Source of the DNA: an uncultured Pelagibacteraceae bacterium
Lineage (GTDB): Bacteria > Pseudomonadota > Alphaproteobacteria > Pelagibacterales > Pelagibacteraceae
DNA: 60,289 bases
Assembly (NCBI GenBank): GCA_902624535.1
Contig: CACNYF010000002.1
Span: forward strand, 67,128 to 127,416
Reading direction: 5' to 3'
Shown piece by piece: positions 1 through 60,289 of the stretch; position 1 is the stretch's first letter, and the number at the start of each line of letters is the position of its first letter. Below the pieces are notes generated by a model. That model did no database searches. It saw nothing but the letters and a program-made list of their open reading frames with translations, and was not told where the DNA came from. The translations under genes were made by a program, and so were the position numbers.

Positions 1-1
1 T

Positions 2-550
2 GCAATCGAAGGTTATAGTGTTCCTATGTTTCATCCACTTTGTGATGGTTCTGCATTGGAAAGTTTAAATTTAATTTCAAAATCACTTTATGCAGCTGTG
101 GAAGAACCAGAAAATTTGTTAGCTAGAGGAGGAATGATTATTGGATCTTATTTGGGTGGAATAGCCTTCTTAAAAGGCTTAGGTTTAGTTCATGCAATTT
201 CACATATGGTTGGAGCCGAATATAATACTCATCATGGATTAACTAATGCAATTATACTACCCGCAGTCATGAAATATAATTTGCCTGGATTAGAAGAAAA
301 AGTAAAAAGAATGTCAGAGGCAATGCAATTTGAAAACCATTCAATTGAAAGTTTTCAAGACAACTTAAACATAATTCTGGATAGATTGAAAATCCCTAAA
401 GGATTAAATGAGTTGGGAGTTCCAGAAGATTGCCAAGAAAGAATAGCAAAGAAATCAATGCTAGATCAAGCATATGGACAAAATCCTAAAAAGGCATCGT
501 TAGATGAGGTCAAGACTTTAGTTTTAGAGAGTATTAGACAAGCAAGATAG
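2..550 (+). CDS. iron-containing alcohol dehydrogenase, C-terminal part (5' truncated by window edge)
   Basis: The reading frame is open from base 2 through the first in-frame ATG at 26, so the true start lies outside the window and only the C-terminal part is visible. The visible part matches group III Fe-dependent alcohol dehydrogenases. It has the helical C-terminal domain, an early HPLCDG segment, and the metal-binding stretch HAISHMVG followed by HHGL, the family's G-x-x-H-A-x-x-H / HG pattern before a conserved A-x-x-x-P. Family members reduce aldehydes or oxidise alcohols with NAD(P). The amidase gene starts 10 bases after the stop, and the two probably belong to one operon with the EamA and homocysteine methyltransferase genes. 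The substrate cannot be told from this fragment. Confidence 0.85.
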   Translation, partial: AIEGYSVPMFHPLCDGSALESLNLISKSLYAAVEEPENLLARGGMIIGSYLGGIAFLKGLGLVHAISHMVGAEYNTHHGLTNAIILPAVMKYNLPGLEEKVKRMSEAMQFENHSIESFQDNLNIILDRLKIPKGLNELGVPEDCQERIAKKSMLDQAYGQNPKKASLDEVKTLVLESIRQAR

Positions 551-560
551 GTTTAATTAA

Positions 561-1973
561 ATGCTTGAGAATTTTTCTGTCCAACAAATAATTTCAAAAA
601 TTAAAAAAAGAGAAATTAAAATAACAGAGGTAGTAAACTTCTATTTAGATAGAATAAAAAAATTCAACCCAAAATTAAATGCTATTATTTCACACATAGA
701 TGAGACGAAAATTACTAAAGAAGCAAAATTAAAAGATGAAAATTTTAATAGTGATAATGACAAAGATGATATTTATGGTCTTCCAATTGCTGTTAAAGAA
801 TTATTCGATATTAAAAATGAGGTAACATGTTATGGATATAAAGAGTTATTAAAAAATATCCCAAAAAAGGACTCTTTATTAGTAGATAATTTAAGAAAAA
901 ACACAATTTTAATTGGTAAAACAAATCTCTCTGAATTTGCTGTCGGTTGTCATACTACTAACAGAGTTTATGGAGCAACTTCAAATGTTTACGATTATAG
1001 TAAGTCAGCAGGAGGGTCTTCTGGTGGTGCAGCAGCAGCTGTTGCGGCAAATTTAATTCCTTTTGCAGATGGTACAGATATGATGGGATCTTGTAGAAAC
1101 CCTGCAGCTTTTGCAAATATTTATGGATTAAGACCAACACCTGGCGCGATTGCAGAAGATAGATTTGAAATTAAAAATTTAAAAGATTTTCCTTTAATGT
1201 CTACAACCGGATGTTTTGCTAGGACTCCCAGTGACATGGAATTTATATTTAATTATGTGAAAGGGAAAAATGTAAAGGATAAATTATCTTTCGATATTAA
1301 AGATATAAATATTAAAAAACTTTCAGATTTAAAAATTGGATGGTGCATTGATCTAAATGAGCAATATAGGTACGAAGATGGAATAATCGACTTATGTGAA
1401 AATATTTTAAAAAAATTACAATTGAACAATATAAACATTGAGGATTTACAAACTAAAATTAATTCAAAAGAATTATGGTACTCGTGGACAACATTAAGAG
1501 CCAAAACATTATATGAAAACTTTTTATTATATAATTTAAAAAATTTAAATGAATTGCCTGCCCAGGCATATTGGGAATATGAAAAAGGAAAAAGTATTGA
1601 AACAAATGATGTTTTAAAAGCAATAGAAATTAGAAATAAATATATTGAAAAAATTCAAAACATATTTAATCGATATGACTTTTTGGCATTACCTTCAGCT
1701 CAATTATTTCCATTTGAAAAGAGTTTAAATAATCCAGAATTTATTAATAATAATAAAATTGACACTTATCATAGATATATGGAAGTTTACACATTATCTA
1801 GTTTGCTTGGTTTACCAACTATGTGTATACCAGTAGGATTCAATAATAAAGGACTACCAATGGGAATACAGATTATAGCAAATGTTAAAGAAGATAATAA
1901 AGTAATTAACTTTGCCAAATCTTATGAAGAAATTTTTAACTTTTCAAAATTTAAACCAAAATTAATGCAATAA
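561..1973 (+). CDS. amidase (amidase-signature / GatA-like family)
   Basis: The 470-aa protein carries the complete amidase signature. The Ser-cis-Ser-Lys triad can be placed as Lys79 (in GLPIAVKE), the cis-Ser near 153-154 (in GGSSGG) and the nucleophilic Ser177 (in MMGSCRNPA), followed by GLRPTPG. The family hydrolyses amide or carbamoyl bonds to release ammonia. Here the Gly preceding the nucleophile follows DGTDMM rather than the usual DTGGS, a modest deviation. The length is normal for a free-standing amidase, and no gatB or gatC lies nearby, so it is more likely catabolic than a tRNA amidotransferase subunit. The gene sits between an alcohol dehydrogenase and an EamA transporter with almost no spacing. 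Confidence 0.85.
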   Translation: MLENFSVQQIISKIKKREIKITEVVNFYLDRIKKFNPKLNAIISHIDETKITKEAKLKDENFNSDNDKDDIYGLPIAVKELFDIKNEVTCYGYKELLKNIPKKDSLLVDNLRKNTILIGKTNLSEFAVGCHTTNRVYGATSNVYDYSKSAGGSSGGAAAAVAANLIPFADGTDMMGSCRNPAAFANIYGLRPTPGAIAEDRFEIKNLKDFPLMSTTGCFARTPSDMEFIFNYVKGKNVKDKLSFDIKDINIKKLSDLKIGWCIDLNEQYRYEDGIIDLCENILKKLQLNNINIEDLQTKINSKELWYSWTTLRAKTLYENFLLYNLKNLNELPAQAYWEYEKGKSIETNDVLKAIEIRNKYIEKIQNIFNRYDFLALPSAQLFPFEKSLNNPEFINNNKIDTYHRYMEVYTLSSLLGLPTMCIPVGFNNKGLPMGIQIIANVKEDNKVINFAKSYEEIFNFSKFKPKLMQ

Positions 1974-1975
1974 TA

Positions 1976-2878
1976 ATGATTAGGCACCCTCATCATTTTA
2001 AAATTTCATTTGCATTAGCTATTGCTGCAGGTTCGTGGGGAATTTATTGGTTACCTCAAAGAATACTAGAAGATGGAGGTTTAACTGGTGGTTGGGGAAC
2101 AATATCCCAAATGGCAGTTGGAATATTAATATTATCACCAATCGCAATTTGGAGAGTTATAAAAGGAAAGTCTATTGGATTGGAATTTCCTCTTACTGGT
2201 TTTTTTGTTGGAAGTGGATTTGTTTGTTATGCTCTTAGCTTTCTACTTACTGATGTTGTTAAAGCATTAATCATGTTCTACATGATACCTGTTTGGACAA
2301 CAATATTTGAAATTATATTTTTAAAAAAGAAATTTGGTTGGAAGAGAGTAATCACATTAGGTTTAGCATTAGGAGGTTTGTGGATTGTATTCAGTCAAGA
2401 GAATATAATTCCATTACCTCAAAATGTAGGGGATTGGTTGGCCCTTGCTGGAGGTGCACTATTTGGCGCTGGTTTAATTAGAATGGAAATAATTAAAACA
2501 GATGGCGTCTTTCCAATTATATTCACATTCTTTTTTTATGGAGGTTTAGCCAGTATACTTATTGGGTTATTCTTAGTAGATTATTTAGGACCAGTTCCAT
2601 CAGTGGAGGTTATCATGTCAATGTCCACTTTTTTATTACTTATTTCGATATTTTATTTTATTCCTACAGGGGTAATAATCTTTTGGGCTCCAAGTAAATT
2701 AGGAGCTGGCTTATCATCTATTTTATTTTTAGCTGAAATAATTGTTGGTGTTATTAGTGCTAGTATTTTAACAAATGAACCTTTTGGTTGGAGAGAAACA
2801 CTAGGAAGTATTCTAATAATTCTTGGTGGTGTAATTGAAGTTGTATATGTTCCAAAATCAGAGAAGAAATTAACATAA
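1976..2878 (+). CDS. EamA/DMT-family transporter, about 10 TM segments
   Basis: The 300-aa protein is very hydrophobic with about ten predicted membrane helices, in the two repeated halves typical of the EamA drug/metabolite transporter superfamily. It has the family's late glycine-rich helix followed by a short positively charged tail (KSEKK). Members export or exchange amino acids, amines and other small metabolites. Translation starts two bases after the amidase stop, and the stop codon overlaps the next gene's start as TAATG, so the gene is clearly in an operon with the amidase and the methyltransferase. The substrate is unknown. Confidence 0.85.
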   Translation: MIRHPHHFKISFALAIAAGSWGIYWLPQRILEDGGLTGGWGTISQMAVGILILSPIAIWRVIKGKSIGLEFPLTGFFVGSGFVCYALSFLLTDVVKALIMFYMIPVWTTIFEIIFLKKKFGWKRVITLGLALGGLWIVFSQENIIPLPQNVGDWLALAGGALFGAGLIRMEIIKTDGVFPIIFTFFFYGGLASILIGLFLVDYLGPVPSVEVIMSMSTFLLLISIFYFIPTGVIIFWAPSKLGAGLSSILFLAEIIVGVISASILTNEPFGWRETLGSILIILGGVIEVVYVPKSEKKLT

Positions 2879-3861
2879 TGGATATTAATGAATTATTGAA
2901 ATCAAAAAAAAAAGTCTTCTTAGACGGCGGAACAGGCTCAGAAATTCAGAGACTTGGCGGAACTATGGGACCAGCTTTTTCTGGTTTAGCAAATGTTTTC
3001 TCACCAGAAATAGTAATCAAAGTACACGAAAGTCATATAAACGCTGGATGTGATATGATAACAACCAATACTTTTGGAACTGCAAGACATTGTCTTGAGC
3101 CTTCAAATTTAGGAGATCAGACTATAAAAATTAACATTGATACAGTTAAGTTAGCAAGACAAGCAGTCAAAAATTCTGGAAAAAAAATTAAAATTGCTGG
3201 AAGCATGTCAACATATTTAGCTTTGGCTGAAAATGAATTTAGACCTGACACAAAATTTGTACCATCATTTGCAAAAGAAGAAAAAAATTATAGAGAACAA
3301 GCGAAGGTATTAAAAGAAGAGGGAGTCGAAGTGCTTATTCTTGAAATGCTTTTAGATATTGACCACGCTAAAATTTTACTTAATGCAGCTTTGGAAACAG
3401 GTTTACCTGTCTGGGTTGGATTAAGTTGCTGCATAAGTAAATTTGATGAAACCGTAGTAGGTAGAAATTTTAGAGCTGAAAAAGAGAGATCTATTATATA
3501 TGACCCTTTAAAATATCCTGATGAGCCAAAATTCCTTCCTGAAGATAAAATAATAAATTTTGCTGAAATAATTAATTCACTCAAATCTATTGGTGGAGAT
3601 GTTTATGGGATAATGCATAGTTGGTTTATTGATACAAAAGAGGGAATGAAAGTTTTAAAATCAAATTGGAATGGACCAATTATGTTCTATCCAGAAATTC
3701 ACAAATTTGACACTAGTACTATGCAAGCATTAATAACTGAAAATGAAATTGAATTTGCTGATAAGTGTTCTGAGTTAATAGACGATCAGGTAAAAATTAT
3801 TGGAGGTTGTTGTGGTGTCACAGATAAACATTTAAAATCCTTGATAGCAAAATTTTCTTAA
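2878..3861 (+). CDS. homocysteine S-methyltransferase family protein (atypical zinc ligands)
   Basis: The 327-aa TIM-barrel protein begins with the family's DGGTGSEIQRLGG segment and the TTNTFGTA motif. It ends with IIGGCCG, the paired zinc-binding cysteines of the BHMT/MmuM/MetH N-terminal family. Family members move a methyl group from a betaine, S-methylmethionine or similar donor to homocysteine. The third zinc ligand normally comes from a Cys in an N-C motif in mid-barrel. In the matching place I read GIMHSW, with a His instead. The same replacement occurs in the second family member at 5505-6416. The start overlaps the upstream stop as TAATG. The methyl donor is unknown, and true betaine-homocysteine methyltransferase activity should not be assumed. 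Confidence 0.8.
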   Translation: MDINELLKSKKKVFLDGGTGSEIQRLGGTMGPAFSGLANVFSPEIVIKVHESHINAGCDMITTNTFGTARHCLEPSNLGDQTIKINIDTVKLARQAVKNSGKKIKIAGSMSTYLALAENEFRPDTKFVPSFAKEEKNYREQAKVLKEEGVEVLILEMLLDIDHAKILLNAALETGLPVWVGLSCCISKFDETVVGRNFRAEKERSIIYDPLKYPDEPKFLPEDKIINFAEIINSLKSIGGDVYGIMHSWFIDTKEGMKVLKSNWNGPIMFYPEIHKFDTSTMQALITENEIEFADKCSELIDDQVKIIGGCCGVTDKHLKSLIAKFS

Positions 3862-3862
3862 T

Positions 3863-5020
3863 TTAGTAATTTTTACTAATTATTTGGTCTATCATATTTA
3901 CCATATCTTTTTTATATTTTTCATTTGTTGCAGATTTAGTCTCTAATACAGAAAAAAACGCAGCAACAACTTTTGTTTTCAAATTTATTCCTAAAAATTG
4001 GCCCCCATAACCAGAGTGACCAATCCAGTTACCGCATTTCATTAAAGAATTAACATAACAGACAAATTTATCCTTAGATAATTGAATGTATTTTGGTCCC
4101 TCACTATTAATAGTTTTGCTCAAAAAAGTTTTAGAACCAATATATTTTCCATTTATACCTTTTCCTAACCTAGAAAAAAGTAAACCCATTCTTAAAAAAT
4201 CTCTTGTAATTAAACTTCCACCTCCAGACATCCACGGTGTTCCAAATCTATCTGTACCTATATACAATCCTTCTTCAAATCCTGTTGCCTCAACTGTTTC
4301 CAACAGCCATTGTCTTAAACTTTTTTTACTTACTTTTTCTACAATTAGTCCAATAACATCGGTATTAGCTGATTTATAATGCGCCAGATCGGTATAATTT
4401 TTTAAATCTCTGCTTTTTAAAGATTTAATTGAATTTAAATATTGTTCCTGACTTTGAATGTTTTTGCCTTTAATCGGCAGTCTCCATCCTCCCACAGGCT
4501 CATGTAAAAATGAAGACGAATAAGCTTTTGTATAATCTTCGCTATATAGATTTACAATGTTCATGTCTAAAACGTCTTTTACTTTTGCATTTGCATAACC
4601 ACTGCCAATTTTTGGCAAGTAAAATGAAATTTTCTTATTTAAGTTAATTAGTTTTCTGTCTATCAGCTCTCCCACAAATAAATGTATAAACATTTTTGTA
4701 ATTGACATAATAGTTTGAGGCTGATTTGTAGAAAAGTCCTTTGCGTACTGCTCGAATAAAATATCCTGATCTTTGCCAACTATCAGAGAGCAAAAAGCTT
4801 TATTTTTAGTTAACTTTTTTACAGAAGATAATTTACCAATTCTCTTATTTATTTTTTTTTTTAATTTTAGAACAAAATCTGATCTAAGGTATATTCCATA
4901 TCTATTAATTTTATATAAATTTCTAAAACCCAACCTTCTTTTATTTGGGAGATTCCATTGAGCTTTATTATCTTTTCTTGTAACTAATTCTGGATTTTTT
5001 TCTGAAATAATTTTTTTCAA
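3863..5020 (-). CDS. serine hydrolase, beta-lactamase / DD-peptidase-like family
   Basis: The 385-aa protein shows the class C beta-lactamase-like fold motifs. These are SxxK as Ser106-Ile-Thr-Lys109, a Tyr/Asn motif in HYKSANTD (about residues 217-224), and HSG near residue 340 in GHSGYGG, in place of the KTG box. Such proteins act as esterases, D-amino-acid amidases or 6-aminohexanoate-dimer hydrolases, and rarely as lactamases. The basic N-terminus shows no signal peptide, so a cytoplasmic role on a small ester or amide is plausible. It is convergent with the upstream methyltransferase gene (one-base gap) and lies 11 bases after msrA on the same strand. Confidence 0.75.
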   Translation of the reverse strand: MKKIISEKNPELVTRKDNKAQWNLPNKRRLGFRNLYKINRYGIYLRSDFVLKLKKKINKRIGKLSSVKKLTKNKAFCSLIVGKDQDILFEQYAKDFSTNQPQTIMSITKMFIHLFVGELIDRKLINLNKKISFYLPKIGSGYANAKVKDVLDMNIVNLYSEDYTKAYSSSFLHEPVGGWRLPIKGKNIQSQEQYLNSIKSLKSRDLKNYTDLAHYKSANTDVIGLIVEKVSKKSLRQWLLETVEATGFEEGLYIGTDRFGTPWMSGGGSLITRDFLRMGLLFSRLGKGINGKYIGSKTFLSKTINSEGPKYIQLSKDKFVCYVNSLMKCGNWIGHSGYGGQFLGINLKTKVVAAFFSVLETKSATNEKYKKDMVNMIDQIISKNY

Positions 5021-5031
5021 ATTAGTATTTT

Positions 5032-5487
5032 TTATCCAAACTTAAGAGATTTATTTTTCTCGTACTTTTGATGATAGCCTTCTGCTTTACAATAGTTTTT
5101 TTCTTTGGAAATCTTTGTGGTAACTTTTCCATCTAATTTCTCATTCATTTCTTTTAAAATTTTCTCTGCTGTAATTTTTTCATTATCATTATTATAAAAT
5201 ATCTCAGATCGATATTGAATTCCTACATAAGTTCCTTGTCTATTCTTTTGAGTTGAGTCATGGAGTTTAAAAAATAATCTGACCATGTCTTCATAGCTTA
5301 AAATATTTTCATCATATTGAACTTTAACTACTTCTATATGACCTGTATCCCCACCACAGACTGCTTTGTAAGTAACATTAGGATCATCACCTCCGCAGTA
5401 ACCACATTCGGTAGATAATACTCCTTTTATACCATCGTATTTAGTTTCGTCCCAAAAACAACCAATACCACCAATAAAAGATTTCAT
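5032..5487 (-). CDS. msrA: peptide-methionine (S)-S-oxide reductase MsrA
   Basis: The 151-aa protein has the MsrA catalytic motif GCFW (Cys10), a downstream ECGYCGG segment, GHIEVVKV and the C-terminal HQKY region. The length is typical of the short MsrA type. The enzyme reduces methionine-S-sulfoxide, free or in proteins, and so repairs oxidative damage. The residues after GCFW are DE rather than the more usual GxE, so an MsrA-like enzyme with a different sulfoxide substrate is conceivable. That would fit the two sulphur-methyltransferase family genes on either side. Confidence 0.85.
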   Translation of the reverse strand: MKSFIGGIGCFWDETKYDGIKGVLSTECGYCGGDDPNVTYKAVCGGDTGHIEVVKVQYDENILSYEDMVRLFFKLHDSTQKNRQGTYVGIQYRSEIFYNNDNEKITAEKILKEMNEKLDGKVTTKISKEKNYCKAEGYHQKYEKNKSLKFG

Positions 5488-5504
5488 AATTTTACAATAT
5501 ATTA

Positions 5505-6416
5505 TTACTTCAAAATTGAAACAGCTTTTATCTCTTCAACTCCTATACCACAACAACCACCAACAATTTTTACACCTTTGCTAACCCATTTTTTTGCAAC
5601 TTCCAAATAATCATTGGGTGAAAAATTATCTACAAACTTCCAATTTGGTTTTTCGTAATAGCCTTTATTAGGGTAAGCACCAATAACTCCATTGTAATTT
5701 TTTAATGCAGTGTCTAAGGCTGCATTCGTTGTTTTAATATCTGAGTGAGCAATTAAAATTGGCCCCTTATGTAATTTGCTAAAATTTTTCAACGACTCTT
5801 CTAAATCCTCGTAAATCTCAGTTTTATTCTTCACATCATCATAGCCAAGTGTAATATTTTTTGTATTCTGATCTATTACACAGGAAATAGAAAGCCAAAC
5901 AGGTAACTTTATATTTGAGGAACACTCAAGCATAGTCTCCACGATTTTTGCTTGAGATGTCATTGCTTCTAAAATTATTAAATCAACACCCTCATTTGAT
6001 AAAATTTTAATCTGCTCATCAAAACATGGCTTCATGTTCTTCGTTCCAAGTTTAAGAAAACTTCCATAACTCGAAACACTTCCTGCTAAACAGACGCTCT
6101 TTTTTGAATTATCAATTGCTTGTTTTGCAATTTGAACTGCTTGTTTATTAAATAATTCAATTGAGTCTTCATAACCGTGTTTTTTAAGCGAAATTGGAGT
6201 TGTAGCATAAGTATTTGTTGTAATAACATCAGCACCTGCATCAATATAATTTTCATGAACTTCTTTTAGAAATTCTGGGCTATCTACCGAACATTTTCCA
6301 CACCAGAGGTTTTGATCCATTTTAGCTCCTTTTTTTTCAAGCTCAGCACCTATACCTCCATCAAGTAAAATAATTTTTCCTTGATCGATTTTCTCTTGAA
6401 TGAAAGTGTAAGACAT
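5505..6416 (-). CDS. homocysteine S-methyltransferase family protein (second copy)
   Basis: The 303-aa protein starts at the ATG at 6416, whose A is shared with the upstream gene's TAA stop (TAATG). An ATG 21 bases further upstream lies inside the VOC gene and is rejected. It has the DGGIGAELEKKG and TTNTYATTP segments and the C-terminal IVGGCCG zinc cysteines. The mid-barrel position that normally supplies the third Cys ligand reads LIAHSDIKT, a His, as in the relative at 2878-3861. It belongs with the MmuM/BHMT family, using homocysteine or a similar thiol as acceptor. The VOC protein and aldehyde dehydrogenase lie directly upstream in the same transcript, which suggests a shared catabolic role. 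Confidence 0.8.
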   Translation of the reverse strand: MSYTFIQEKIDQGKIILLDGGIGAELEKKGAKMDQNLWCGKCSVDSPEFLKEVHENYIDAGADVITTNTYATTPISLKKHGYEDSIELFNKQAVQIAKQAIDNSKKSVCLAGSVSSYGSFLKLGTKNMKPCFDEQIKILSNEGVDLIILEAMTSQAKIVETMLECSSNIKLPVWLSISCVIDQNTKNITLGYDDVKNKTEIYEDLEESLKNFSKLHKGPILIAHSDIKTTNAALDTALKNYNGVIGAYPNKGYYEKPNWKFVDNFSPNDYLEVAKKWVSKGVKIVGGCCGIGVEEIKAVSILK

Positions 6417-6796
6417 TAATTGTTTGTGAAAGCACAAATTTTATTATTATCAAGATCTCGAATATAAGAATAGTAAACCCCAGAACCTTCTGGTCTTTCA
6501 CCTCCAGCTCCTTCACTTTTTCCTCCTGCCTTAAGCCCAATCTCATGAAACTTATCAACTACATCTCTAGATGATGTAATAAATGAAACTTGCGTTCCAT
6601 TTCCATTGGTTGCCTCTTTCATATTGACAGGTTTAGTCACATAAAATTCTATAGTTCCATTACCATTTTTTTCTGTGTAACCAGCACATACTTCATCTTT
6701 ATAATTTCTTTCCAGATTTAAAATTTTTAAGACTTCATCATAAAAAATTATCGCTTTTTCTAAGTTATTGGTTCCTACCATTACATAACCAAGCAT
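6416..6796 (-). CDS. VOC (glyoxalase/bleomycin-resistance fold) family protein
   Basis: The 126-aa single-domain protein opens with LGYVMVGTNNLEKAIIFYD, the beta-alpha start of the vicinal oxygen chelate fold, and ends with a YIRDLDNNKICAF strand as in glyoxalase-like lyases. The fold binds a divalent metal and catalyses isomerisation, lysis or dioxygenation of small molecules, but the family is too diverse for a substrate call. It lies one base after the aldehyde dehydrogenase stop and overlaps the following methyltransferase start, so translation is coupled. Glyoxalase-like detoxification of the aldehyde intermediate is one possibility and is inference only. Confidence 0.75.
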   Translation of the reverse strand: MLGYVMVGTNNLEKAIIFYDEVLKILNLERNYKDEVCAGYTEKNGNGTIEFYVTKPVNMKEATNGNGTQVSFITSSRDVVDKFHEIGLKAGGKSEGAGGERPEGSGVYYSYIRDLDNNKICAFTNN

Positions 6797-6797
6797 T

Positions 6798-8231
6798 TTA
6801 ATTTTTCCATTCAGTAATAGTTTTTACCTCAAGATATTCATGCAATCCCCAAGTTCCACCTTCACGCCCATTTCCAGATTGCCTATATCCACCAAAAGGA
6901 GTTCCAGAGTCTGCTGCTTTATGATTTACATACACAATTCCAGACCTTAATTTTTTTGAGACTCTTTTTGCCTTTTCATTATCCTCTGTTTGTAAATAGT
7001 TTCCTAATCCATATTCTGTGTCATTTGTAATTTGGATAGCTTCCTCTTCATTTTCAAAAGGAATAATTGACAATACTGGTCCAAATATTTCCTCTTTAGC
7101 AATTCTCATATTATTATTAACATCTGTGAATACTGTCGGCTTAATAAAATAACCTTTCTTTAGGTCTTCTGGTTTGTCAGGACCACCTGCTACTAAAGTA
7201 GCACCTTCTTCAATTCCGCTATTTATTAAACTTTGAATTTTATCAAATTGAGTTTTTGAAATTACAGGTCCTATGTGGTCACCAGCTTTTGAAGCAAGAT
7301 CAACCTTAATTTTATTAGCTTCATCTGCAGCTTCTTCAACAGCTCTTTTATAAATTGATTTTTCAACAAGCATTCTAGTAGGAGCATCACAGGATTGACC
7401 TGAATTACTCATTACGTTTCTAATGCCATCTCTAACTGCATCAGGATATGCATCAGCAAAAACAATATTTCCACCTTTACCACCAAGTTCAAGACAAACT
7501 CTTTTTATAGTTTCGGCAGCATTCTTTGTAATTAATTTTCCAGCTCTGGTAGATCCTGTAAATGAGACCATATCAACATCAGGATGTCCTGACAGGTCAG
7601 TTCCAACACCAGGCCCATCACCATTTACTAAATTAAATACTCCAGCTGGAAATCCAGCCTCATCTATCATCTCTGCAAATAGCATTCCTGATAATGGTGC
7701 AATTTCAGATGGTTTAAGTACCATTGTACATCCAGTAGCAAAAGCTGGAATTACTTTTAAAGCAATTTGATTTATAGGCCAATTCCAAGGTGTAATTAAT
7801 CCGCAAACTCCAATTGGCTCATATACAATATGATTAGTAGATCCTTTATCAAAACCTGGTTCGAATTCGAAATCTTTTAATCTTTTTATAAAGTCTTCTA
7901 TATGACCTGCGCCAGAAGATGTTTGATTAGCTGAACACCAATCTTTAGGACAACCAAGCTCTGTAGTAATAGCATCAGTCATATCATCCCATCTAGAATT
8001 ATAAATTTTAAACAATTTTTCTAATAAATTTAACCTCTCTTCTTTTGAAGTTTCTTTCCAAGTCTCAAATGCAGATTTTGCTGCTTTGACTGCAGCATTT
8101 GTATCATCAGAGCTTCCTAGACTTATAATTGCACAAACTTCTTCTGTTGATGGATTAATAACTTCACATTCATTCTTGTTTACTGGCTCAACCCATTTGC
8201 CATTGATATAAAACTTTTTTTTATCGAGCAT
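6798..8231 (-). CDS. NAD(P)-dependent aldehyde dehydrogenase
   Basis: I place the start at 8231 (477 aa). The frame stays open further upstream to 8282, but the shorter form begins with the usual KKFYINGKW opening and has exactly the length of the paralogue at 32653-34086. Family motifs include TPWNWPINQ for cofactor binding, SFTGSTRAG, the general-base Glu in ELGGKGGN and the nucleophilic Cys in NSGQSCDAP. The product is an acid from an aldehyde. It is divergent from the 8348 gene across a short promoter region and leads an operon with the VOC and methyltransferase genes. The substrate is unknown; it is more similar to the second aldehyde dehydrogenase in the window than to a named class. 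Confidence 0.88.
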   Translation of the reverse strand: MLDKKKFYINGKWVEPVNKNECEVINPSTEEVCAIISLGSSDDTNAAVKAAKSAFETWKETSKEERLNLLEKLFKIYNSRWDDMTDAITTELGCPKDWCSANQTSSGAGHIEDFIKRLKDFEFEPGFDKGSTNHIVYEPIGVCGLITPWNWPINQIALKVIPAFATGCTMVLKPSEIAPLSGMLFAEMIDEAGFPAGVFNLVNGDGPGVGTDLSGHPDVDMVSFTGSTRAGKLITKNAAETIKRVCLELGGKGGNIVFADAYPDAVRDGIRNVMSNSGQSCDAPTRMLVEKSIYKRAVEEAADEANKIKVDLASKAGDHIGPVISKTQFDKIQSLINSGIEEGATLVAGGPDKPEDLKKGYFIKPTVFTDVNNNMRIAKEEIFGPVLSIIPFENEEEAIQITNDTEYGLGNYLQTEDNEKAKRVSKKLRSGIVYVNHKAADSGTPFGGYRQSGNGREGGTWGLHEYLEVKTITEWKN

Positions 8232-8314
8232 TTTTGTTTCAAAATTAATTTTTCTTATTATACGTTTATTTACTCTTACCATTCAAGAAATTAGATGCAG
8301 TTTTTAAATTTTAA

Positions 8315-8324
8315 TGATTAATCA
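8315..8324. promoter_or_regulatory. 10-bp perfect palindrome in a divergent promoter region
   Basis: The sequence TGATTAATCA is a perfect inverted repeat in the 116-base gap between the divergent aldehyde dehydrogenase (minus) and the EutA/maleate-isomerase-like gene (plus). A TATATTATA stretch just before the 8348 start could contain the -10 of the plus-strand gene. It could be an operator, but AT-rich palindromes arise easily by chance here. Confidence 0.25.
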
Positions 8325-8347
8325 ATAAGTGGTGGTATATTATATTT

Positions 8348-9088
8348 ATGAAATCACAAAAAATAGAACCAAAGTTTGAAAATAACCAAAATCCACGTAT
8401 TGGGCTCATCGCTTTAGCAACCGATCTAGTGATTGAAAAAGATTTTATAAGTGTAATTAAAGATAAAAAAATAGATTTTTTTGTAAATAGAATAGAATGT
8501 TATAATCCCTTAACCAAAGAGAATTTGATCAAAATGTCAGAGAATATTACTCAAGTTACAAAAGACATCTTGCCAGAGCAAAAATTAGACTGTGTTGTAT
8601 ATGCTTGTACATCAGGAACTATTGCAGCAGGGTACGATAATATTAAAAATAAAATACAAGCAGCAAAACCTGAGGCAAAACTTTCAACACCAAGTACAGC
8701 AGCTTTGAAAGCATTGAAAAAATTAAATATTAAAAAACTTTCTATATTCACACCTTATAGTAAAAAAGTTAACGATGATGTTGTTGATTATTTTAAATCA
8801 TCTGGTTTTGAAATCACCTCAAATTCATACTTTGATATTCATTCTGACATGGAGATTGGCAAAGTAGATCAAAATTATCTGTTTGATGTGCTAATAAATT
8901 TAGATGTAAGTGAGGCAGATGCTTTATTTGTATCTTGCACCGCTTTACCAGTTCTTCCTCTAATACAAAAATTAGAAGATAAACTTGGAATACCAGTTCT
9001 TTCAAGCAATCAGGCTTTAATCTGGGAATCTTTAGAAAACATAGGTGAAAATAAATCTGTAAAAGGATTTGGAAGACTGTTTGATTAA
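8348..9088 (+). CDS. maleate isomerase / arylmalonate decarboxylase-like protein (Asp/Glu racemase superfamily, EutA-like)
   Basis: The 246-aa protein has the two catalytic cysteines of the Asp/Glu racemase superfamily, in YACTSGT (first half) and VSCTALP (second half), as found in maleate cis-trans isomerase and arylmalonate decarboxylase. Related proteins called EutA occur in ectoine-utilisation clusters directly beside the ectoine hydrolase gene. Here the next gene, three bases on, is an ectoine-hydrolase-like protein. That pairing is the main reason to suggest an ectoine-type or related ring-opening pathway. A role in maleate or nicotinate breakdown is the alternative. Confidence 0.7.
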   Translation: MKSQKIEPKFENNQNPRIGLIALATDLVIEKDFISVIKDKKIDFFVNRIECYNPLTKENLIKMSENITQVTKDILPEQKLDCVVYACTSGTIAAGYDNIKNKIQAAKPEAKLSTPSTAALKALKKLNIKKLSIFTPYSKKVNDDVVDYFKSSGFEITSNSYFDIHSDMEIGKVDQNYLFDVLINLDVSEADALFVSCTALPVLPLIQKLEDKLGIPVLSSNQALIWESLENIGENKSVKGFGRLFD

Positions 9089-9091
9089 TTT

Positions 9092-10261
9092 ATGTCCTTT
9101 TCAAAAGAAGAATACAAACAAAGACTATTAAAAGTTCAATCTCTGATGAGAGAGAAAAAAATTGATTTAATCATTTCTCACGACACAAATAATATGAATT
9201 ATCTTACAGGCTACGATGCTTGGTCTTTTTATTATGCACAATGTGTATTAGTGCACGTTGATTCAAAAGAGCCAATTTGCTTTGTTAGAGATCAGGATGC
9301 AGGTGGGGCGTACATAAAGACCTATTTAAATAAAGACAATATTATTGTTTATGATGAGAGTTATATTCATACTTGGCCAAAACATCCCTATGATTACTTG
9401 ACCAAAGTAATTAAAGAAAAAAAATGGGATAAACTATCTATTGGAGTTGAAATGGATGCCCATTATTTTACAGCTTTTTGTTATGAGAAGATTAAACAGG
9501 GGTTGCCAAATGCAAACATTATCGATTCTGATCGACTAGTTAATTGGGCTAGATTAATTAAATCTAATGCAGAGATAAATTATATGAAGTCTGCTGCTTT
9601 AATTTCTCAAAAAGGAATGCAAACAGCAATTGATATTATTAAACCAGGAGTAAGACAATGTGATGCTGTTGGAGAAATTCAAAAAGCTTTATTTTATGGA
9701 ACTCCAGAATATGGAGGTGAATACTCAAGTATAGCAACTTTGCTTCCTACAGGAAAAGGAACATCAGCATCACACTTAACGGCAACACAAGATAAATTTA
9801 AAGAAGGTGAGGCAACAATAATTGAACTATCGGGTGTCTATAAAAGATACCATGCACCAATGGCTCGAACAGTTCTGCTTGGCAAACCTGATCAATTAAA
9901 AATAGATACTATGAATAAAACTATTGAAGCACTTCAAGCAGGAATAGATGCTACAAAACCCGGGAATACAGCTAATGATGTTGCTCAAGCATTTTGGAAA
10001 ATCTTAGATAAATATAAAATAGAAAAGAAATCAAGGACTGGTTATTCAATTGGTATCGGTTATCCACCTGACTGGGGAGAACATACTTTAAATATTTATA
10101 AAGGTGATATGACTGTTTTAGAACCAAATGTTTGTTTTCATATGATTGCAGTAATGCAGTTTGGTGAATGGGGAGTAGAAGCTTCAGAAGCTATAAGAGT
10201 AACAGAAACTGGATTTGAGTTATTCTGTAATTTTCCAAAAGAACTACATATTAAGAGTTAA
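9092..10261 (+). CDS. creatinase/ectoine-hydrolase (DoeA/EutD)-like M24-fold protein without metal ligands
   Basis: The 389-aa protein has the two-domain M24 "pita-bread" architecture: an N-terminal creatinase-like domain to about residue 155, then the catalytic domain. Where true aminopeptidases carry the two metal-binding Asp residues, this protein reads IELSGVYKRYHAPMART. Both are missing and the His typical of metal-free creatinase and ectoine hydrolase is present. YPPDWGEHT and NYLTGYDAWSFY also agree with what I remember of DoeA/EutD. The likely reaction is hydrolytic opening of a cyclic amidine (ectoine) or of a guanidino compound (creatine). It is paired with the EutA-like gene and followed by a PotABCD-type importer that may bring in its substrate. 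Confidence 0.72.
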   Translation: MSFSKEEYKQRLLKVQSLMREKKIDLIISHDTNNMNYLTGYDAWSFYYAQCVLVHVDSKEPICFVRDQDAGGAYIKTYLNKDNIIVYDESYIHTWPKHPYDYLTKVIKEKKWDKLSIGVEMDAHYFTAFCYEKIKQGLPNANIIDSDRLVNWARLIKSNAEINYMKSAALISQKGMQTAIDIIKPGVRQCDAVGEIQKALFYGTPEYGGEYSSIATLLPTGKGTSASHLTATQDKFKEGEATIIELSGVYKRYHAPMARTVLLGKPDQLKIDTMNKTIEALQAGIDATKPGNTANDVAQAFWKILDKYKIEKKSRTGYSIGIGYPPDWGEHTLNIYKGDMTVLEPNVCFHMIAVMQFGEWGVEASEAIRVTETGFELFCNFPKELHIKS

Positions 10262-10304
10262 TTAACTGTTGAAAATAAACTACACAAATGTTTTATAGTT
10301 CGTC

Positions 10305-11390
10305 ATGTCTAAAAATATAGAATTCGTAAAGTTTGATAAAGTTGACAAGAGTTACGATGGTAAGGTTTTAGTTGTTAAAGATTTAAACTTAGATATTTCG
10401 GAGGGTGAATTTATTACTATGCTTGGACCTTCAGGATCTGGAAAAACAACATGCTTAATGATGTTAGCAGGTTTTGAAACTCCAACAAACGGCGAAATTT
10501 ATTTAGATTCAAATCCAATTTCAAATATACCTCCTCATAAAAGAGGAATAGGAATGGTATTTCAAAATTATGCTCTATTTCCGCATATGACTGTCTATGA
10601 AAATCTTGCTTTCCCATTAAAAGTAAGAAAAATCCAAAAAGACGAAATTGACAAAAAAGTTGATAAAGCATTATCGATGGTATCTTTGTCTGGATTTGAA
10701 AGTAGAATGCCAGCACAATTATCTGGTGGACAACAACAAAGAGTTGCAGTTGCAAGAGCCTTAGTTTTTGATCCAGCTGTTGTTTTAATGGATGAACCAT
10801 TGGGTGCTTTAGACAAAAATTTAAGAGAAAGCATGCAATATGAAATAAAACATATCCACGAAAATATTGGTGTTACTGTCGTATACGTTACTCATGATCA
10901 GGGTGAAGCTTTAACAATGTCAAATCGAATTGCTGTATTTAATGACGGAAAAGTTCAACAATTATCAAGCCCTGATAAGTTGTATGAAGAACCAGTTAAC
11001 TCGTTTGTTGCAGAATTTATAGGAGAAAATAATACCTTCGGAGGAGAAGTCATAGATATTTCAAAAGGTGTGTGTAAAGTAAAACTTAACAATGGTGAAA
11101 TTTTAGCAAACCCAATATCTGTAAATGCAAAAGGTGATAAAACCACAGTATCAATAAGACCAGAAAGAGCATTGATAAATCCAAAAGATAAAATGGATAA
11201 TAACCAAAAAGGTAAAATCGAAGAAGTTATTTATCACGGTGATCATACGAGATTGAGAATTAATCTTTTAGGAAACAAGGAATTCATATTAAAGGTTCCA
11301 AATAGTTCTAATGAATTAGATCTAAAACTAGGTAATGAAATAAATGTTGGCTGGAACAGTCAAGATGCAAGAGCATTAGATCCTAAATAA
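10305..11390 (+). CDS. potA: spermidine/putrescine-type ABC transporter ATP-binding protein (PotA-like)
   Basis: The 361-aa ATPase has Walker A GPSGSGKTT, signature LSGGQQQRVAVARAL, Walker B VVLMDEPLGALD and the H-loop in VTHDQ. These are followed by a C-terminal TOBE regulatory domain of about 100 residues (SIRPERALI), as in PotA/CysA/MalK-type importers. It energises the importer whose binding protein and permeases follow in order A-D-B-C. The 43-base gap upstream holds TTGAAA and TATAGT hexamers 19 bases apart, a possible weak promoter. Substrates of such systems include polyamines, and in other bacteria osmolytes, so the ligand is not fixed. Confidence 0.85.
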   Translation: MSKNIEFVKFDKVDKSYDGKVLVVKDLNLDISEGEFITMLGPSGSGKTTCLMMLAGFETPTNGEIYLDSNPISNIPPHKRGIGMVFQNYALFPHMTVYENLAFPLKVRKIQKDEIDKKVDKALSMVSLSGFESRMPAQLSGGQQQRVAVARALVFDPAVVLMDEPLGALDKNLRESMQYEIKHIHENIGVTVVYVTHDQGEALTMSNRIAVFNDGKVQQLSSPDKLYEEPVNSFVAEFIGENNTFGGEVIDISKGVCKVKLNNGEILANPISVNAKGDKTTVSIRPERALINPKDKMDNNQKGKIEEVIYHGDHTRLRINLLGNKEFILKVPNSSNELDLKLGNEINVGWNSQDARALDPK

Positions 11391-11429
11391 CATACAATAT
11401 ACCTAATATAATACTTACAAAATGGCCTG

Positions 11430-11458
11430 TTGACTCTGAATGCCCTATTTGTTGTAAT
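11430..11458 (+). promoter_or_regulatory. sigma70-type promoter for the binding-protein gene
   Basis: TTGACT (11430-11435) and TGTAAT (11453-11458) are separated by 17 bases and lie 45 bases upstream of the solute-binding-protein start. Each hexamer differs from consensus at one base. This would allow the binding protein to be expressed above the level of the ATPase gene upstream, which is usual for such systems. Confidence 0.5.
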
Positions 11459-11480
11459 TAAACATATAAATTAATTTATA

Positions 11481-11492
11481 TTAAACGTTTAA
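11481..11492. promoter_or_regulatory. 12-bp palindrome with central CG upstream of the binding-protein gene (candidate operator)
   Basis: TTAAACGTTTAA is a perfect palindrome with a central CG, the layout seen in LacI-family operators. It lies downstream of the -10 element and directly before the Shine-Dalgarno site, where a bound repressor would block transcription. No LacI-type regulator is encoded in the window, so the call is speculative. Confidence 0.3.
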
Positions 11493-11494
11493 AC

Positions 11495-11499
11495 GGAGG
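11495..11499 (+). promoter_or_regulatory. strong Shine-Dalgarno site (GGAGG)
   Basis: GGAGG lies four bases before the ATG at 11504. Most genes in this window have no recognisable Shine-Dalgarno site, so this marks the binding protein as a highly translated product and fixes its start. Confidence 0.7.
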
Positions 11500-11503
11500 A
11501 TAA

Positions 11504-12622
11504 ATGAAAAAATTAAGTAAATTATTACTTGCTCTTTCTTTTGCTCTTTCAATAACTACATCTGCATTTGCGGTAACCGTCGCATCTTGGGGTGGAGCTT
11601 ATACAGAGTCTCAAAAGCTAGGGTATGGTGATCCAACTGCAAAAGCTCTCGGTGTTGATATCAACTGGGTAGATTATTCAGGTGGATTATCTGAGATTAA
11701 GGCTCAAAAAGAAGCGGGTGCCATTACTTGGGATATTATCGATGTATTCGCATTTGATACTATCAATGGATGTGACGAAGGAATTTTTGTTGAATTCGAT
11801 TTTGACAAAGACTTCCCTGCAGCTCCAGATGGAACACCTGCAAGTGAAGATTTCTTTGCTCCAATGCCAAGTAAATGTGCTGTAGGAAACATTCTATATT
11901 CATGGAACTACGCATATGATACTAGAGCATTTGATGGAAAATCGCCTTCAACTATTAAGGACTTTTTCAACACTAAAAAATTTCCAGGAAAAAGAGCAAT
12001 TTATAAATCTGCTCTTACAAACCTAGAAATTGCTTTAGCTGGTGACGGTGTTTACATGGGTAAAGGTGGATCTGAGATCTACAAGTTACTAGAAACAGAA
12101 GCTGGTGTTAACAGAGCAATGAACAAAATCAAAGAGCTTTGCACAGATCCAAATGGTGGATGTGTATTCTGGTCAGCTGGTGCTCAACCACCAGAATTAT
12201 TAGTTGCTGGTGAAGTTGTAATGGCAACAGGCTGGAATGGAAGATTCTTCAACGCTGAAGTTGGTGAAGGTGCTCCAATTGCGCAAGTATGGGATGGACA
12301 AGGTCTTGACTATGAATATTTCGCACTTGTAAAAGGTGGACCAGATGAAGCGAATGCTAAAAAAGCGTTAGCAATGATGACTAACACAGAAATGTTAGCA
12401 GGAAGCGCTAAATATATCGCTTATGCACCATACAGATTATCATCTTTAGAAATTATCAAAGCTAATGAGCCTTGGTACAAAGACGGTAAAACTGAAATGA
12501 TGCCTCAAATGCCAACTGCTCCTGCGAATACTAAAAAATACTTTTTAGTTGATCCATTTTTCTGGGCTGATAATGGCACAGAACTTGGTGAGAAGTGGGA
12601 AGCTATGAAAGCTGGTCTATAA
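11504..12622 (+). CDS. potD: spermidine/putrescine-type periplasmic binding protein (PotD-like)
   Basis: The 372-aa precursor has a clear signal peptide, MKKLSKLLLALSFALS with cleavage after AFA at about residue 23. The mature part starts VTVASWGGAYTESQ, typical of PotD/PotF-type (family 1/8) binding proteins. It captures the ligand in the periplasm for the PotB/PotC-like permeases encoded next. The gene uses many C-ending codons (TTC, AAC, ATC, TAC) compared with its neighbours, and has a strong Shine-Dalgarno site, its own promoter and a terminator, all signs of high expression. SAR11 is reported to import polyamines, but the creatinase/ectoine-hydrolase-like gene upstream leaves the ligand open. 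Confidence 0.85.
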   Translation: MKKLSKLLLALSFALSITTSAFAVTVASWGGAYTESQKLGYGDPTAKALGVDINWVDYSGGLSEIKAQKEAGAITWDIIDVFAFDTINGCDEGIFVEFDFDKDFPAAPDGTPASEDFFAPMPSKCAVGNILYSWNYAYDTRAFDGKSPSTIKDFFNTKKFPGKRAIYKSALTNLEIALAGDGVYMGKGGSEIYKLLETEAGVNRAMNKIKELCTDPNGGCVFWSAGAQPPELLVAGEVVMATGWNGRFFNAEVGEGAPIAQVWDGQGLDYEYFALVKGGPDEANAKKALAMMTNTEMLAGSAKYIAYAPYRLSSLEIIKANEPWYKDGKTEMMPQMPTAPANTKKYFLVDPFFWADNGTELGEKWEAMKAGL

Positions 12623-12659
12623 TATAAGTATTAAAGACTAGTATAATATAATATATATA

Positions 12660-12684
12660 GGGCGACTTTAAAGTCGCCCTTTTT
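12660..12684 (+). terminator. intrinsic terminator after the binding-protein gene
   Basis: A perfect 20-base palindrome at 12660-12679 (arms GGGCGACTTT / AAAGTCGCCC) is followed by TTTTT. It lies 37 bases after the binding-protein stop and only nine bases before the permease ATG at 12689. It should end most transcripts after the binding protein and let a fraction through to the permeases. Confidence 0.8.
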
Positions 12685-12688
12685 ATTT

Positions 12689-13951
12689 ATGAGCAGTGAA
12701 ACAAAACAAATATTAACTACCGACGGAATTCCCTTAGAGATAAGCTTAAAAAAAGCTGAGCGGAAAAATAAAATCAAAGCATTTTTACTTGTTGCTCCAT
12801 TATTACTATTTTTGATTATTACTTACATCTTTCCAATTGGGGAAATGTTTACAAGAAGTATTGATGATAAAATGATTACTAACATGCTTCCTAAAACATT
12901 TAAATCTATGGAGACCTGGGATGGCAAAGAGCTTCCACCTGAAGAAGTATTTGCCTCATTCTTATCTGACTTTAAAATTCTTGTAGATAAAAAGGAACAT
13001 GGAAAATTAGCTCAAAGACTTAATAAAGAAAAAAATGGTTTTACCACCATAACAAAAAAATTATTTAGACAAGTTAAAAGAAATAAAATTGATGAGACAC
13101 AAAGTATTAAAGAACAAATAATGAAAGTTCATAAACGATGGAGAAATGTAGAATACTGGCAAGCAATTAAAAGAACTGCGCCCCCTTATACTTCAGCTAA
13201 ATATTTAAAAGCTATGGACATGTATTTGAATGAAGATAACAAAATTACTCAAGTTAGCGAAGATAGAAGAATACACAGAATTTTGTGGTTAAGAACTGTA
13301 GAGGTTGCTTTTTTTGTTACCGTATTTTGTTTCTTAATGGGTTATCCAATAGCTCATTTGCTAGCAACTCTTCCTATGAAATACAGCAATTTATTAATGA
13401 TATGTGTCCTCCTTCCTTTTTGGACATCATTGTTGGTTAGAACAGCTAGCTGGATGATATTACTTCAACAGCAAGGTGTGGTTAATGATTTCTTTGTAAT
13501 GATAGGACTAGTTGCAGACGATAATAGGCCTGAAATGATGTATAATAAAGTTGGAACTTATGTTGCAATGACACAAATATTATTGCCATTTATGGTTTTA
13601 CCTCTTTATAGCGTTATGAAAACAATTTCTCCAAGTTTGATGAGAGCAGGAAAATCTCTTGGTGGAACACCATTTGTGGCTTTTTGGAAAGTATATTTTC
13701 CATTAACAATACCTGGTATTGGGGCAGGTTGTCTTTTAGTTTTTATTCTTGCAATTGGATATTACATTACACCTGCTTTAGTTGGAGGAGCATCAGGAAC
13801 ATTAATTAGTAATCAAATAGCATACCATATGAAGTCTACTTTAGATTGGAGTTTTGCTTCTGCAATGGGACTTATGTTACTTAGTGGTGTTTTGGTTATT
13901 TATTGGATTTATAACAAACTAGTTGGGGTTGATAATATTAAATTAGGATAG
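12689..13951 (+). CDS. potB: ABC transporter permease (PotB-like) with a long N-terminal insert
   Basis: The 420-aa integral membrane protein has a first helix near residues 30-52, then a hydrophilic loop of about 150 residues (roughly 55-205, rich in Lys/Glu). The usual permease core with its EAA-type loop (RAGKSLGGTPFVAFWKVYFP) follows. Canonical PotB is near 280-300 aa, so the large loop between the first two helices is the oddity. It follows a terminator hairpin with no Shine-Dalgarno site, implying read-through expression. With the PotC-like protein starting two bases later it forms the translocation channel. Confidence 0.85.
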   Translation: MSSETKQILTTDGIPLEISLKKAERKNKIKAFLLVAPLLLFLIITYIFPIGEMFTRSIDDKMITNMLPKTFKSMETWDGKELPPEEVFASFLSDFKILVDKKEHGKLAQRLNKEKNGFTTITKKLFRQVKRNKIDETQSIKEQIMKVHKRWRNVEYWQAIKRTAPPYTSAKYLKAMDMYLNEDNKITQVSEDRRIHRILWLRTVEVAFFVTVFCFLMGYPIAHLLATLPMKYSNLLMICVLLPFWTSLLVRTASWMILLQQQGVVNDFFVMIGLVADDNRPEMMYNKVGTYVAMTQILLPFMVLPLYSVMKTISPSLMRAGKSLGGTPFVAFWKVYFPLTIPGIGAGCLLVFILAIGYYITPALVGGASGTLISNQIAYHMKSTLDWSFASAMGLMLLSGVLVIYWIYNKLVGVDNIKLG

Positions 13952-13952
13952 A

Positions 13953-14807
13953 ATGGCATTACCAAAATATACAGAAACTAGATATAGAATTTGGCATTAT
14001 TTTTATATTGCCATATGTACCTTTGTATTTATTTTCTTAATAGCACCTTTGTTTGTAATATTTCCATTATCATTTAATGCAGAGGAGTTTCTTGTTTTTT
14101 CAGAAGGAATGAAAAACTTAGACCCAGATGCTTTTTCTTTAAGATGGTACAAAGATATGGTTTACGGAACAAAAAATCCATGGGGACTTGCTGCAAAGAA
14201 TAGTTTTATTATTGCTATATTTGCAACTCTAGGCTCAGTAATTTTAGGAACAGTTGCTGCATTAGGATTAAGTAGCAGACATATGCCTTTTAAAGGAATA
14301 ATAATGGCAACTTTAATTTCACCAATGATAGTTCCACTTATTATATCTGGTGTTGCAATATTCTTCTTTATGGCAAAGGCAGGTTTAGCGGCAACACATA
14401 CAGGAATAGTTTTAGCTCATATTATTTTAGGGACACCATTTGTTGTAATCACTGTTACCGCAACATTATCAGGCTTTGATCATAGTGTAACAAGAGCAGC
14501 AGCTAGTTTGGGTAGTAATCCAGTAAATACATTTATGAAAATAACACTTCCTTTAATTTTACCTGGCGTAATTTCAGGAGGTTTATTTGCTTTTGTAACG
14601 TCTTTTGATGAAGTTGTAGTAGTGCTATTTTTGGCAGGTCTTGAAAATACAACTATCCCAATTCAAATGTGGACAGGTTTAAGAGAACAATTAAGTCCCA
14701 CCATTCTAGCAGTTGCTACGTGTTTAATCATTTTATCAACTTTAATATTAATTAGCGCCGAATTGTTAAGAAGAAGATCTGAAAGATTAAGAGGAATTAA
14801 CAGATAA
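13953..14807 (+). CDS. potC: ABC transporter permease (PotC-like)
   Basis: The 284-aa permease has six predicted membrane helices and the cytoplasmic EAA-type loop RAAASLGSNPVNTFMKITLP that docks on the ATPase. Length and topology match PotC. It starts two bases after the PotB-like stop and completes the four-component importer. The gene meets the thiolase gene on the other strand with no gap. Confidence 0.87.
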   Translation: MALPKYTETRYRIWHYFYIAICTFVFIFLIAPLFVIFPLSFNAEEFLVFSEGMKNLDPDAFSLRWYKDMVYGTKNPWGLAAKNSFIIAIFATLGSVILGTVAALGLSSRHMPFKGIIMATLISPMIVPLIISGVAIFFFMAKAGLAATHTGIVLAHIILGTPFVVITVTATLSGFDHSVTRAAASLGSNPVNTFMKITLPLILPGVISGGLFAFVTSFDEVVVVLFLAGLENTTIPIQMWTGLREQLSPTILAVATCLIILSTLILISAELLRRRSERLRGINR

Positions 14808-15932
14808 TTAATTTACAGACTCAATTATTGTCGCAATACCCATACCTAAACCTATACATTGAGTAGATAAAGCATATTTTTTATTTTCACGTCTAAGTAA
14901 GTCTGCAGCTTTACCAGTTATTCTTGCTCCTGTTGCTCCAAGAGGATGCCCAAGTGCTAATGCTCCACCGTCTAAATTAGCTTTCTTTTGATCGATACCA
15001 AGATCTTTTAAACATGCTATTGATTGAGATGCGAAAGCCTCATTAATTTCGACAATATCAATATCATCAATTGATAAATTTGCTCTCTCCAATACTTTTT
15101 TTGTTGCACCTATAGGTCCAAGTCCCATTACATCAGGTTCACATCCTTTAACCCCAGTTGCAACAATTCTACCCAAAATTTCTAATCCATTTTCTTTCGC
15201 ATAGCTTTCTTCACATATCAATGTTGCTGCTGCTCCATCAGTAAGAGGTGATGACGTTGCTGCAGTAACAGTTCCTTCTTGATCAAATGCAAGTTTTAGT
15301 CCATCTAAAGTTTCTTGATTACTTTTTGGACGTATATTTCCATCTTTTGTGCAGCCAGCAATTTCAACTATCTCATTTTTAAATTTACCTTTAACCTCAG
15401 CCTCATTAGCTTTTTGATGACTTTGAATTGCAAACTCTTGTTGCTCAGTTCTTGAAATTTTATATCTCTTAGCTACATTTTCAGCAGTTATACCCATTGA
15501 AAAATAAACATTTGGATTTTCTTTATCTGTGTAAGGATAAGGTATCGGTTCAAAGCCAGTTGTCACTCTAGTCATACTTTCAACACCTCCACATACAAAA
15601 ACTTTACCTGCGCCCATTGCTATTTTACCCGCTGCAACATGAATAGCTTCCATAGATGAGCCACACCATCTATCAACAGTCATTCCAGACGTATGTATTT
15701 CCATCCCAGATAAAAATGTTGTTAGTTTCCCAATATTAAAACTCTGCTCCCCAACCTGGAAAGCACACCCAACAACAATATCTTCAATATCAGCAGGGTT
15801 TATTTTTGTTTTAGATACAAGATTTTTAACAACATCGGCAAACATATTTACAGGCTTAACATTAATTAATTCACCTTTTCTTGCCATTGTAAAAGGTGAT
15901 CTTGAATATCCTGCTATAACCGCTCTTTTCAT
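14808..15932 (-). CDS. thiolase family acyl-CoA acetyltransferase
   Basis: The 374-aa protein has the thiolase nucleophile Cys90 in DRWCGSSMEA, the EINEAFASQ segment, GHPLGATGAR with the catalytic His, and the second Cys in STQCIGLGMG. Family members cleave 3-oxoacyl-CoA or condense two acyl-CoAs. It is slightly shorter than a typical 390-aa acetyl-CoA acetyltransferase, and WCGSS replaces the common CASG. It is the last gene of a minus-strand run with demethylase, ThDP-lyase and hydroxyacid-oxidase genes, so it may release acetyl-CoA at the end of that pathway. A general beta-oxidation role with the FadB-like protein at 27904 is the alternative. Confidence 0.87.
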   Translation of the reverse strand: MKRAVIAGYSRSPFTMARKGELINVKPVNMFADVVKNLVSKTKINPADIEDIVVGCAFQVGEQSFNIGKLTTFLSGMEIHTSGMTVDRWCGSSMEAIHVAAGKIAMGAGKVFVCGGVESMTRVTTGFEPIPYPYTDKENPNVYFSMGITAENVAKRYKISRTEQQEFAIQSHQKANEAEVKGKFKNEIVEIAGCTKDGNIRPKSNQETLDGLKLAFDQEGTVTAATSSPLTDGAAATLICEESYAKENGLEILGRIVATGVKGCEPDVMGLGPIGATKKVLERANLSIDDIDIVEINEAFASQSIACLKDLGIDQKKANLDGGALALGHPLGATGARITGKAADLLRRENKKYALSTQCIGLGMGIATIIESVN

Positions 15933-15955
15933 ATAAGATTTATACCTACTAATTA

Positions 15956-17119
15956 TTATTTTGAAAATGGTAAAGAGGACACAATCCCTTTTCTTAATTT
16001 ATTATCTGGAGTATGAACTAAAACTTCTGACCCTATTTTGCAAAATTCATTTAAAATCATGGATAAACCAATATTTTTTTTGAATTTTGGAGAATAAATA
16101 CCTGAGGTAATTTTACCAATTAATTTCTTATCTTTTGAATATAGTGGAAAAGGAACTGAACATGGCGGACAGTCTATACCATCAAATAATACTCCTTTTA
16201 ATTTTTGTTTTACACCTTGTTTTTTAATTTTCTCTAAAACATTTTTTCCAATGAAGTCATGATCACTTTCATTATTACAATATTTTTCTAAGTTGCATTC
16301 AATTGGATTATTTTCTTTTGTAAAATCATTTCCATATGACATTAATCCTGCTTCTATTCTATCAATTAAATTTGGGCAACCCGGAGCAATATTAAATTCT
16401 TTTCCTGCTTTCCATATTATATCCCAGATTTTTTCACCCATTTCATTTTTATCGAAGTAATCTTCAAAACATTTAAAATAAATTTCAAACCCATCTTGTT
16501 TACTATACCCTGATCTAGCAATAATTTGTTTAGTCCCTAAAAAATCAAATACCTTAAAATTAAAAAATTTTATTTTTCTTATATCTTCTCCAAATATAGA
16601 TGCCATTAAGTCCTCAGCTTTAGGACCCTGAACTGCAAGAGGATAAACATCAGGCTCTATTATGTTTACATTAAGACCTAAACCAACAGCGATACCTTTT
16701 GCCCAAAGCAATACATCTGAGTCTGCTATAGAAATCCAAAACATATCATCATCTAATTTTAACAATACTGGATCATTTATCATTCCAGCATTTTCGTCTA
16801 TCATAGGTATATAAAAACATTTTCCAGCTTCCATATTATGTAGTGATCTTGGCGTCATTTTCTGAACAAGAAAACTTGCATCTGGACCTGATATCTGTAC
16901 CTGTCTTTGACATGATACATCCCACAACTGAACATATTCATTTAAATGCCAATAATCATCCTCAACAGATTTCTGAAATCTTTTTGGTAAAAGCATGTGA
17001 TTTACAACTGTAAAATCGGTTACGCCACACTCTTCAACTCTCTTTGTGTAAGGAGTTCTTCTTATTCTCCTCGACATATTTAGTTTTGTGCTTATTTTAC
17101 TTTGTATTAACGAAGCCAT
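15956..17119 (-). CDS. DmdA-like (GcvT-fold) tetrahydrofolate-dependent demethylase
   Basis: The 387-aa protein has the aminomethyltransferase (GcvT) fold. Segments closely resemble what I remember of SAR11 DMSP demethylase DmdA: an MASLI start, SRRIRRTPYTKRVEECGV, NHMLLP, INDPVLLKL with the catalytic Asp, ADSDVLLWA, PLAVQGPKA and RIEAGLMSYGNDF. DmdA transfers a methyl group from DMSP to tetrahydrofolate. Differences, for example RSGYSKQ where I recall RSGWSKQ, and an acidic insert in the last third, suggest a paralogue with another methylated substrate. The transthyretin-like gene lies three bases upstream and a ThDP lyase follows that, so it belongs to a multi-step pathway. Confidence 0.78.
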   Translation of the reverse strand: MASLIQSKISTKLNMSRRIRRTPYTKRVEECGVTDFTVVNHMLLPKRFQKSVEDDYWHLNEYVQLWDVSCQRQVQISGPDASFLVQKMTPRSLHNMEAGKCFYIPMIDENAGMINDPVLLKLDDDMFWISIADSDVLLWAKGIAVGLGLNVNIIEPDVYPLAVQGPKAEDLMASIFGEDIRKIKFFNFKVFDFLGTKQIIARSGYSKQDGFEIYFKCFEDYFDKNEMGEKIWDIIWKAGKEFNIAPGCPNLIDRIEAGLMSYGNDFTKENNPIECNLEKYCNNESDHDFIGKNVLEKIKKQGVKQKLKGVLFDGIDCPPCSVPFPLYSKDKKLIGKITSGIYSPKFKKNIGLSMILNEFCKIGSEVLVHTPDNKLRKGIVSSLPFSK

Positions 17120-17122
17120 ATA

Positions 17123-17458
17123 TTATTTAGACCACCACACAGTATAGCTGTTAGGAGAAATTATTATTGGCAAATGATAATTTTTTTTATTATCGACCAT
17201 TTTAAATTTTATGACTATTTCACCCACATTTTTTTTCTTTTTAAAGTAACTTTTAATATCACAAATCATTTCATAATCGCATTTACAATCTTTTTTGCTA
17301 AGATTGAAATACTGATTAATTCTACCATTTCCATCAGTCTTTGTATTCAAAAAAAGCTTTTTTAATTTTGAAGATTGTATTTGATAAATTTTTACTTTGA
17401 CATTACTTGCATGAGTTCCATCAGAACCATTCAATAAATGTGAGCTAAATTTTGCCAT
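17123..17458 (-). CDS. transthyretin-like (5-hydroxyisourate hydrolase family) protein lacking the C-terminal YRGS
   Basis: The 111-aa protein matches the length and layout of 5-hydroxyisourate hydrolase. It has an N-terminal SSHLLN with His7, a TDGNGR segment, and a C-terminal strand YHLPIIISPNSYTVWWSK. The presumed catalytic His/Arg/His are retained. The family hallmark YRGS tetrapeptide is replaced by WWSK, so urate breakdown is unlikely to be its role. It sits between a DmdA-like demethylase and a ThDP enzyme with one- to three-base spacing. I infer hydrolysis of a cyclic amide or similar in the same pathway. Confidence 0.7.
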   Translation of the reverse strand: MAKFSSHLLNGSDGTHASNVKVKIYQIQSSKLKKLFLNTKTDGNGRINQYFNLSKKDCKCDYEMICDIKSYFKKKKNVGEIVIKFKMVDNKKNYHLPIIISPNSYTVWWSK

Positions 17459-17459
17459 T

Positions 17460-19199
17460 TTACTCTATTGAAGATTTCTCTCTCTTGCTCGCTACAGCAG
17501 CAACAATTGGACTTAATACAGGTTTAGCTTTTACATTTACACAAGCAGTTTTACCGCTTGCAATAGCTCTTTTTAGCGCTGGACCCAATTCTTCTCTTTT
17601 TGTAACCAATTCACCATGACCTCCAAAACCTTCAAATATACTGTGGAAAGGTATATCTCTAAAGTCTGTTGCCACTCTTTTTCCACTATTAAATAACCTC
17701 TCTTGTTGTTGTCCAATTGATGCTAAGCCACCATTATTGTCAATTACAACAACAATTGGTTTCTTTTCAAAAAATGCAGTTTCTATAGACATACCTCCTG
17801 ATAAAAAGGCACCATCTCCACTAATTAAAATTACATTCGATTTAGGGTTATTATTTTTTGCAGATAATGCAAATGATACTCCAACACCAAGCATACTAAA
17901 TGTGCCTGGATGTAAAATTCCACCCAATTTTTTTCCTTGGGCTCCTGCTAAATTTATTGCGATTTCAGACCAGAAATGAGTATTTCCTCCATCAATTACA
18001 AGCCAATCTTTCTCATCCATTACGTCTTGTACATCTAATGCTAATTGCAGGGGATGAATTTTTCCACCATTTTTTTTTGTTTGATCGGCCTCAATCTTTA
18101 ATTCATTTAAGGATTTATTTACCCAATCTTTTTTTTTATTTTTATTTTCGTTAAACCAATTACTTCCCAAGTTCCATTTATTGTTTTTCTTTAAATTACA
18201 TAGTGTATCCAGAAATACTCCTGGATCACATAAAAGATTATGATCAGCTGCTCTATTAAACTCAATTTCTTCATGGGAACCGTTAATACAAACTAAAGTT
18301 GTTGTTTTTGGAATGAAAGGAGGGTTACCAAAATTCATTTGGTTATCTAACCTTGCACCAATCATTAAAACTAAGTCTGAGTTATGTAATGCAAATTCTG
18401 AAGGTGGATATTGGTGAATATCAGCTAAACCCATATATGCATTTGCCTCTTCTCCTAAAAGTTTTTGATGGTACGGCACATTAAAAACTGGAATATTTAA
18501 ACTTTGACCCGCTGTCTCTAAATTCTTTTCTGAGCTTGACCACCAAACACCGTGTCCTCCAATTATGACAGGTTTTTTTGCATTACATGCTAACTCAAGT
18601 ATTTTTGATAGTGCATTTGGGTCTGGCCATGCCTTAGAAACTGGCTTTGCTTTATGTGAAAATGGTCTTTCCTCAAGTCCAACATTTTCTTCAAATGAAG
18701 AAAACATTATATCAACAGGTAAACTTAAATGAACTGCACCAGGATATCCATTCGTTGCAATTCTATAAGCTTTATCAACAAATTCTCTAATTCTTGTCCC
18801 ATCTGTAATACTAGCACTATATTTTGTAAGGGGAGCAGCTATTGAAACATCATCAATTTCTTTAAATCCACCTGATCCTTGTCTTTTTAAACTACTTGAT
18901 CCAGTTATATAAATTATTGGAGTTCTTTCTCCCCATGCTTCCATCATTGATGGTACCGCATTTGCAAAACCCTCTGGCCCAACTAAACATACAGATGGTT
19001 TTCTTGTAATTCTTGTGTGTCCATCTGCCAAGTGTCCTGCTATTTGTTCATGAGGACAATTAACTACATCAATTTGACATTCCATAAAACCTTCAATTGC
19101 AGGATTACAAAATCCACCAGATAGAGTAAAAACCTTATTAATGCCTTTATCTTTTAATGCTCTTGCAATTAATGCTCCACCTCTTATTTTTTTTTCCAT
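17460..19199 (-). CDS. thiamine-diphosphate-dependent enzyme (acetolactate synthase / 2-hydroxyacyl-CoA lyase-like)
   Basis: The 579-aa protein has the three ThDP-enzyme domains. The N-terminal Pyr domain carries the activating Glu51 in PHEQIAGHLADGHTR. The central domain contains GGHGVWW. The C-terminal PP domain has the GDGAFLSGG...DNN metal/diphosphate motif. The family includes acetolactate synthase, oxalyl-CoA decarboxylase and 2-hydroxyacyl-CoA lyase. There is no small regulatory subunit gene nearby and neighbours are catabolic, which argues against branched-chain amino acid synthesis. Cleavage or decarboxylation of a 2-oxo or 2-hydroxy acid made by the adjacent FMN oxidase is the simplest inference. 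Spacing to both neighbours is one base. Confidence 0.83.
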   Translation of the reverse strand: MEKKIRGGALIARALKDKGINKVFTLSGGFCNPAIEGFMECQIDVVNCPHEQIAGHLADGHTRITRKPSVCLVGPEGFANAVPSMMEAWGERTPIIYITGSSSLKRQGSGGFKEIDDVSIAAPLTKYSASITDGTRIREFVDKAYRIATNGYPGAVHLSLPVDIMFSSFEENVGLEERPFSHKAKPVSKAWPDPNALSKILELACNAKKPVIIGGHGVWWSSSEKNLETAGQSLNIPVFNVPYHQKLLGEEANAYMGLADIHQYPPSEFALHNSDLVLMIGARLDNQMNFGNPPFIPKTTTLVCINGSHEEIEFNRAADHNLLCDPGVFLDTLCNLKKNNKWNLGSNWFNENKNKKKDWVNKSLNELKIEADQTKKNGGKIHPLQLALDVQDVMDEKDWLVIDGGNTHFWSEIAINLAGAQGKKLGGILHPGTFSMLGVGVSFALSAKNNNPKSNVILISGDGAFLSGGMSIETAFFEKKPIVVVIDNNGGLASIGQQQERLFNSGKRVATDFRDIPFHSIFEGFGGHGELVTKREELGPALKRAIASGKTACVNVKAKPVLSPIVAAVASKREKSSIE

Positions 19200-19200
19200 A

Positions 19201-20361
19201 TTAGTAAGTTGTATTCATAAATAGTTTCTGTTCGATTATATCAGAAGAAACTTCATTAATATCATTTAATCCAACCAAACCTAGTGCTGTGCTAGTTTCT
19301 TCTTTAATTATATCTACAATTCTTCTTAATCCACTAGCTCCATCAGCTCCCATTGCATACATTACGGGTCTTCCAATCATTGAAAAGTCTGCTCCTAAAG
19401 CTAATGATCTCACAATATCACTACCACTTCTTATTCCACTATCAAATATAATTGGAAAATTATTTCCTACTGCCTCTCTAATAAAAGGTAAAATATTTAT
19501 TGCTGCTGAGGCACTATCTAATTGTCTGCCTCCGTGATTTGAAACTTGAATAGCATCAGCGCCCATTTCTTTAATTTTAACTGCATCGTCCGATGACATT
19601 ATACCTTTGACAATCAATTTGCCTTTCCATTTATTTCTTACTCTTTTTAGAGTTTCCCAATCCGTTCTTCCTCTACTTTCTTTTCTTTTAAAAATACTTT
19701 TTCCACTTTTTGAAGTTTCGTAATTCATTGGTTTGGGTATTCCACTAAGCAATGTAGATATTGACCAAACAGGATGGGTTGCAAAATCAAAAAATTGTTT
19801 AGGTCCAATTTTAAATGGATATGAAAATCCATTTTTATCATCTCTAGTTCTCCTTGATAAAACTGGAACATCAACAGTAAGTATAGCAACCTCATAGCCA
19901 GTTTTTTCTGCTCTATCAAGCAATTCCATGACAAAAGCTTCATCTTGGAAAATATAAAGTTGAAGCCATGAATGACCCTCTGAAAGCTCATACATTTTTT
20001 CCAAAGTAGTTGTGGAAGCCATTGATACACAAGTTGGTATATTATTTCTTGCACTCTCTTTTGCCAGCATAGAGTCTGCGCCTGGCCATGAAAGATTTGT
20101 CATACCCATGGGAGCAAATCCAAAAGGATAGTCATAATTAATTCCAAGAATATTTTTTTTTAGTTTTCTTTCTTCTACATTCCTTAAAACTCTTGGCTCA
20201 AGTCGTATTTGGTCTAAAGCAAAACTATTAATTTCAGACAACTTTTCATCTCCTGATGCACCATCAATAAAATCGTAAACTAGCTTCGGTAATCTTTTCT
20301 TCGATAGTTTTTTTGCGTCTTCAAGACTAAAAATCTTATTACTGGCTTTAATATTATCCAT
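19201..20361 (-). CDS. FMN-dependent 2-hydroxyacid oxidase/dehydrogenase (LldD / glycolate oxidase family)
   Basis: The 386-aa protein is a full-length FMN TIM barrel. It has the catalytic VSNHGGRQLDS motif (His and Arg binding the substrate carboxylate), the LIVKGIMSSDDA segment, and IIFDSGIRSGSDIVRSLALGA for phosphate binding. The family oxidises L-lactate, glycolate, mandelate or longer 2-hydroxyacids to 2-oxoacids. There is no lactate permease nearby. Its product could feed the ThDP enzyme encoded one base downstream. It overlaps the S51 peptidase gene by eight bases, consistent with one operon. Confidence 0.87.
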   Translation of the reverse strand: MDNIKASNKIFSLEDAKKLSKKRLPKLVYDFIDGASGDEKLSEINSFALDQIRLEPRVLRNVEERKLKKNILGINYDYPFGFAPMGMTNLSWPGADSMLAKESARNNIPTCVSMASTTTLEKMYELSEGHSWLQLYIFQDEAFVMELLDRAEKTGYEVAILTVDVPVLSRRTRDDKNGFSYPFKIGPKQFFDFATHPVWSISTLLSGIPKPMNYETSKSGKSIFKRKESRGRTDWETLKRVRNKWKGKLIVKGIMSSDDAVKIKEMGADAIQVSNHGGRQLDSASAAINILPFIREAVGNNFPIIFDSGIRSGSDIVRSLALGADFSMIGRPVMYAMGADGASGLRRIVDIIKEETSTALGLVGLNDINEVSSDIIEQKLFMNTTY

Positions 20362-21049
20362 TTAATTTCTTTATATATGCTTTTAAACTAATCTTATCAT
20401 CTTTGGTCACATAATAAGCATCATGATTAATTCTTGAAGAATAAACCTCAGAAGGAACTCCGTCAATAAAAAGCACAGCTACGCCATCATCAATAGCTAT
20501 TCCATCTGGCAAATTTCCATCTTTAATTTCAGAGATAAATTGTAGAAGTCGATTATTATTTGAAGAATGTGGTGTGCAGCTTCCATCTAAAAAACTTATT
20601 CCTTTTAATGGACTTAACTCTTTATTAACAGAGTCAGATAATATCCAATCAAACCAACAGACAGCTCCTGCACTTATCCCACTCAGAATAATTCCTTTTT
20701 CGTATGCATCTTTAAATACGTTAATAAGATTATGTCTTTTCCAAATATTAATCATATCAGAGGTATTACCTCCACCTACATAAATTATATCTTTGTTTAA
20801 CAGCCATTCATGAAAACCTTCCACACTTGTGCAAAGATTAAAATGAGATAATTTAAATTTTTGCGACTTAAATCTTTTATAAAAAAGATCTATCTTTTCT
20901 CTATTATCGTTGCTGGCAGTTGGCAAAAAGCCCAAACTAATACTTGATTTATTAACTTGATTTACAACATATTCATCTAATGCTTCATCAGAGTTATGTG
21001 TAAATCCACCTCCACCAATTGCTATTATTATTTTTTTATTCCTGACCAC
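20354..21049 (-). CDS. S51 family peptidase (peptidase E / cyanophycinase-like)
   Basis: The 231-aa protein has an N-terminal IIIAIGGGG, the GGGNTSDM segment and the nucleophilic Ser in GISAGAVCWF, followed by CTPHSSNN with the catalytic His. This is the peptidase E layout. Peptidase E removes N-terminal Asp from dipeptides; relatives hydrolyse beta-aspartyl or cyanophycin bonds. In this setting it may release an amino-acid-like core from an imported conjugate. The divergent peptide-family ABC importer supports that but does not prove it. It overlaps both the FMN oxidase gene and the second demethylase gene. Confidence 0.8.
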   Translation of the reverse strand: MVRNKKIIIAIGGGGFTHNSDEALDEYVVNQVNKSSISLGFLPTASNDNREKIDLFYKRFKSQKFKLSHFNLCTSVEGFHEWLLNKDIIYVGGGNTSDMINIWKRHNLINVFKDAYEKGIILSGISAGAVCWFDWILSDSVNKELSPLKGISFLDGSCTPHSSNNNRLLQFISEIKDGNLPDGIAIDDGVAVLFIDGVPSEVYSSRINHDAYYVTKDDKISLKAYIKKLNG

Positions 21050-22251
21050 GGAGAAGGACCTTTTGGAATATCGATTTTTAAACCTCTTACAATTTCATTT
21101 TTAAAGTCATACATTGGTAAAGTACATATCTCACCTTTATGAATTGTATTATCGTTACAATTAACATCTACTATTAACCCAGGCTTATATTCTGTAGAAT
21201 TCATTAAAACTATTCCAACTCCACACTCTTGAAACGGTGACCAAGTACTTGAAGTAATTTTACCAATTATTTCATTGTTGAATTTAATATATGTACCTTT
21301 GAGTGCTGTACCACCCTCTACTCTTATGCCCCAACATCTTTTCTCTTTATCTACCGATTGTAAAGCTGACTTTCCTATAAAGTAGCTTTTATTTAAATCA
21401 ACATATTTACCCAAACCAACATCATAAGGATTTGTTTTGTGATTAAAGTCTTGCCCAGCTGATAATAATCCAGACTCTATTCTCTTACATCTAAAACCAG
21501 GCGTACCTGTGAGTATCATTCCCATTTTTTTTCCTTCTTCAAGAATGTAATCTCCAATTTTTTCAGTATTATTAATCTTTGTAAAATATATTTCCCAACC
21601 TAACTCGTTACTAAATCCTGATCTGCTTATAATTAATTTTTCCTGTAAAATTTCTACTTCTCTCCAATCAAAATATTTCCAATTTTCTGGATATGTTTCC
21701 TTTGTTAATTTTTTTAAAAGATCCATAGATTTAGGACCTTGAATTTGACTTACCCAAACATCTGGATCAGATATTTTAACCTTAAGATTATCTGAGTGCG
21801 CCTTGTACCATGAAAAAAGATCTCCATCAGCTTGAGCAAACCAAAATTTGTTTTCTTCTAGTCTTAACAAAACCCCATCTGTTATCATTCCTCCATCGCT
21901 GTAACATGCAAATTGGTAGGAGCATCTTCCTACTTTAATTTTTGATATATCTCGCGTAAATATTTTTTGTAAAAGTTTTTCTGCATCTGGACCAGAAATT
22001 TCATAAGGATGTTCACCCGTATGACGAAATATTAATTCTTGTCTTACTTTCCAATACATTTCATCTGCAGTTGCATTTGATAGAACTTCAGGATTTAATC
22101 TTCCTGCATAAAATGAATATTCTGGATCAAAGGGAAGTTCTTGGTAAGCCAAGGGATGTATGCCAACAGTTCTTGCAAGTTCAACTACTTTGCTTTTATC
22201 TACCTTTAAAGGTTTTACTGAAAATCTGACTTTGTTTAGATCGTTTTGCAT
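21028..22251 (-). CDS. second DmdA/GcvT-like tetrahydrofolate-dependent methyltransferase
   Basis: The 407-aa protein has the GcvT fold. It has an ISGPDAEKLLQKIFTRDIS segment, GGMITDGVLLRLEENKFW carrying the conserved Asp, VSQIQGPKS, SRSGFSNELGWEIYF and a glycine-rich RIESGLLSAGQDF. It has an N-terminal extension of about 60 residues (IHPLAYQELPFDPEYSFY) absent from the smaller relative at 15956. It leads the minus-strand operon and is divergent from the importer at 22393. Two demethylases in one operon suggest a substrate with two methyl groups or two successive methylated intermediates. The 22-base overlap with the S51 gene couples them. Confidence 0.78.
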   Translation of the reverse strand: MQNDLNKVRFSVKPLKVDKSKVVELARTVGIHPLAYQELPFDPEYSFYAGRLNPEVLSNATADEMYWKVRQELIFRHTGEHPYEISGPDAEKLLQKIFTRDISKIKVGRCSYQFACYSDGGMITDGVLLRLEENKFWFAQADGDLFSWYKAHSDNLKVKISDPDVWVSQIQGPKSMDLLKKLTKETYPENWKYFDWREVEILQEKLIISRSGFSNELGWEIYFTKINNTEKIGDYILEEGKKMGMILTGTPGFRCKRIESGLLSAGQDFNHKTNPYDVGLGKYVDLNKSYFIGKSALQSVDKEKRCWGIRVEGGTALKGTYIKFNNEIIGKITSSTWSPFQECGVGIVLMNSTEYKPGLIVDVNCNDNTIHKGEICTLPMYDFKNEIVRGLKIDIPKGPSPWSGIKK

Positions 22252-22392
22252 TTATAAATATAAGAAAAATTGTATATTAATTAAAATATCTATTCAATCA
22301 GTAGATGTATCGCTCTAATTTGCCGGTTGTTATCCACATCTGGAATTGTTATCTTTTTATATATTAAAATAATTAAAGAAAAAGAGGGACTT
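22252..22392. promoter_or_regulatory. divergent intergenic region between the demethylase operon and the peptide-type importer
   Basis: This 141-base AT-rich gap must carry promoters for both directions. On the plus strand TTGTTA (22346-22351) and AATAAT (22368-22373) are 16 bases apart, a weak promoter candidate. AGAGGGA precedes the importer ATG at 22393 as a Shine-Dalgarno site. AGATGT (22303-22308) and ACATCT (22336-22341) could pair as a 6-bp stem. I find no known riboswitch pattern. Confidence 0.4.
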
Positions 22393-23880
22393 ATGAAATA
22401 CATGTTAAAAGTTTTTTCAGCGACATTAGTGTCACTGATATTATCTTTTTCTATTGCCAATGCATCAAGTGGTGTCTTTAAATTGTCACATGATCTTGGA
22501 TTTGGAAAAGATACCAACTTAGACGCAATTACTAAGGGACGTTTGTTTCAGGTAGTTATTATGACACAAAACCGTCTAGTTAGAAAAAATCTTGACGGTG
22601 TAACATCGCCTGAACTTGCAACCGAATGGTCGGCAAATGCTGATGCAACTGAGTGGACATTCAAATTGAGAAAAGGGATATATTTCCATGATGGATCAGC
22701 CTTTGATGCGCCAGATGTAAAATATTCACTTGAGAGAGTAAAAGATCCTGATATTGGATCTCCAGCCAAGAAAAGTATGAGTTCAGTTACTGATATTGAA
22801 ATAGTTGATGCACATACAGTTAAAATGAAATTAAATACTTCTTTTGCTGATTTTCCATTATTACTTACAGACTACAGATTGAGAATGATACCTGAGGGAT
22901 CTGGGGATACAATTGGTCAAACTGGAATAGGTACTGGTCCTTTTATGGTCGATAAATTTGATCCAGAAGGAACTACAGTTTTAAAAGCAAACCCAGAGTA
23001 TTGGGAAGGTGCTCCAGGAGTAGCAGAAGTACATGTTATCGCAATACCAGACGGTGAAGCTAGAGTTCAAGCTCTTCTTACAGGACAGATCGATATGAAT
23101 AGATATGTACCATTTAGTCAAAAAAGAATTTTTGATAACAATCCTAAGTTTAATGTTTCAGTTGTGCCTACAGGAAATTGGAGAGGAATGGTAATGAGAA
23201 CAGATACCGCTCCATTTGATAATCCAAAAGTAAGAAAAGCAGTTAGACTTGCAGTTGATAGACAAGAACTTGTAGATCTTGTTATGGGAGGAGCAGCAAC
23301 AGTTTCATGTGATACTCCAGTTGCACCTTCTGATCAATACAGATTGAAAATGGATTGTCCTCAAAATGTTAGCAAAGCTAAAAACTTACTAAGAGAAGCT
23401 GGATATCCTAATGGAATATCTATGACAATTCATGTATCTACAAAAGAACCAACTTGGCCAACAATTGCAGAAGTTATGCAACAACAGCTAGCTAAAGCAA
23501 ACATCAAAGCAGATATTAAAATGACTCCTTCTAAGAGTTATTGGAAAGAGACTTGGATGAAAAAAGCTGTTGCAATGACACGTTGGAATGAAAGACCTGC
23601 AGATAGTATTTTGCATGAGGCTTATCATAGTGGTGCTAAATGGAATGAGTCTTTCTATAAAAGTTCTTCGTTTGATAAGAATTTAGCTGATGCAAGAGGA
23701 CAGCTAGATTTTAATAAAAGAAAAGCTGCTTATCAAAATGCCCAAAAAACTTTATGGGAAGAGACTGGTACAATGATACCTTATCATGTATCCAAATTAG
23801 TGATAACGTCATCAAGAGTTAAAGATTTAGATGATGTTGAAGTTTTTTCCATTCAATGGCATAAACTAAAAGTAGATTAA
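22393..23880 (+). CDS. ABC transporter substrate-binding protein, family 5 (DppA/OppA-like)
   Basis: The start is placed at the ATG at 22393. It has an AGAGGGA Shine-Dalgarno site a few bases upstream and a proper signal peptide (KVFSATLVSLILSFSIANA). The frame continues upstream without these features and that extension is rejected. The 495-aa precursor has the family 5 hallmarks WTFKLRKGIYFHDGSAFDA and the IGTGPFMV region. The family binds peptides, but also opines, glutathione, nickel and sugars. It is divergent from the demethylase/lyase/oxidase operon and heads a complete importer operon, so its ligand may be that pathway's substrate. Confidence 0.85.
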   Translation: MKYMLKVFSATLVSLILSFSIANASSGVFKLSHDLGFGKDTNLDAITKGRLFQVVIMTQNRLVRKNLDGVTSPELATEWSANADATEWTFKLRKGIYFHDGSAFDAPDVKYSLERVKDPDIGSPAKKSMSSVTDIEIVDAHTVKMKLNTSFADFPLLLTDYRLRMIPEGSGDTIGQTGIGTGPFMVDKFDPEGTTVLKANPEYWEGAPGVAEVHVIAIPDGEARVQALLTGQIDMNRYVPFSQKRIFDNNPKFNVSVVPTGNWRGMVMRTDTAPFDNPKVRKAVRLAVDRQELVDLVMGGAATVSCDTPVAPSDQYRLKMDCPQNVSKAKNLLREAGYPNGISMTIHVSTKEPTWPTIAEVMQQQLAKANIKADIKMTPSKSYWKETWMKKAVAMTRWNERPADSILHEAYHSGAKWNESFYKSSSFDKNLADARGQLDFNKRKAAYQNAQKTLWEETGTMIPYHVSKLVITSSRVKDLDDVEVFSIQWHKLKVD

Positions 23881-23891
23881 ATATAGTTATT

Positions 23892-23921
23892 TTTTACAGG
23901 CCTTTAATTAGGCCTGTAAAA
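23892..23921 (+). terminator. 11-bp perfect hairpin between binding-protein and permease genes
   Basis: Arms TTTTACAGGCC and GGCCTGTAAAA pair perfectly around an eight-base loop, 11 bases after the binding-protein stop. No T-run follows on the plus strand (AACCGC), so it may act as an mRNA 3'-end stabiliser or pause rather than a classical terminator. Its position mirrors the terminator at 12660 in the other importer. Confidence 0.6.
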
Positions 23922-23973
23922 CCGCAATCAAATTTTGTTATTATAAAAATAAATAAGATTTATAATCTTAAAT

Positions 23974-24930
23974 ATGATTTTTTTAATTTTTAAAAGAATT
24001 TTACTAGGTTTAATTACTTTATTTATAGTATCCTTAATAACTTTTGCTGGAGTTGAAGTTTTGCCAGGTGATGCCTGCACTACATACTTAGAGAGAGAAG
24101 CATATGGTGCAGCTTTAGAAGCTTGTTATCAAAGATTGGGATTAAATGTTCCAGCTTATGAAAGATATTTGTCTTGGGCTTATGGGGTAATTCAAGGAGA
24201 CTTTGGATATTCTTTAAGTGGAGAGATGAAAATAAATGATGTTTTGGGTCCGAGAGTAAAAAATTCAATGGTTTTAGCCTCAGCCTCAATTTTAATTGGC
24301 ATACCAATTGCACTTTTGCTTGGGATTATAACTGCACTTTGGAGAGATAAATTTCCAGATATTGTTATTTCAACAATAACAATATTTTCGATGACAATCC
24401 CAGAATTTATTAGTGCAACTTTATTGATATTAATAGTTGCCATTTGGTTAGAATGGCTTCCTGGCATAGTTATAGTGCCAACAGGAGCTTCTATCTCTGA
24501 ATTACTTCCAAATATCATTTTACCAGTTATTGCAATATCAATGATTATGACCGCACATATGGCAAGAATGGTTAGATCAAGTGTAATTCAAGTTATGTCA
24601 AGCGACTACGTTCAAATGGCAATATTAAAAGGTGTTCCTTATTGGAAAATGGTTTTTAAACATGTCTTGCCAAATGCTCTATTGCCCGCAATTAATGTTG
24701 TAGCGTTAACTATCGCGTGGTTGCTCGGAGGTGTTGTTGTAACTGAAGTTGTGTTTAATTATCCTGGACTAGGTAGATTGGTTATTGAGTCAATTTCAAA
24801 TAGAGATTTGCCTGTTGTTCAAGCATTAGCAATTATACTTGCCTCAATTTATGTTGGCATAAATTTGTTGGCAGATTTAATGACATTGATGTTAAACCCA
24901 AGACTAAAGTCTCTTCAAATTAAAAAATAA
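23974..24930 (+). CDS. ABC transporter permease (DppB/OppB-like)
   Basis: The 318-aa permease has an N-terminal helix followed by VEVLPGDACTTYL, then six membrane segments in total and the EAA-type loop (MAILKGVPYWKMVFKHVLP) for coupling to the ATPase. Length and layout are those of DppB/OppB. It lies after a strong hairpin and is followed two bases later by the DppC-like gene. Confidence 0.87.
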   Translation: MIFLIFKRILLGLITLFIVSLITFAGVEVLPGDACTTYLEREAYGAALEACYQRLGLNVPAYERYLSWAYGVIQGDFGYSLSGEMKINDVLGPRVKNSMVLASASILIGIPIALLLGIITALWRDKFPDIVISTITIFSMTIPEFISATLLILIVAIWLEWLPGIVIVPTGASISELLPNIILPVIAISMIMTAHMARMVRSSVIQVMSSDYVQMAILKGVPYWKMVFKHVLPNALLPAINVVALTIAWLLGGVVVTEVVFNYPGLGRLVIESISNRDLPVVQALAIILASIYVGINLLADLMTLMLNPRLKSLQIKK

Positions 24931-24932
24931 TT

Positions 24933-25817
24933 ATGGAACTACAAGTAGAAAAACCAAAAAGTAATCTTTTTAAAATTTATGAGATTATTTCAACAATGGC
25001 TTCAAGGCCATCAGGTTTAATAGGACTGACTATTTTGTTATTTCATGTAGTTTTAGCTGTCACAAGTCCATTATATGCACCTCATGATTTTAAAGCTATT
25101 GATCCATCGCTAATGTTGCTGCCACCATCATCTGAATATTGGTTTGGAACAGACAGTTTAGGTCGTGACGTTTTTACGAGAACTATATTAGGTGGAAGAA
25201 CAGCATTAACTGTTACATTTTTTGGATCGATAATTGCATTGTTGTGGGGTGGTGCTCTAGGAATATTTTGTGGACTAGTTGGAGGAAGAATTGATGATGT
25301 TGTCATGAGGATCATAGACGCATTTTTATCGATACCCTGGATTCTTGCAATGTTGTTGATTGTATCTTTGCTTGGTACTTCAACAATTGTTTTAATTCCT
25401 GCATTAGGATTTTTTTATGGCAAAGGTATTGTTAGAGTTGCAAGAGCAGCAACTCATGATGTAATTGCAAAGGATTTTATTGTATCCGCAAGAGCTAGAG
25501 GACATGGAAATTTATCTATAATTTGGAATGAAATTCTTCCAAATGTAAGAGATGCAATTATGGTTGAAGGGGCAATGAGATGGTCCTGGATGTTACTTGG
25601 TTTTAGCTCGTTATCTTTTTTAGGTTTTGGAGTGAGTCCACCTACACCAGATTGGGGTTTGATGATATCAAATGCTAGGGGATTAATGTCATTTGCTTAT
25701 TGGGCTGTTCTTGCGCCGATAGTAGGTTTGAGTTCACTTATTATAGGAATTAATTTAACAGCTGATGCATTTGCAAAAGCATTAGGTATCGATAGATCAA
25801 CCAAAGCACCGGTTTAA
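24933..25817 (+). CDS. ABC transporter permease (DppC/OppC-like)
   Basis: The 294-aa permease has the DppC hallmarks: an N-terminal cytoplasmic segment, one helix, then WFGTDSLGRDVFTRTILGGR, and the coupling loop VSARARGHGNLSIIWNEILP. It pairs with the DppB-like protein. Gaps to both neighbours are one or two bases, so the importer genes are translationally coupled. Confidence 0.88.
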   Translation: MELQVEKPKSNLFKIYEIISTMASRPSGLIGLTILLFHVVLAVTSPLYAPHDFKAIDPSLMLLPPSSEYWFGTDSLGRDVFTRTILGGRTALTVTFFGSIIALLWGGALGIFCGLVGGRIDDVVMRIIDAFLSIPWILAMLLIVSLLGTSTIVLIPALGFFYGKGIVRVARAATHDVIAKDFIVSARARGHGNLSIIWNEILPNVRDAIMVEGAMRWSWMLLGFSSLSFLGFGVSPPTPDWGLMISNARGLMSFAYWAVLAPIVGLSSLIIGINLTADAFAKALGIDRSTKAPV

Positions 25818-25818
25818 A

Positions 25819-27846
25819 ATGGAAAATGCGGTACAACAAATAAACAATTTATCAATAGGCTTCACGAGTAAAAAAGGTGAACAAATCTCAATTTTAAAAA
25901 ATATAACTACAAATATAAAAAAGGGAGAAACCGTTGGTATTGTGGGCGAGTCAGGTTCAGGGAAAAGCACTTTAGCATTGGCTATGATGGGTTATGTAAA
26001 ACAGGGATTATATACTATTTCTGGTGAATGTTTGTTTCATTCTAACGATCTTTTAAGAATGAAAGATAAAGATTTGGAAGATATTAGAGGTAGAAAAATT
26101 GCAATGATACCACAAAATGCTGGTCAATCTTTAACACCAAATCTAAAAATAGGTTATCAAATTGATGAAGCTTTAAAACTCCATACTGATTTAAAAATAC
26201 AAGATAGAAATAAAAAAACTTCAGAGTTACTTAACAAGGTAAGATTGCCATCACCTGAAATTATGGCCCAAAGATACCCTCACGAGTTATCTGGGGGTCA
26301 ACAACAAAGAGTTGCTGTTGCTATGGCATTAGCTGGAAACCCCGAATTACTGTTATTAGATGAGCCGACTACTGGATTGGATGTAACCACACAGGCTCAT
26401 GTATTAGAACTATTAAATTTTATTGCTAAAGATACTGGTACATCAATGGTTTATGTAAGTCATGATTTAGGTGCCATTGCTCAAGTAAGTGATAGAGTAA
26501 TTGTGATGTATTCTGGACAAATCGTTCTAGATGGTCCAGTAAGAAGAATACTAAAAAATCCAATTCATCCTTATACATCTGGATTATTGAAATCTATTCC
26601 AAAATTAACTCTGCCAGGATTACCGAAGTCTATGTCTGGAAGTCAACCACAACCAGGAACAATCACAAAAGGGTGTAGTTTTTATGATAGATGTGAACTC
26701 GCTGAAATAAATTGTAGTAATAATTCGCCAGAATTAGAATATGTAAAAAATTTAAATACTAGCGTTAGATGTTTTAAGCACAAAGAGCTTCACGAAAAAA
26801 TTGATAAAGATGAAAATCTAGTAACATCTATTGAAAATACTATCTTGGATAAAGAAATGCTCGGTTTATCAAAAGTTTCAATAAGTTACGCTAAAAAAAA
26901 ATTTATTGATCAATTATTAAATAAAGAAAGCGATGACAATCCAACCGTTAAGGATATAAATTTAAATATTAGTAAAGGCGAAACATTAGCCTTGGTTGGG
27001 GAATCGGGAAGTGGAAAATCTACAATTTTAAAGTCAATCGCAGGACTTTTAAAAGCTAAAGAGGGAAATATTAAATATGAAAATAATAAAATCTTACCAA
27101 ATGAGCTTAAATTAAGAGATCCAAATTCCTTAAGAGCTATACAGCTTATATTTCAAAACCCTGATGAGTCACTAAATCCAAATCATACTGTTGAGCAAAT
27201 TGTTTCTCAACCATTAAAACTATATTTTGGATTGCAAGGAGAAAAATTAAAAGATGAAATTATAAAAGTTTTAAAAAAAGTTCGACTTGGTGAATTCTAT
27301 CTTACAAGATATCCTCGTCAATTATCTGGCGGAGAAAAACAAAGAGTGGCAGTTGCAAGAGCTTTTGCTGCAAAACCTGATGTAATTCTTTGTGATGAGG
27401 TCACATCGGCTTTAGATGTATCTGTTCAAGCCGCAGTTTTGAATTTATTACAAGAATTAAAAAAAGATTTTGGCACAACCTACATATTCGTATCACACGA
27501 TCTTGCAGTTGTAAGAGCAATTAGTGACAGAGTAGCTGTTTTATACCAAGGTAGATTGTGTGAAATTGGTCCATCAAAAAATGTTTATAACTTTCCATCA
27601 CATCCCTATACAGAAGTGTTACTAGGTGCAGTTTTAGAGCCCGATCCAGATATTAAACCAAAATTAGTAGCAGAAGATATTGTGGAAGAAAAACCGCCTG
27701 AAAAAGGGTGTTCTTTTCAGGGAAGATGTCCTAGAAAAGTTGGAGAAATCTGTAATTCAGAAGTTCCACCTTGGCAAATTGGTGAAAACGGAAATGCTAT
27801 AAGATGTCATATTAATGTTGATGAATTGAGAAATTTACAGAAATAA
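25819..27846 (+). CDS. fused DppD-DppF-type ABC ATPase (two nucleotide-binding domains)
   Basis: The 675-aa protein contains two complete ABC ATPase domains. The first has Walker A GESGSGKST near residues 43-51, LSGGQQQRVAVAMAL and LLLLDEPTTGLD. The second has GESGSGKST near residue 394, LSGGEKQRVAVARAF and VILCDEVTSALD. Each is followed by the Cys-containing C-terminal extension of oligopeptide ATPases (KGCSFYDRC and KGCSFQGRC). Fusion of the DppD and DppF equivalents is common in alphaproteobacteria (YejF/GsiA-like). The second Walker B has Cys-Asp-Glu-Val in place of Asp-Glu-Pro, a mild deviation. Confidence 0.9.
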   Translation: MENAVQQINNLSIGFTSKKGEQISILKNITTNIKKGETVGIVGESGSGKSTLALAMMGYVKQGLYTISGECLFHSNDLLRMKDKDLEDIRGRKIAMIPQNAGQSLTPNLKIGYQIDEALKLHTDLKIQDRNKKTSELLNKVRLPSPEIMAQRYPHELSGGQQQRVAVAMALAGNPELLLLDEPTTGLDVTTQAHVLELLNFIAKDTGTSMVYVSHDLGAIAQVSDRVIVMYSGQIVLDGPVRRILKNPIHPYTSGLLKSIPKLTLPGLPKSMSGSQPQPGTITKGCSFYDRCELAEINCSNNSPELEYVKNLNTSVRCFKHKELHEKIDKDENLVTSIENTILDKEMLGLSKVSISYAKKKFIDQLLNKESDDNPTVKDINLNISKGETLALVGESGSGKSTILKSIAGLLKAKEGNIKYENNKILPNELKLRDPNSLRAIQLIFQNPDESLNPNHTVEQIVSQPLKLYFGLQGEKLKDEIIKVLKKVRLGEFYLTRYPRQLSGGEKQRVAVARAFAAKPDVILCDEVTSALDVSVQAAVLNLLQELKKDFGTTYIFVSHDLAVVRAISDRVAVLYQGRLCEIGPSKNVYNFPSHPYTEVLLGAVLEPDPDIKPKLVAEDIVEEKPPEKGCSFQGRCPRKVGEICNSEVPPWQIGENGNAIRCHINVDELRNLQK

Positions 27847-27903
27847 ATAAGTCATTTATTTTATTTCCTATAATGGATTAATTTATTATAACAAATTTCT
27901 TTT

Positions 27904-30126
27904 ATGAAAATAAATAATGTTGTTGTTATAGGCTCAGGTACTATGGGAAGCGGTATTGCTGCTCATTTATGTAATGCGAATATTCCAGTAACATTATTAG
28001 ACTTAACAACAGAAATAAGTCAAAAAGCAAAAGAGAGAATAGGAAAATCTAGACCTCCTTTGTTAATAGATAAATCAAAATTAGATAATATACATGTTGG
28101 AAATATTGAACAAAACTTTGATGTGGTTTCAAATGCGGATTGGATCGTAGAAGCTGTTGTAGAAAGAATAGATATAAAACATAATATTTACGAAAAAATT
28201 TTTAAACATAGAAAAAAAGAATCAGTTGTTTCATCTAATACCTCGTCTATTCCAATAAGCGTTCTATCAGAAAAATTATCTGATCAAGACAAAAAAGATT
28301 TCTGCATAACTCATTTCTTTAATCCTGTTAGATACATGGATTTACTGGAAATAGTAAAAAGCAATGAAAGTGATTTAGATAAAGTTAAACTTTTAAAAAA
28401 CTTTTGTGAAATAAACTTGGGAAAAGGTGCAATCATTTGTAATGATACTCCAGGATTTTTAGGTAATAGAATTGGAGTTTATGCAATGCAAATTGCAATG
28501 ACAGAAGCATTTAATATGAAGCTTAGCGTAGAAGAGGCGGATGCTGTTTTTGGTAGACCAATGGGTATACCTAAGACAGGAGTTTTTGGATTATATGACC
28601 TTATTGGTATTGATTTAATGGCAGACGTATTAAAAAGTTTTATTAAAGAATTACCTGAAAGTGATCCATTTCAACCTGTAGCAAAAGAAATGCCACTTGT
28701 AAAAAAATTAATAGAGACTGGATATACTGGTCGAAAAGGAAAAGGTGGATTTTATAGAATGAATAAAGAGGGTGGTAAGAAAATATTGGAAGCAATCAAT
28801 CTTGAAACTGGAGAATATTCTCCCTCAAAAAAAATAGACATTAAATCTGAAAAAGTTGATTTAAAAAAATTAATTAATCGTGGAGATAAATATGGTGATT
28901 ATGCTTGGTCAGTAATTTCTAAAATAATAAAATATTCTTCTTCATTAGTTCCAGGTATTACAGATAAATTCAACGATATAGATGAGGCGATGAGACTTGG
29001 CTTCAATTGGTCTAGAGGTCCTTTTGAAATGTTAAAAGAGATTGGAGTAAATAATTTTTTTCAAAAAATTGATAATTTTGAAGGAAATAAATTTTTAGAA
29101 AATTTATCAAAATCTAAAGATGAAAATTTTTATGGAGAGAGACAACAATATACTGAAATTGAAACTTTAGGAAAAATTAAACCAAGAGCCCTTAAACTTG
29201 ATAAAAATAATTCTGCTGAAATTTACAGATTTCCTGAATTTAATATTGTTGAATTTACAACCAAAGCGAACGCTTTAGATTACGACTCAATGGACTCTTT
29301 AAAAAATGCAACAGACAAACCATTGATAATTATTAATGAAAGTATGCAATTTTCTGCAGGTGTTAATTTAACATATACAATGAATTTTGCAGATAAAGGT
29401 GACTTTAAATCAATAGAAAAATTTGTCGGATATTTTCAAGAAACATGTAAACAATTAAAATACTCAAAATTTCCTGTAGTTTCAGCACCATCAGGTCTTA
29501 CGCTTGGAGGAGGTTTTGAAGTTTTAGTTCAAAGTAATTTTGTTGCTTCTCATACAAATATTGTTGTTGGATTAGTTGAAACATTGGTTGGTTTAGTTCC
29601 AGCTGGAGGAGGATGTAAAGAAATGTTATGGAGATGGTCTCAAACAGACGAGGCAAAAAATGATCCAGATTTTGCACCTTTAAAAGTTTTTGATATCATT
29701 GGTTATGCAAAAACTGCAACATCTCCAGTAGAAGCAGAACCTCTAAAGTATTTAATCCCTGAAAATAAAAAAATTATGAGCAGAAATAGTTTATTAAATG
29801 AAGCAAGAAAAATTTTGGATCAAAATAAAGAATTTACTCCTCCAAAAGAATGCACATTTAATTTATCTGGTAAATCTTTAAAAGACAAAATGGTTGGCAT
29901 GTTAGAAAAACTTTACAACGATAAAATAATATTAGATCATGGAATGATGGTTGGAACAGAGCTGGCAAATGTTTTAAGTGGTGGTGACACAACTATTGAT
30001 AAAACTCTTACTGAAGATCAGTTGTTTAAATTAGAGTTAGATGCTTTCATGAAATTAATTGAGACAAGTAAAACTCAAGATAGAATTAAACACACTTTAT
30101 CCACTGGAAAACCATTAGTTAACTAA
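27904..30126 (+). CDS. 3-hydroxyacyl-CoA dehydrogenase / enoyl-CoA hydratase bifunctional protein (FadB-like, reversed domain order)
   Basis: The 740-aa protein starts with an NAD-binding domain (VVVIGSGTMGSGIAAHL) and the 3-hydroxyacyl-CoA dehydrogenase core with ITHFFNPVRYMDLLEIV and NDTPGFLGNRI. The crotonase-like domain follows in the C-terminal half (GLTLGGGFEVLVQS, GLVPAGGGCKE). E. coli FadB has the hydratase first; this order resembles FadN-type proteins. It catalyses the hydration and oxidation steps of beta-oxidation. TATAAT at 27869-27874 may be its -10 element. It overlaps the convergent cyclophilin gene by 12 bases. A thiolase is encoded at 14808, but not next to it. Confidence 0.85.
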   Translation: MKINNVVVIGSGTMGSGIAAHLCNANIPVTLLDLTTEISQKAKERIGKSRPPLLIDKSKLDNIHVGNIEQNFDVVSNADWIVEAVVERIDIKHNIYEKIFKHRKKESVVSSNTSSIPISVLSEKLSDQDKKDFCITHFFNPVRYMDLLEIVKSNESDLDKVKLLKNFCEINLGKGAIICNDTPGFLGNRIGVYAMQIAMTEAFNMKLSVEEADAVFGRPMGIPKTGVFGLYDLIGIDLMADVLKSFIKELPESDPFQPVAKEMPLVKKLIETGYTGRKGKGGFYRMNKEGGKKILEAINLETGEYSPSKKIDIKSEKVDLKKLINRGDKYGDYAWSVISKIIKYSSSLVPGITDKFNDIDEAMRLGFNWSRGPFEMLKEIGVNNFFQKIDNFEGNKFLENLSKSKDENFYGERQQYTEIETLGKIKPRALKLDKNNSAEIYRFPEFNIVEFTTKANALDYDSMDSLKNATDKPLIIINESMQFSAGVNLTYTMNFADKGDFKSIEKFVGYFQETCKQLKYSKFPVVSAPSGLTLGGGFEVLVQSNFVASHTNIVVGLVETLVGLVPAGGGCKEMLWRWSQTDEAKNDPDFAPLKVFDIIGYAKTATSPVEAEPLKYLIPENKKIMSRNSLLNEARKILDQNKEFTPPKECTFNLSGKSLKDKMVGMLEKLYNDKIILDHGMMVGTELANVLSGGDTTIDKTLTEDQLFKLELDAFMKLIETSKTQDRIKHTLSTGKPLVN

Positions 30127-30762
30127 TAACTTTAGACTTTTAATATAATCAGGTTTTAATACGTAACTTGATTTATTTCCCACTTTAACTTTTTTTAAAG
30201 AGTCCATTCCGGCAATCACCCTTCCAATTGGAGTATATTCACCTTGATATATTGGTATATCTATTAAAGTAATAAAAAATTCACTATCTTCTGTGTCGAA
30301 TTGATCTTTTCTAGCAAAAGCCACTGAGCCAGCATCAAATAAAAAATTACCACTAAGTTCAGAGTTAATTGTTCCCAAGCCTGACTTACCAGTTCCTACT
30401 TTAGAATAATTTAAATTAGATACATTTCCATACTCAATATCTCCAGCTTGTATTAAAGTATTTTCTATTACTCGATAAAAAGCTGAACCATTATACGAAC
30501 CTCTATTTATTAATTTCTTAAATCTATTCACAGCTTTTGGTGCAATTTTAGGATCTAACTCTATTAGAACATTACCACATTCAACTTCCATAATTGCAAT
30601 ATTTTTTTTATCTTTAAGTTCAAAATTATTTAAATCGATTTTTTTTACAAAAAGACATTTATTATTTAATACATAAAATGAACCTAAAGTTAAAATAATA
30701 AGCATAATCAGAAAAATAAATAATATTTTTTCAGATAGTGATGGTTTAATTTTTTTTATCAT
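30115..30762 (-). CDS. membrane-anchored peptidyl-prolyl cis-trans isomerase (cyclophilin type)
   Basis: The 215-aa protein has an N-terminal membrane anchor (KILFIFLIMLIILTLGSFYVL). The cyclophilin core follows, as in bacterial PpiA/PpiB: VLIELDPKIAPKAVNRFKKLINRGSYNGSAFYRVIENTLIQAGD and SVAFARKDQFDTEDSEFFITL are read in segments. It catalyses proline isomerisation and would act in the periplasm. Its ATG directly follows the TGA stop of the secreted HExxH protein gene, so the two are probably co-expressed. Confidence 0.85.
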   Translation of the reverse strand: MIKKIKPSLSEKILFIFLIMLIILTLGSFYVLNNKCLFVKKIDLNNFELKDKKNIAIMEVECGNVLIELDPKIAPKAVNRFKKLINRGSYNGSAFYRVIENTLIQAGDIEYGNVSNLNYSKVGTGKSGLGTINSELSGNFLFDAGSVAFARKDQFDTEDSEFFITLIDIPIYQGEYTPIGRVIAGMDSLKKVKVGNKSSYVLKPDYIKSLKLLVN

Positions 30763-31494
30763 TCAAAAAATAAATTTTTCATCGATTTCTCTAAGACTAT
30801 TAATTAAGAAATTTTTCTTATTGATTAAAATCTTATCTTTTTTAATTAATAAATCTATTTCTCTAAAATTAGTTTTTAATAATGAATAGATTTCAGCCAT
30901 ATCCTCGTCAGCTGTACTCATTGAATATTCTGTTAAAAAGCCTTTCGTAACTTTTAAATCTAAACCTAATAAATCAGTGCATGTAGAACATGATGCGTAG
31001 GAAAAATCTTTATTATTTAGTTCACTCCATTTATTTTTTTTAAAAAGCTCAGGAAAACTGTTATCAATCATATGAAATATTTCATGATGGATCATTCTTT
31101 CAAAATAATTTCGGTTAAATGTTAAGTCTAAAATTAAAGTCCTGAATTTATTATCTGGTATACCTCCTGTATTAATGCCTGAAATTTCTAAGTTTTTGCA
31201 AAGAACTACAAATTTCAAATTTATTTTCCTTAAGAAATTTGAATTATAATCTCTCAGATTATTTTGAACTGTATTAAATTCACGATCTAAATCCCTATTA
31301 TTTATGCCTTTACATTTAATATTATTTGTATCACCTATTACAAAACCTCTTTTTGATACCAAATATTTAATACCATTTATATTATCAATTTTATGAACTT
31401 CTAAGTTAGGAATTTTAATTAAATTATATATTGCATCTGCATTTACATAAGAAAAATTAAAAAATAATAGAAATATTAATATAATGTATCTCAT
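30763..31494 (-). CDS. secreted hypothetical protein with an HExxH zinc-metallopeptidase motif
   Basis: The 243-aa protein has a signal peptide (IILIFLLFFNFSYVNA, cleavage near residue 19). A mid-protein HHEIFHMID stretch contains HExxH, typical of zinc metallopeptidases. A downstream STADEDMAEIYSLL could supply the third ligand through the E-D/E-x-A-E pattern. A CSTC pair lies between them. I do not recognise the family. It is translationally adjacent to a periplasmic cyclophilin, suggesting a role in envelope protein processing, which is inference. Confidence 0.6.
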   Translation of the reverse strand: MRYIILIFLLFFNFSYVNADAIYNLIKIPNLEVHKIDNINGIKYLVSKRGFVIGDTNNIKCKGINNRDLDREFNTVQNNLRDYNSNFLRKINLKFVVLCKNLEISGINTGGIPDNKFRTLILDLTFNRNYFERMIHHEIFHMIDNSFPELFKKNKWSELNNKDFSYASCSTCTDLLGLDLKVTKGFLTEYSMSTADEDMAEIYSLLKTNFREIDLLIKKDKILINKKNFLINSLREIDEKFIF

Positions 31495-31547
31495 TTTAAT
31501 AATTTTGATGATATTAGATATAATATGAATGTGATAGGATTTATTTA

Positions 31548-31682
31548 ATGAAAAAAAGAAAAAGAAAAAAAAATATTAATAGAGATCATGAGTCAGTGCC
31601 TAAGATGTTTGCCAAAAAATATATATATTTCTATTATCCCTTTTTCTGGATCATTCTAATAATATTCTTATTACTAAAATGA
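31548..31682 (+). CDS. 44-aa basic single-pass membrane peptide (hypothetical)
   Basis: An ATG at 31548 has AGGA eight bases upstream and opens a 44-codon frame. It starts MKKRKRKKNINRD (eight of the first nine residues after Met are basic or Asn) and ends in a hydrophobic helix, FFWIILIIFLLL. Its TGA stop overlaps the ureohydrolase ATG as ATGA, the usual sign of translational coupling. TATAAT at 31519-31524 could be the -10 element. It is too small to place in a family. It may be a leader-like gene for the ureohydrolase or a small membrane partner. Confidence 0.6.
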   Translation: MKKRKRKKNINRDHESVPKMFAKKYIYFYYPFFWIILIIFLLLK

Positions 31683-32632
31683 CAAAGACTAAAAAACCTA
31701 TTCAGCCTGTTAGTGGCACAGAAGTGCCAAGGTATGCAGGTCCCTCTACATTTGCAAGATTACCAGAGTTAAGAGATGTGGAAAGTTGTGATGTTGCTAT
31801 TGTTGGAGTTCCATTCGATTCAGGAACAAGTTATAGACCAGGTGCGAGATTTGGACCACAAAGTATTAGACAAGCCTCAAGACACTTAAGAACGAATTAT
31901 CATCCAAATTATGATGTAGAACCATTTAAAGTTCAACAAGTTGCAGATGCAGGTGACATCACTTGCAATCCTTTTAATATTGATGAAGCCATCAAACAAA
32001 TTGAATTAGGGGCAACTAATTTATTAAATAAAGTCGGTGCAATTATAAGCCTTGGAGGTGATCACACAATTGCTGTACCTTTACTTAGAGCAGCCAATAA
32101 AAAGAATAATGGACCCGTATCACTAGTTCATTTTGATGCCCATTTAGATACCTGGGATACCTACTTTGGAGCACCATATACTCATGGAACGCCATTTAGA
32201 AGAGCTCGTGAGGAAAATTTATTTTTAGATGATGCCTCTATGCATGTAGGTATAAGAGGTCCACTATATAGCAGAGACGATTTAAAAAATGATGAAAACT
32301 TTGGTTTCAAAATTATTCATTGTGATGAATTTCAAACAGAAGGAATTGATAAAATTGTTGAAAGAATAAAAAATAGAGTAGGGGATAATGCATTATACCT
32401 GTCCATTGATATTGATGTCTTAGATCCAGCATTTGCACCAGGAACAGGAACACCTGAAATTGCAGGAATGACTACAAGAGAAATGGTAAATGTTCTTAGA
32501 GGTTTATCAGGTTTGAATTTGATATCTGCAGATGTTGTAGAGGTTGCACCTGCTTATGATCATGCAGAAGTAACCTCTCTTGCTGCCGCAACAATTGTAT
32601 ACGAATTAACAAATTTATTTGCAAAATCATGA
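31679..32632 (+). CDS. speB: agmatinase-family ureohydrolase (SpeB-like)
   Basis: The 317-aa protein contains the binuclear Mn2+ ligand motifs of ureohydrolases: GGDHTIAVP, HFDAHLDTWD and SIDIDVLDPAFAPGTGTPE. The THGTPFRRA segment is typical of agmatinases. The family hydrolyses agmatine, guanidinobutyrate or a related guanidino compound to urea and an amine. The start overlaps the stop of the 44-aa membrane peptide, and an aldehyde dehydrogenase follows 20 bases later. The pair could convert a guanidino compound to an amino acid; the substrate is not settled by sequence. Confidence 0.85.
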   Translation: MTKTKKPIQPVSGTEVPRYAGPSTFARLPELRDVESCDVAIVGVPFDSGTSYRPGARFGPQSIRQASRHLRTNYHPNYDVEPFKVQQVADAGDITCNPFNIDEAIKQIELGATNLLNKVGAIISLGGDHTIAVPLLRAANKKNNGPVSLVHFDAHLDTWDTYFGAPYTHGTPFRRAREENLFLDDASMHVGIRGPLYSRDDLKNDENFGFKIIHCDEFQTEGIDKIVERIKNRVGDNALYLSIDIDVLDPAFAPGTGTPEIAGMTTREMVNVLRGLSGLNLISADVVEVAPAYDHAEVTSLAAATIVYELTNLFAKS

Positions 32633-32652
32633 AGAAAGGATAGTTTGCGCGC

Positions 32653-34086
32653 ATGATTGAAAAGAGAAATTTTTATATAAATGGTAAATGGGTTGCTCCA
32701 AAAAACCCAAAAGATATTGAAGTCATAAATCCAGCAACTGAAAAAAGTTGTGCAGTAATTTCTTTAGGTAGTAAGGAAGATATTAATGATGCAGTTTTAG
32801 CAGCTAAAGAAGCTTTTAAAACTTGGGGATTTACCTCTAAAGAAGAAAGATTATCATTATTAGAAGTATTTTATTCATCATATAAAAAAAGATGGAATGA
32901 TATTACAGATGCAATTATTCAAGAAATGGGAGCGCCAAAAGACTTTGCATCTAAACTTCAAACAGGAACTGGCGCTAGTCACACAAAATCATTCATTCGT
33001 TATCTAAAAGAATTTGAATTCGAAAAACCTCTAGGAGATCACGCAAAAAATCAAAGATTAATATATGAGCCTAAAGGTGTTTGTGCATTAATAACTCCAT
33101 GGAACTGGCCAATAAATCAAGTTACTTTAAAAGTCATTCCTGCATTAGCTTCCGGTTGTACTATGATTTTAAAGCCCTCAGAATTAGCACCTTTATCAGC
33201 AATGATTATTGCTGAGTTAATTGATGAAGCAAGATTTCCAAAAGGCGTTTTTAATCTAGTAAATGGAGACGGGGCAATAACTGGAGATGCATTAACAAGC
33301 CATCCAGACGTAAATATGATTTCTTTCACTGGCTCTACAAGAGCTGGGGCATTAATTTCTCAAAATGCTGCAAAGGACTTTAAAAGATTAAGTTTAGAGT
33401 TAGGAGGAAAGGGAGCAAATATTATATTTAAAGATGCTGATGCTGAGGCAATTGAAAGAGGCGCTTTTAGATGTTTTAGAAATTCAGGGCAGTCATGTAA
33501 TGCTCCCACAAGAATGCTTGTTGAAAAATCAATTTATAATGAAGCGATAGAAAAACTTAGAAAATATGCAAATGAATTTAAAGTGGATGATCCAAATAAA
33601 AATGGAGAGCATATTGGTCCAGTAATTTCTGAAACTCAATTTAATAAAATCCAAGGTTTAATTCAAAAAGGAATAGATGAGGGCGCAAAATTAGTAGCAG
33701 GCGGAATTGGAAAACCAAAAGGATTAAATGATGGTTATTATGTAAAACCGACAGTTTTTGCAGATGTAAATAACGATATGGAAATTGCAAGAACAGAAAT
33801 ATTTGGGCCCGTTTTATCTGTTATCCCATTTGAAACTGAAGAGGAGGCAATTAAAATTGCAAATGATACTGATTATGGATTAACAAATTATATTCAAACT
33901 CAAGATACAGAAAAAGTACAAAGAGTTGCAAGAAAGCTTAGATCTGGAATGGTTGATGTAAATGGTGCTGGTATTGCAGTTGATGCACCTTTTGGAGGTT
34001 TCAAACATTCAGGAATTGGAAGGGAAGCTGGTAAAGAAGGATTGCTTGAATTTTTAGAAGTTAAATCTGTTGGTGGCTGGAATTAA
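32653..34086 (+). CDS. NAD(P)-dependent aldehyde dehydrogenase (second copy)
   Basis: The 477-aa enzyme has TPWNWPINQ, SFTGSTRAG, the general-base Glu in ELGGKGAN and the nucleophilic Cys in NSGQSCNAP. It is well over half identical by eye to the aldehyde dehydrogenase at 6798-8231 and exactly the same length, so the two are paralogues. The gene follows the ureohydrolase with a GAAAGGA site upstream, implying oxidation of an aminoaldehyde in guanidine/polyamine degradation. It ends overlapping the convergent deacetylase gene by four bases. Confidence 0.88.
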   Translation: MIEKRNFYINGKWVAPKNPKDIEVINPATEKSCAVISLGSKEDINDAVLAAKEAFKTWGFTSKEERLSLLEVFYSSYKKRWNDITDAIIQEMGAPKDFASKLQTGTGASHTKSFIRYLKEFEFEKPLGDHAKNQRLIYEPKGVCALITPWNWPINQVTLKVIPALASGCTMILKPSELAPLSAMIIAELIDEARFPKGVFNLVNGDGAITGDALTSHPDVNMISFTGSTRAGALISQNAAKDFKRLSLELGGKGANIIFKDADAEAIERGAFRCFRNSGQSCNAPTRMLVEKSIYNEAIEKLRKYANEFKVDDPNKNGEHIGPVISETQFNKIQGLIQKGIDEGAKLVAGGIGKPKGLNDGYYVKPTVFADVNNDMEIARTEIFGPVLSVIPFETEEEAIKIANDTDYGLTNYIQTQDTEKVQRVARKLRSGMVDVNGAGIAVDAPFGGFKHSGIGREAGKEGLLEFLEVKSVGGWN

Positions 34087-35270
34087 TTAATAGATTTATC
34101 TTTCACACCTTTTAAAAAGTCTAAACATTTCTTTAATTCATTAAGTTCAATATATTCGTCAATTTTATGAGCCTGTTCAATCGAACCTGGTCCACAAACT
34201 ACAGTACTAATACCAACTTCTTGAAAGAGTCCTGCCTCAGTTCCAAACGAAACAGCTTCCCTAGAGTTGTCACCAGTTATACTTGATACAAATTCACAAG
34301 CCTCAGAATTGTTTAATCTATTAAAGCCGACTACTTCACCTATAATTTCTTTTTTAATATAAGCATCTGAAAAAACTTTTTTCATTTCAGGTAATAATTC
34401 TTTATCAACATAATCGTCTATTATTTGATTTACAAAATTCCCATCTTCTCTAACCACTGGTCTTGTTTCCCATTCAACTTTACATTTATCAGCAATAACA
34501 TTATGAGCAATACCACCTGATACCCCACCAACTGATAAAGTTGAATATGGTGGATTAAATATACAATCTTTAGGAGCTCTATCTTTTAATTTTGATCTTA
34601 TTTCCAGTAATTTGTTTACATACTTTGAAGCATATTCTACCGCATTAACACCTTGGCTTGGTTTGGAACTATGACCAGCTAAACCTCCAAAGTGAACAGT
34701 ATATTCATTCATACCTTTATGCGCATCAATGATTTTCATATTGGTTGGTTCACCAATAATACAAATTCCGTCTTTAATATCTCTTTTTTTTAATTCTTTT
34801 ATTAATAATGGTGCACCGATACATGCAGTTTCTTCATCAAATGTAAATGAAAAATGAATGTCTCTATCTAAATTATTTTCTTTAAATACAGGAGCATATG
34901 CCAAAGCACATGCAATAAAACCTTTCATATCACAAGATCCTCTTCCAAATAATTTCTCATCTTTTATAGTTGCAACAAAAGGATCAGTAGACCAACCTTT
35001 TGAAACTGGAACCACATCTGTATGACCTGAAAGAATAATAGGTTTTTTACCATTTCCATTTTTTGCTTTTATAGAAGCAAAAAGATTAACCCTTTTTTTA
35101 TCACCATCAAAAATTCTAAATGAAGTTGCCCCTAAATTTTTTAAAATTTCATCACAATAATTAATGAGACTATTATTATCGTTTCCAGAAATAGTTTTGA
35201 AAGCAATCAAATCTGTCAATATTCGTATCGAATCTTTATAAATTTTGTCAGGATTATTTTCTGTACTCAT
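34083..35270 (-). CDS. argE: M20 family deacetylase (acetylornithine deacetylase ArgE-like)
   Basis: The 395-aa protein has the M20 dinuclear zinc ligands: SGHTDVVP, GRGSCDMKGF, the catalytic Glu in TFDEETACIG and a late CGPGSIEQAHKIDEYI. A dimerisation domain lies in between (GLAGHSSKPSQG). Length and motifs fit acetylornithine deacetylase. No arginine-synthesis genes lie nearby. Given the ureohydrolase and the ectoine-hydrolase-like gene in the window, deacetylation of another N-acetyl diamino acid is also possible. Confidence 0.8.
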   Translation of the reverse strand: MSTENNPDKIYKDSIRILTDLIAFKTISGNDNNSLINYCDEILKNLGATSFRIFDGDKKRVNLFASIKAKNGNGKKPIILSGHTDVVPVSKGWSTDPFVATIKDEKLFGRGSCDMKGFIACALAYAPVFKENNLDRDIHFSFTFDEETACIGAPLLIKELKKRDIKDGICIIGEPTNMKIIDAHKGMNEYTVHFGGLAGHSSKPSQGVNAVEYASKYVNKLLEIRSKLKDRAPKDCIFNPPYSTLSVGGVSGGIAHNVIADKCKVEWETRPVVREDGNFVNQIIDDYVDKELLPEMKKVFSDAYIKKEIIGEVVGFNRLNNSEACEFVSSITGDNSREAVSFGTEAGLFQEVGISTVVCGPGSIEQAHKIDEYIELNELKKCLDFLKGVKDKSIN

Positions 35271-35295
35271 TTACAAATCATTATATATTAAATTT

Positions 35296-35637
35296 ATGAA
35301 AGAACAAATTACGTATGAAGACTTTGATAAAGTCGATATTAGATTGGGAACAATTATTTCTGTAAGAAAAAATGAAAAAGCAAGAAAACCTTCATTAGTT
35401 GTAGAAGTTGATTTTGGAGAAAAGATAGGGGTAAAACAATCTTCAGCTCAAATTACTCATTATTATAACGAGGAGAATCTAAAAGGAAAACAAGTAATTG
35501 GTGTTTGTAATTTTGCAGAAAAAAATATTGCAGGAGTTGTTTCGCAAGTATTAATTCTTGGAGCTATAGATGCAGAGGGTAGAGTAACTTTAGTTCATCC
35601 ATCTCAAGAAGCAGAGAATGGGTTAACTATTGCTTAA
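35296..35637 (+). CDS. csaA: tRNA-binding domain protein CsaA-like
   Basis: The 113-aa product begins at the ATG at 35296. A longer frame from 35245 would overlap the divergent deacetylase start and is rejected. It has ITYEDFDKVDIRLGTIISV, VVEVDFGEKIGVKQSSAQIT and GVCNFAEKNIAG, the OB-fold of the CsaA/methionyl-tRNA synthetase C-terminal family, at the usual 110-aa length. CsaA binds tRNA and has export-related chaperone activity. The LysE exporter gene starts immediately after its stop. Confidence 0.88.
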   Translation: MKEQITYEDFDKVDIRLGTIISVRKNEKARKPSLVVEVDFGEKIGVKQSSAQITHYYNEENLKGKQVIGVCNFAEKNIAGVVSQVLILGAIDAEGRVTLVHPSQEAENGLTIA

Positions 35638-36228
35638 ATGCATCCAGAACTATTATCATTAAGTTTATTTTTTTTTGTTACCAGTTGCTCACCTGGCCCA
35701 AATAATATCGTTGCATCTCATTCAGGATTTAATCATGGAGTAAAAAAAACGATACCTTTAATGTTAGGTGTTATATTTGGTTTTACCTCAATGCTATCTT
35801 TAGTCAATTTTGGGCTAATTAATGTTTTTAAATTATATCCAATTATTCAAAAGATTTTAGTTTTTACAGGATCTGCATTTCTAGTTTACTTGGCTTACAG
35901 AATTTCATTTTCTAAATCATCAAATCAAAAAGAAAAACTAGAACCTGTTAAGTTTATTGAAACATTCCTTTTTCAATTCTTAAATCCTAAAGGAGTAATC
36001 GTTGCAATTATTGCAGTATCAACCTACATCGAATCTGGAGACAATTATTTAAAATATTCAGTTTGGCTTCTTACTTCTGCCTTTTTTTTTGCTATAATAA
36101 GCATCTTATTTTGGACTTTGATTGGTAAATTTATGAGAAAATTCGCGACAAATGAGAAATTTATTAAGTGGTTCAATTATGTTATGTCAGCGCTTTTATT
36201 AGGCTGTATTGCTACTTTTTATTATTAA
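35638..36228 (+). CDS. LysE/RhtB family amino-acid exporter
   Basis: The 196-aa membrane protein has the family's N-terminal SPGPNNIVASHSGFNHG motif, about six membrane helices and a FLFQFLNPKG segment before helix four. The family exports amino acids such as lysine, threonine or homoserine. It starts directly after the CsaA stop without a gap. Aconitase follows 32 bases later. Confidence 0.85.
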   Translation: MHPELLSLSLFFFVTSCSPGPNNIVASHSGFNHGVKKTIPLMLGVIFGFTSMLSLVNFGLINVFKLYPIIQKILVFTGSAFLVYLAYRISFSKSSNQKEKLEPVKFIETFLFQFLNPKGVIVAIIAVSTYIESGDNYLKYSVWLLTSAFFFAIISILFWTLIGKFMRKFATNEKFIKWFNYVMSALLLGCIATFYY

Positions 36229-36260
36229 TTGCTATATAGCTAAAACTAATATTATAATTT

Positions 36261-38930
36261 ATGAGACCTGGAGACAAAAATTCTTTTAAATCATTACAAA
36301 AAATAAATATTGATGGTAGAGAATATAGATATTTTTCTCTTAAAGAAGCTGAAAAAAATGGTCTAACAGGAATATCAAAATTACCAAAATCACTAAAAGT
36401 ATTATTAGAAAATCTTCTTAGGTTTGAGGATGATATTACAGTAAATAAAAAACAAATAGAGGCAATAAAGGATTGGTTAAAAACAAAAAATTCGAAAACT
36501 GAAATTGCATATAGGCCAGCAAGAGTATTGTTGCAAGATTATACGGGTATACCTGCAGTAGCAGACTTAGCAGCAATGAGAGAGGCTGTAAAAGAAAAAA
36601 ATAAAGATCCAAATGCAATAAATCCATTATCGTCTGTGGATTTAGTTATAGATCATTCTGTCCAAGTGGATAAATATGCAAATGAAAATTCACTAAAAGA
36701 AAACGTAGATATAGAATTTGATAGAAATGCTGAAAGATATTCTTTTTTAAAGTGGGGTCAGCAAGCTTTTAATAATTTTAGAATTGTGCCTCCAGGAACA
36801 GGAATATGTCATCAGGTAAATCTTGAGTATTTGTCAAAGGTTGTTTGGAATGAAGAATATCAAGGAAATAATTATATTTTTCCAGATACTCTAGTAGGGA
36901 CTGATAGCCATACAACTATGGTTAACGGTTTGTCAGTATTAGGATGGGGAGTAGGAGGTATAGAAGCAGAAGCAGGTATGCTTGGACAGCCAATTTCTAT
37001 GTTAATACCAGAAGTTGTTGGCTTTGAGATGAAATCAAAAATGCCAGAGGGAACAACTGCAACAGATTTAGTTTTAACAGTTGTTAAAATGTTAAGAGAT
37101 AAGGGAGTTGTAGGAAAATTTGTGGAATTTTATGGCGAAGGTTTAAAAAATTTAACACTAGCTGATAGAGCAACGATAGCTAATATGGCTCCAGAGTATG
37201 GAGCAACTTGTGGATTTTTTCCAATTGATGACGAAACATTAAAGTATTTAAATTTTTCTGGAAGAGATGATCACGTGGTAGAAATTGTTAAGCAATATGC
37301 AAAAGCTCAAGGCTTATGGGCAAGTGAAGATATAGAATTTACGGATACTTTGTCCCTAGATATGTCTACTATAGTGCCAACAATTTCTGGACCAAAAAGG
37401 CCACAAGATAAAGTGTTACTAACTAATGCATCAAATGATTTTAAAAAAGTATTTTCTGAAACCACAAAAAAAAATAGTCCAAATAGTTATAATGTTGAAA
37501 ATGAAAAATACGAGATTACTGATGGTGATATATTAATTGCTGCTATAACTTCTTGCACAAATACATCAAACCCAAGTGTATTAATAGGTGCAGGCTTACT
37601 TGCCAAAAAAGCTTTTGAAAAAGGGCTCAACAGTAAGCCATGGGTTAAAACATCCTTAGCGCCTGGATCTCAAGTAGTTACAGACTATTTAGAAAAAGCT
37701 GGTTTGAATCAATATTTAGATAAATTAGGTTTTAATTTAGTCGGATATGGTTGCACCACTTGCATAGGAAATTCTGGTCCATTAGCAGATAATATTTCTG
37801 AAACGATTAAAAATAATAATATTTATGCTGTATCAGTTCTATCAGGTAATAGAAATTTTGAGGGGCGTATTTCTCCATTAATTAAAGCAAACTATTTAGC
37901 ATCCCCACCATTAGTCGTAGCTTATGCAATAGCAGGAAATATGTGGACTGATTTATATAATGAGCCATTAGGAAAGGACAATGATGGAAGAGATGTATAC
38001 TTAAAAGACATATGGCCATCAAATCAAGAGATTGAAGAAACACTAAGAAATTCTCTAAATGCAGAAATGTTTATTAAAAGATACTCAGATGTTTCAAAAG
38101 GACCAGAACAATGGCAAAAAATTAAAACAGATGAGAGTAGTATTTACAATTGGGAAGATACGTCGACATATGTTAAAAAACCTCCTTTCTTCGATAACTT
38201 GACAGATGAACCTGAGGGATTCAAAGAAATTAAAGATGCAAGACCACTATTAATATTAGGTGATAGCATTACCACAGATCATATTTCACCTGCTGGATCA
38301 ATTCAAAAAGATAGTCCAACTGGAGAATATTTTATGAAACATCAAATACTTCCAAAAGACTATAATTCATATGGAGCAAGAAGAGGGAATCATGAGGTTA
38401 TGATGAGAGGAACTTTTGCAAATATAAGAATCAGAAATGAAATGGCGCCTGGTACTGAAGGTGGTTTTACAAAGTTGTACCCTGAGGAAAAAGTGATGCC
38501 AGTATATGATGCGGTTGTTGAATATAAAAAAAGAGGTACCGATTTAGTTGTCATTGGTGGTAAAGAGTATGGAACTGGCTCTTCTAGAGATTGGGCAGCT
38601 AAAGGAACTAAACTTCTAGGTATAAAAGCTGTTTTTGCAGAAAGTTTTGAGAGAATTCATAGATCTAATCTTATAGGAATGGGTATACTTCCTTTGCAGT
38701 TTAAAGATGGAATTAATAGAACTAATCTAAAATTAAACGGTTCAGAACTTTTTTCTATTATTGACTTAGAAAAAGGTATAGTTCCTAGAGATGAAGTTGA
38801 AGTTGAAATCAAATATGTTTCTGGAGATATAAAAAGAATTAAAATGTTAAGTAGAATAGATACTAAGAACGAATTAGAGTATTACAAGAATGGTGGAATT
38901 TTACAATATGTGCTTAGGAATATGATTTAA
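36261..38930 (+). CDS. acnA: aconitate hydratase AcnA
   Basis: The 889-aa protein is a full-length AcnA/IRP-type aconitase with GTDSHTTMVNGL, the [4Fe-4S] cysteines in SCTNTSNPSV and GYGCTTCIGNSGP, and the C-terminal swivel domain with GKEYGTGSSRDWAAKG. It interconverts citrate and isocitrate in the TCA cycle. Its stop overlaps the next start as TAATG, linking it to the envelope-related YfgM-like and BamB-like genes. Confidence 0.95.
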   Translation: MRPGDKNSFKSLQKINIDGREYRYFSLKEAEKNGLTGISKLPKSLKVLLENLLRFEDDITVNKKQIEAIKDWLKTKNSKTEIAYRPARVLLQDYTGIPAVADLAAMREAVKEKNKDPNAINPLSSVDLVIDHSVQVDKYANENSLKENVDIEFDRNAERYSFLKWGQQAFNNFRIVPPGTGICHQVNLEYLSKVVWNEEYQGNNYIFPDTLVGTDSHTTMVNGLSVLGWGVGGIEAEAGMLGQPISMLIPEVVGFEMKSKMPEGTTATDLVLTVVKMLRDKGVVGKFVEFYGEGLKNLTLADRATIANMAPEYGATCGFFPIDDETLKYLNFSGRDDHVVEIVKQYAKAQGLWASEDIEFTDTLSLDMSTIVPTISGPKRPQDKVLLTNASNDFKKVFSETTKKNSPNSYNVENEKYEITDGDILIAAITSCTNTSNPSVLIGAGLLAKKAFEKGLNSKPWVKTSLAPGSQVVTDYLEKAGLNQYLDKLGFNLVGYGCTTCIGNSGPLADNISETIKNNNIYAVSVLSGNRNFEGRISPLIKANYLASPPLVVAYAIAGNMWTDLYNEPLGKDNDGRDVYLKDIWPSNQEIEETLRNSLNAEMFIKRYSDVSKGPEQWQKIKTDESSIYNWEDTSTYVKKPPFFDNLTDEPEGFKEIKDARPLLILGDSITTDHISPAGSIQKDSPTGEYFMKHQILPKDYNSYGARRGNHEVMMRGTFANIRIRNEMAPGTEGGFTKLYPEEKVMPVYDAVVEYKKRGTDLVVIGGKEYGTGSSRDWAAKGTKLLGIKAVFAESFERIHRSNLIGMGILPLQFKDGINRTNLKLNGSELFSIIDLEKGIVPRDEVEVEIKYVSGDIKRIKMLSRIDTKNELEYYKNGGILQYVLRNMI

Positions 38931-39574
38931 TGGATGAAGATATTGAAATAATAAATACGCAAACTCGTAATGAAAAAATTAAAAACTTTTTCATAAGTAA
39001 CAGAAATTCTTTAATTTCGATTTTAGTAATTATTATTTTGGCTTTAATTGGCTACTTTTCTTTTGAAGAATATCAATCTAGCAAAAGAGAAAAATTAGCT
39101 GATAAATACGACTTAGCCGTTATAAGATATGAAGCTGATAATAAATTTAATGTGATACCAGATCTTAAAGAGGTGATTAACGCTAAAGATAAAACATATT
39201 CTCCTCTAGCTTTTTATTTTTTGCTGGATAATGATTTGATAAATTCAAAAGAGGAAATTAATAATTATTTTGATATTTTAATTAATGATATTGGTTTGGA
39301 TAAAAAGTTTAAAGAACTTACCATCTTAAAAAAAGGTTTGTATAATTCTGACTTTTCAGAAGAAAATGAACTATTAGCTATTTTTAATCCTTTAATTAAA
39401 GCAGATAGTATATGGAAACCACATAGCCTTTATATTATGGCAGAATATTATTTGTCAAAAAATCAAATGCAAAAATCAAAAGAATTTTTTGAGCAAATAG
39501 TCAGTCTTGAAAATAATAACTCTAAAATAAAAACCAAAGCTCAAAAAAGGCTAAGATCTAGTTTCAGTGAGTAG
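38930..39574 (+). CDS. YfgM-like membrane-anchored tetratricopeptide protein
   Basis: The 214-aa protein has a cytoplasmic N-terminus, one membrane helix near residues 27-46 (SLISILVIIILALIGYFS) and an extracytoplasmic helical part with a late TPR-like AEYYLSKNQMQKSKEFFEQIV. This layout matches YfgM-type proteins, which associate with the SecYEG translocon and periplasmic chaperones. As in many proteobacteria, a BamB-like gene follows, here overlapping by eight bases with a GTG start. Confidence 0.7.
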   Translation: MDEDIEIINTQTRNEKIKNFFISNRNSLISILVIIILALIGYFSFEEYQSSKREKLADKYDLAVIRYEADNKFNVIPDLKEVINAKDKTYSPLAFYFLLDNDLINSKEEINNYFDILINDIGLDKKFKELTILKKGLYNSDFSEENELLAIFNPLIKADSIWKPHSLYIMAEYYLSKNQMQKSKEFFEQIVSLENNNSKIKTKAQKRLRSSFSE

Positions 39575-40835
39575 GATAGTATTATATTTCGTTTTTATAC
39601 TTTTATTATCAAGTTGTGGTCAAAGTGATAAATCTGTAGATAATACTAATTCTAAAATTTTATTTGAAGAAATTAAACCAATTCAACAACAATTAAATCC
39701 AAATATACAAATAAATCTTTCTAAATTAGTTAAAGATAATAGTTTTATAAATAATAATACAAATAATAATGGACACATAAACTTTGAGCCAACATTTGAA
39801 AAAAAGAAAACATTTAAATTTTCAAAGATTAAACAGTTTAATTCAATCGATACAGATATTTTATTTATAGAAAATAATGATCTAATTTATTTTGATAATA
39901 GAGGAACGATATTAAGAATTAACGAAAAATTTGAAACTTTGTGGAAAGTAAATCATTACTCAAAGAAAGAGAGAAAACTTAATCCGATATTATATTTTAA
40001 TTATATAGATAATAAAATTATAGCTACTGATACTCTTTCAAATATTTTTTCATTAAATTTAGATAATGGGGAATTAAACTGGAAGAAGGACAGTCTATCT
40101 CCATTTAATTCAAATATTGCTATAAAAAATGGTAAATTTGTTACTGTTGATTTTGATAATGTAATTAGATGTTTCTCAATAGTAGATGGAAATGAACTAT
40201 GGAATTTTAAAACAGAAAACACATTCATTAAATCTCAAAAAAAATTATCTGTAATTATTAAAGATGACATTGTTTATTCACTTAATAATTTAGGCGATCT
40301 TACAGCATTAAATATTAATGATGGGAGTTTAGTTTGGCAAACACCTACTCAAAGCAACGAAATATTCTTAAATGCATTTAGTCTAAAAAATTCAGAAATG
40401 ATTTTAAATAATGAAACAATATATTTTTCAAATAACAAAAATGAGTTATTCTCTATTGACACAAGAACTGGCATAGTAAAATGGAAACAAACTGTAAATT
40501 CCAGTTTAAAGCCAACGATTTCTGAAAATTATATTTTTAATATTTCCGAGGAAGGATATTTATTTGTAATTGATACTGAGACTGGAAATATAATCAGGAT
40601 CACTGATGTTTTCTCAACATTTAAAAAAAGAGAAAAAATTACACCAGTAGGTTTTGTTATTGCTAAAAATAAAATTTATTTGTCTACCGATAATGGACGA
40701 ATTTTGATTATTAATTTAACTAATTCTGAAACAGAGAAAGTAATTAAATTTAATAATGAAAAAATATCGAGGCCATTTATTAATAATGCCAATATTTTTT
40801 TAATTAAAAATAATGGAATTATAAGATCAAATTAA
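39567..40835 (+). CDS. bamB: BamB-like beta-propeller lipoprotein
   Basis: The 422-aa protein starts with GTG at 39567 inside the preceding gene. It has a lipoprotein signal, VLYFVFILLLSSCG, with the lipobox Cys at residue 17. Repeated WxxN/Q-type PQQ-propeller blades follow (GELNWKKD, GNELWNFK, GSLVWQTP, GIVKWKQT). BamB is the lipoprotein of the BAM complex that inserts outer-membrane proteins. The following gene is not der, which is the common neighbour elsewhere. Confidence 0.8.
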   Translation: MSRIVLYFVFILLLSSCGQSDKSVDNTNSKILFEEIKPIQQQLNPNIQINLSKLVKDNSFINNNTNNNGHINFEPTFEKKKTFKFSKIKQFNSIDTDILFIENNDLIYFDNRGTILRINEKFETLWKVNHYSKKERKLNPILYFNYIDNKIIATDTLSNIFSLNLDNGELNWKKDSLSPFNSNIAIKNGKFVTVDFDNVIRCFSIVDGNELWNFKTENTFIKSQKKLSVIIKDDIVYSLNNLGDLTALNINDGSLVWQTPTQSNEIFLNAFSLKNSEMILNNETIYFSNNKNELFSIDTRTGIVKWKQTVNSSLKPTISENYIFNISEEGYLFVIDTETGNIIRITDVFSTFKKREKITPVGFVIAKNKIYLSTDNGRILIINLTNSETEKVIKFNNEKISRPFINNANIFLIKNNGIIRSN

Positions 40836-41266
40836 TGTTATTAAAATTTTTAGAAAAAATTGGAAGAAAAAAGATAGTTTTAGATAGGGGGCCGTCTCAC
40901 CCAAAATTTAATGATGCCAAACCATGGATGAATAGATATTATTTATTATTTAGGAATAGACCAAAATGGTTCCCATTTAATATATTAATTCATGAAATGT
41001 TGGATGATGATCATGGGGAAGGAGTTCATAATCATCTATTCCCTTATATTACAATAATTTTGAGAGACGGTTATTGGGAAACTACTAAAAAAGGCAAGTT
41101 CTGGAGAAAACCTGGATATATTGGATTTAGATCAGCCAATGCATATCATAGAGTAGACCTTGAGCCAGGAACAAGGCCAATGACAATTTTTATCTCTGGA
41201 CCTTTTGGATTAAGAAAAGGACCAAGATCAGATTACGGTATCGATTTTAATTCAAAAAAGAATTAA
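40835..41266 (+). CDS. cupin-fold protein of unknown function
   Basis: The 143-aa protein has a cupin-like core. HDDDHGE/HNH-type metal ligands occur in DDDHGEGVHNHLFPYITIIL, and a second His appears in NAYHRVDLEPG. A conserved Trp/Tyr-rich start (WMNRYYLLFRNRPKWFPF) and a KPGYIGFR segment are visible. I do not recognise a specific enzyme. Both ends join neighbours through TAATG overlaps, so it is locked into the aconitase-BamB-ZapE run. Confidence 0.65.
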   Translation: MLLKFLEKIGRKKIVLDRGPSHPKFNDAKPWMNRYYLLFRNRPKWFPFNILIHEMLDDDHGEGVHNHLFPYITIILRDGYWETTKKGKFWRKPGYIGFRSANAYHRVDLEPGTRPMTIFISGPFGLRKGPRSDYGIDFNSKKN

Positions 41267-42321
41267 TGCAAAAAAGTTTTGTTAAAGAGTTTAAACTTTA
41301 TTGCAAAAAGAAAAATTTAGATGTTAATTCGCATCAGATAAAACTTATAAAAATATTAGAGGAATATTATAAATTAAACTACAAATCATTTATCTCAAAA
41401 ATTTTATCGAAAAAAAATTATAAAAAAGGCTTTTATCTTTATGGAGATGTTGGTGTCGGTAAAACCATGATATTGGATTTTTTTTTCAACTTAGTTGAGG
41501 GTAAAAAATTAAAACTTCACTTCAATGAGTTTATGCTTAGTTTTCACGATTTTGTACACCAATCCAAAGGCAAAAATGATGAAAATAAAATAAGTACATT
41601 TGTTAAAAAATTAAAATCGAAAGCAAAATTAATATATTTTGACGAGTTTCAAGTTACAAATATAGTAGATGCAATGATACTTGGAAAATTATTTGATGAA
41701 ATATTTAAAGAAGATTTAAAAATTATTGTAACTTCTAATATAAAAATCGAAAATTTATATAAAGATGGGTTGCAAAGAGATCAATTTAAACCTTTTATAA
41801 AAATAATGCAAAAGCAATCATTCGAATATCAATTAAATATAGATGATGATTATAGAAAGTCTAAAGGCAATAAAACTCAAAGATATTACTCACCTTTAAA
41901 TCAAGAAAATAATTTTAAAATAAACAAATTATTTAGAGTGATGACTAAAGATAAGATTTTAAAAGAAAAGATTTTAAACATAAAAGGGAGAAAATTTATT
42001 TTAAAAAATTTTTATGATGGAATTGTTCGATTAACTTTTAAAGAAGTATGTGATAAAAATTTAGGATCAGAAGATTATATTAAAATAGTAAAAAATTGTT
42101 TTTTTATAGTTATGGAAAATGTACCAGCATTTAATGATTTAAATTCAAATCAACAACAAAGATTTATTACTTTTTTAGATATCGTTTATGATCAAAATAT
42201 ACCTATAGCCATTAGTGCAGAACAAAATATTGATAAACTTACATCATCAAGATTATTGGAAAAACCATTTAAGCGAACCATTAGTCGATTATATGAACTA
42301 ACATCTAAAGAGTATTTATGA
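41266..42321 (+). CDS. zapE: cell division ATPase ZapE (AFG1-like)
   Basis: The 351-aa protein has the Walker A GDVGVGKTMILD near residue 65 and Walker B LIYFDEFQVTNIVDAMILG. It also has the VTSNIKIENLYKDGLQRDQF segment diagnostic of the AFG1/ZapE family. ZapE contacts FtsZ at late division and responds to stress. The start overlaps the cupin stop as TAATG and the end overlaps YjbQ as ATGA. Confidence 0.9.
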   Translation: MQKSFVKEFKLYCKKKNLDVNSHQIKLIKILEEYYKLNYKSFISKILSKKNYKKGFYLYGDVGVGKTMILDFFFNLVEGKKLKLHFNEFMLSFHDFVHQSKGKNDENKISTFVKKLKSKAKLIYFDEFQVTNIVDAMILGKLFDEIFKEDLKIIVTSNIKIENLYKDGLQRDQFKPFIKIMQKQSFEYQLNIDDDYRKSKGNKTQRYYSPLNQENNFKINKLFRVMTKDKILKEKILNIKGRKFILKNFYDGIVRLTFKEVCDKNLGSEDYIKIVKNCFFIVMENVPAFNDLNSNQQQRFITFLDIVYDQNIPIAISAEQNIDKLTSSRLLEKPFKRTISRLYELTSKEYL

Positions 42322-42737
42322 GACAAGAATTTTTTAATCTTGAACTTAAAACAAATGGTCAAAAATTATATGAATTTACCGATCAAACGATAGACTGGAT
42401 AAATAAAAATAATTTTAATAATGGTATTTTAAATTTAAGCATACAGCACACTAGTGCATCTTTAATTGTTCAAGAAAATGCTGATCCTGATGTTCAATCA
42501 GATTTAATTAATTATTTTGATAAAATTGCTCCAATGGATAATAAATTATATATTCATACAATAGAAGGTAAGGACGATATGCCAGCTCATATAAAGTCAG
42601 CTTTAACTAACAATCAAATATCCCTCAGTATAAAAAATAAACAACTTTTGTTAGGAACTTGGCAAGGAATTTACCTTTTTGAACATAGGTTAGCTTCTAC
42701 AAAAAGGCTTATTATTCATCATTTTATTGGAGATTAA
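42318..42737 (+). CDS. YjbQ / UPF0047 family protein
   Basis: The 139-aa protein has the family's LSIQHTSASLIVQENADPDVQSDL and GTWQGIYLFEHR segments, with conserved His and Asp residues around a sulfate/phosphate site. Members can show weak thiamine-phosphate-synthase activity, but the biological role is unsettled. It overlaps the ZapE gene by four bases and meets the convergent photolyase gene without a gap. Confidence 0.9.
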   Translation: MRQEFFNLELKTNGQKLYEFTDQTIDWINKNNFNNGILNLSIQHTSASLIVQENADPDVQSDLINYFDKIAPMDNKLYIHTIEGKDDMPAHIKSALTNNQISLSIKNKQLLLGTWQGIYLFEHRLASTKRLIIHHFIGD

Positions 42738-44156
42738 TTAATTTTTTAAAGTTTGAAATGCTTTTAAAGCTGCGTTTCTAGCTTCTTCATGTACGACAAT
42801 TGGGGAAGGGTAATCAGAACCAATTTTAGTTTTTATAGCTTCTTGATATTTAGTTTCCATTTCCCATGGTTTATGAATAAATTTATTTGGAACTCTTTCT
42901 AATTCAGGTACCCATTTTTTTACATACAAACCTTGTTTATCAAATTTTTCACCCTGCAATATAGGATTAAAAATTCTAAAATAAGGGGCTGCATCCGCAC
43001 CACAGCCAGCAACCCATTGCCATTGTGCAACATTGTTTGCTTCATTAAAATCTAACAAACAATTTCTAAAATGTTTTTCACCCTCTTTCCAATTAATTCT
43101 TAAATGTTTTACAAGAAAAGAACCAACTACCATTCTAATTCTATTATGCATCCAACCTGTTTCATAAAGTTGCCTCATCCCAGCATCAACAATTGGATAT
43201 CCAGTCATACCATTTTTCCAAGCTTTCAAATTTTTTGCATTTTTATCCCATGGAAATTTATCAAATTCTTTTCTTAAATTACCTTTAAGCATTTCAGGGA
43301 AGTAATTAATCAAACTGTGTGAAAATTCTCTCCAGCCTAATTCATTTAGATATTTTTTAACACTAACATTTTTTGATTTATATTTATAACATTTGTCCCA
43401 AATGTTACTCACATGTATTTGTCCATTTCTAATGAATGGCGAAAGTTTTGACGAACCATTTATAGCTGGATAATCTCTATCAACTCCATATTTCAACATT
43501 CTACTTTTGACGAAATCATTTAAGTATTTTTCAGATTGTTTTTCAGATGGGTCCCAATATTTTTCAAATTTTTTATACCAATTTTTCTTTGGTAAAATTT
43601 GATCTGGAAAGTTATTATTTTTGAATAATTTTATTTTGCTCTTAACTTTTTTTACGTTTAATGATTTACTAGGGATACTATCTAAGTAAATTTGCTCTCC
43701 AACTCTCCAAAATGGACTATAAACTTTATAAGGGCTTCCATCATCTTTAGTAACATTTTTATATTCGTTAAGAACATTTCCTTTAAAGCATTTTGAAGGT
43801 ACTTTGTTTTTTTCAAAAATTTTAATTAGATCATTATCTAATTTTAATTGAGATGGCTCATATATTTTATTCCAAAATATAGAAATTTCTTGTTTATCTT
43901 TGATTTTACTAAAAAAAGTTATCTCATCAGAAAATACTAATTCTAATTCAATATTGTATTTAATTAATTCATCTTTAAAATTTATTAATGACTTACTTAC
44001 CCACCATTTTTGTGCTTCTCTAACATCATCAAAGTTTTCCTTATTGTAAACATATAATGCTGTGACAGTATCGTAATTATTTGTTGCATAAGATAATGCA
44101 GAATTATTTTTTATTCTAAAATCATCTCTTATCCAAACAACAGCTTTTTTCGACAT
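42738..44156 (-). CDS. phrB: deoxyribodipyrimidine photolyase
   Basis: The 472-aa protein has the N-terminal antenna domain (AVVWIRDDFRIKNNSAL). The FAD-binding C-terminal domain has the hallmark runs TGYPIVDAGMRQLYETGWMHNR, VGSFLVKHLRINW and NNVAQWQWVAGCGADAAPYFRIFNP, read in segments. It repairs UV-induced cyclobutane pyrimidine dimers using light, fitting a surface-ocean cell. It is the last gene of a long minus-strand run, five bases after the ammonia-lyase-like gene. Confidence 0.93.
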   Translation of the reverse strand: MSKKAVVWIRDDFRIKNNSALSYATNNYDTVTALYVYNKENFDDVREAQKWWVSKSLINFKDELIKYNIELELVFSDEITFFSKIKDKQEISIFWNKIYEPSQLKLDNDLIKIFEKNKVPSKCFKGNVLNEYKNVTKDDGSPYKVYSPFWRVGEQIYLDSIPSKSLNVKKVKSKIKLFKNNNFPDQILPKKNWYKKFEKYWDPSEKQSEKYLNDFVKSRMLKYGVDRDYPAINGSSKLSPFIRNGQIHVSNIWDKCYKYKSKNVSVKKYLNELGWREFSHSLINYFPEMLKGNLRKEFDKFPWDKNAKNLKAWKNGMTGYPIVDAGMRQLYETGWMHNRIRMVVGSFLVKHLRINWKEGEKHFRNCLLDFNEANNVAQWQWVAGCGADAAPYFRIFNPILQGEKFDKQGLYVKKWVPELERVPNKFIHKPWEMETKYQEAIKTKIGSDYPSPIVVHEEARNAALKAFQTLKN

Positions 44157-44161
44157 ATAAT

Positions 44162-45292
44162 TTACTTTCTGCCTTTAGATAGCAATTGTTTGTAAAGTTT
44201 TACATCTGCATTACCTTCGCATCCAATAACTAAAACGTTTGATTTTTCGTTAAGATTTATTAATTTTTTTGTTTTAGGATTATTGCAAAGACTAATAAGA
44301 CTGATAATTCCTGGTGTAGCACATTCACCACCTATTATTGATTTTTTGCCTAGTTTCTTGTCTTTTAGCATTGCAACAGTTTTAGGAACTTTTGAGTCAT
44401 TTACGGTAACACAACAATCGCTAGCTTTCTTTAATACATGCCAGGGTATTAGAGACATTTCATTACATGACATTCCACCCATTATACTTTCTTTTTTTAT
44501 TTTAATTTTTTTTAATTTTTTACTTTTTATGCTTTGTAGAACACAATCAGCTCCATCCGGTTCAACTATTATTATTTTAGGAATTCTCTTAAAATATTTT
44601 GCAACTCCTGCAACTACACCTGCTGCCATGCCACCAACGCCAGCTTGAAGGAATATATGTGTAATATAATGTGTAGTTTGTTTTGAAATCTCTTTAATCA
44701 TAATTGAATATCCAGCCATAGTTAACAAGGGGACATGACTATAATTCTTAGTGGATACATCTTGAACAATAATCCAATTATTCTTTTTTGATAATTTTTT
44801 ACATTCGTTTAATGAATTTTCGTAATTACCCCTAACTCTAATTACATCAGCTCCAAATTTTTCAATTTCTTTTACTCTAGTTTCACTTACATACTGACTA
44901 ACAAAAATTTTACATTGTAAACCCAGTCTTTGAGCACCCCAAGCAACTGATCTACCATGATTTCCAGCTGTTGCAGATGATATTACTAAATTTTTTTTCC
45001 CTTTAGTTATTTTTTCTACAGCATATGCTCCACCTAAAGCTTTAAATGATTTTAAATGAAATCTTTTCGATTCATCTTTGTAAAAAATATTATTAAGTTT
45101 TAAATTTTTGTTTAGTTTCTCTAATTTTAATAGTGGTGTTTTCTTATAATTCTTCCAATTTGATATCGTTTTGTTTGAATTTAATAGTAGCTTTGAAGGT
45201 ATAAGTTTCAGAATTTTTTTACGATCAAAGTTATAAGATTTATTACTTAAAAAATTAGAATATTTCCATTTAGAAATATTATTAAAATTCAT
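44162..45292 (-). CDS. PLP-dependent ammonia-lyase, diaminopropionate ammonia-lyase / threonine dehydratase-like
   Basis: The start is placed at ATG 45292, two bases after the glutamine-synthetase stop; an in-frame TTG at 45301 would overlap it. The 376-aa protein is a fold-type II PLP enzyme. The Schiff-base Lys lies in HLKSFKALGGAYAV, an SATAGNHGRSVAWGAQRLG segment follows, and a GGECATPG loop matches diaminopropionate ammonia-lyase better than threonine dehydratase. The reaction would release ammonia from a diamino or hydroxy amino acid to give a 2-oxoacid. The glutamine-synthetase and GlxBCD-like genes directly upstream could recapture that ammonia. Confidence 0.75.
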   Translation of the reverse strand: MNFNNISKWKYSNFLSNKSYNFDRKKILKLIPSKLLLNSNKTISNWKNYKKTPLLKLEKLNKNLKLNNIFYKDESKRFHLKSFKALGGAYAVEKITKGKKNLVISSATAGNHGRSVAWGAQRLGLQCKIFVSQYVSETRVKEIEKFGADVIRVRGNYENSLNECKKLSKKNNWIIVQDVSTKNYSHVPLLTMAGYSIMIKEISKQTTHYITHIFLQAGVGGMAAGVVAGVAKYFKRIPKIIIVEPDGADCVLQSIKSKKLKKIKIKKESIMGGMSCNEMSLIPWHVLKKASDCCVTVNDSKVPKTVAMLKDKKLGKKSIIGGECATPGIISLISLCNNPKTKKLINLNEKSNVLVIGCEGNADVKLYKQLLSKGRK

Positions 45293-45294
45293 TT

Positions 45295-46620
45295 CTAACA
45301 ATCTAAGGTGTTATCTTTTTCCCATTTAGTAACTGGTTTTTTCTTATCAAAGACTTCTTGTTTATTGAAATTATCTATTTCATTATTTTTTAATTTTAAA
45401 TAACTATCAATAACTTTTTTTCCAAATGCTTTATTAAGGACTTTGCTACTATTTAACATATTTAATGCCTCAGAAACATTATTAGGAAGTTTAGGCAAGT
45501 TTGGGTATTTTTTATAATCTGTATACATATTGCAAAATAAAGGTTTACCTGGATTTATTTTTTTATTTATACCTTCCAAACCAGCCGCAAGAACTCCAGC
45601 TTGTAATAAATATGGGTTAGCTGATCCATCCATCAATCTAAGTTCAAATCTTCCTGGGTCAGGAATTCTAATCATATGTGTTCTATTATTTCCTGTATAA
45701 GATATGCTGCTTGGAGACCAAGTAGCCCCTGATTTTGTTGGTGGAGCATTTATTCTTCTGTAACTGTTAATAGTCGGATTAAAAAAAGCTGACAAAGGTT
45801 GAGCATTCTTTATAACTCCACCTAGAAAATTGTAAGCTAATTTGCTTAAACCTAATCTGTCATTTTTATCTAAAAATTGATTTTTTCCTTTACCCCAAAC
45901 AGAAACATGCGCATGACAACCATTACCAGTTAAATTGTTGAATGGTTTTGGCATAAATGTAGCTCTTAGACCATGTTTTTCAGCTAAATTTTTTACCATA
46001 AATTTAAAAAAAACATGCCTATCAGCAGTTATTAAGCTGTCAGAGTAATCCCAATTCATTTCAAATTGACCATTGGCATCTTCATGGTCATTTTGATATG
46101 GTTTCCACCCTAACTCAATCATACTGTCACATATCTCTTTAATTAAATCATATCTTCTCATCAAGGCTGATTGATCATAACAAGGTTTTGATTGGATATC
46201 TCTAGGATCTGCTATAGACGATCCATCCTCAGAAATTAAAAAATATTCACACTCAACACCAGACTTCATTTGAAGTTTTTTTTCACTTAATTTTTTTATC
46301 TGATTTTTCAACATTACTCTTGGAGATGCATCTACGGGTCCACCATCCATATATAAATCTGAAGCTAACCATCCAATCTCTTTATTCCATGGTAATTGAA
46401 TTAAACTATTTGGATCTGGTATTGCAAACATATCACTATCTGCTGGTGACATATCTAGCCATGTTGCAAATCCAGCAAAACCAGCTCCATTTTTTTGCAT
46501 TTCATTAATTGCTTGTGCTGGAACTAATTTTGATCTCAATACTCCAAACAAATCAACAAAACTAATTAGAAAATATTTTATTTTTTTTGATCTAGCTATC
46601 TGAGATAAATTTTTAGGCAT
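45295..46620 (-). CDS. glnT: type III glutamine synthetase-like protein (GlnT / GmaS-like), module 2
   Basis: The 441-aa protein has the glutamine-synthetase active-site segments in GlnT-type form: NDHEDANGQFEMNW, FMPKPFNNLTGNGCHAHVSVW, INSYRRINAP and RIPDPGRFELRLMDGSANPY. GlnT types ligate ammonia to glutamate; the related GmaS makes gamma-glutamylmethylamide from methylamine. The length matches both. It follows the module 2 GlxD/C/B-like genes, the order seen in rhizobial GlxBCD-GlnT and methylotroph MgsABC-GmaS clusters. Sequence alone does not decide between ammonium and methylamine. Confidence 0.82.
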   Translation of the reverse strand: MPKNLSQIARSKKIKYFLISFVDLFGVLRSKLVPAQAINEMQKNGAGFAGFATWLDMSPADSDMFAIPDPNSLIQLPWNKEIGWLASDLYMDGGPVDASPRVMLKNQIKKLSEKKLQMKSGVECEYFLISEDGSSIADPRDIQSKPCYDQSALMRRYDLIKEICDSMIELGWKPYQNDHEDANGQFEMNWDYSDSLITADRHVFFKFMVKNLAEKHGLRATFMPKPFNNLTGNGCHAHVSVWGKGKNQFLDKNDRLGLSKLAYNFLGGVIKNAQPLSAFFNPTINSYRRINAPPTKSGATWSPSSISYTGNNRTHMIRIPDPGRFELRLMDGSANPYLLQAGVLAAGLEGINKKINPGKPLFCNMYTDYKKYPNLPKLPNNVSEALNMLNSSKVLNKAFGKKVIDSYLKLKNNEIDNFNKQEVFDKKKPVTKWEKDNTLDC

Positions 46621-46657
46621 TAGATATAGTATAAATTAAATTACTTACTATCAATAT

Positions 46658-47983
46658 TTATTTATTATTTATACCTGGTATCCAAGAAGTACCAGCTAAA
46701 GGAACTCTAGCCATCGCTGCAGCTTCAACCGTTAAAGCGCACATATCTTCTGGTTCTAAATTATGTAAGCTGTTTTTGCCACATGCTCTTGCAAGTGTTT
46801 GAGCTTCTAATGTCATTACCTTTAAATAGTTTGAAAGTTTTTTTCCAGCTTTTATTGGATCTAATCTTTTCATTAATTTTGGATCTTGTGTTGAAATACC
46901 TGCGGGATCATTTCCCTCATGCCAATCATCATATGCACCAGCGGTAGTTCCAAGTTTGTTATAATCTTTTTCCCATTTAGGATCATTATCTCCAATAGCA
47001 ATCATTGCTGCGCTACCTATTGAAACTGCATCAGCTCCAAGGGCCAAAGCTTTAGCTACATCTGCTCCATTTCTGATCCCACCAGATATAATTAACTGAA
47101 CTTTTCTATGCATATCTAAGTCTTGCAGAGCATCAACAGCTGGTCTTATACAACCCAAAGTTGGTTGACCTACATTTTCAATAAAAACCTCTTGTGTTGC
47201 TGCAGTTCCTCCTTGCATACCATCTAAAACAACTACATCTGCACCAGCTTTAATTGCTAATGCGGTATCATAATAAGGTCTTGCTCCTGCAATTTTCACA
47301 AATATTGGGACTTTCCATTTGGTAATTTCTCTTAATTCTAATATTTTGATCTTCAAATCATCAGGTCCAGTCCAGTCTGGATGCCTACATGCGGAACGTT
47401 GATCAACTCCTTTTGGTAAAGTTCTCATTTCTGCAACACGATCACTAATTTTTTGACCTAAAAGCATTCCACCTCCACCAGGTTTTGCACCTTGTCCAAT
47501 GACAACTTCTATTGCATCTGCTTTTCTTAAATCATTAGGATTCATTCCATATCTAGAAGGTAAAAGTTGGTAAACTAAATTTTTTGACTGTCCTCTTTCT
47601 TCAGAAGTCATGCCTCCATCACCTGTTGTTGTTGATGTACCTGCAATACTAGCTCCTCGACCTAATGCTTCTTTGGCGGATCCAGATAATGCGCCAAAAC
47701 TCATTCCTGCAATTGTTATTGGTATATCAAGTTCTAAAGGTTTTTTTGCATACCTCGTCCCTAAGGTTACATTGGTTGTGCACTTTTCTCGATATCCTTC
47801 TAAAGGATATCTGGACATTGATGCACCTAAAAATAAAAGATCATCAAAATGAGGAAGTCTCCTTTTAGATCCTCCTCCTCTTATATCATATATTCCTGTT
47901 TCAGCTGCTCTTCTTATTTCAGAATTTGTATACTCATCAAAAGTCCATGATTGTCGTGGAAATGTTTTATTATTTTTTTTCAT
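46658..47983 (-). CDS. glxD: FMN-binding glutamate-synthase-like protein (GlxD / MgsC-like), module 2, without Fe-S cysteines
   Basis: The 441-aa protein is the FMN/2-oxoglutarate TIM-barrel part of glutamate synthase: DIPITIAGMSFGALSGSAKEALGRG, VIGQGAKPGGGGMLLG, VVVLDGMQGGTAATQ and LIISGGIRNGADVAKALALGADAVSIG, read in segments. Where glutamate synthases have the iron-sulphur cysteines, it reads DWHEGNDPAGISTQDP, with none. It would form a separate-subunit glutamate or N-methylglutamate synthase with the GXGXG and GATase proteins encoded just upstream. The spacing of two bases supports a complex. Confidence 0.83.
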   Translation of the reverse strand: MKKNNKTFPRQSWTFDEYTNSEIRRAAETGIYDIRGGGSKRRLPHFDDLLFLGASMSRYPLEGYREKCTTNVTLGTRYAKKPLELDIPITIAGMSFGALSGSAKEALGRGASIAGTSTTTGDGGMTSEERGQSKNLVYQLLPSRYGMNPNDLRKADAIEVVIGQGAKPGGGGMLLGQKISDRVAEMRTLPKGVDQRSACRHPDWTGPDDLKIKILELREITKWKVPIFVKIAGARPYYDTALAIKAGADVVVLDGMQGGTAATQEVFIENVGQPTLGCIRPAVDALQDLDMHRKVQLIISGGIRNGADVAKALALGADAVSIGSAAMIAIGDNDPKWEKDYNKLGTTAGAYDDWHEGNDPAGISTQDPKLMKRLDPIKAGKKLSNYLKVMTLEAQTLARACGKNSLHNLEPEDMCALTVEAAAMARVPLAGTSWIPGINNK

Positions 47984-47985
47984 AT

Positions 47986-48669
47986 TTAATAATTTGATAC
48001 ATTATCTATTTTAAAGTTATAAAGTTTTCTAGCTGAACCATATCTCTTAAAATCTTTAGGTTTTAACTTGTCTAACTTTGCTTTTTTTAAAAGTTTATCT
48101 AATTTTTTTAAATGTTTATTATCCATTTTTTTTTCTATACAATCAGCTCCTAAAGATTTGACCTTACCCTTAATATAGATATCTGTTTCATATAAACTAT
48201 CACCTAATGCCTCACCCGCATCACCACAAACTACTAAATTACCAGACTGGGCCATAAAAGCGGACATGTGACCCACAGAACCTTTGACAACAATATCAAT
48301 TCCTTTCATTGAGATTCCACATCTGGAACTTGCGTCTCCATCAATAATTAAAAATCCTCCATGTGCTGTAGCTCCAGCAGATTGAGAAGCATTTCCTTTT
48401 ACATGAATTCTTCCTGACATCATGTTTTCGGCTACGCCTGTTCCAACATTACCTTCAACTGTAATATTTGCATTTTGATTCATTCCACCACAATAATATC
48501 CAACATGACCTTTTACAGTTACATCTATATCGTCTGTTAATCCAGCGCAGATTGCATGATTTCCCTCTGGATTTAAAATTGTATAACTTTTATTATTTCT
48601 TTTTAGATCAATAGATTGCAATGTTTCATTTACTTTTCTAAGTTTTAATTTTCTCAAATCTAATTTCAT
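47986..48669 (-). CDS. glxC: GXGXG-domain protein (GlxC / MgsB-like), module 2
   Basis: The 227-aa protein is a right-handed beta-helix of repeated G-x-x-G-x-G type turns (VKGHVGYYCGG, VEGNVGTGVAEN, IDGDASSRCGIS, VKGSVGHMSAF, VCGDAGEALGDS). It matches the structural C-terminal domain of glutamate synthase large subunit made as a separate protein. Its start overlaps the stop of the GATase gene as TAATG. It probably scaffolds the other two subunits. Confidence 0.83.
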   Translation of the reverse strand: MKLDLRKLKLRKVNETLQSIDLKRNNKSYTILNPEGNHAICAGLTDDIDVTVKGHVGYYCGGMNQNANITVEGNVGTGVAENMMSGRIHVKGNASQSAGATAHGGFLIIDGDASSRCGISMKGIDIVVKGSVGHMSAFMAQSGNLVVCGDAGEALGDSLYETDIYIKGKVKSLGADCIEKKMDNKHLKKLDKLLKKAKLDKLKPKDFKRYGSARKLYNFKIDNVSNY

Positions 48670-49550
48670 TATTTACCCCAAGAATAGACAATGCCAGGTT
48701 CAGGCTCAAAAATTTTAGCCATATTAACACCAGGCAAATGAGCCATTGCTTGAAATTCAGATGCAATAGCAACATAGTCTTTAGTTTCAGCAACAACTGC
48801 AGGTTTACACGCAATTTCATCTCTAACGATAGCAAATCCTTTTCTTGTTCCTGTTATAAAAGTATAAAATCCATCTAAGTCACTCAAACCACTTTTAAGC
48901 GTCTCTTTTAAATTTTTTTTATTTGATAAATGGTTTGAAATATATCCTGCAGCAACTTCTGTATCATTTTCAGATTTAAAACTTACTCCTTTTTTTGTTA
49001 AATCTCTTCTTAAATTATTATGATTTGATAATGATCCATTATGGACTAAGCATTCATCAGAGCCAGTAGAGTAGGGGTGAGATCCGTCTGTTGTTATAGC
49101 ACTTTCAGTAGCCATTCTTGTGTGACCTATACCATGTGTTCCACTAAAATTTTCTAAATTAAACTTTTTTACTACTTCTTTAGGATTTCCAATTTGCTTA
49201 AATATTTCAATAGATTTACCGTAACCAACTAAAGAAACACCCTTAAATTCGTTTAAAATAGCTAATACTTTTTTTGGTTTTTCTTTTGAGCTTAAAATTA
49301 CGTGATCTGAATTTTTTAATATTGAAGTAAATTTAATTTGCTTTGAGATATCTTTTTTAAATTTTTCAAATACTAAATTATTAATACATACTGAATATTT
49401 AAATTCTGCTTTTTTTTCTTTTTTATAAATTGCAAAACCAGCACTATCAGGTCCTCTGGATTCCATATTAATCAACATTCCAGATAACATTTTACCCAAA
49501 TCTTTTTCAAACTTTCTTGATTTTAGATATATTCCAACAATTCCACACAT
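48669..49550 (-). CDS. glxB: class II glutamine amidotransferase (GlxB / MgsA-like), module 2
   Basis: The 293-aa protein starts MCGIVGIY, with the N-terminal nucleophile Cys2 of class II glutamine amidotransferases. It contains GIGHTRMATES, SHPYSTGSDECLVHNGSLSNHNNLR and ENDTEVAAGYI, the standard glutamine-binding loops. It would release ammonia (or an amine) from glutamine or a gamma-glutamylamide and pass it to the FMN subunit. It heads module 2 and has no Shine-Dalgarno site. Confidence 0.85.
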   Translation of the reverse strand: MCGIVGIYLKSRKFEKDLGKMLSGMLINMESRGPDSAGFAIYKKEKKAEFKYSVCINNLVFEKFKKDISKQIKFTSILKNSDHVILSSKEKPKKVLAILNEFKGVSLVGYGKSIEIFKQIGNPKEVVKKFNLENFSGTHGIGHTRMATESAITTDGSHPYSTGSDECLVHNGSLSNHNNLRRDLTKKGVSFKSENDTEVAAGYISNHLSNKKNLKETLKSGLSDLDGFYTFITGTRKGFAIVRDEIACKPAVVAETKDYVAIASEFQAMAHLPGVNMAKIFEPEPGIVYSWGK

Positions 49551-49558
49551 AAAATTAA

Positions 49559-49720
49559 TTAAATTAAAGATAATAAAAAATCTTTATAGTAAACGAGATT
49601 TACTAATACAATAATGATTATTGCGGCATAGAAACCATACTTTGCTTTTGGCCATGCAAGTCTTGCCATTTTACTTGGTGTTTTATTTTCCTCTTGATTT
49701 TTATTTTCAGAATTATCCAT
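49559..49720 (-). CDS. 53-aa single-pass membrane protein (hypothetical)
   Basis: The start is placed at ATG 49720, directly after the U-run of a terminator hairpin. A longer frame to 49747 would run through that hairpin and is rejected. The protein is MDNSENKNQEENKTPS (polar N-terminus), then ARLAWPKAKYG and one membrane helix (FYAAIIIIVLVNLVYY). It lies eight bases before the module 2 GATase gene. No family is recognised. Confidence 0.6.
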   Translation of the reverse strand: MDNSENKNQEENKTPSKMARLAWPKAKYGFYAAIIIIVLVNLVYYKDFLLSLI

Positions 49721-49723
49721 TTG

Positions 49724-49758
49724 AAAAAAGAGGGCACAATATTTCATGTGCCCTCTTT
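49724..49758 (-). terminator. intrinsic terminator ending the amt operon
   Basis: On the minus strand a 12-bp perfect stem (arms 49727-49738 and 49747-49758, eight-base loop) runs into a U-tract of six (three inside the stem end). It follows the 73-aa protein stop by a few bases. The next ATG (49720) begins four bases after the last U, so module 2 is expressed by read-through or by its own unseen promoter. Confidence 0.75.
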
Positions 49759-49764
49759 AAAGTT

Positions 49765-49986
49765 TTAACCGTCTGTTATGTTGCTTTTCCAATCGTTAGA
49801 ACTAGGTCTTTTTCTGACAATTTCATCCATCTTACCATCTTCTTGTTTAGATGAAATTACATGCCAACCAACCCAAATAAGAATTGCTATTATTACAAGC
49901 ACTCCTTCTGAACCAACTCCTGGATAGACAGATCCTTGTACCTCAGAGGCACTTAAATGATCTATCCAATTTGATACTGTTGCCAT
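49765..49986 (-). CDS. 73-aa small membrane protein following amt (hypothetical)
   Basis: The 73-aa protein has one membrane helix (GVLVIIAILIWVGWHVI) and a charged C-terminal tail (KQEDGKMDEIVRKRPS). Its ATG has AAAGGAGG at 49994-50001, one of the strongest Shine-Dalgarno sites in the window, overlapping the amt stop. It is therefore probably made at high level together with the ammonium channel. It is unlike GlnK, the usual amt partner, and I recognise no family. Confidence 0.65.
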   Translation of the reverse strand: MATVSNWIDHLSASEVQGSVYPGVGSEGVLVIIAILIWVGWHVISSKQEDGKMDEIVRKRPSSNDWKSNITDG

Positions 49987-49999
49987 TTACATACCTCCT

Positions 50000-51400
50000 T
50001 TATCTACTGGCCGAGGCTACAGCTTTTTCGTCTTCTTTAGCCTCCTCCATAATTGTATAGTCAAGTCCTGCAAGTTCTACTTCTCTAGGTATTCTTAATT
50101 TACCTATTCCATTAAGAACTTTCGCAATTATATATCCAGGTAACATACCTAAAACAAAAAACATTATTATTGCTCCGATAAACATTCCTAGAGGATTAAT
50201 TGCTGCATAGTTAGTTCCGTCCCACATTGCTCCCACACTGTATCCAGATGAAGGATAACCATTTAAAACAAAACCACATATTACAAGACCAACAAATCCA
50301 GCATAACCATGAACAGCTACTGCACCAACTGCATCGTCGATTTTATATTTTCTCTCGACCCAGTAATGCATTTTGTAAGCTATAACTACACCGATCATAC
50401 CGATTATCATTGATTGTATTGGATGATATAAATCATTACCCGCAGATGCACATATTATGCCTGCCAGTCCTGATGAATAAGTCCAGAAAGGATCTCCCTT
50501 TGATATTACATATCCAGCCAACAAGCCTCCAGATAACGACATTAAAAAGTTCATCGTTATTCCACTAAGTGTTGTAGGCGTTAGGTAGATGTTAGTTGCC
50601 GTAAAGAAAGTTACACCTTCCATACCATACTCTGGCCCAAGGTCATATATTGGTACATTACATGCTGCGTAAAAACCCCAAAAACCTGTATAGATTAAAA
50701 ATAATCCGACAGTTACTAACCAAGGATTTCTTGGCCCTATATTTCTTGGTTCTCCGCTTGATGAAAATTTACCAATTCTTGGTCCTAAAACTACTAGAAC
50801 ACCTAGAGCAAAACCTCCAGCAATTGCGTGAATTACACCTGAAGCATATGCATCGTGATATCCTAAGATTTTTAACATCCATCCATCAAAATGCCATCCC
50901 CATGATGCATCAATTACCCAGAAAACAGATCCAATTGCAATAGCAAGTATTCCAAATGCAAAAGTTGTTATCCTCTCAATAACTGCTCCAGATACAATTG
51001 AAGCTGCAGTCCATGAAAATAATAAGAAGGCTGCCCAAAAGACACCCATTATATGATCATTAAGATTTATAGCCATCAATGCATTGGTAGGGTTAGCGAG
51101 ATCATTTCCACCAAATCCTCCTCCAAGAACTAGACCAGTACTTTCGGTCATAATTGAGGGAGCCAATCCGGGTCCTGTCGGAAATGTCCAATAAATCCAC
51201 CAACCAAAGAAAAACCAAGTAATAGTTACCAAAGGTATTAACATTGTGTTTTTCATAAGAGTATGTTGATGGTGTTTATAACGAGAAGCTCCAACTTCAT
51301 ACATACAGAATCCTACGTGGATCAAAAACATAAGAACCACTGTTACCCAGTAGTAAAACTCTGTAAATATTGTCGTGAGAGCACTCAATTGATCAGTCAT
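50000..51400 (-). CDS. amt: ammonium transporter Amt
   Basis: The 466-aa protein has about eleven membrane helices and the Amt hallmarks: the conserved Asp segment in WVIDASWGWHFDGWMLK, HAIAGGFALGVLVVLGPR with a pore His, and VAVHGYAGFVGLVICGF with the twin-pore second His. It conducts ammonium across the inner membrane. Instead of glnK, small membrane protein genes follow. An AGGAGAGAG Shine-Dalgarno site precedes it and a short hairpin (51429-51448) lies in its leader. Confidence 0.93.
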   Translation of the reverse strand: MTDQLSALTTIFTEFYYWVTVVLMFLIHVGFCMYEVGASRYKHHQHTLMKNTMLIPLVTITWFFFGWWIYWTFPTGPGLAPSIMTESTGLVLGGGFGGNDLANPTNALMAINLNDHIMGVFWAAFLLFSWTAASIVSGAVIERITTFAFGILAIAIGSVFWVIDASWGWHFDGWMLKILGYHDAYASGVIHAIAGGFALGVLVVLGPRIGKFSSSGEPRNIGPRNPWLVTVGLFLIYTGFWGFYAACNVPIYDLGPEYGMEGVTFFTATNIYLTPTTLSGITMNFLMSLSGGLLAGYVISKGDPFWTYSSGLAGIICASAGNDLYHPIQSMIIGMIGVVIAYKMHYWVERKYKIDDAVGAVAVHGYAGFVGLVICGFVLNGYPSSGYSVGAMWDGTNYAAINPLGMFIGAIIMFFVLGMLPGYIIAKVLNGIGKLRIPREVELAGLDYTIMEEAKEDEKAVASASR

Positions 51401-51403
51401 ATT

Positions 51404-51413
51404 TCTCTCTCCT
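51404..51413 (-). promoter_or_regulatory. Shine-Dalgarno site of amt
   Basis: The minus strand reads AGGAGAGAGA just before the amt ATG at 51400. This strong site supports the start choice and high translation of the channel. Confidence 0.55.
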
Positions 51414-51428
51414 ATTAATAGTTAATAG

Positions 51429-51448
51429 ACTCTATGAAATTTTAGAGT
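51429..51448 (-). promoter_or_regulatory. short hairpin in the amt leader
   Basis: ACTCTA and TAGAGT pair around an eight-base loop, about 30 bases upstream of the amt start in the 115-base gap after the 136-aa protein gene. It is weak and has no U-run. It may influence amt mRNA stability or be a chance repeat. Confidence 0.3.
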
Positions 51449-51515
51449 GACTGACAAATAAATTTAGTAATAAAATAAAAGGTAAATATTTATTTTATCA
51501 ACTAAAAATTGAAAA

Positions 51516-51926
51516 TTAAAATTTTAAATAAGCTTTTTTTAAATCAACTAAAGGATGATTCGGAGACATTTGAAATTTAACAAGTAACTCTCTAGCAATC
51601 ATATCTCTGTCCTGTTGATTATTTGGCAATTTTATTTTACTTGGAATTGTAACCCAACCGTTTGCATTTCTATCAAATACGGCTGGTCTATCTTCTTCAT
51701 ATCCCATATGAACATCTTCAAGCCAATTAAGGTCGTCCCATCCCATTGCTTCAATATATTTCTTTAAAAAAGGTGTAAGCCTTGAATAATCAGGTAGTAA
51801 ATTAACATCATATCGATAGCCAATTGTTTGGCCTATCATTTTCTCTCTAGCAGTAGCTTTCTTTTTACCTAATTGTCCCTTAATCTCTTTTGATTTACTT
51901 TTCTTACTGTTTTTTGCTTTTGCCAT
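51516..51926 (-). CDS. 136-aa conserved-looking hypothetical protein with a Lys-rich N-terminus, module 1
   Basis: The 136-aa soluble protein has a strongly basic first 30 residues (AKAKNSKKSKSKEIKGQLGKKK). A compact acidic/aromatic part follows (YDVNLLPDYSRLTPFLKKYIEAMGWDDLNWLEDVHMGY) and ends HPLVDLKKAYLKF. It starts three bases after the module 1 FMN subunit stop and lies before amt. Module 2 has no counterpart. I recognise no family; the setting suggests a subunit or assembly factor of the module 1 enzyme. Confidence 0.6.
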   Translation of the reverse strand: MAKAKNSKKSKSKEIKGQLGKKKATAREKMIGQTIGYRYDVNLLPDYSRLTPFLKKYIEAMGWDDLNWLEDVHMGYEEDRPAVFDRNANGWVTIPSKIKLPNNQQDRDMIARELLVKFQMSPNHPLVDLKKAYLKF

Positions 51927-51929
51927 ATT

Positions 51930-53336
51930 TTATATTTTATGGAAGTCTTTTACTCCGACTGTGTGATTGGTTCCAGCCAATGGAACTTTAGCTAAGGCAG
52001 AGGCTTCCATAGTAAGTGCAGCCATATCTTCTGGTTCCAAAGAATGAATATTTGTTTTACCGCATGCTCTTGCTAAAAGCTGAGCTTCAAGCGTCATAGA
52101 GTGAAGGTAGTTATATACTCTAAGAGCAGCATCATCTGGATTTAATCTTTTTCTTAATTTTGGATCTTGAGTTGCTACTCCTACAGGACATCTACCTGTA
52201 TGGCAGTGATAGCAATGACCGGCAGGTACACCCATCTCTTTTTCAAAATTAGATTCTGGTATTTCTTTGTTACAATTTAATGCAACCATTGCACCTGTTC
52301 CAATTGCAATAGCATCAGCACCAAGTGCTAAAGCTTTTGCCATATCTGCACCATCTCTAACGCCACCTGCATAAATTAAAGTTACTTTTCCAGTTTTTCC
52401 AACATCGTCTAGTGCTCTCCTTGCTTCTCTAATTCCAGCAATACCAGGTATACCAGTATTTGCCGCAGCAATGTGAGGACCTGCTCCGGTTGACCCTTCC
52501 ATACCATCTAAATAAATTGAGTCTGGATCACATTTTGCAGCCATTCTAACATCATCATAAACCTTTGCTGCTCCAAGTTTTAATTGAATTGGAACTTTAT
52601 TCTTTGTTAATTCTCTTAACTCCTCAACTTTTAAAGCTAAATCATCTGGACCCAACCAGTCAGGGTGTCTAGCTGGAGATCTTTGATCTATACCTGCTGG
52701 TAATGATCTCATCTCTGCAACTTGATCGGTTACTTTTTGACCCATTAAATGTCCACCCATTCCTACTTTTTGACCTTGTCCAATGAAAACTTCTATCCCA
52801 TCTGCTAATTGTGCATGATGTGGGTTAAATCCGTATCTTGATTGAATACATTGGTAAAACCATTTTTCTGAATACCTTCTTTCATCTGGTATCATTCCAC
52901 CTTCGCCTGAGCATGTTGCGCTTCCAGCCATAGTTGCTCCTCTAGCTAAAGCTGTTTTTGCCTCATACGAAAGAGCACCAAAACTCATTCCTGTAATATA
53001 AACTGGTATGTCAAGTTCAATTGGATTATCACATCTAGGGCCAATAATAGTTTTTGTTTCACATTTTTCTCTGTAACCTTCGATAACAAATCTAGTAAGT
53101 GTTCCAGGCAAGAAAACTAAGTCATCAAATGTTGGTATTTTTTTCATTAATGCCATACCACGCATTCGGTATCTACCAAGTTGAGCTTTTATATGAATGT
53201 CGTCTATTACTTCAGGAGTAAATATTGCATTGTATCCTAATAAGCTTTTATTTCTTTTTGAAAATTCGCTAGAGTTATCCGAATGACCATTTGAATGACC
53301 GTTGCTTTTTCCATTTCCATTTTTTTTCTTCGCCAT
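51930..53336 (-). CDS. FMN-binding glutamate-synthase-like protein (GlxD / MgsC-like), module 1, with Fe-S cysteines
   Basis: The 468-aa protein has the same FMN TIM-barrel as module 2 (DIPVYITGMSFGALSYEAK, VFIGQGQKVGMGGHLMG, VTLIYAGGVRDGADMAKALALG, read in segments). It retains cysteines in HCYHCHTGRCPVGVATQ (C-x2-C-x4-C), as in ferredoxin-linked or NADPH-linked glutamate synthases. A Gly/Asn/Ser/His-rich N-terminal tail (KKKNGNGKSNGHSNGHSD) is unusual. It would take electrons through an Fe-S cluster that module 2 lacks. It is encoded one base after the GXGXG subunit. Confidence 0.83.
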   Translation of the reverse strand: MAKKKNGNGKSNGHSNGHSDNSSEFSKRNKSLLGYNAIFTPEVIDDIHIKAQLGRYRMRGMALMKKIPTFDDLVFLPGTLTRFVIEGYREKCETKTIIGPRCDNPIELDIPVYITGMSFGALSYEAKTALARGATMAGSATCSGEGGMIPDERRYSEKWFYQCIQSRYGFNPHHAQLADGIEVFIGQGQKVGMGGHLMGQKVTDQVAEMRSLPAGIDQRSPARHPDWLGPDDLALKVEELRELTKNKVPIQLKLGAAKVYDDVRMAAKCDPDSIYLDGMEGSTGAGPHIAAANTGIPGIAGIREARRALDDVGKTGKVTLIYAGGVRDGADMAKALALGADAIAIGTGAMVALNCNKEIPESNFEKEMGVPAGHCYHCHTGRCPVGVATQDPKLRKRLNPDDAALRVYNYLHSMTLEAQLLARACGKTNIHSLEPEDMAALTMEASALAKVPLAGTNHTVGVKDFHKI

Positions 53337-54191
53337 CTATATTGCTCCTTTTTTCTCTGTCGGCTCTAGAGCATCGTAATTCCAAAGTTTTTTTCCTGCA
53401 ACAACTTTAGTCATCTTTGAAACGTCAAAATTCTCTCCGATTTCCGCAACTTTTAATTTTCTTTTTAACCAATCTATATCAGAATCTAATAATTCAGATT
53501 CAACTGCATCACTACCAAAAGATCCAATTTTTCCACCTACAAAAATTGTCCCATCATACATAGAGTCTCCAAGATTTATACCAACATCCCCTAAAATTAT
53601 AATTCTACCTCTTTGCATCATAAAACCTGTAAAAGCACCCGCATCTCCGCCTATAATTATAGTTCCTCCTTTTTGATCTATACCTGTTCTTGCACCTACG
53701 CTTCCTTTGCATATTAAATCCCCACCTCTAATTGCCGCACCAAAACAAGAGCCAGCGTTTTTTTCTATAACAACTTTGCCAGCCATCATATTTTCTGCGC
53801 AAGACCATCCAACTCTACCATTTATTCTAACTATAGGACCATCCATTGAGCCACATCCAAAATAACCCAAGCTTCCCTCGAAAATTAAATTTAATTTATT
53901 TAAGATTCCAACACCCAAGCTATGTTTTCCTTGAGGATTTCGTATTACAATAGTGCCAAATCCTTCTTTCATAAGATCGTCGATTTTCTTATTTGCTTCT
54001 CTACATTCCATATTTTTCACATCAATTTCAGTTCTTTTATTAAAATCAACATCATATGTTCCAAAATAATAAAAATTTTCAGCTTCATCAGGATTAAAAA
54101 ATTTCTGCTGCGTTTTACCTGTAAGAACTTCAGAGTGAAGTCCCATAGTTTGTGCTTTTGTTTTTTTATCTGAAGTTTTTAAATTTGCCAT
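53337..54191 (-). CDS. GXGXG-domain protein (GlxC / MgsB-like), module 1
   Basis: The 284-aa protein is a beta-helix of glycine-rich turns (FEGSLGYFGCGS, INGRVGWSCAEN, CKGSVGARTGID, IGGDAGAFTGFM, LGDVGINLGDS), preceded by about 60 extra N-terminal residues absent from the 227-aa module 2 counterpart. It overlaps the GATase gene by 13 bases and meets the FMN-subunit gene, so the three are translated together and probably form one complex. Confidence 0.82.
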   Translation of the reverse strand: MANLKTSDKKTKAQTMGLHSEVLTGKTQQKFFNPDEAENFYYFGTYDVDFNKRTEIDVKNMECREANKKIDDLMKEGFGTIVIRNPQGKHSLGVGILNKLNLIFEGSLGYFGCGSMDGPIVRINGRVGWSCAENMMAGKVVIEKNAGSCFGAAIRGGDLICKGSVGARTGIDQKGGTIIIGGDAGAFTGFMMQRGRIIILGDVGINLGDSMYDGTIFVGGKIGSFGSDAVESELLDSDIDWLKRKLKVAEIGENFDVSKMTKVVAGKKLWNYDALEPTEKKGAI

Positions 54192-55120
54192 ACTTTAACC
54201 ATTCCATCAAAAGGATCGTACGTATCTATTTCTTGTGGGAGAACAGATCTTATAGCTATTTCCTCAGATCCCATTGCAACTAAATCATCCGACTCATATA
54301 AAACTAAGGGTTTTGCGGCCATAGTATCTTTAGCCATTCCTAAAGAGTCTTTTGTTGCAACAAAATAAGTAAATACACCATCTAATCCTGTTAACGACTC
54401 CTTCATGCCTTCCTCAAGTGTTGCTCCCGCTCTCATTTTTTCTGCTAGATAAACTGCAATTAACTCAGAGTCACACTCTGACATAAATCTCATGCCTTTA
54501 TTTTCTAACGCCCTTCTGTTATTCCAATAATTTGTTAATTGACCATTGTGAACAACTGATACATCGCTAAATGGATATCCCCAAAATGGGTGAGCAGATT
54601 TAATATCTACCCCTGACTCTGTTGCCATTCTCGCATGCCCTATAGCATGCGTTCCAACTAATTTATCTAAATTATATCTTTTGCAAACAGCTTCAGCATT
54701 ACCTAAATCTTTTATAACCTCTAAAGATTTTCCCATCGAAAGTATCTCTACTCCAGGGACGCTTTCAATTTTTTGCGAAAATTCCATTAGATCTTTATCG
54801 TATTGTATTTCGTATCTTAATGAATATGGAAGTATTCTTTCTTCTTTAATTATCTTTGCTCCTAATTCAGATAAGTAGCTATCCACAATCTTTTTACGTT
54901 CATCATAAACCGAGACATCTTCCATAACTGAAGTACTACCTTCGCCTACATTTTCACCAACTTTAAATCGCATGATAAAATTTTCACCATCGGTTTTTCC
55001 ATAAAGAGCGTAACCAGTAGAATCTTCACCTCTATGCTTTAGAGCTTGCAGCATACCTTGCAACTCATATCCAACATTTGAAGTGTTACCTCTATGTATT
55101 AAACCTGCAATTCCGCACAT
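54179..55120 (-). CDS. class II glutamine amidotransferase (GlxB / MgsA-like), module 1
   Basis: The 313-aa protein starts MCGIAGLIHRG with the catalytic Cys2 and has AIGHARMATESG, SAHPFWGYPFSDVSVVHNGQLTNYW and ECDSELIAVYLAEK. These are the class II glutamine amidotransferase loops. It is 20 residues longer than the module 2 protein. It would generate ammonia or an amine for the FMN subunit. The glutamine-synthetase gene lies 18 bases upstream in the same transcript. Confidence 0.85.
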   Translation of the reverse strand: MCGIAGLIHRGNTSNVGYELQGMLQALKHRGEDSTGYALYGKTDGENFIMRFKVGENVGEGSTSVMEDVSVYDERKKIVDSYLSELGAKIIKEERILPYSLRYEIQYDKDLMEFSQKIESVPGVEILSMGKSLEVIKDLGNAEAVCKRYNLDKLVGTHAIGHARMATESGVDIKSAHPFWGYPFSDVSVVHNGQLTNYWNNRRALENKGMRFMSECDSELIAVYLAEKMRAGATLEEGMKESLTGLDGVFTYFVATKDSLGMAKDTMAAKPLVLYESDDLVAMGSEEIAIRSVLPQEIDTYDPFDGMVKVWQI

Positions 55121-55138
55121 ACAATTTCCTTTTTAATA

Positions 55139-56608
55139 TTATGGTAAACAATCAAGATATGTATCCAGATCCCATTGCGTCGTTGCTCCAAGAAATCTTT
55201 CCCACTCATCTCTTTTGTACCATTCAAATACTTTATACATTTCATCAGGCATAGCTGATTTGACCACTTCATCCTCAGCCAATCTATCTAATGCTTCTCC
55301 TAAACTTAATGGAAGTTTTTTAACATCTTTTCCAGCTTTTTGAGCTTCATATATGTTTCTTGACTCAGGTTTAGCAGGCTTCATTTTTTTACTAATTCCC
55401 TCATCACATGCTTTTAATAAAGCAGCTCCTAGTAAGTAAGGGTTATGCATTGAGTCTACAGATCTATATTCAAATCTACCTGGAGCAGAAACTCTTAAAC
55501 CACAAGTTCTATTTTGATATCCCCAATCTGCATAAACAGGCGCCCAAAAACCTTGATCCCAAAGTCTTCTGTATGAATTAACAGTAGATGATCCTAAAGC
55601 AGTTAATGCTGGCAAGTGTTTCATTATTCCAGCAATTGATTGCAATCCTATTTTACCTGGTAGTTGTGGATCTTTAGTATCTGGCATAAATGTATTTTTA
55701 CCACCCGAAACATAACTAAAAACTTCTTCAACACCTGGCAATGATTTGTGACCAAGTTTGTTTACTGAAACTTTTCCACCTTTCCATAAAGACATATTAG
55801 TGTGACAACCACTAGCAGATACTCCCATAAATGGTTTTGTCATAAAGCATGCTATCAAACCATGTTCTCTTGCAACTTGAGCACAAATTTGTCTGTATGT
55901 TGAAAGTCTATCGGCATTTCTCATTACATTGTCAAAAGTCCAATTTAATTCCAATTGACCGGGTGCATCTTCATGATCACCTTGAATCATGTCAAGTCCC
56001 ATTGCATTGGCATATTCTATAACTTTCATAAAAACTGGTCTTAATGACTCAAATTGATCAATATGATAACAGAATGGTTTAGAAAATCCCTTTCCTGTTG
56101 GGGTGCCATCAGGATTTTTAGTTAACCACATCATTTCTGGTTCAGTTCCAACTCTTAATTCTAATCCATGTTTTTTTTTAAATTCATCCATGAAAATTTT
56201 TAAATTTCCTCTACAGTCAGAAGTTAAATGTCCTCCTGGATTTTTTCTTTCCTCTCTATTTCTAAAACATGTGCAAAATACTCTTCCAATTCTTTTGTCC
56301 CAAGGGAGTTGAACAAAAGTTTCTGGATCAGGTATACCAACAAGTTCCATGGCCTCTGGTCCATAACCTATATAATTATTATGACGATCTAAAAATAAAT
56401 TTGCCGTAGATCCGTATACTAGTTGAAATCCTTTTTCAGCTGTTCTCTCCCAGTGGTCCGCTGGTATTCCTTTACCAACAACTCTTCCTGTAACTGATAT
56501 GAATTGGAAGTATATGTAGGTAATTCCTAATTCTTTGATTTTTTCTCTAACTCTCTTAACTAGCTTAGCTCTACCAGGTTGGTTTACGTGCTTTTCTAGA
56601 TCCGTCAT
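55139..56608 (-). CDS. glutamine-synthetase family protein (GlnT / GmaS-like), module 1
   Basis: The 489-aa protein has the synthetase active-site segments in GlnT-like form: GDHEDAPGQLELNW, CFMTKPFMGVSASGCHTNMSLW, NSYRRLWDQGF and SAPGRFEYRSVDSMHNPY. It is 48 residues longer than module 2 and more divergent (TKPFMGVSASG versus PKPFNNLTGNG), which may reflect a different amine substrate. A GGGGGA-type Shine-Dalgarno stretch precedes the ATG at 56608. It is upstream of the GATase gene in module 1, but downstream of the other subunits in module 2. Confidence 0.82.
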   Translation of the reverse strand: MTDLEKHVNQPGRAKLVKRVREKIKELGITYIYFQFISVTGRVVGKGIPADHWERTAEKGFQLVYGSTANLFLDRHNNYIGYGPEAMELVGIPDPETFVQLPWDKRIGRVFCTCFRNREERKNPGGHLTSDCRGNLKIFMDEFKKKHGLELRVGTEPEMMWLTKNPDGTPTGKGFSKPFCYHIDQFESLRPVFMKVIEYANAMGLDMIQGDHEDAPGQLELNWTFDNVMRNADRLSTYRQICAQVAREHGLIACFMTKPFMGVSASGCHTNMSLWKGGKVSVNKLGHKSLPGVEEVFSYVSGGKNTFMPDTKDPQLPGKIGLQSIAGIMKHLPALTALGSSTVNSYRRLWDQGFWAPVYADWGYQNRTCGLRVSAPGRFEYRSVDSMHNPYLLGAALLKACDEGISKKMKPAKPESRNIYEAQKAGKDVKKLPLSLGEALDRLAEDEVVKSAMPDEMYKVFEWYKRDEWERFLGATTQWDLDTYLDCLP

Positions 56609-56675
56609 TATTCCCCCTTTGAATTTCTAGATCAAAAAGGTAACTGAAAATAAATCGTTTGTCTACTTAGATAAA

Positions 56676-58004
56676 TTAACTCCAAGGAAACGGACTGTTC
56701 GATGTCGGATGAAGTTTCCCTTTTTCATATCTATCGAACCTGAACGGTTTTAGTAATTCACTTTCTTGACCTAAAATTTCTTGTGCTACTAGGTGTCCAA
56801 CACCTATCATTTTATAACCATGATTTGCATCTGCAATCATGTAAACGTTTTCAAAAAATCTATCGAATATTGGAAATGAATCTGGGGTTAAGCAACCTAA
56901 TCCTCCTGACGGTCCTTTTCTATACAAATGAGATTTGCCAACAAAACGTTTTTGAATATGAGCAAGAGCTGAAGTCCACATATCGGAAAATTTATCAGTA
57001 GTTTGATATTCAGGAGAGTCTATTCCATATGGGTCAACATTTACTTCATCAAAATGTTTTTGAACAATATAAGGAGATGTACCACCTTGAACTCCTAATC
57101 CTTCAATGTCAGGTTTATAATAAATACCCCATAAGTCTTCAGTAATTATTTTGCCATCATTATCAGAATAAAGTGGAGCATCTGTATCAACATGAATTAC
57201 TGGAGGTGGTTTACCTTCATTTGTTTTTAAATAATCCGCATCTACACCTAATACACCTTCTTGTAAAAACCAATATTTCCACATTTCTACTTCATGCATT
57301 TTTCCGTTCGTAGAATCTTTTATGTTTGCTGTTTTTGGCAACTCTAACATATTCCAAAAATCCCTTACCCACGGTCCAGCTCCAATAACTACCTGGTCAC
57401 AATCAATTGTTCCTTTATCTGTTACCACACCAGTTATCGCATTACTGTTGCTTCCTCTTTTGAATCCTGTAACCTTTACTCCCTTATGAACTTTTACACC
57501 GTTTGAATTTGCTTTTTTCTCTAATGCTTTAATAGAGTCTTTATTAAATGCATATCCACCTTTTTTTTCATGTAAGACAGAAGTAATACCTTTTGCTTGC
57601 CAATCACTAAAAATTCCTTGCATATATTTCATGCAATCTTTTTCACCTTCTATAAATTCTGACTCATACCCTATAGCTTTTTGTTGTTCATATATTGTTG
57701 CAACATCTTTATGCATTACCTCTGGAGAAATTTGCATATAACCAACAGCATTATATTTAAATGCTTCTGGATCACTTTCCCAAACACTTACGGAGTGAGC
57801 CATTAATTCTCTCATTGCTGGTTGAAAATAATTATTTCTAACAACTCCACATGCAATTCCACTTGCGCCTGCAGCAGTATCTTTCTTTTCTAAAACGACT
57901 ATATCGTTAGGATTTTTATATTTTTCAGAAAGTTTCCAAGCAGTGCTTAATCCGTGAATTCCTCCACCAATTATTACAACTTTTGCTTTTGTCGGTATCG
58001 ACAT
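56676..58004 (-). CDS. FAD-dependent amine oxidase (sarcosine oxidase beta / DAO-like)
   Basis: The 442-aa protein starts with the FAD-binding VVIIGGGIHGLSTAWKLSEKY and has AGASGIACGVVRNNYFQ, the segment where sarcosine-oxidase-beta-like proteins contact flavin. A late YMIADANHGYKMIGVGHLVAQEI matches the DAO family. The family oxidises N-methyl amines such as sarcosine or dimethylglycine, releasing formaldehyde or methylene-tetrahydrofolate. No SoxA, SoxD or SoxG subunits are near. The GcvT fusion upstream could provide the folate-dependent half. The 89-base gap upstream is AT-rich and may contain a promoter. Confidence 0.8.
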   Translation of the reverse strand: MSIPTKAKVVIIGGGIHGLSTAWKLSEKYKNPNDIVVLEKKDTAAGASGIACGVVRNNYFQPAMRELMAHSVSVWESDPEAFKYNAVGYMQISPEVMHKDVATIYEQQKAIGYESEFIEGEKDCMKYMQGIFSDWQAKGITSVLHEKKGGYAFNKDSIKALEKKANSNGVKVHKGVKVTGFKRGSNSNAITGVVTDKGTIDCDQVVIGAGPWVRDFWNMLELPKTANIKDSTNGKMHEVEMWKYWFLQEGVLGVDADYLKTNEGKPPPVIHVDTDAPLYSDNDGKIITEDLWGIYYKPDIEGLGVQGGTSPYIVQKHFDEVNVDPYGIDSPEYQTTDKFSDMWTSALAHIQKRFVGKSHLYRKGPSGGLGCLTPDSFPIFDRFFENVYMIADANHGYKMIGVGHLVAQEILGQESELLKPFRFDRYEKGKLHPTSNSPFPWS

Positions 58005-58093
58005 GTAAGAACTTTAGTTTTTTAGCAAAGGAAAAAATATAATAATTTTTATATATAATTTATATAAATTCTAAATATTAATGAGAATTTTAT

Positions 58094-58444
58094 TTAAAAG
58101 CTCAAATTTTTCAGTGTTTTTAAATATTCGTTAAATTCACTAACAAAATTCTGTGTGGGCAAAACGTGCTTTTTTCTGTTATCATTTCCAGTTTTTTCGA
58201 GGTAAAAAAATTCTTTATCGCAAGCTTCCTTAATCATAAGTGCAGATTTTGGCCTAGACGTTTTAAAAAGTCTGGTCTTAAGTTCTTCGACAGATAAATT
58301 TTCATTTAATTTATACGAATTCATTACAATCAACATCATATGATAATGTGAAGGAGATTTTCTAAAAAAGTAGTTACTGGATGTATGGGACAGTTTCATT
58401 TGATCTTCCCAAAATTCCAGCAAATCCTTTGATGATTTTGACAT
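58094..58444 (-). CDS. small winged-helix, MarR-like putative transcriptional regulator
   Basis: The 116-aa protein reads as a compact winged helix. An N-terminal helical region (YHMMLIVMNSYKL) is followed by a helix-turn-helix (LSVEELKTRLFKTSRPKSALMIKEACDKEFFYLEK, read in segments). A wing with the NDNRKKHVLPTQ pattern typical of the MarR D-x-R-x3-x-L-T motif closes the domain. Its ATG overlaps the stop of the DUF1989-GcvT gene as TAATG. It is the only regulator-like gene in this locus and is a good candidate to control the operon or the adjacent oxidase gene. The family call rests on motif shape. Confidence 0.55.
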   Translation of the reverse strand: MSKSSKDLLEFWEDQMKLSHTSSNYFFRKSPSHYHMMLIVMNSYKLNENLSVEELKTRLFKTSRPKSALMIKEACDKEFFYLEKTGNDNRKKHVLPTQNFVSEFNEYLKTLKNLSF

Positions 58445-60289
58445 TAAGATTTTACACGTGTTTTTTGAGGATCGTAATGTGGAAAACCAACAATTTTGGC
58501 AGGTATCCTTTTTTGATGTCCATCAATTTTACCAACCTCAACATTAATGCCTATTTCTGAATGACCTACGTCTATTCTACACAATGCGATATTTTTATTT
58601 AAAGTAGGAGATAGACATCCGCTTGTAACCACACCAACTTGAGATCTTCCAATGTGAACACAGTCACCATGATTAGCCTTTTCTTTACCAACAAGTTCTA
58701 ATCCAACTAGTTTTTTTTGAGGATTTTCTTTTCTTTTTATTAATGCCTCTTTGCCAATAAAATTTGCTGTTTTTGTTTTTAAAGGAACTGTAAAACCCAC
58801 TCCTGCTTCAAACGGGTCGACTTGGCCGTCAAATTCATTACCAAATAATATTAGACCAGCTTCAATTCTTAATAAATCTAACGCTCCGAAACCAGCAGGT
58901 ATTAATCCTTCATCTTTGCCAGCTTCCATAAGCACATCCCAAACAGCTGGTGCATCAGAGGGATGACACCATATTTCATATCCTAACTCACCTGTGTATC
59001 CAGTTCTAGAAACCATTAATGGTATTCCACTGAGCTCTTTAACTCTACAAATTGTAAATCTAAACCATTGTAATTCTGAAATAGTAGGTTGTGTTGGTGG
59101 AGTAAAAATAAACTTTTCTAAAATTTTCCTACTATTTGGACCTTGTAATGAAATATTGTTAATTTGATCGGTAGAATTTTTTACTAACACATTATAATTT
59201 TTTTTCTTTGCCTGCTCTTTTAACCATTCACCAGCATATTCATCACCACATACCCATCTAAATCCATGATCACTCATTTTTAATAAAGTACCATCATCAA
59301 ACATTGATCCATTTTCATAACACATCGAAGAATAAACAATTTGTCCAACTGACAATTTTTTAACATTTCTTGTCAAAGTAAAGTCCATCAATTCTTCTGC
59401 ATCTGGACCTAATATTTCAAATTTTCTTAATGAAGATAAATCAATTAGAACTGCTTTCTCCCTACACGCTGTATATTCATTTATTACACCGTGTTTAGTA
59501 TAATCGTTTGGCAGCCAATATCCTCTAGCATCAACAAAGTTTCTTGTTAAGCTAGAAGTTCTCTCGTGAAATCCTGTATTTTTTGTTAGTTTTAATTCTG
59601 AGTCTGGCTTCATTCTAAAAGCAAATGATTTTGTAAATTCTCTTTTTTTTTCATAAGTTCTAACAAATATATCTGTTGGGTTCCATGAATTACACGGGTC
59701 TATATCACTTGGACAAGCTGATGCGCCACATGTCAAATCTTTTAAAGCTCTTAAGATTACATAATCCCCTGGTCTTGCAAACGATTCATCAGATAGAACG
59801 GTATTTAACCCACCCGCAGAAGTATTAAAAAATAAATTTATTGCATGCCATCCTTTCTGTCTATTAACACCAAAATCTTCCATGGCACCACTTAAGTTAT
59901 CCGAGCAATTTGGATGACCAAAATAACCAGCATCTTCGTAATACTTTGATGTACAAGCAAGATTAAAAGTGTCATGTCTGCCAACAGTATCTCTTATTAC
60001 TTCTACTAAAGGTTCATGATCTGTATCGTAAAATTTTGAATACAATCCTGGTCCTGGAAATGTATTACCCATAAAAGTCCTTGTTGTTTGCCAATCTAAA
60101 CCTTTCTCAATACCTTTGTCTAATTTAGCTGTATCAAAAGCAACAAAATCTGAACATTGTCTACCAGTAGGACAAATTATTTGTATATAATCTCCTTCTT
60201 TGACTTCAAAAGAAATCGCTGATTGTTTTGCAATATTTTTTTCGTCTAGAGGATCGAAAATTGGATCTGGAATTATCCTGTGTTCTTTA
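58444..60289 (-). CDS. DUF1989-GcvT fusion protein (aminomethyltransferase-like), N-terminus beyond window
   Basis: The frame is open to the window edge, so the protein is longer than the 542 residues counted from the first in-window ATG. The visible N-terminal part is a DUF1989 (urea-carboxylase-associated) domain: CPTGRQCSDFVAFD, DTVGRHDTFNLACTSKYY, NCSDNLSGAM and RPGDYVILRALKDLTCGASACPSD, read in segments. From about residue 170 of the in-window ATG a full GcvT aminomethyltransferase domain follows (FDDGTLLKM, ISLQGPNSRK, SRTGYTGELGYEIW, LRIEAGLILFGNEFD). It would transfer a one-carbon unit to tetrahydrofolate, possibly with ammonia or urea chemistry in the first domain. Confidence 0.8.
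   Translation of the reverse strand, partial: KEHRIIPDPIFDPLDEKNIAKQSAISFEVKEGDYIQIICPTGRQCSDFVAFDTAKLDKGIEKGLDWQTTRTFMGNTFPGPGLYSKFYDTDHEPLVEVIRDTVGRHDTFNLACTSKYYEDAGYFGHPNCSDNLSGAMEDFGVNRQKGWHAINLFFNTSAGGLNTVLSDESFARPGDYVILRALKDLTCGASACPSDIDPCNSWNPTDIFVRTYEKKREFTKSFAFRMKPDSELKLTKNTGFHERTSSLTRNFVDARGYWLPNDYTKHGVINEYTACREKAVLIDLSSLRKFEILGPDAEELMDFTLTRNVKKLSVGQIVYSSMCYENGSMFDDGTLLKMSDHGFRWVCGDEYAGEWLKEQAKKKNYNVLVKNSTDQINNISLQGPNSRKILEKFIFTPPTQPTISELQWFRFTICRVKELSGIPLMVSRTGYTGELGYEIWCHPSDAPAVWDVLMEAGKDEGLIPAGFGALDLLRIEAGLILFGNEFDGQVDPFEAGVGFTVPLKTKTANFIGKEALIKRKENPQKKLVGLELVGKEKANHGDCVHIGRSQVGVVTSGCLSPTLNKNIALCRIDVGHSEIGINVEVGKIDGHQKRIPAKIVGFPHYDPQKTRVKS

Follow-up and report, generated by a model that had tools for sequence, protein, structure and literature searches.

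Several described systems resemble parts of the locus reported here. Mandelate is broken down by mandelate dehydrogenase and benzoylformate decarboxylase, 5-hydroxyisourate hydrolase (HIUase) acts through active-site His, Arg and His residues and carries a C-terminal YRGS motif, and the DMSP demethylase DmdA represents a family to which one product of the locus is assigned below. To our knowledge, no known substrate suits all of the enzymes encoded at the locus. Our literature search, judged from titles and abstract openings, found no description of the cluster, in line with the original prediction, made from the DNA letters, that no named pathway has such a combination.

The locus lies in a stretch of 60,289 nucleotides from an uncultured Pelagibacteraceae bacterium, referred to as the window. 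Its eleven genes span ~13 kb (14808-27846), with seven minus-strand enzyme genes divergent from a plus-strand dppABC(DF) importer. The minus-strand genes encode a thiolase of the acetyl-CoA acyltransferase family (14808..15932), a predicted DmdA-family folate-dependent demethylase (15956..17119), a distinct subfamily of the TTR/HIUase fold (17123..17458), an enzyme of the ThDP-dependent decarboxylase/lyase/carboligase superfamily (17460..19199), an FMN-dependent 2-hydroxyacid dehydrogenase (19201..20361), a peptidase S51-family hydrolase with a GTG start (20354..21049) and a GcvT-family aminomethyltransferase-like protein (21028..22251; PF01571/PF08669). On the plus strand are a DppA-type solute-binding protein (22393..23880), its ATG lying within a longer TTG ORF that starts at 22327, DppB- and DppC-type permeases (23974..24930 and 24933..25817) and a fused DppD-DppF ATPase of 675 aa (25819..27846). 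ORF coordinates confirmed the packed seven-gene run divergent from a complete importer, and Pfam and NCBIfam agreed with the enzyme families that had been named from motifs. The spacing had been described as a few bases with one gap of 23. From the thiolase to the GcvT-like gene, the coordinates give gaps of 23, 3, 1 and 1 bases and overlaps of 8 and 22, so the 23-base gap stands, whereas the 22-base overlap does not fit the description. No Rfam element was found within 6000-36000 at the gathering cut-off.

To assess conservation of the neighbourhood, we compared at least 80 named Pelagibacteraceae loci. Among those listed, all 52 loci that hold both fadB and potC were fully collinear, with the 11 genes in order, as were all 61 that hold dppA and potC, an arrangement that exceeds chance. 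In three cluster-less SAR11 loci, potC is followed directly by fadB, 12-15 bases apart. The 13-kb block is therefore present or absent as one piece, and the edges of that piece match the boundaries originally drawn. The ThDP gene and dppA also co-occurred, both in the SAR11 genus (both, 9; ThDP only, 2; dppA only, 3; neither, 23; p=8e-5) and in the order of genome G273 (23, 9, 1 and 103, respectively; p=1e-17), although the lack of independence among related genomes means that these p-values overstate the evidence. Four of the five discordant SAR11 genomes were inspected, and in all four the cluster was interrupted by a contig end. The neighbouring M24 gene, used as a control, was unlinked to the ThDP gene (p=0.23). 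Since this gene is found in 29 of 37 SAR11 genomes, and pot and fadB persist in the three cluster-less loci, a larger unit that includes the upstream pot/EutA/DoeA-like operon was rejected. At least part of the 13-kb unit was found in 14 of the 37 genomes of the SAR11 genus (ThDP and dppA searches united, contig-end partials counted). The block at 14808-27846 is a real unit in SAR11, present or absent whole, and collinearity, the empty site and co-occurrence bear out the proposed link between a single catabolic unit and its importer.

Partial versions were found outside SAR11, where we tabulated gene content per stretch for 26 loci from other alphaproteobacteria. The ThDP and TTR genes occur together in all 26, the DmdA-like gene in 20 and the FMN gene in 19, a twentieth being truncated at a contig end. 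The SAR11-type dppA and the S51 gene are confined to the same 12 loci; the pairing of S51 with the importer, as had been proposed, thus held in 12/12 non-SAR11 loci holding either gene. Six loci carry ThDP and TTR genes with neither the DmdA-like nor the FMN gene in the stretch (their neighbours include asparaginase in two, PhyH dioxygenases in three and neither in one), suggesting that demethylation may be peripheral. The GcvT-like and thiolase genes are missing beside the core in most of these loci. For the thiolase no match of at least 300 bits was found in the 26 stretches, and an orthologue was seen only in the SAR11 version of the cluster. A distant thiolase-family gene (36%) was noted nearby in L159 (family f176). 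In L153, 11.6 kb lacks S51 and Dpp and carries a TRAP DctP gene instead, which is what one would predict were deconjugation of the Dpp substrate the sole task of S51. This importer-swap argument is weakened by L131, in which a DctP gene 62% identical to that of L153 stands alongside both S51 and dppA. Unrelated methyl-handling families also neighbour the ThDP-TTR core in several loci, including an MTTB-family gene in five, where it adjoins S51, a homocysteine S-methyltransferase family in three and formate-dehydrogenase-like domains in L157. Mobile carriage was considered and set aside: a plasmid search with the ThDP gene gave six records at E 1e-60 of 27-30% identity, and viral contigs scanned with S51 and canonical DmdA yielded no relative.

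The FMN enzyme (PF01070, 395 bits) has the FMN_dh domain, an SNHGGRQ motif and a mandelate-type loop, and aligns with mandelate dehydrogenase 6bfg across the loop region; it scored 269.8 bits against PRK11197 (cut-off 376). It had been predicted to be an FMN hydroxyacid oxidase. The FMN family is upheld, but the protein looks less like a soluble oxidase than like a dehydrogenase of the mandelate/L-lactate type. The ThDP enzyme (PF02775/PF02776/PF00205) fell below every equivalog cut-off among the best 25 of 52 families, those for acetolactate synthase and 2-hydroxyacyl-CoA lyase (HACL) included, the best being PRK05858 (273 vs 587 bits), with HACL at 240 vs 600. Its best PDB relatives are 2-hydroxyacyl-CoA lyase and oxalyl-CoA decarboxylase (188 bits), and a 30-sequence conservation analysis placed Lys at the position of a Gln of 2-hydroxyacyl-CoA lyase 8vzc. 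An FMN dehydrogenase followed by a ThDP enzyme resembles the mandelate pathway and its logic, in which a 2-hydroxy acid becomes a 2-oxo acid and then an aldehyde. In contrast, the mandelate pathway has no counterpart of the TTR, S51 and demethylase proteins, and the ThDP protein of the cluster is nearest to 2-hydroxyacyl-CoA lyase and oxalyl-CoA decarboxylase. The S51 protein (PF03575, 116 bits) has a GxSAGA nucleophile motif, with S126 and H161 invariant in nine sequences, and no PDB relative was found by sequence. The thiolase (PF00108/PF02803) exceeds the TIGR01930 cut-off (406 vs 240.55 bits). Like Dpp/Gsi peptide importers, the transport genes encode an SBP_bac_5 binding protein (PF00496, 291 bits), two permeases, assigned by ORF position, similarity and collinearity in relatives rather than by domain scan, and a fused ATPase with two ABC_tran and two oligo_HPY stretches. 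DppA has YliB/GsiB and AgaA among its nearest PDB sequences; it matched 12 NCBIfam families and reached the cut-off of none.

We consider it plausible, if just short of probable, that the block forms one catabolic unit, present or missing whole, for a single imported methylated compound that contains an amide. The reactions, their order and the substrate we infer as follows. DppABC(DF) would import an amide conjugate, and the S51 hydrolase would split its amide to give a 2-hydroxy acid. The FMN dehydrogenase would convert this by oxidation into a 2-oxo acid and hand the electrons on to the quinone pool, and the ThDP enzyme would decarboxylate or cleave the 2-oxo acid. The TTR-like enzyme would then hydrolyse the product of the ThDP step by His/Arg/His acid-base catalysis; its role and that of S51 are drawn solely by analogy with the chemistry of their families. 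One methyl group would be transferred to tetrahydrofolate by the DmdA-family protein and a second by the GcvT-like protein, and the thiolase, added in SAR11, may feed a fragment into acetyl-CoA. Mycosporine-like amino acids were only considered as a substrate; the literature match concerned coral symbionts.

The product of 15956..17119 scored 528 bits against NF009133, the DmdA equivalog (cut-off 410), and 381 bits against 3tfh. Five relatives in other families scored 536-634 bits, the highest being that of G273, presumably Ca. Puniceispirillum marinum IMCC1322, compared with 571 for the canonical SAR11 DmdA. Among three family members found in G273 at E 1e-20, only the cluster gene passes the cut-off. 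In the tree, the DmdA-like proteins of the cluster formed a clade (support 100) sister to SAR11 and Roseobacter DmdA, the group that excludes them having a support of just 78. They share family and length with DmdA (3tfh; Roseobacter), and 71 of the 107 positions invariant in eight DmdA are identical in ten cluster proteins, whereas six such positions (Y32, E63 and others) are never matched. On these comparisons, the gene belongs to the DmdA family, probably in a clade sister to the recognised DMSP demethylases. A Trp (alignment numbering 171, mapped here to 3tfh Trp197) is described as key for DMSP in PMC7487153. This position is Tyr in the ten aligned cluster proteins and, across 109 loci scanned, in 97 of 97 motif matches; of the other 12 loci, two also have Tyr, and from the remaining ten, as far as inspected, the gene or the relevant portion is missing. 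Three plasmid-borne Roseobacter DmdA carry Tyr too, so the residue does not discriminate, and we dropped it as proof against DMSP.

The shared Tyr, the model scores and the sister position are all consistent with an enzyme that demethylates DMSP or a near-analogue 2-hydroxy acid such as 4-dimethylsulfonio-2-hydroxybutyrate (DMSHB), after which the FMN and ThDP enzymes would turn a methylthio 2-hydroxy acid into a 2-oxo acid and then an aldehyde. In family f142, moreover, OsmC and enoyl-CoA hydratase genes come after the gene, and they share 47-52% identity with neighbours of other GcvT-like genes that two Roseobacter plasmids carry. Against this, the same genome encodes a canonical DmdA elsewhere (77% identical to 3tfh), the block has no dmdB/C partners, with neither acyl-CoA ligase nor acyl-CoA dehydrogenase among its ORFs or in the domain scan, and S51, TTR and a Dpp importer are not known to take part in DMSP or DMSHB breakdown. 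We regard this possibility, a particular case not necessarily distinct from the favoured amide pathway, as unlikely though not remote.

The second folate-linked candidate departs further from DmdA. The GcvT-like protein failed NF009133 (207.7 bits vs 410), fell outside the DmdA clades and has Phe at the Trp197 position, as does the dimethylglycine-dehydrogenase-like group according to PMC7487153. The original prediction of two DmdA-like demethylases therefore survives for one gene (528 bits) and not for the other (208 bits), which belongs to the GcvT family and branches outside the DmdA radiation; the proposed part of folate-linked demethylation in the system remains supported. The TMAO demethylase Tdm is a GCV_T-domain relative of the GcvT-like protein (181 bits), although the match is far under the cut-off of 1100 and limited to the C-terminal part. 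A nearer Tdm relative lies at 58444-60072 of the window. The Phe and the MTTB-family gene next to S51 in five loci would suit a betaine-like amide as substrate, its first methyl being removed in SAR11 and f142 by the GcvT-like protein, in the G273 group by an MTTB protein linked to a corrinoid, and its second by the DmdA-like enzyme. PMC12478193, on MtgB-type methyltransferase systems, places mtgC in SAR116 and finds it in no Pelagibacteraceae; in SAR11, therefore, a folate enzyme could substitute. However, 21 of the 26 loci have no MTTB gene, and the closest neighbours of the DmdA-like clade are sulfonium enzymes. Such a quaternary-ammonium substrate, which could also be a special case of the amide pathway, is in our view about as unlikely as the DMSP one.

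The importer and unrelated enzymes might instead be held together by linkage, without forming one pathway. The partial sets point this way: L132, L151, L152, L153, L157, L158, L159 and L167 hold ThDP and TTR genes with no Dpp match at the thresholds used, some of these loci being near contig ends, and the thiolase orthologue was seen only in SAR11. Yet the same genes stay together with partly altered order in five families (f1, f24, f110, f175 and f177), L154 and L202, for instance, having S51 on different flanks of dpp, and the importer and ThDP gene co-occur. We consider a grouping by linkage alone very unlikely.

The TTR protein shares with HIUase the PF00576 fold (68.5 bits) and the catalytic-type residues (H7, R46 and H95), which are kept in 30 of 30 aligned sequences. 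It differs in an extra His (H16) where two reference HIUases have Pro, and in a Trp-containing C-terminus in place of YRGS, which is missing from all 30. Opening of a cyclic amide, the role first proposed for it, is thus conjectural. It scored 70.5 bits against TIGR02962 (cut-off 87.45) and three relatives 70.7, 58.9 and 59.6, while two true-type HIUases of bearing genomes scored 128 and 129. A separate YRGS-ended HIUase lies in the OHCU-decarboxylase region in 7/7 genomes inspected, and the TTR gene of the cluster stands beside the ThDP gene in every tabulated non-SAR11 locus. No OHCU decarboxylase match was found in the source genome or in six of eight other SAR11 bearers searched, these genomes being incomplete. 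Despite the shared fold and an Ldh_2 family gene downstream of dmdA in L131, whose relatives include ureidoglycolate dehydrogenase, it is therefore highly improbable that the protein is a hydroxyisourate-type hydrolase in a unit degrading a methylated purine or hydantoin.

We tentatively return to the amide pathway, in a broader form that is conceivable though some way from probable: an undescribed pathway of SAR11, SAR116-like and other alphaproteobacteria, built on a TTR-fold hydrolase and ThDP core, for an abundant methylated amide, in which the product of the gene annotated as dmdA in several of these genomes would serve this pathway and would not be a DMSP demethylase. SAR11 genomes are tiny, and carriage of at least part of the unit by 14 of 37 implies a substrate worth a Dpp importer and seven enzymes. 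IMCC1322 appears among the dmdA carriers listed in PMC5015088, whereas PMC8547437 reports the gene for a different SAR116 subgroup only, a disagreement to which the cluster gene may have given rise. If the proposal is true, some of the capacity for DMSP demethylation that has been deduced from marine genomes is wrongly assigned. Should the enzyme not be a DMSP demethylase, dmdA counts would need revision; should it be one, DMSP demethylation would be embedded in a quite different pathway.

The cluster at 14808-27846 consists of seven minus-strand ORFs for enzymes (thiolase, DmdA-like protein, transthyretin (TTR)-like protein, ThDP enzyme, FMN 2-hydroxyacid enzyme, peptidase S51-family hydrolase and GcvT-like protein; 14808-22251), divergent from plus-strand ORFs for dppA, dppB, dppC and a fused dppDF (22393-27846). 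The enzyme genes are separated by gaps of 23, 3, 1 and 1 bases, followed by overlaps of 8 and 22. ORFs, Pfam and NCBIfam bore out the original prediction of gene content and arrangement, with family assignments backed for every gene except the two permeases. Its limits are also the actual edges, as potC ends at base 14807 and fadB starts at 27904. Base composition does not mark the block (GC 0.31-0.35 vs 0.26-0.34 in the surroundings).

We then scanned named genomes with the ThDP protein, which returned 259 relatives, and used the best 80 of these, all 80 of which carried Pelagibacteraceae in their titles. The nearest among these best 80 was AH-324-O04, an uncultured Pelagibacteraceae (ThDP protein 99-100% identical). 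All eleven genes were found in the same order in each of the 52 loci holding both fadB and potC, and the seven enzymes lay between dppA and potC in 61 of the 61 loci holding both, so that the block proved collinear in these loci, as the proposed neighbourhood check had asked. In three SAR11 loci that lack the cluster (G012, whose genome is a single contig, G036 and G033), 12-15 bases separate potC from fadB, which comes next, and the neighbours on either flank match those of cluster-bearing loci. Given this collinearity and these junctions, the block is a single unit in SAR11 loci, present or absent in one piece. At the cluster edge, one SAR11 genome (G031) carries a BioY-family gene between dppDF and fadB (L203, 8967-9530), and the SAR11 single-cell genome AG-337-G04 lacks pot genes between thiolase and M24 (L103, 3531-6580).

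Of 37 genus genomes, 11 have a close ThDP orthologue (the window's own included, two partial), 12 have dppA (two partial) and 9 have both (Fisher p 8e-5). The discordant genomes were G005, G017, G009, G010 and G031. In the four that were read (G005, G017, G009 and G031), a contig end interrupts the cluster; in G010 a dppA fragment starts at base 6 of its contig. The order of G273 (136 genomes) gave 32 with ThDP, 24 with dppA and 23 with both (p 1e-17). Both p-values are overstated because the genomes are related. As a control, the adjoining ectoine-hydrolase-like M24 gene (29/37 genus genomes) showed no association with ThDP (p 0.23). Since this gene is so frequent, the ectoine-like operon at 8348-14807 is widespread and independent of the cluster; it holds an EutA-like gene (221 bits, cut-off 318), a DoeA-like ectoine hydrolase gene (449 bits, cut-off 613) and a Pot-type importer. 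Close to it lies a homocysteine S-methyltransferase-family gene (5505-6437; PF02574, 178 bits). By the contig end, a TMAO demethylase relative is represented by its C-terminal part (58444-60072; 935 bits with NF053776, whose cut-off is 1100), with DUF1989 and GCV_T domains.

Outside SAR11, ThDP orthologues at 64-82% identity occur in some other alphaproteobacteria. A class-wide search of 385 genomes found five besides the window's own, the remaining 14 matches showing 29-32% identity, and a phylum-wide search of 398 genomes found one besides the window's own. Orthologues were present in 61 of 150 genomes in the order of G221, all of one genus, in 32 of 136 in the order of G273 and in 4 of 14 in family f82. 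Families f110, f175, f176 and f177 are probably SAR116, since G273 is probably Ca. Puniceispirillum marinum IMCC1322; f142 may, as a guess, be AEGEAN-169-like.

Across 26 fetched non-SAR11 loci, ThDP adjoins TTR in every one. Twenty loci hold the DmdA-like gene, and 19 of these also hold the FMN gene, the exception being L161, a 4-kb contig ending within the ThDP gene. SAR11-type dppA (at least 45% identity) and S51 occur in the same 12 of the 26. In three f142 loci, the Dpp system is more distantly related (dppA 28%) and no S51 match was obtained; GcvT-like genes were found in three loci, all f142. Other partners include an MTTB-family gene (PF06253, 386 bits; 5/26) and a homocysteine S-methyltransferase-family gene (3/26). 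Asparaginase occurs in two f82 loci where ThDP and TTR are the sole core companions, and PhyH dioxygenases in three f176 loci without FMN and DmdA-like genes. Weaker PhyH matches lie close to the core in f175 (three loci) and f110 (one locus). Downstream genes in L157 encode domains of the kinds present in formate dehydrogenases, namely molybdopterin and NADH-dehydrogenase-like ones. L159 holds a thiolase-family gene 36% identical to that of the window, so a thiolase step may exist outside SAR11. In the f82 locus L153, genes for a TRAP system are divergent from FMN-ThDP-TTR-DmdA, and neither S51 nor Dpp was found in the 11.6 kb of this locus. L131 carries a TRAP binding protein 62% identical to that of L153 beside S51, and dppA too.

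Two DmdA-like demethylases had been predicted. One passes the NCBI DmdA cut-off (528 vs 410 bits); the GcvT-like protein is placed outside the DmdA radiation by a 41-sequence tree that included Roseobacter copies from plasmids. In this tree the cluster DmdA-like proteins form their own clade (support 100), weakly placed as sister to SAR11 and Roseobacter DmdA (support 78). The window's protein is 48-49% identical to the SAR11 DmdA structure 3tfh (eight cluster proteins, 44-49%), and a canonical DmdA, 77% identical to 3tfh, lies elsewhere in its genome, at C1:122564-123652, the window being C2:67128-127416. Six residues invariant in eight DmdA (L12, Y32, K52, E63, L220 and I336, 3tfh numbering) are absent from ten cluster proteins. 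The Trp-to-Tyr change at 3tfh position 197 was dropped as a criterion excluding DMSP, as three Roseobacter DmdA copies carry Tyr too. In G273 the cluster protein scored 634 bits with the DmdA model and the two other members found scored 384 and 371, under the cut-off; being the sole member found above it, the cluster gene will be labelled dmdA by annotation with this model. IMCC1322 is listed as a dmdA carrier (PMC5015088) and dmdABC is reported throughout SAR116 save one subclade (PMC12262181), whereas a contrary report confines dmdA to one SAR116 subgroup, LGC2, and has SAR116 isolates depending on DMSP lyase (PMC8547437). Roseobacter plasmid operons (L229, 6992-11090; L226, 1471-4077) encode GcvT-like, OsmC, enoyl-CoA hydratase and acyl-CoA synthetase proteins, the OsmC and hydratase being 47-52% identical to products of genes after dmdA in an f142 cluster.

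In a 30-sequence alignment, the TTR-like proteins retain the His, Arg and His of 5-hydroxyisourate hydrolase (HIUase), with an invariant second N-terminal His (H16; Pro in two reference HIUases) and a Trp-containing C-terminal end in place of YRGS. OHCU decarboxylase is the next purine enzyme. It scored above cut-off in 8 of 16 cluster-bearing genomes, and none did so in the window's own genome (991,906 bases, 71% complete). A YRGS-ended HIUase was present in all seven OHCU-bearing genomes whose 16-kb region was read; in the eighth, G727, the fetched piece stops inside a HIUase-like gene. Two YRGS proteins scored 128 and 129 bits with the HIUase model, vs 59-71 for four cluster proteins. This gap, and coexistence in the same genomes, mark the cluster TTR protein, at the sequence level, as a subfamily distinct from HIUase; one genome can hold both. 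In L214 (1483-3459), the SAR11 genome G023 carries OHCU decarboxylase, a YRGS-type HIUase and a gene start resembling, by eye, the xanthine dehydrogenase small subunit, a set that suggests purine breakdown in some SAR11.

The ThDP protein matched 52 NCBIfam families; for the best 25 of these it fell under the equivalog cut-off, scoring 273 against 587 with the best. Its nearest solved structures are 2-hydroxyacyl-CoA lyase/oxalyl-CoA decarboxylase; unlike the lyase 8vzc, which has Gln at this position, at least 96% of 30 ThDP sequences have Lys (GGFKE). The FMN protein is read as a quinone-linked dehydrogenase because its alignment with mandelate dehydrogenase runs through the membrane-binding segment of the latter. 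A sequence search of the PDB at E 0.001 yielded no relative of S51; across nine S51 sequences, Ser126 and His161 do not vary.

From these families we infer a possible route. Dpp would import an amide conjugate from which S51 would release an acid, an idea based on the pairing of S51 with Dpp and its absence from the TRAP-bearing L153; L131 has both importers, which is compatible with this idea but lends it no support. The FMN enzyme would convert a 2-hydroxy acid to a 2-oxo acid and the ThDP enzyme would decarboxylate the latter, giving a product that TTR may hydrolyse, as TTR adjoins ThDP in every tabulated locus. The DmdA-like and GcvT-like proteins would pass methyl groups to folate, with MTTB, homocysteine methyltransferase and dioxygenases as putative alternative ways of methyl removal. 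Kinship with DmdA favours a methyl on S, and the MTTB gene one on N. No description of a counterpart of the module was found in the literature searched. It is a real, conserved and catabolic module, patchy in distribution and made of known enzyme families.
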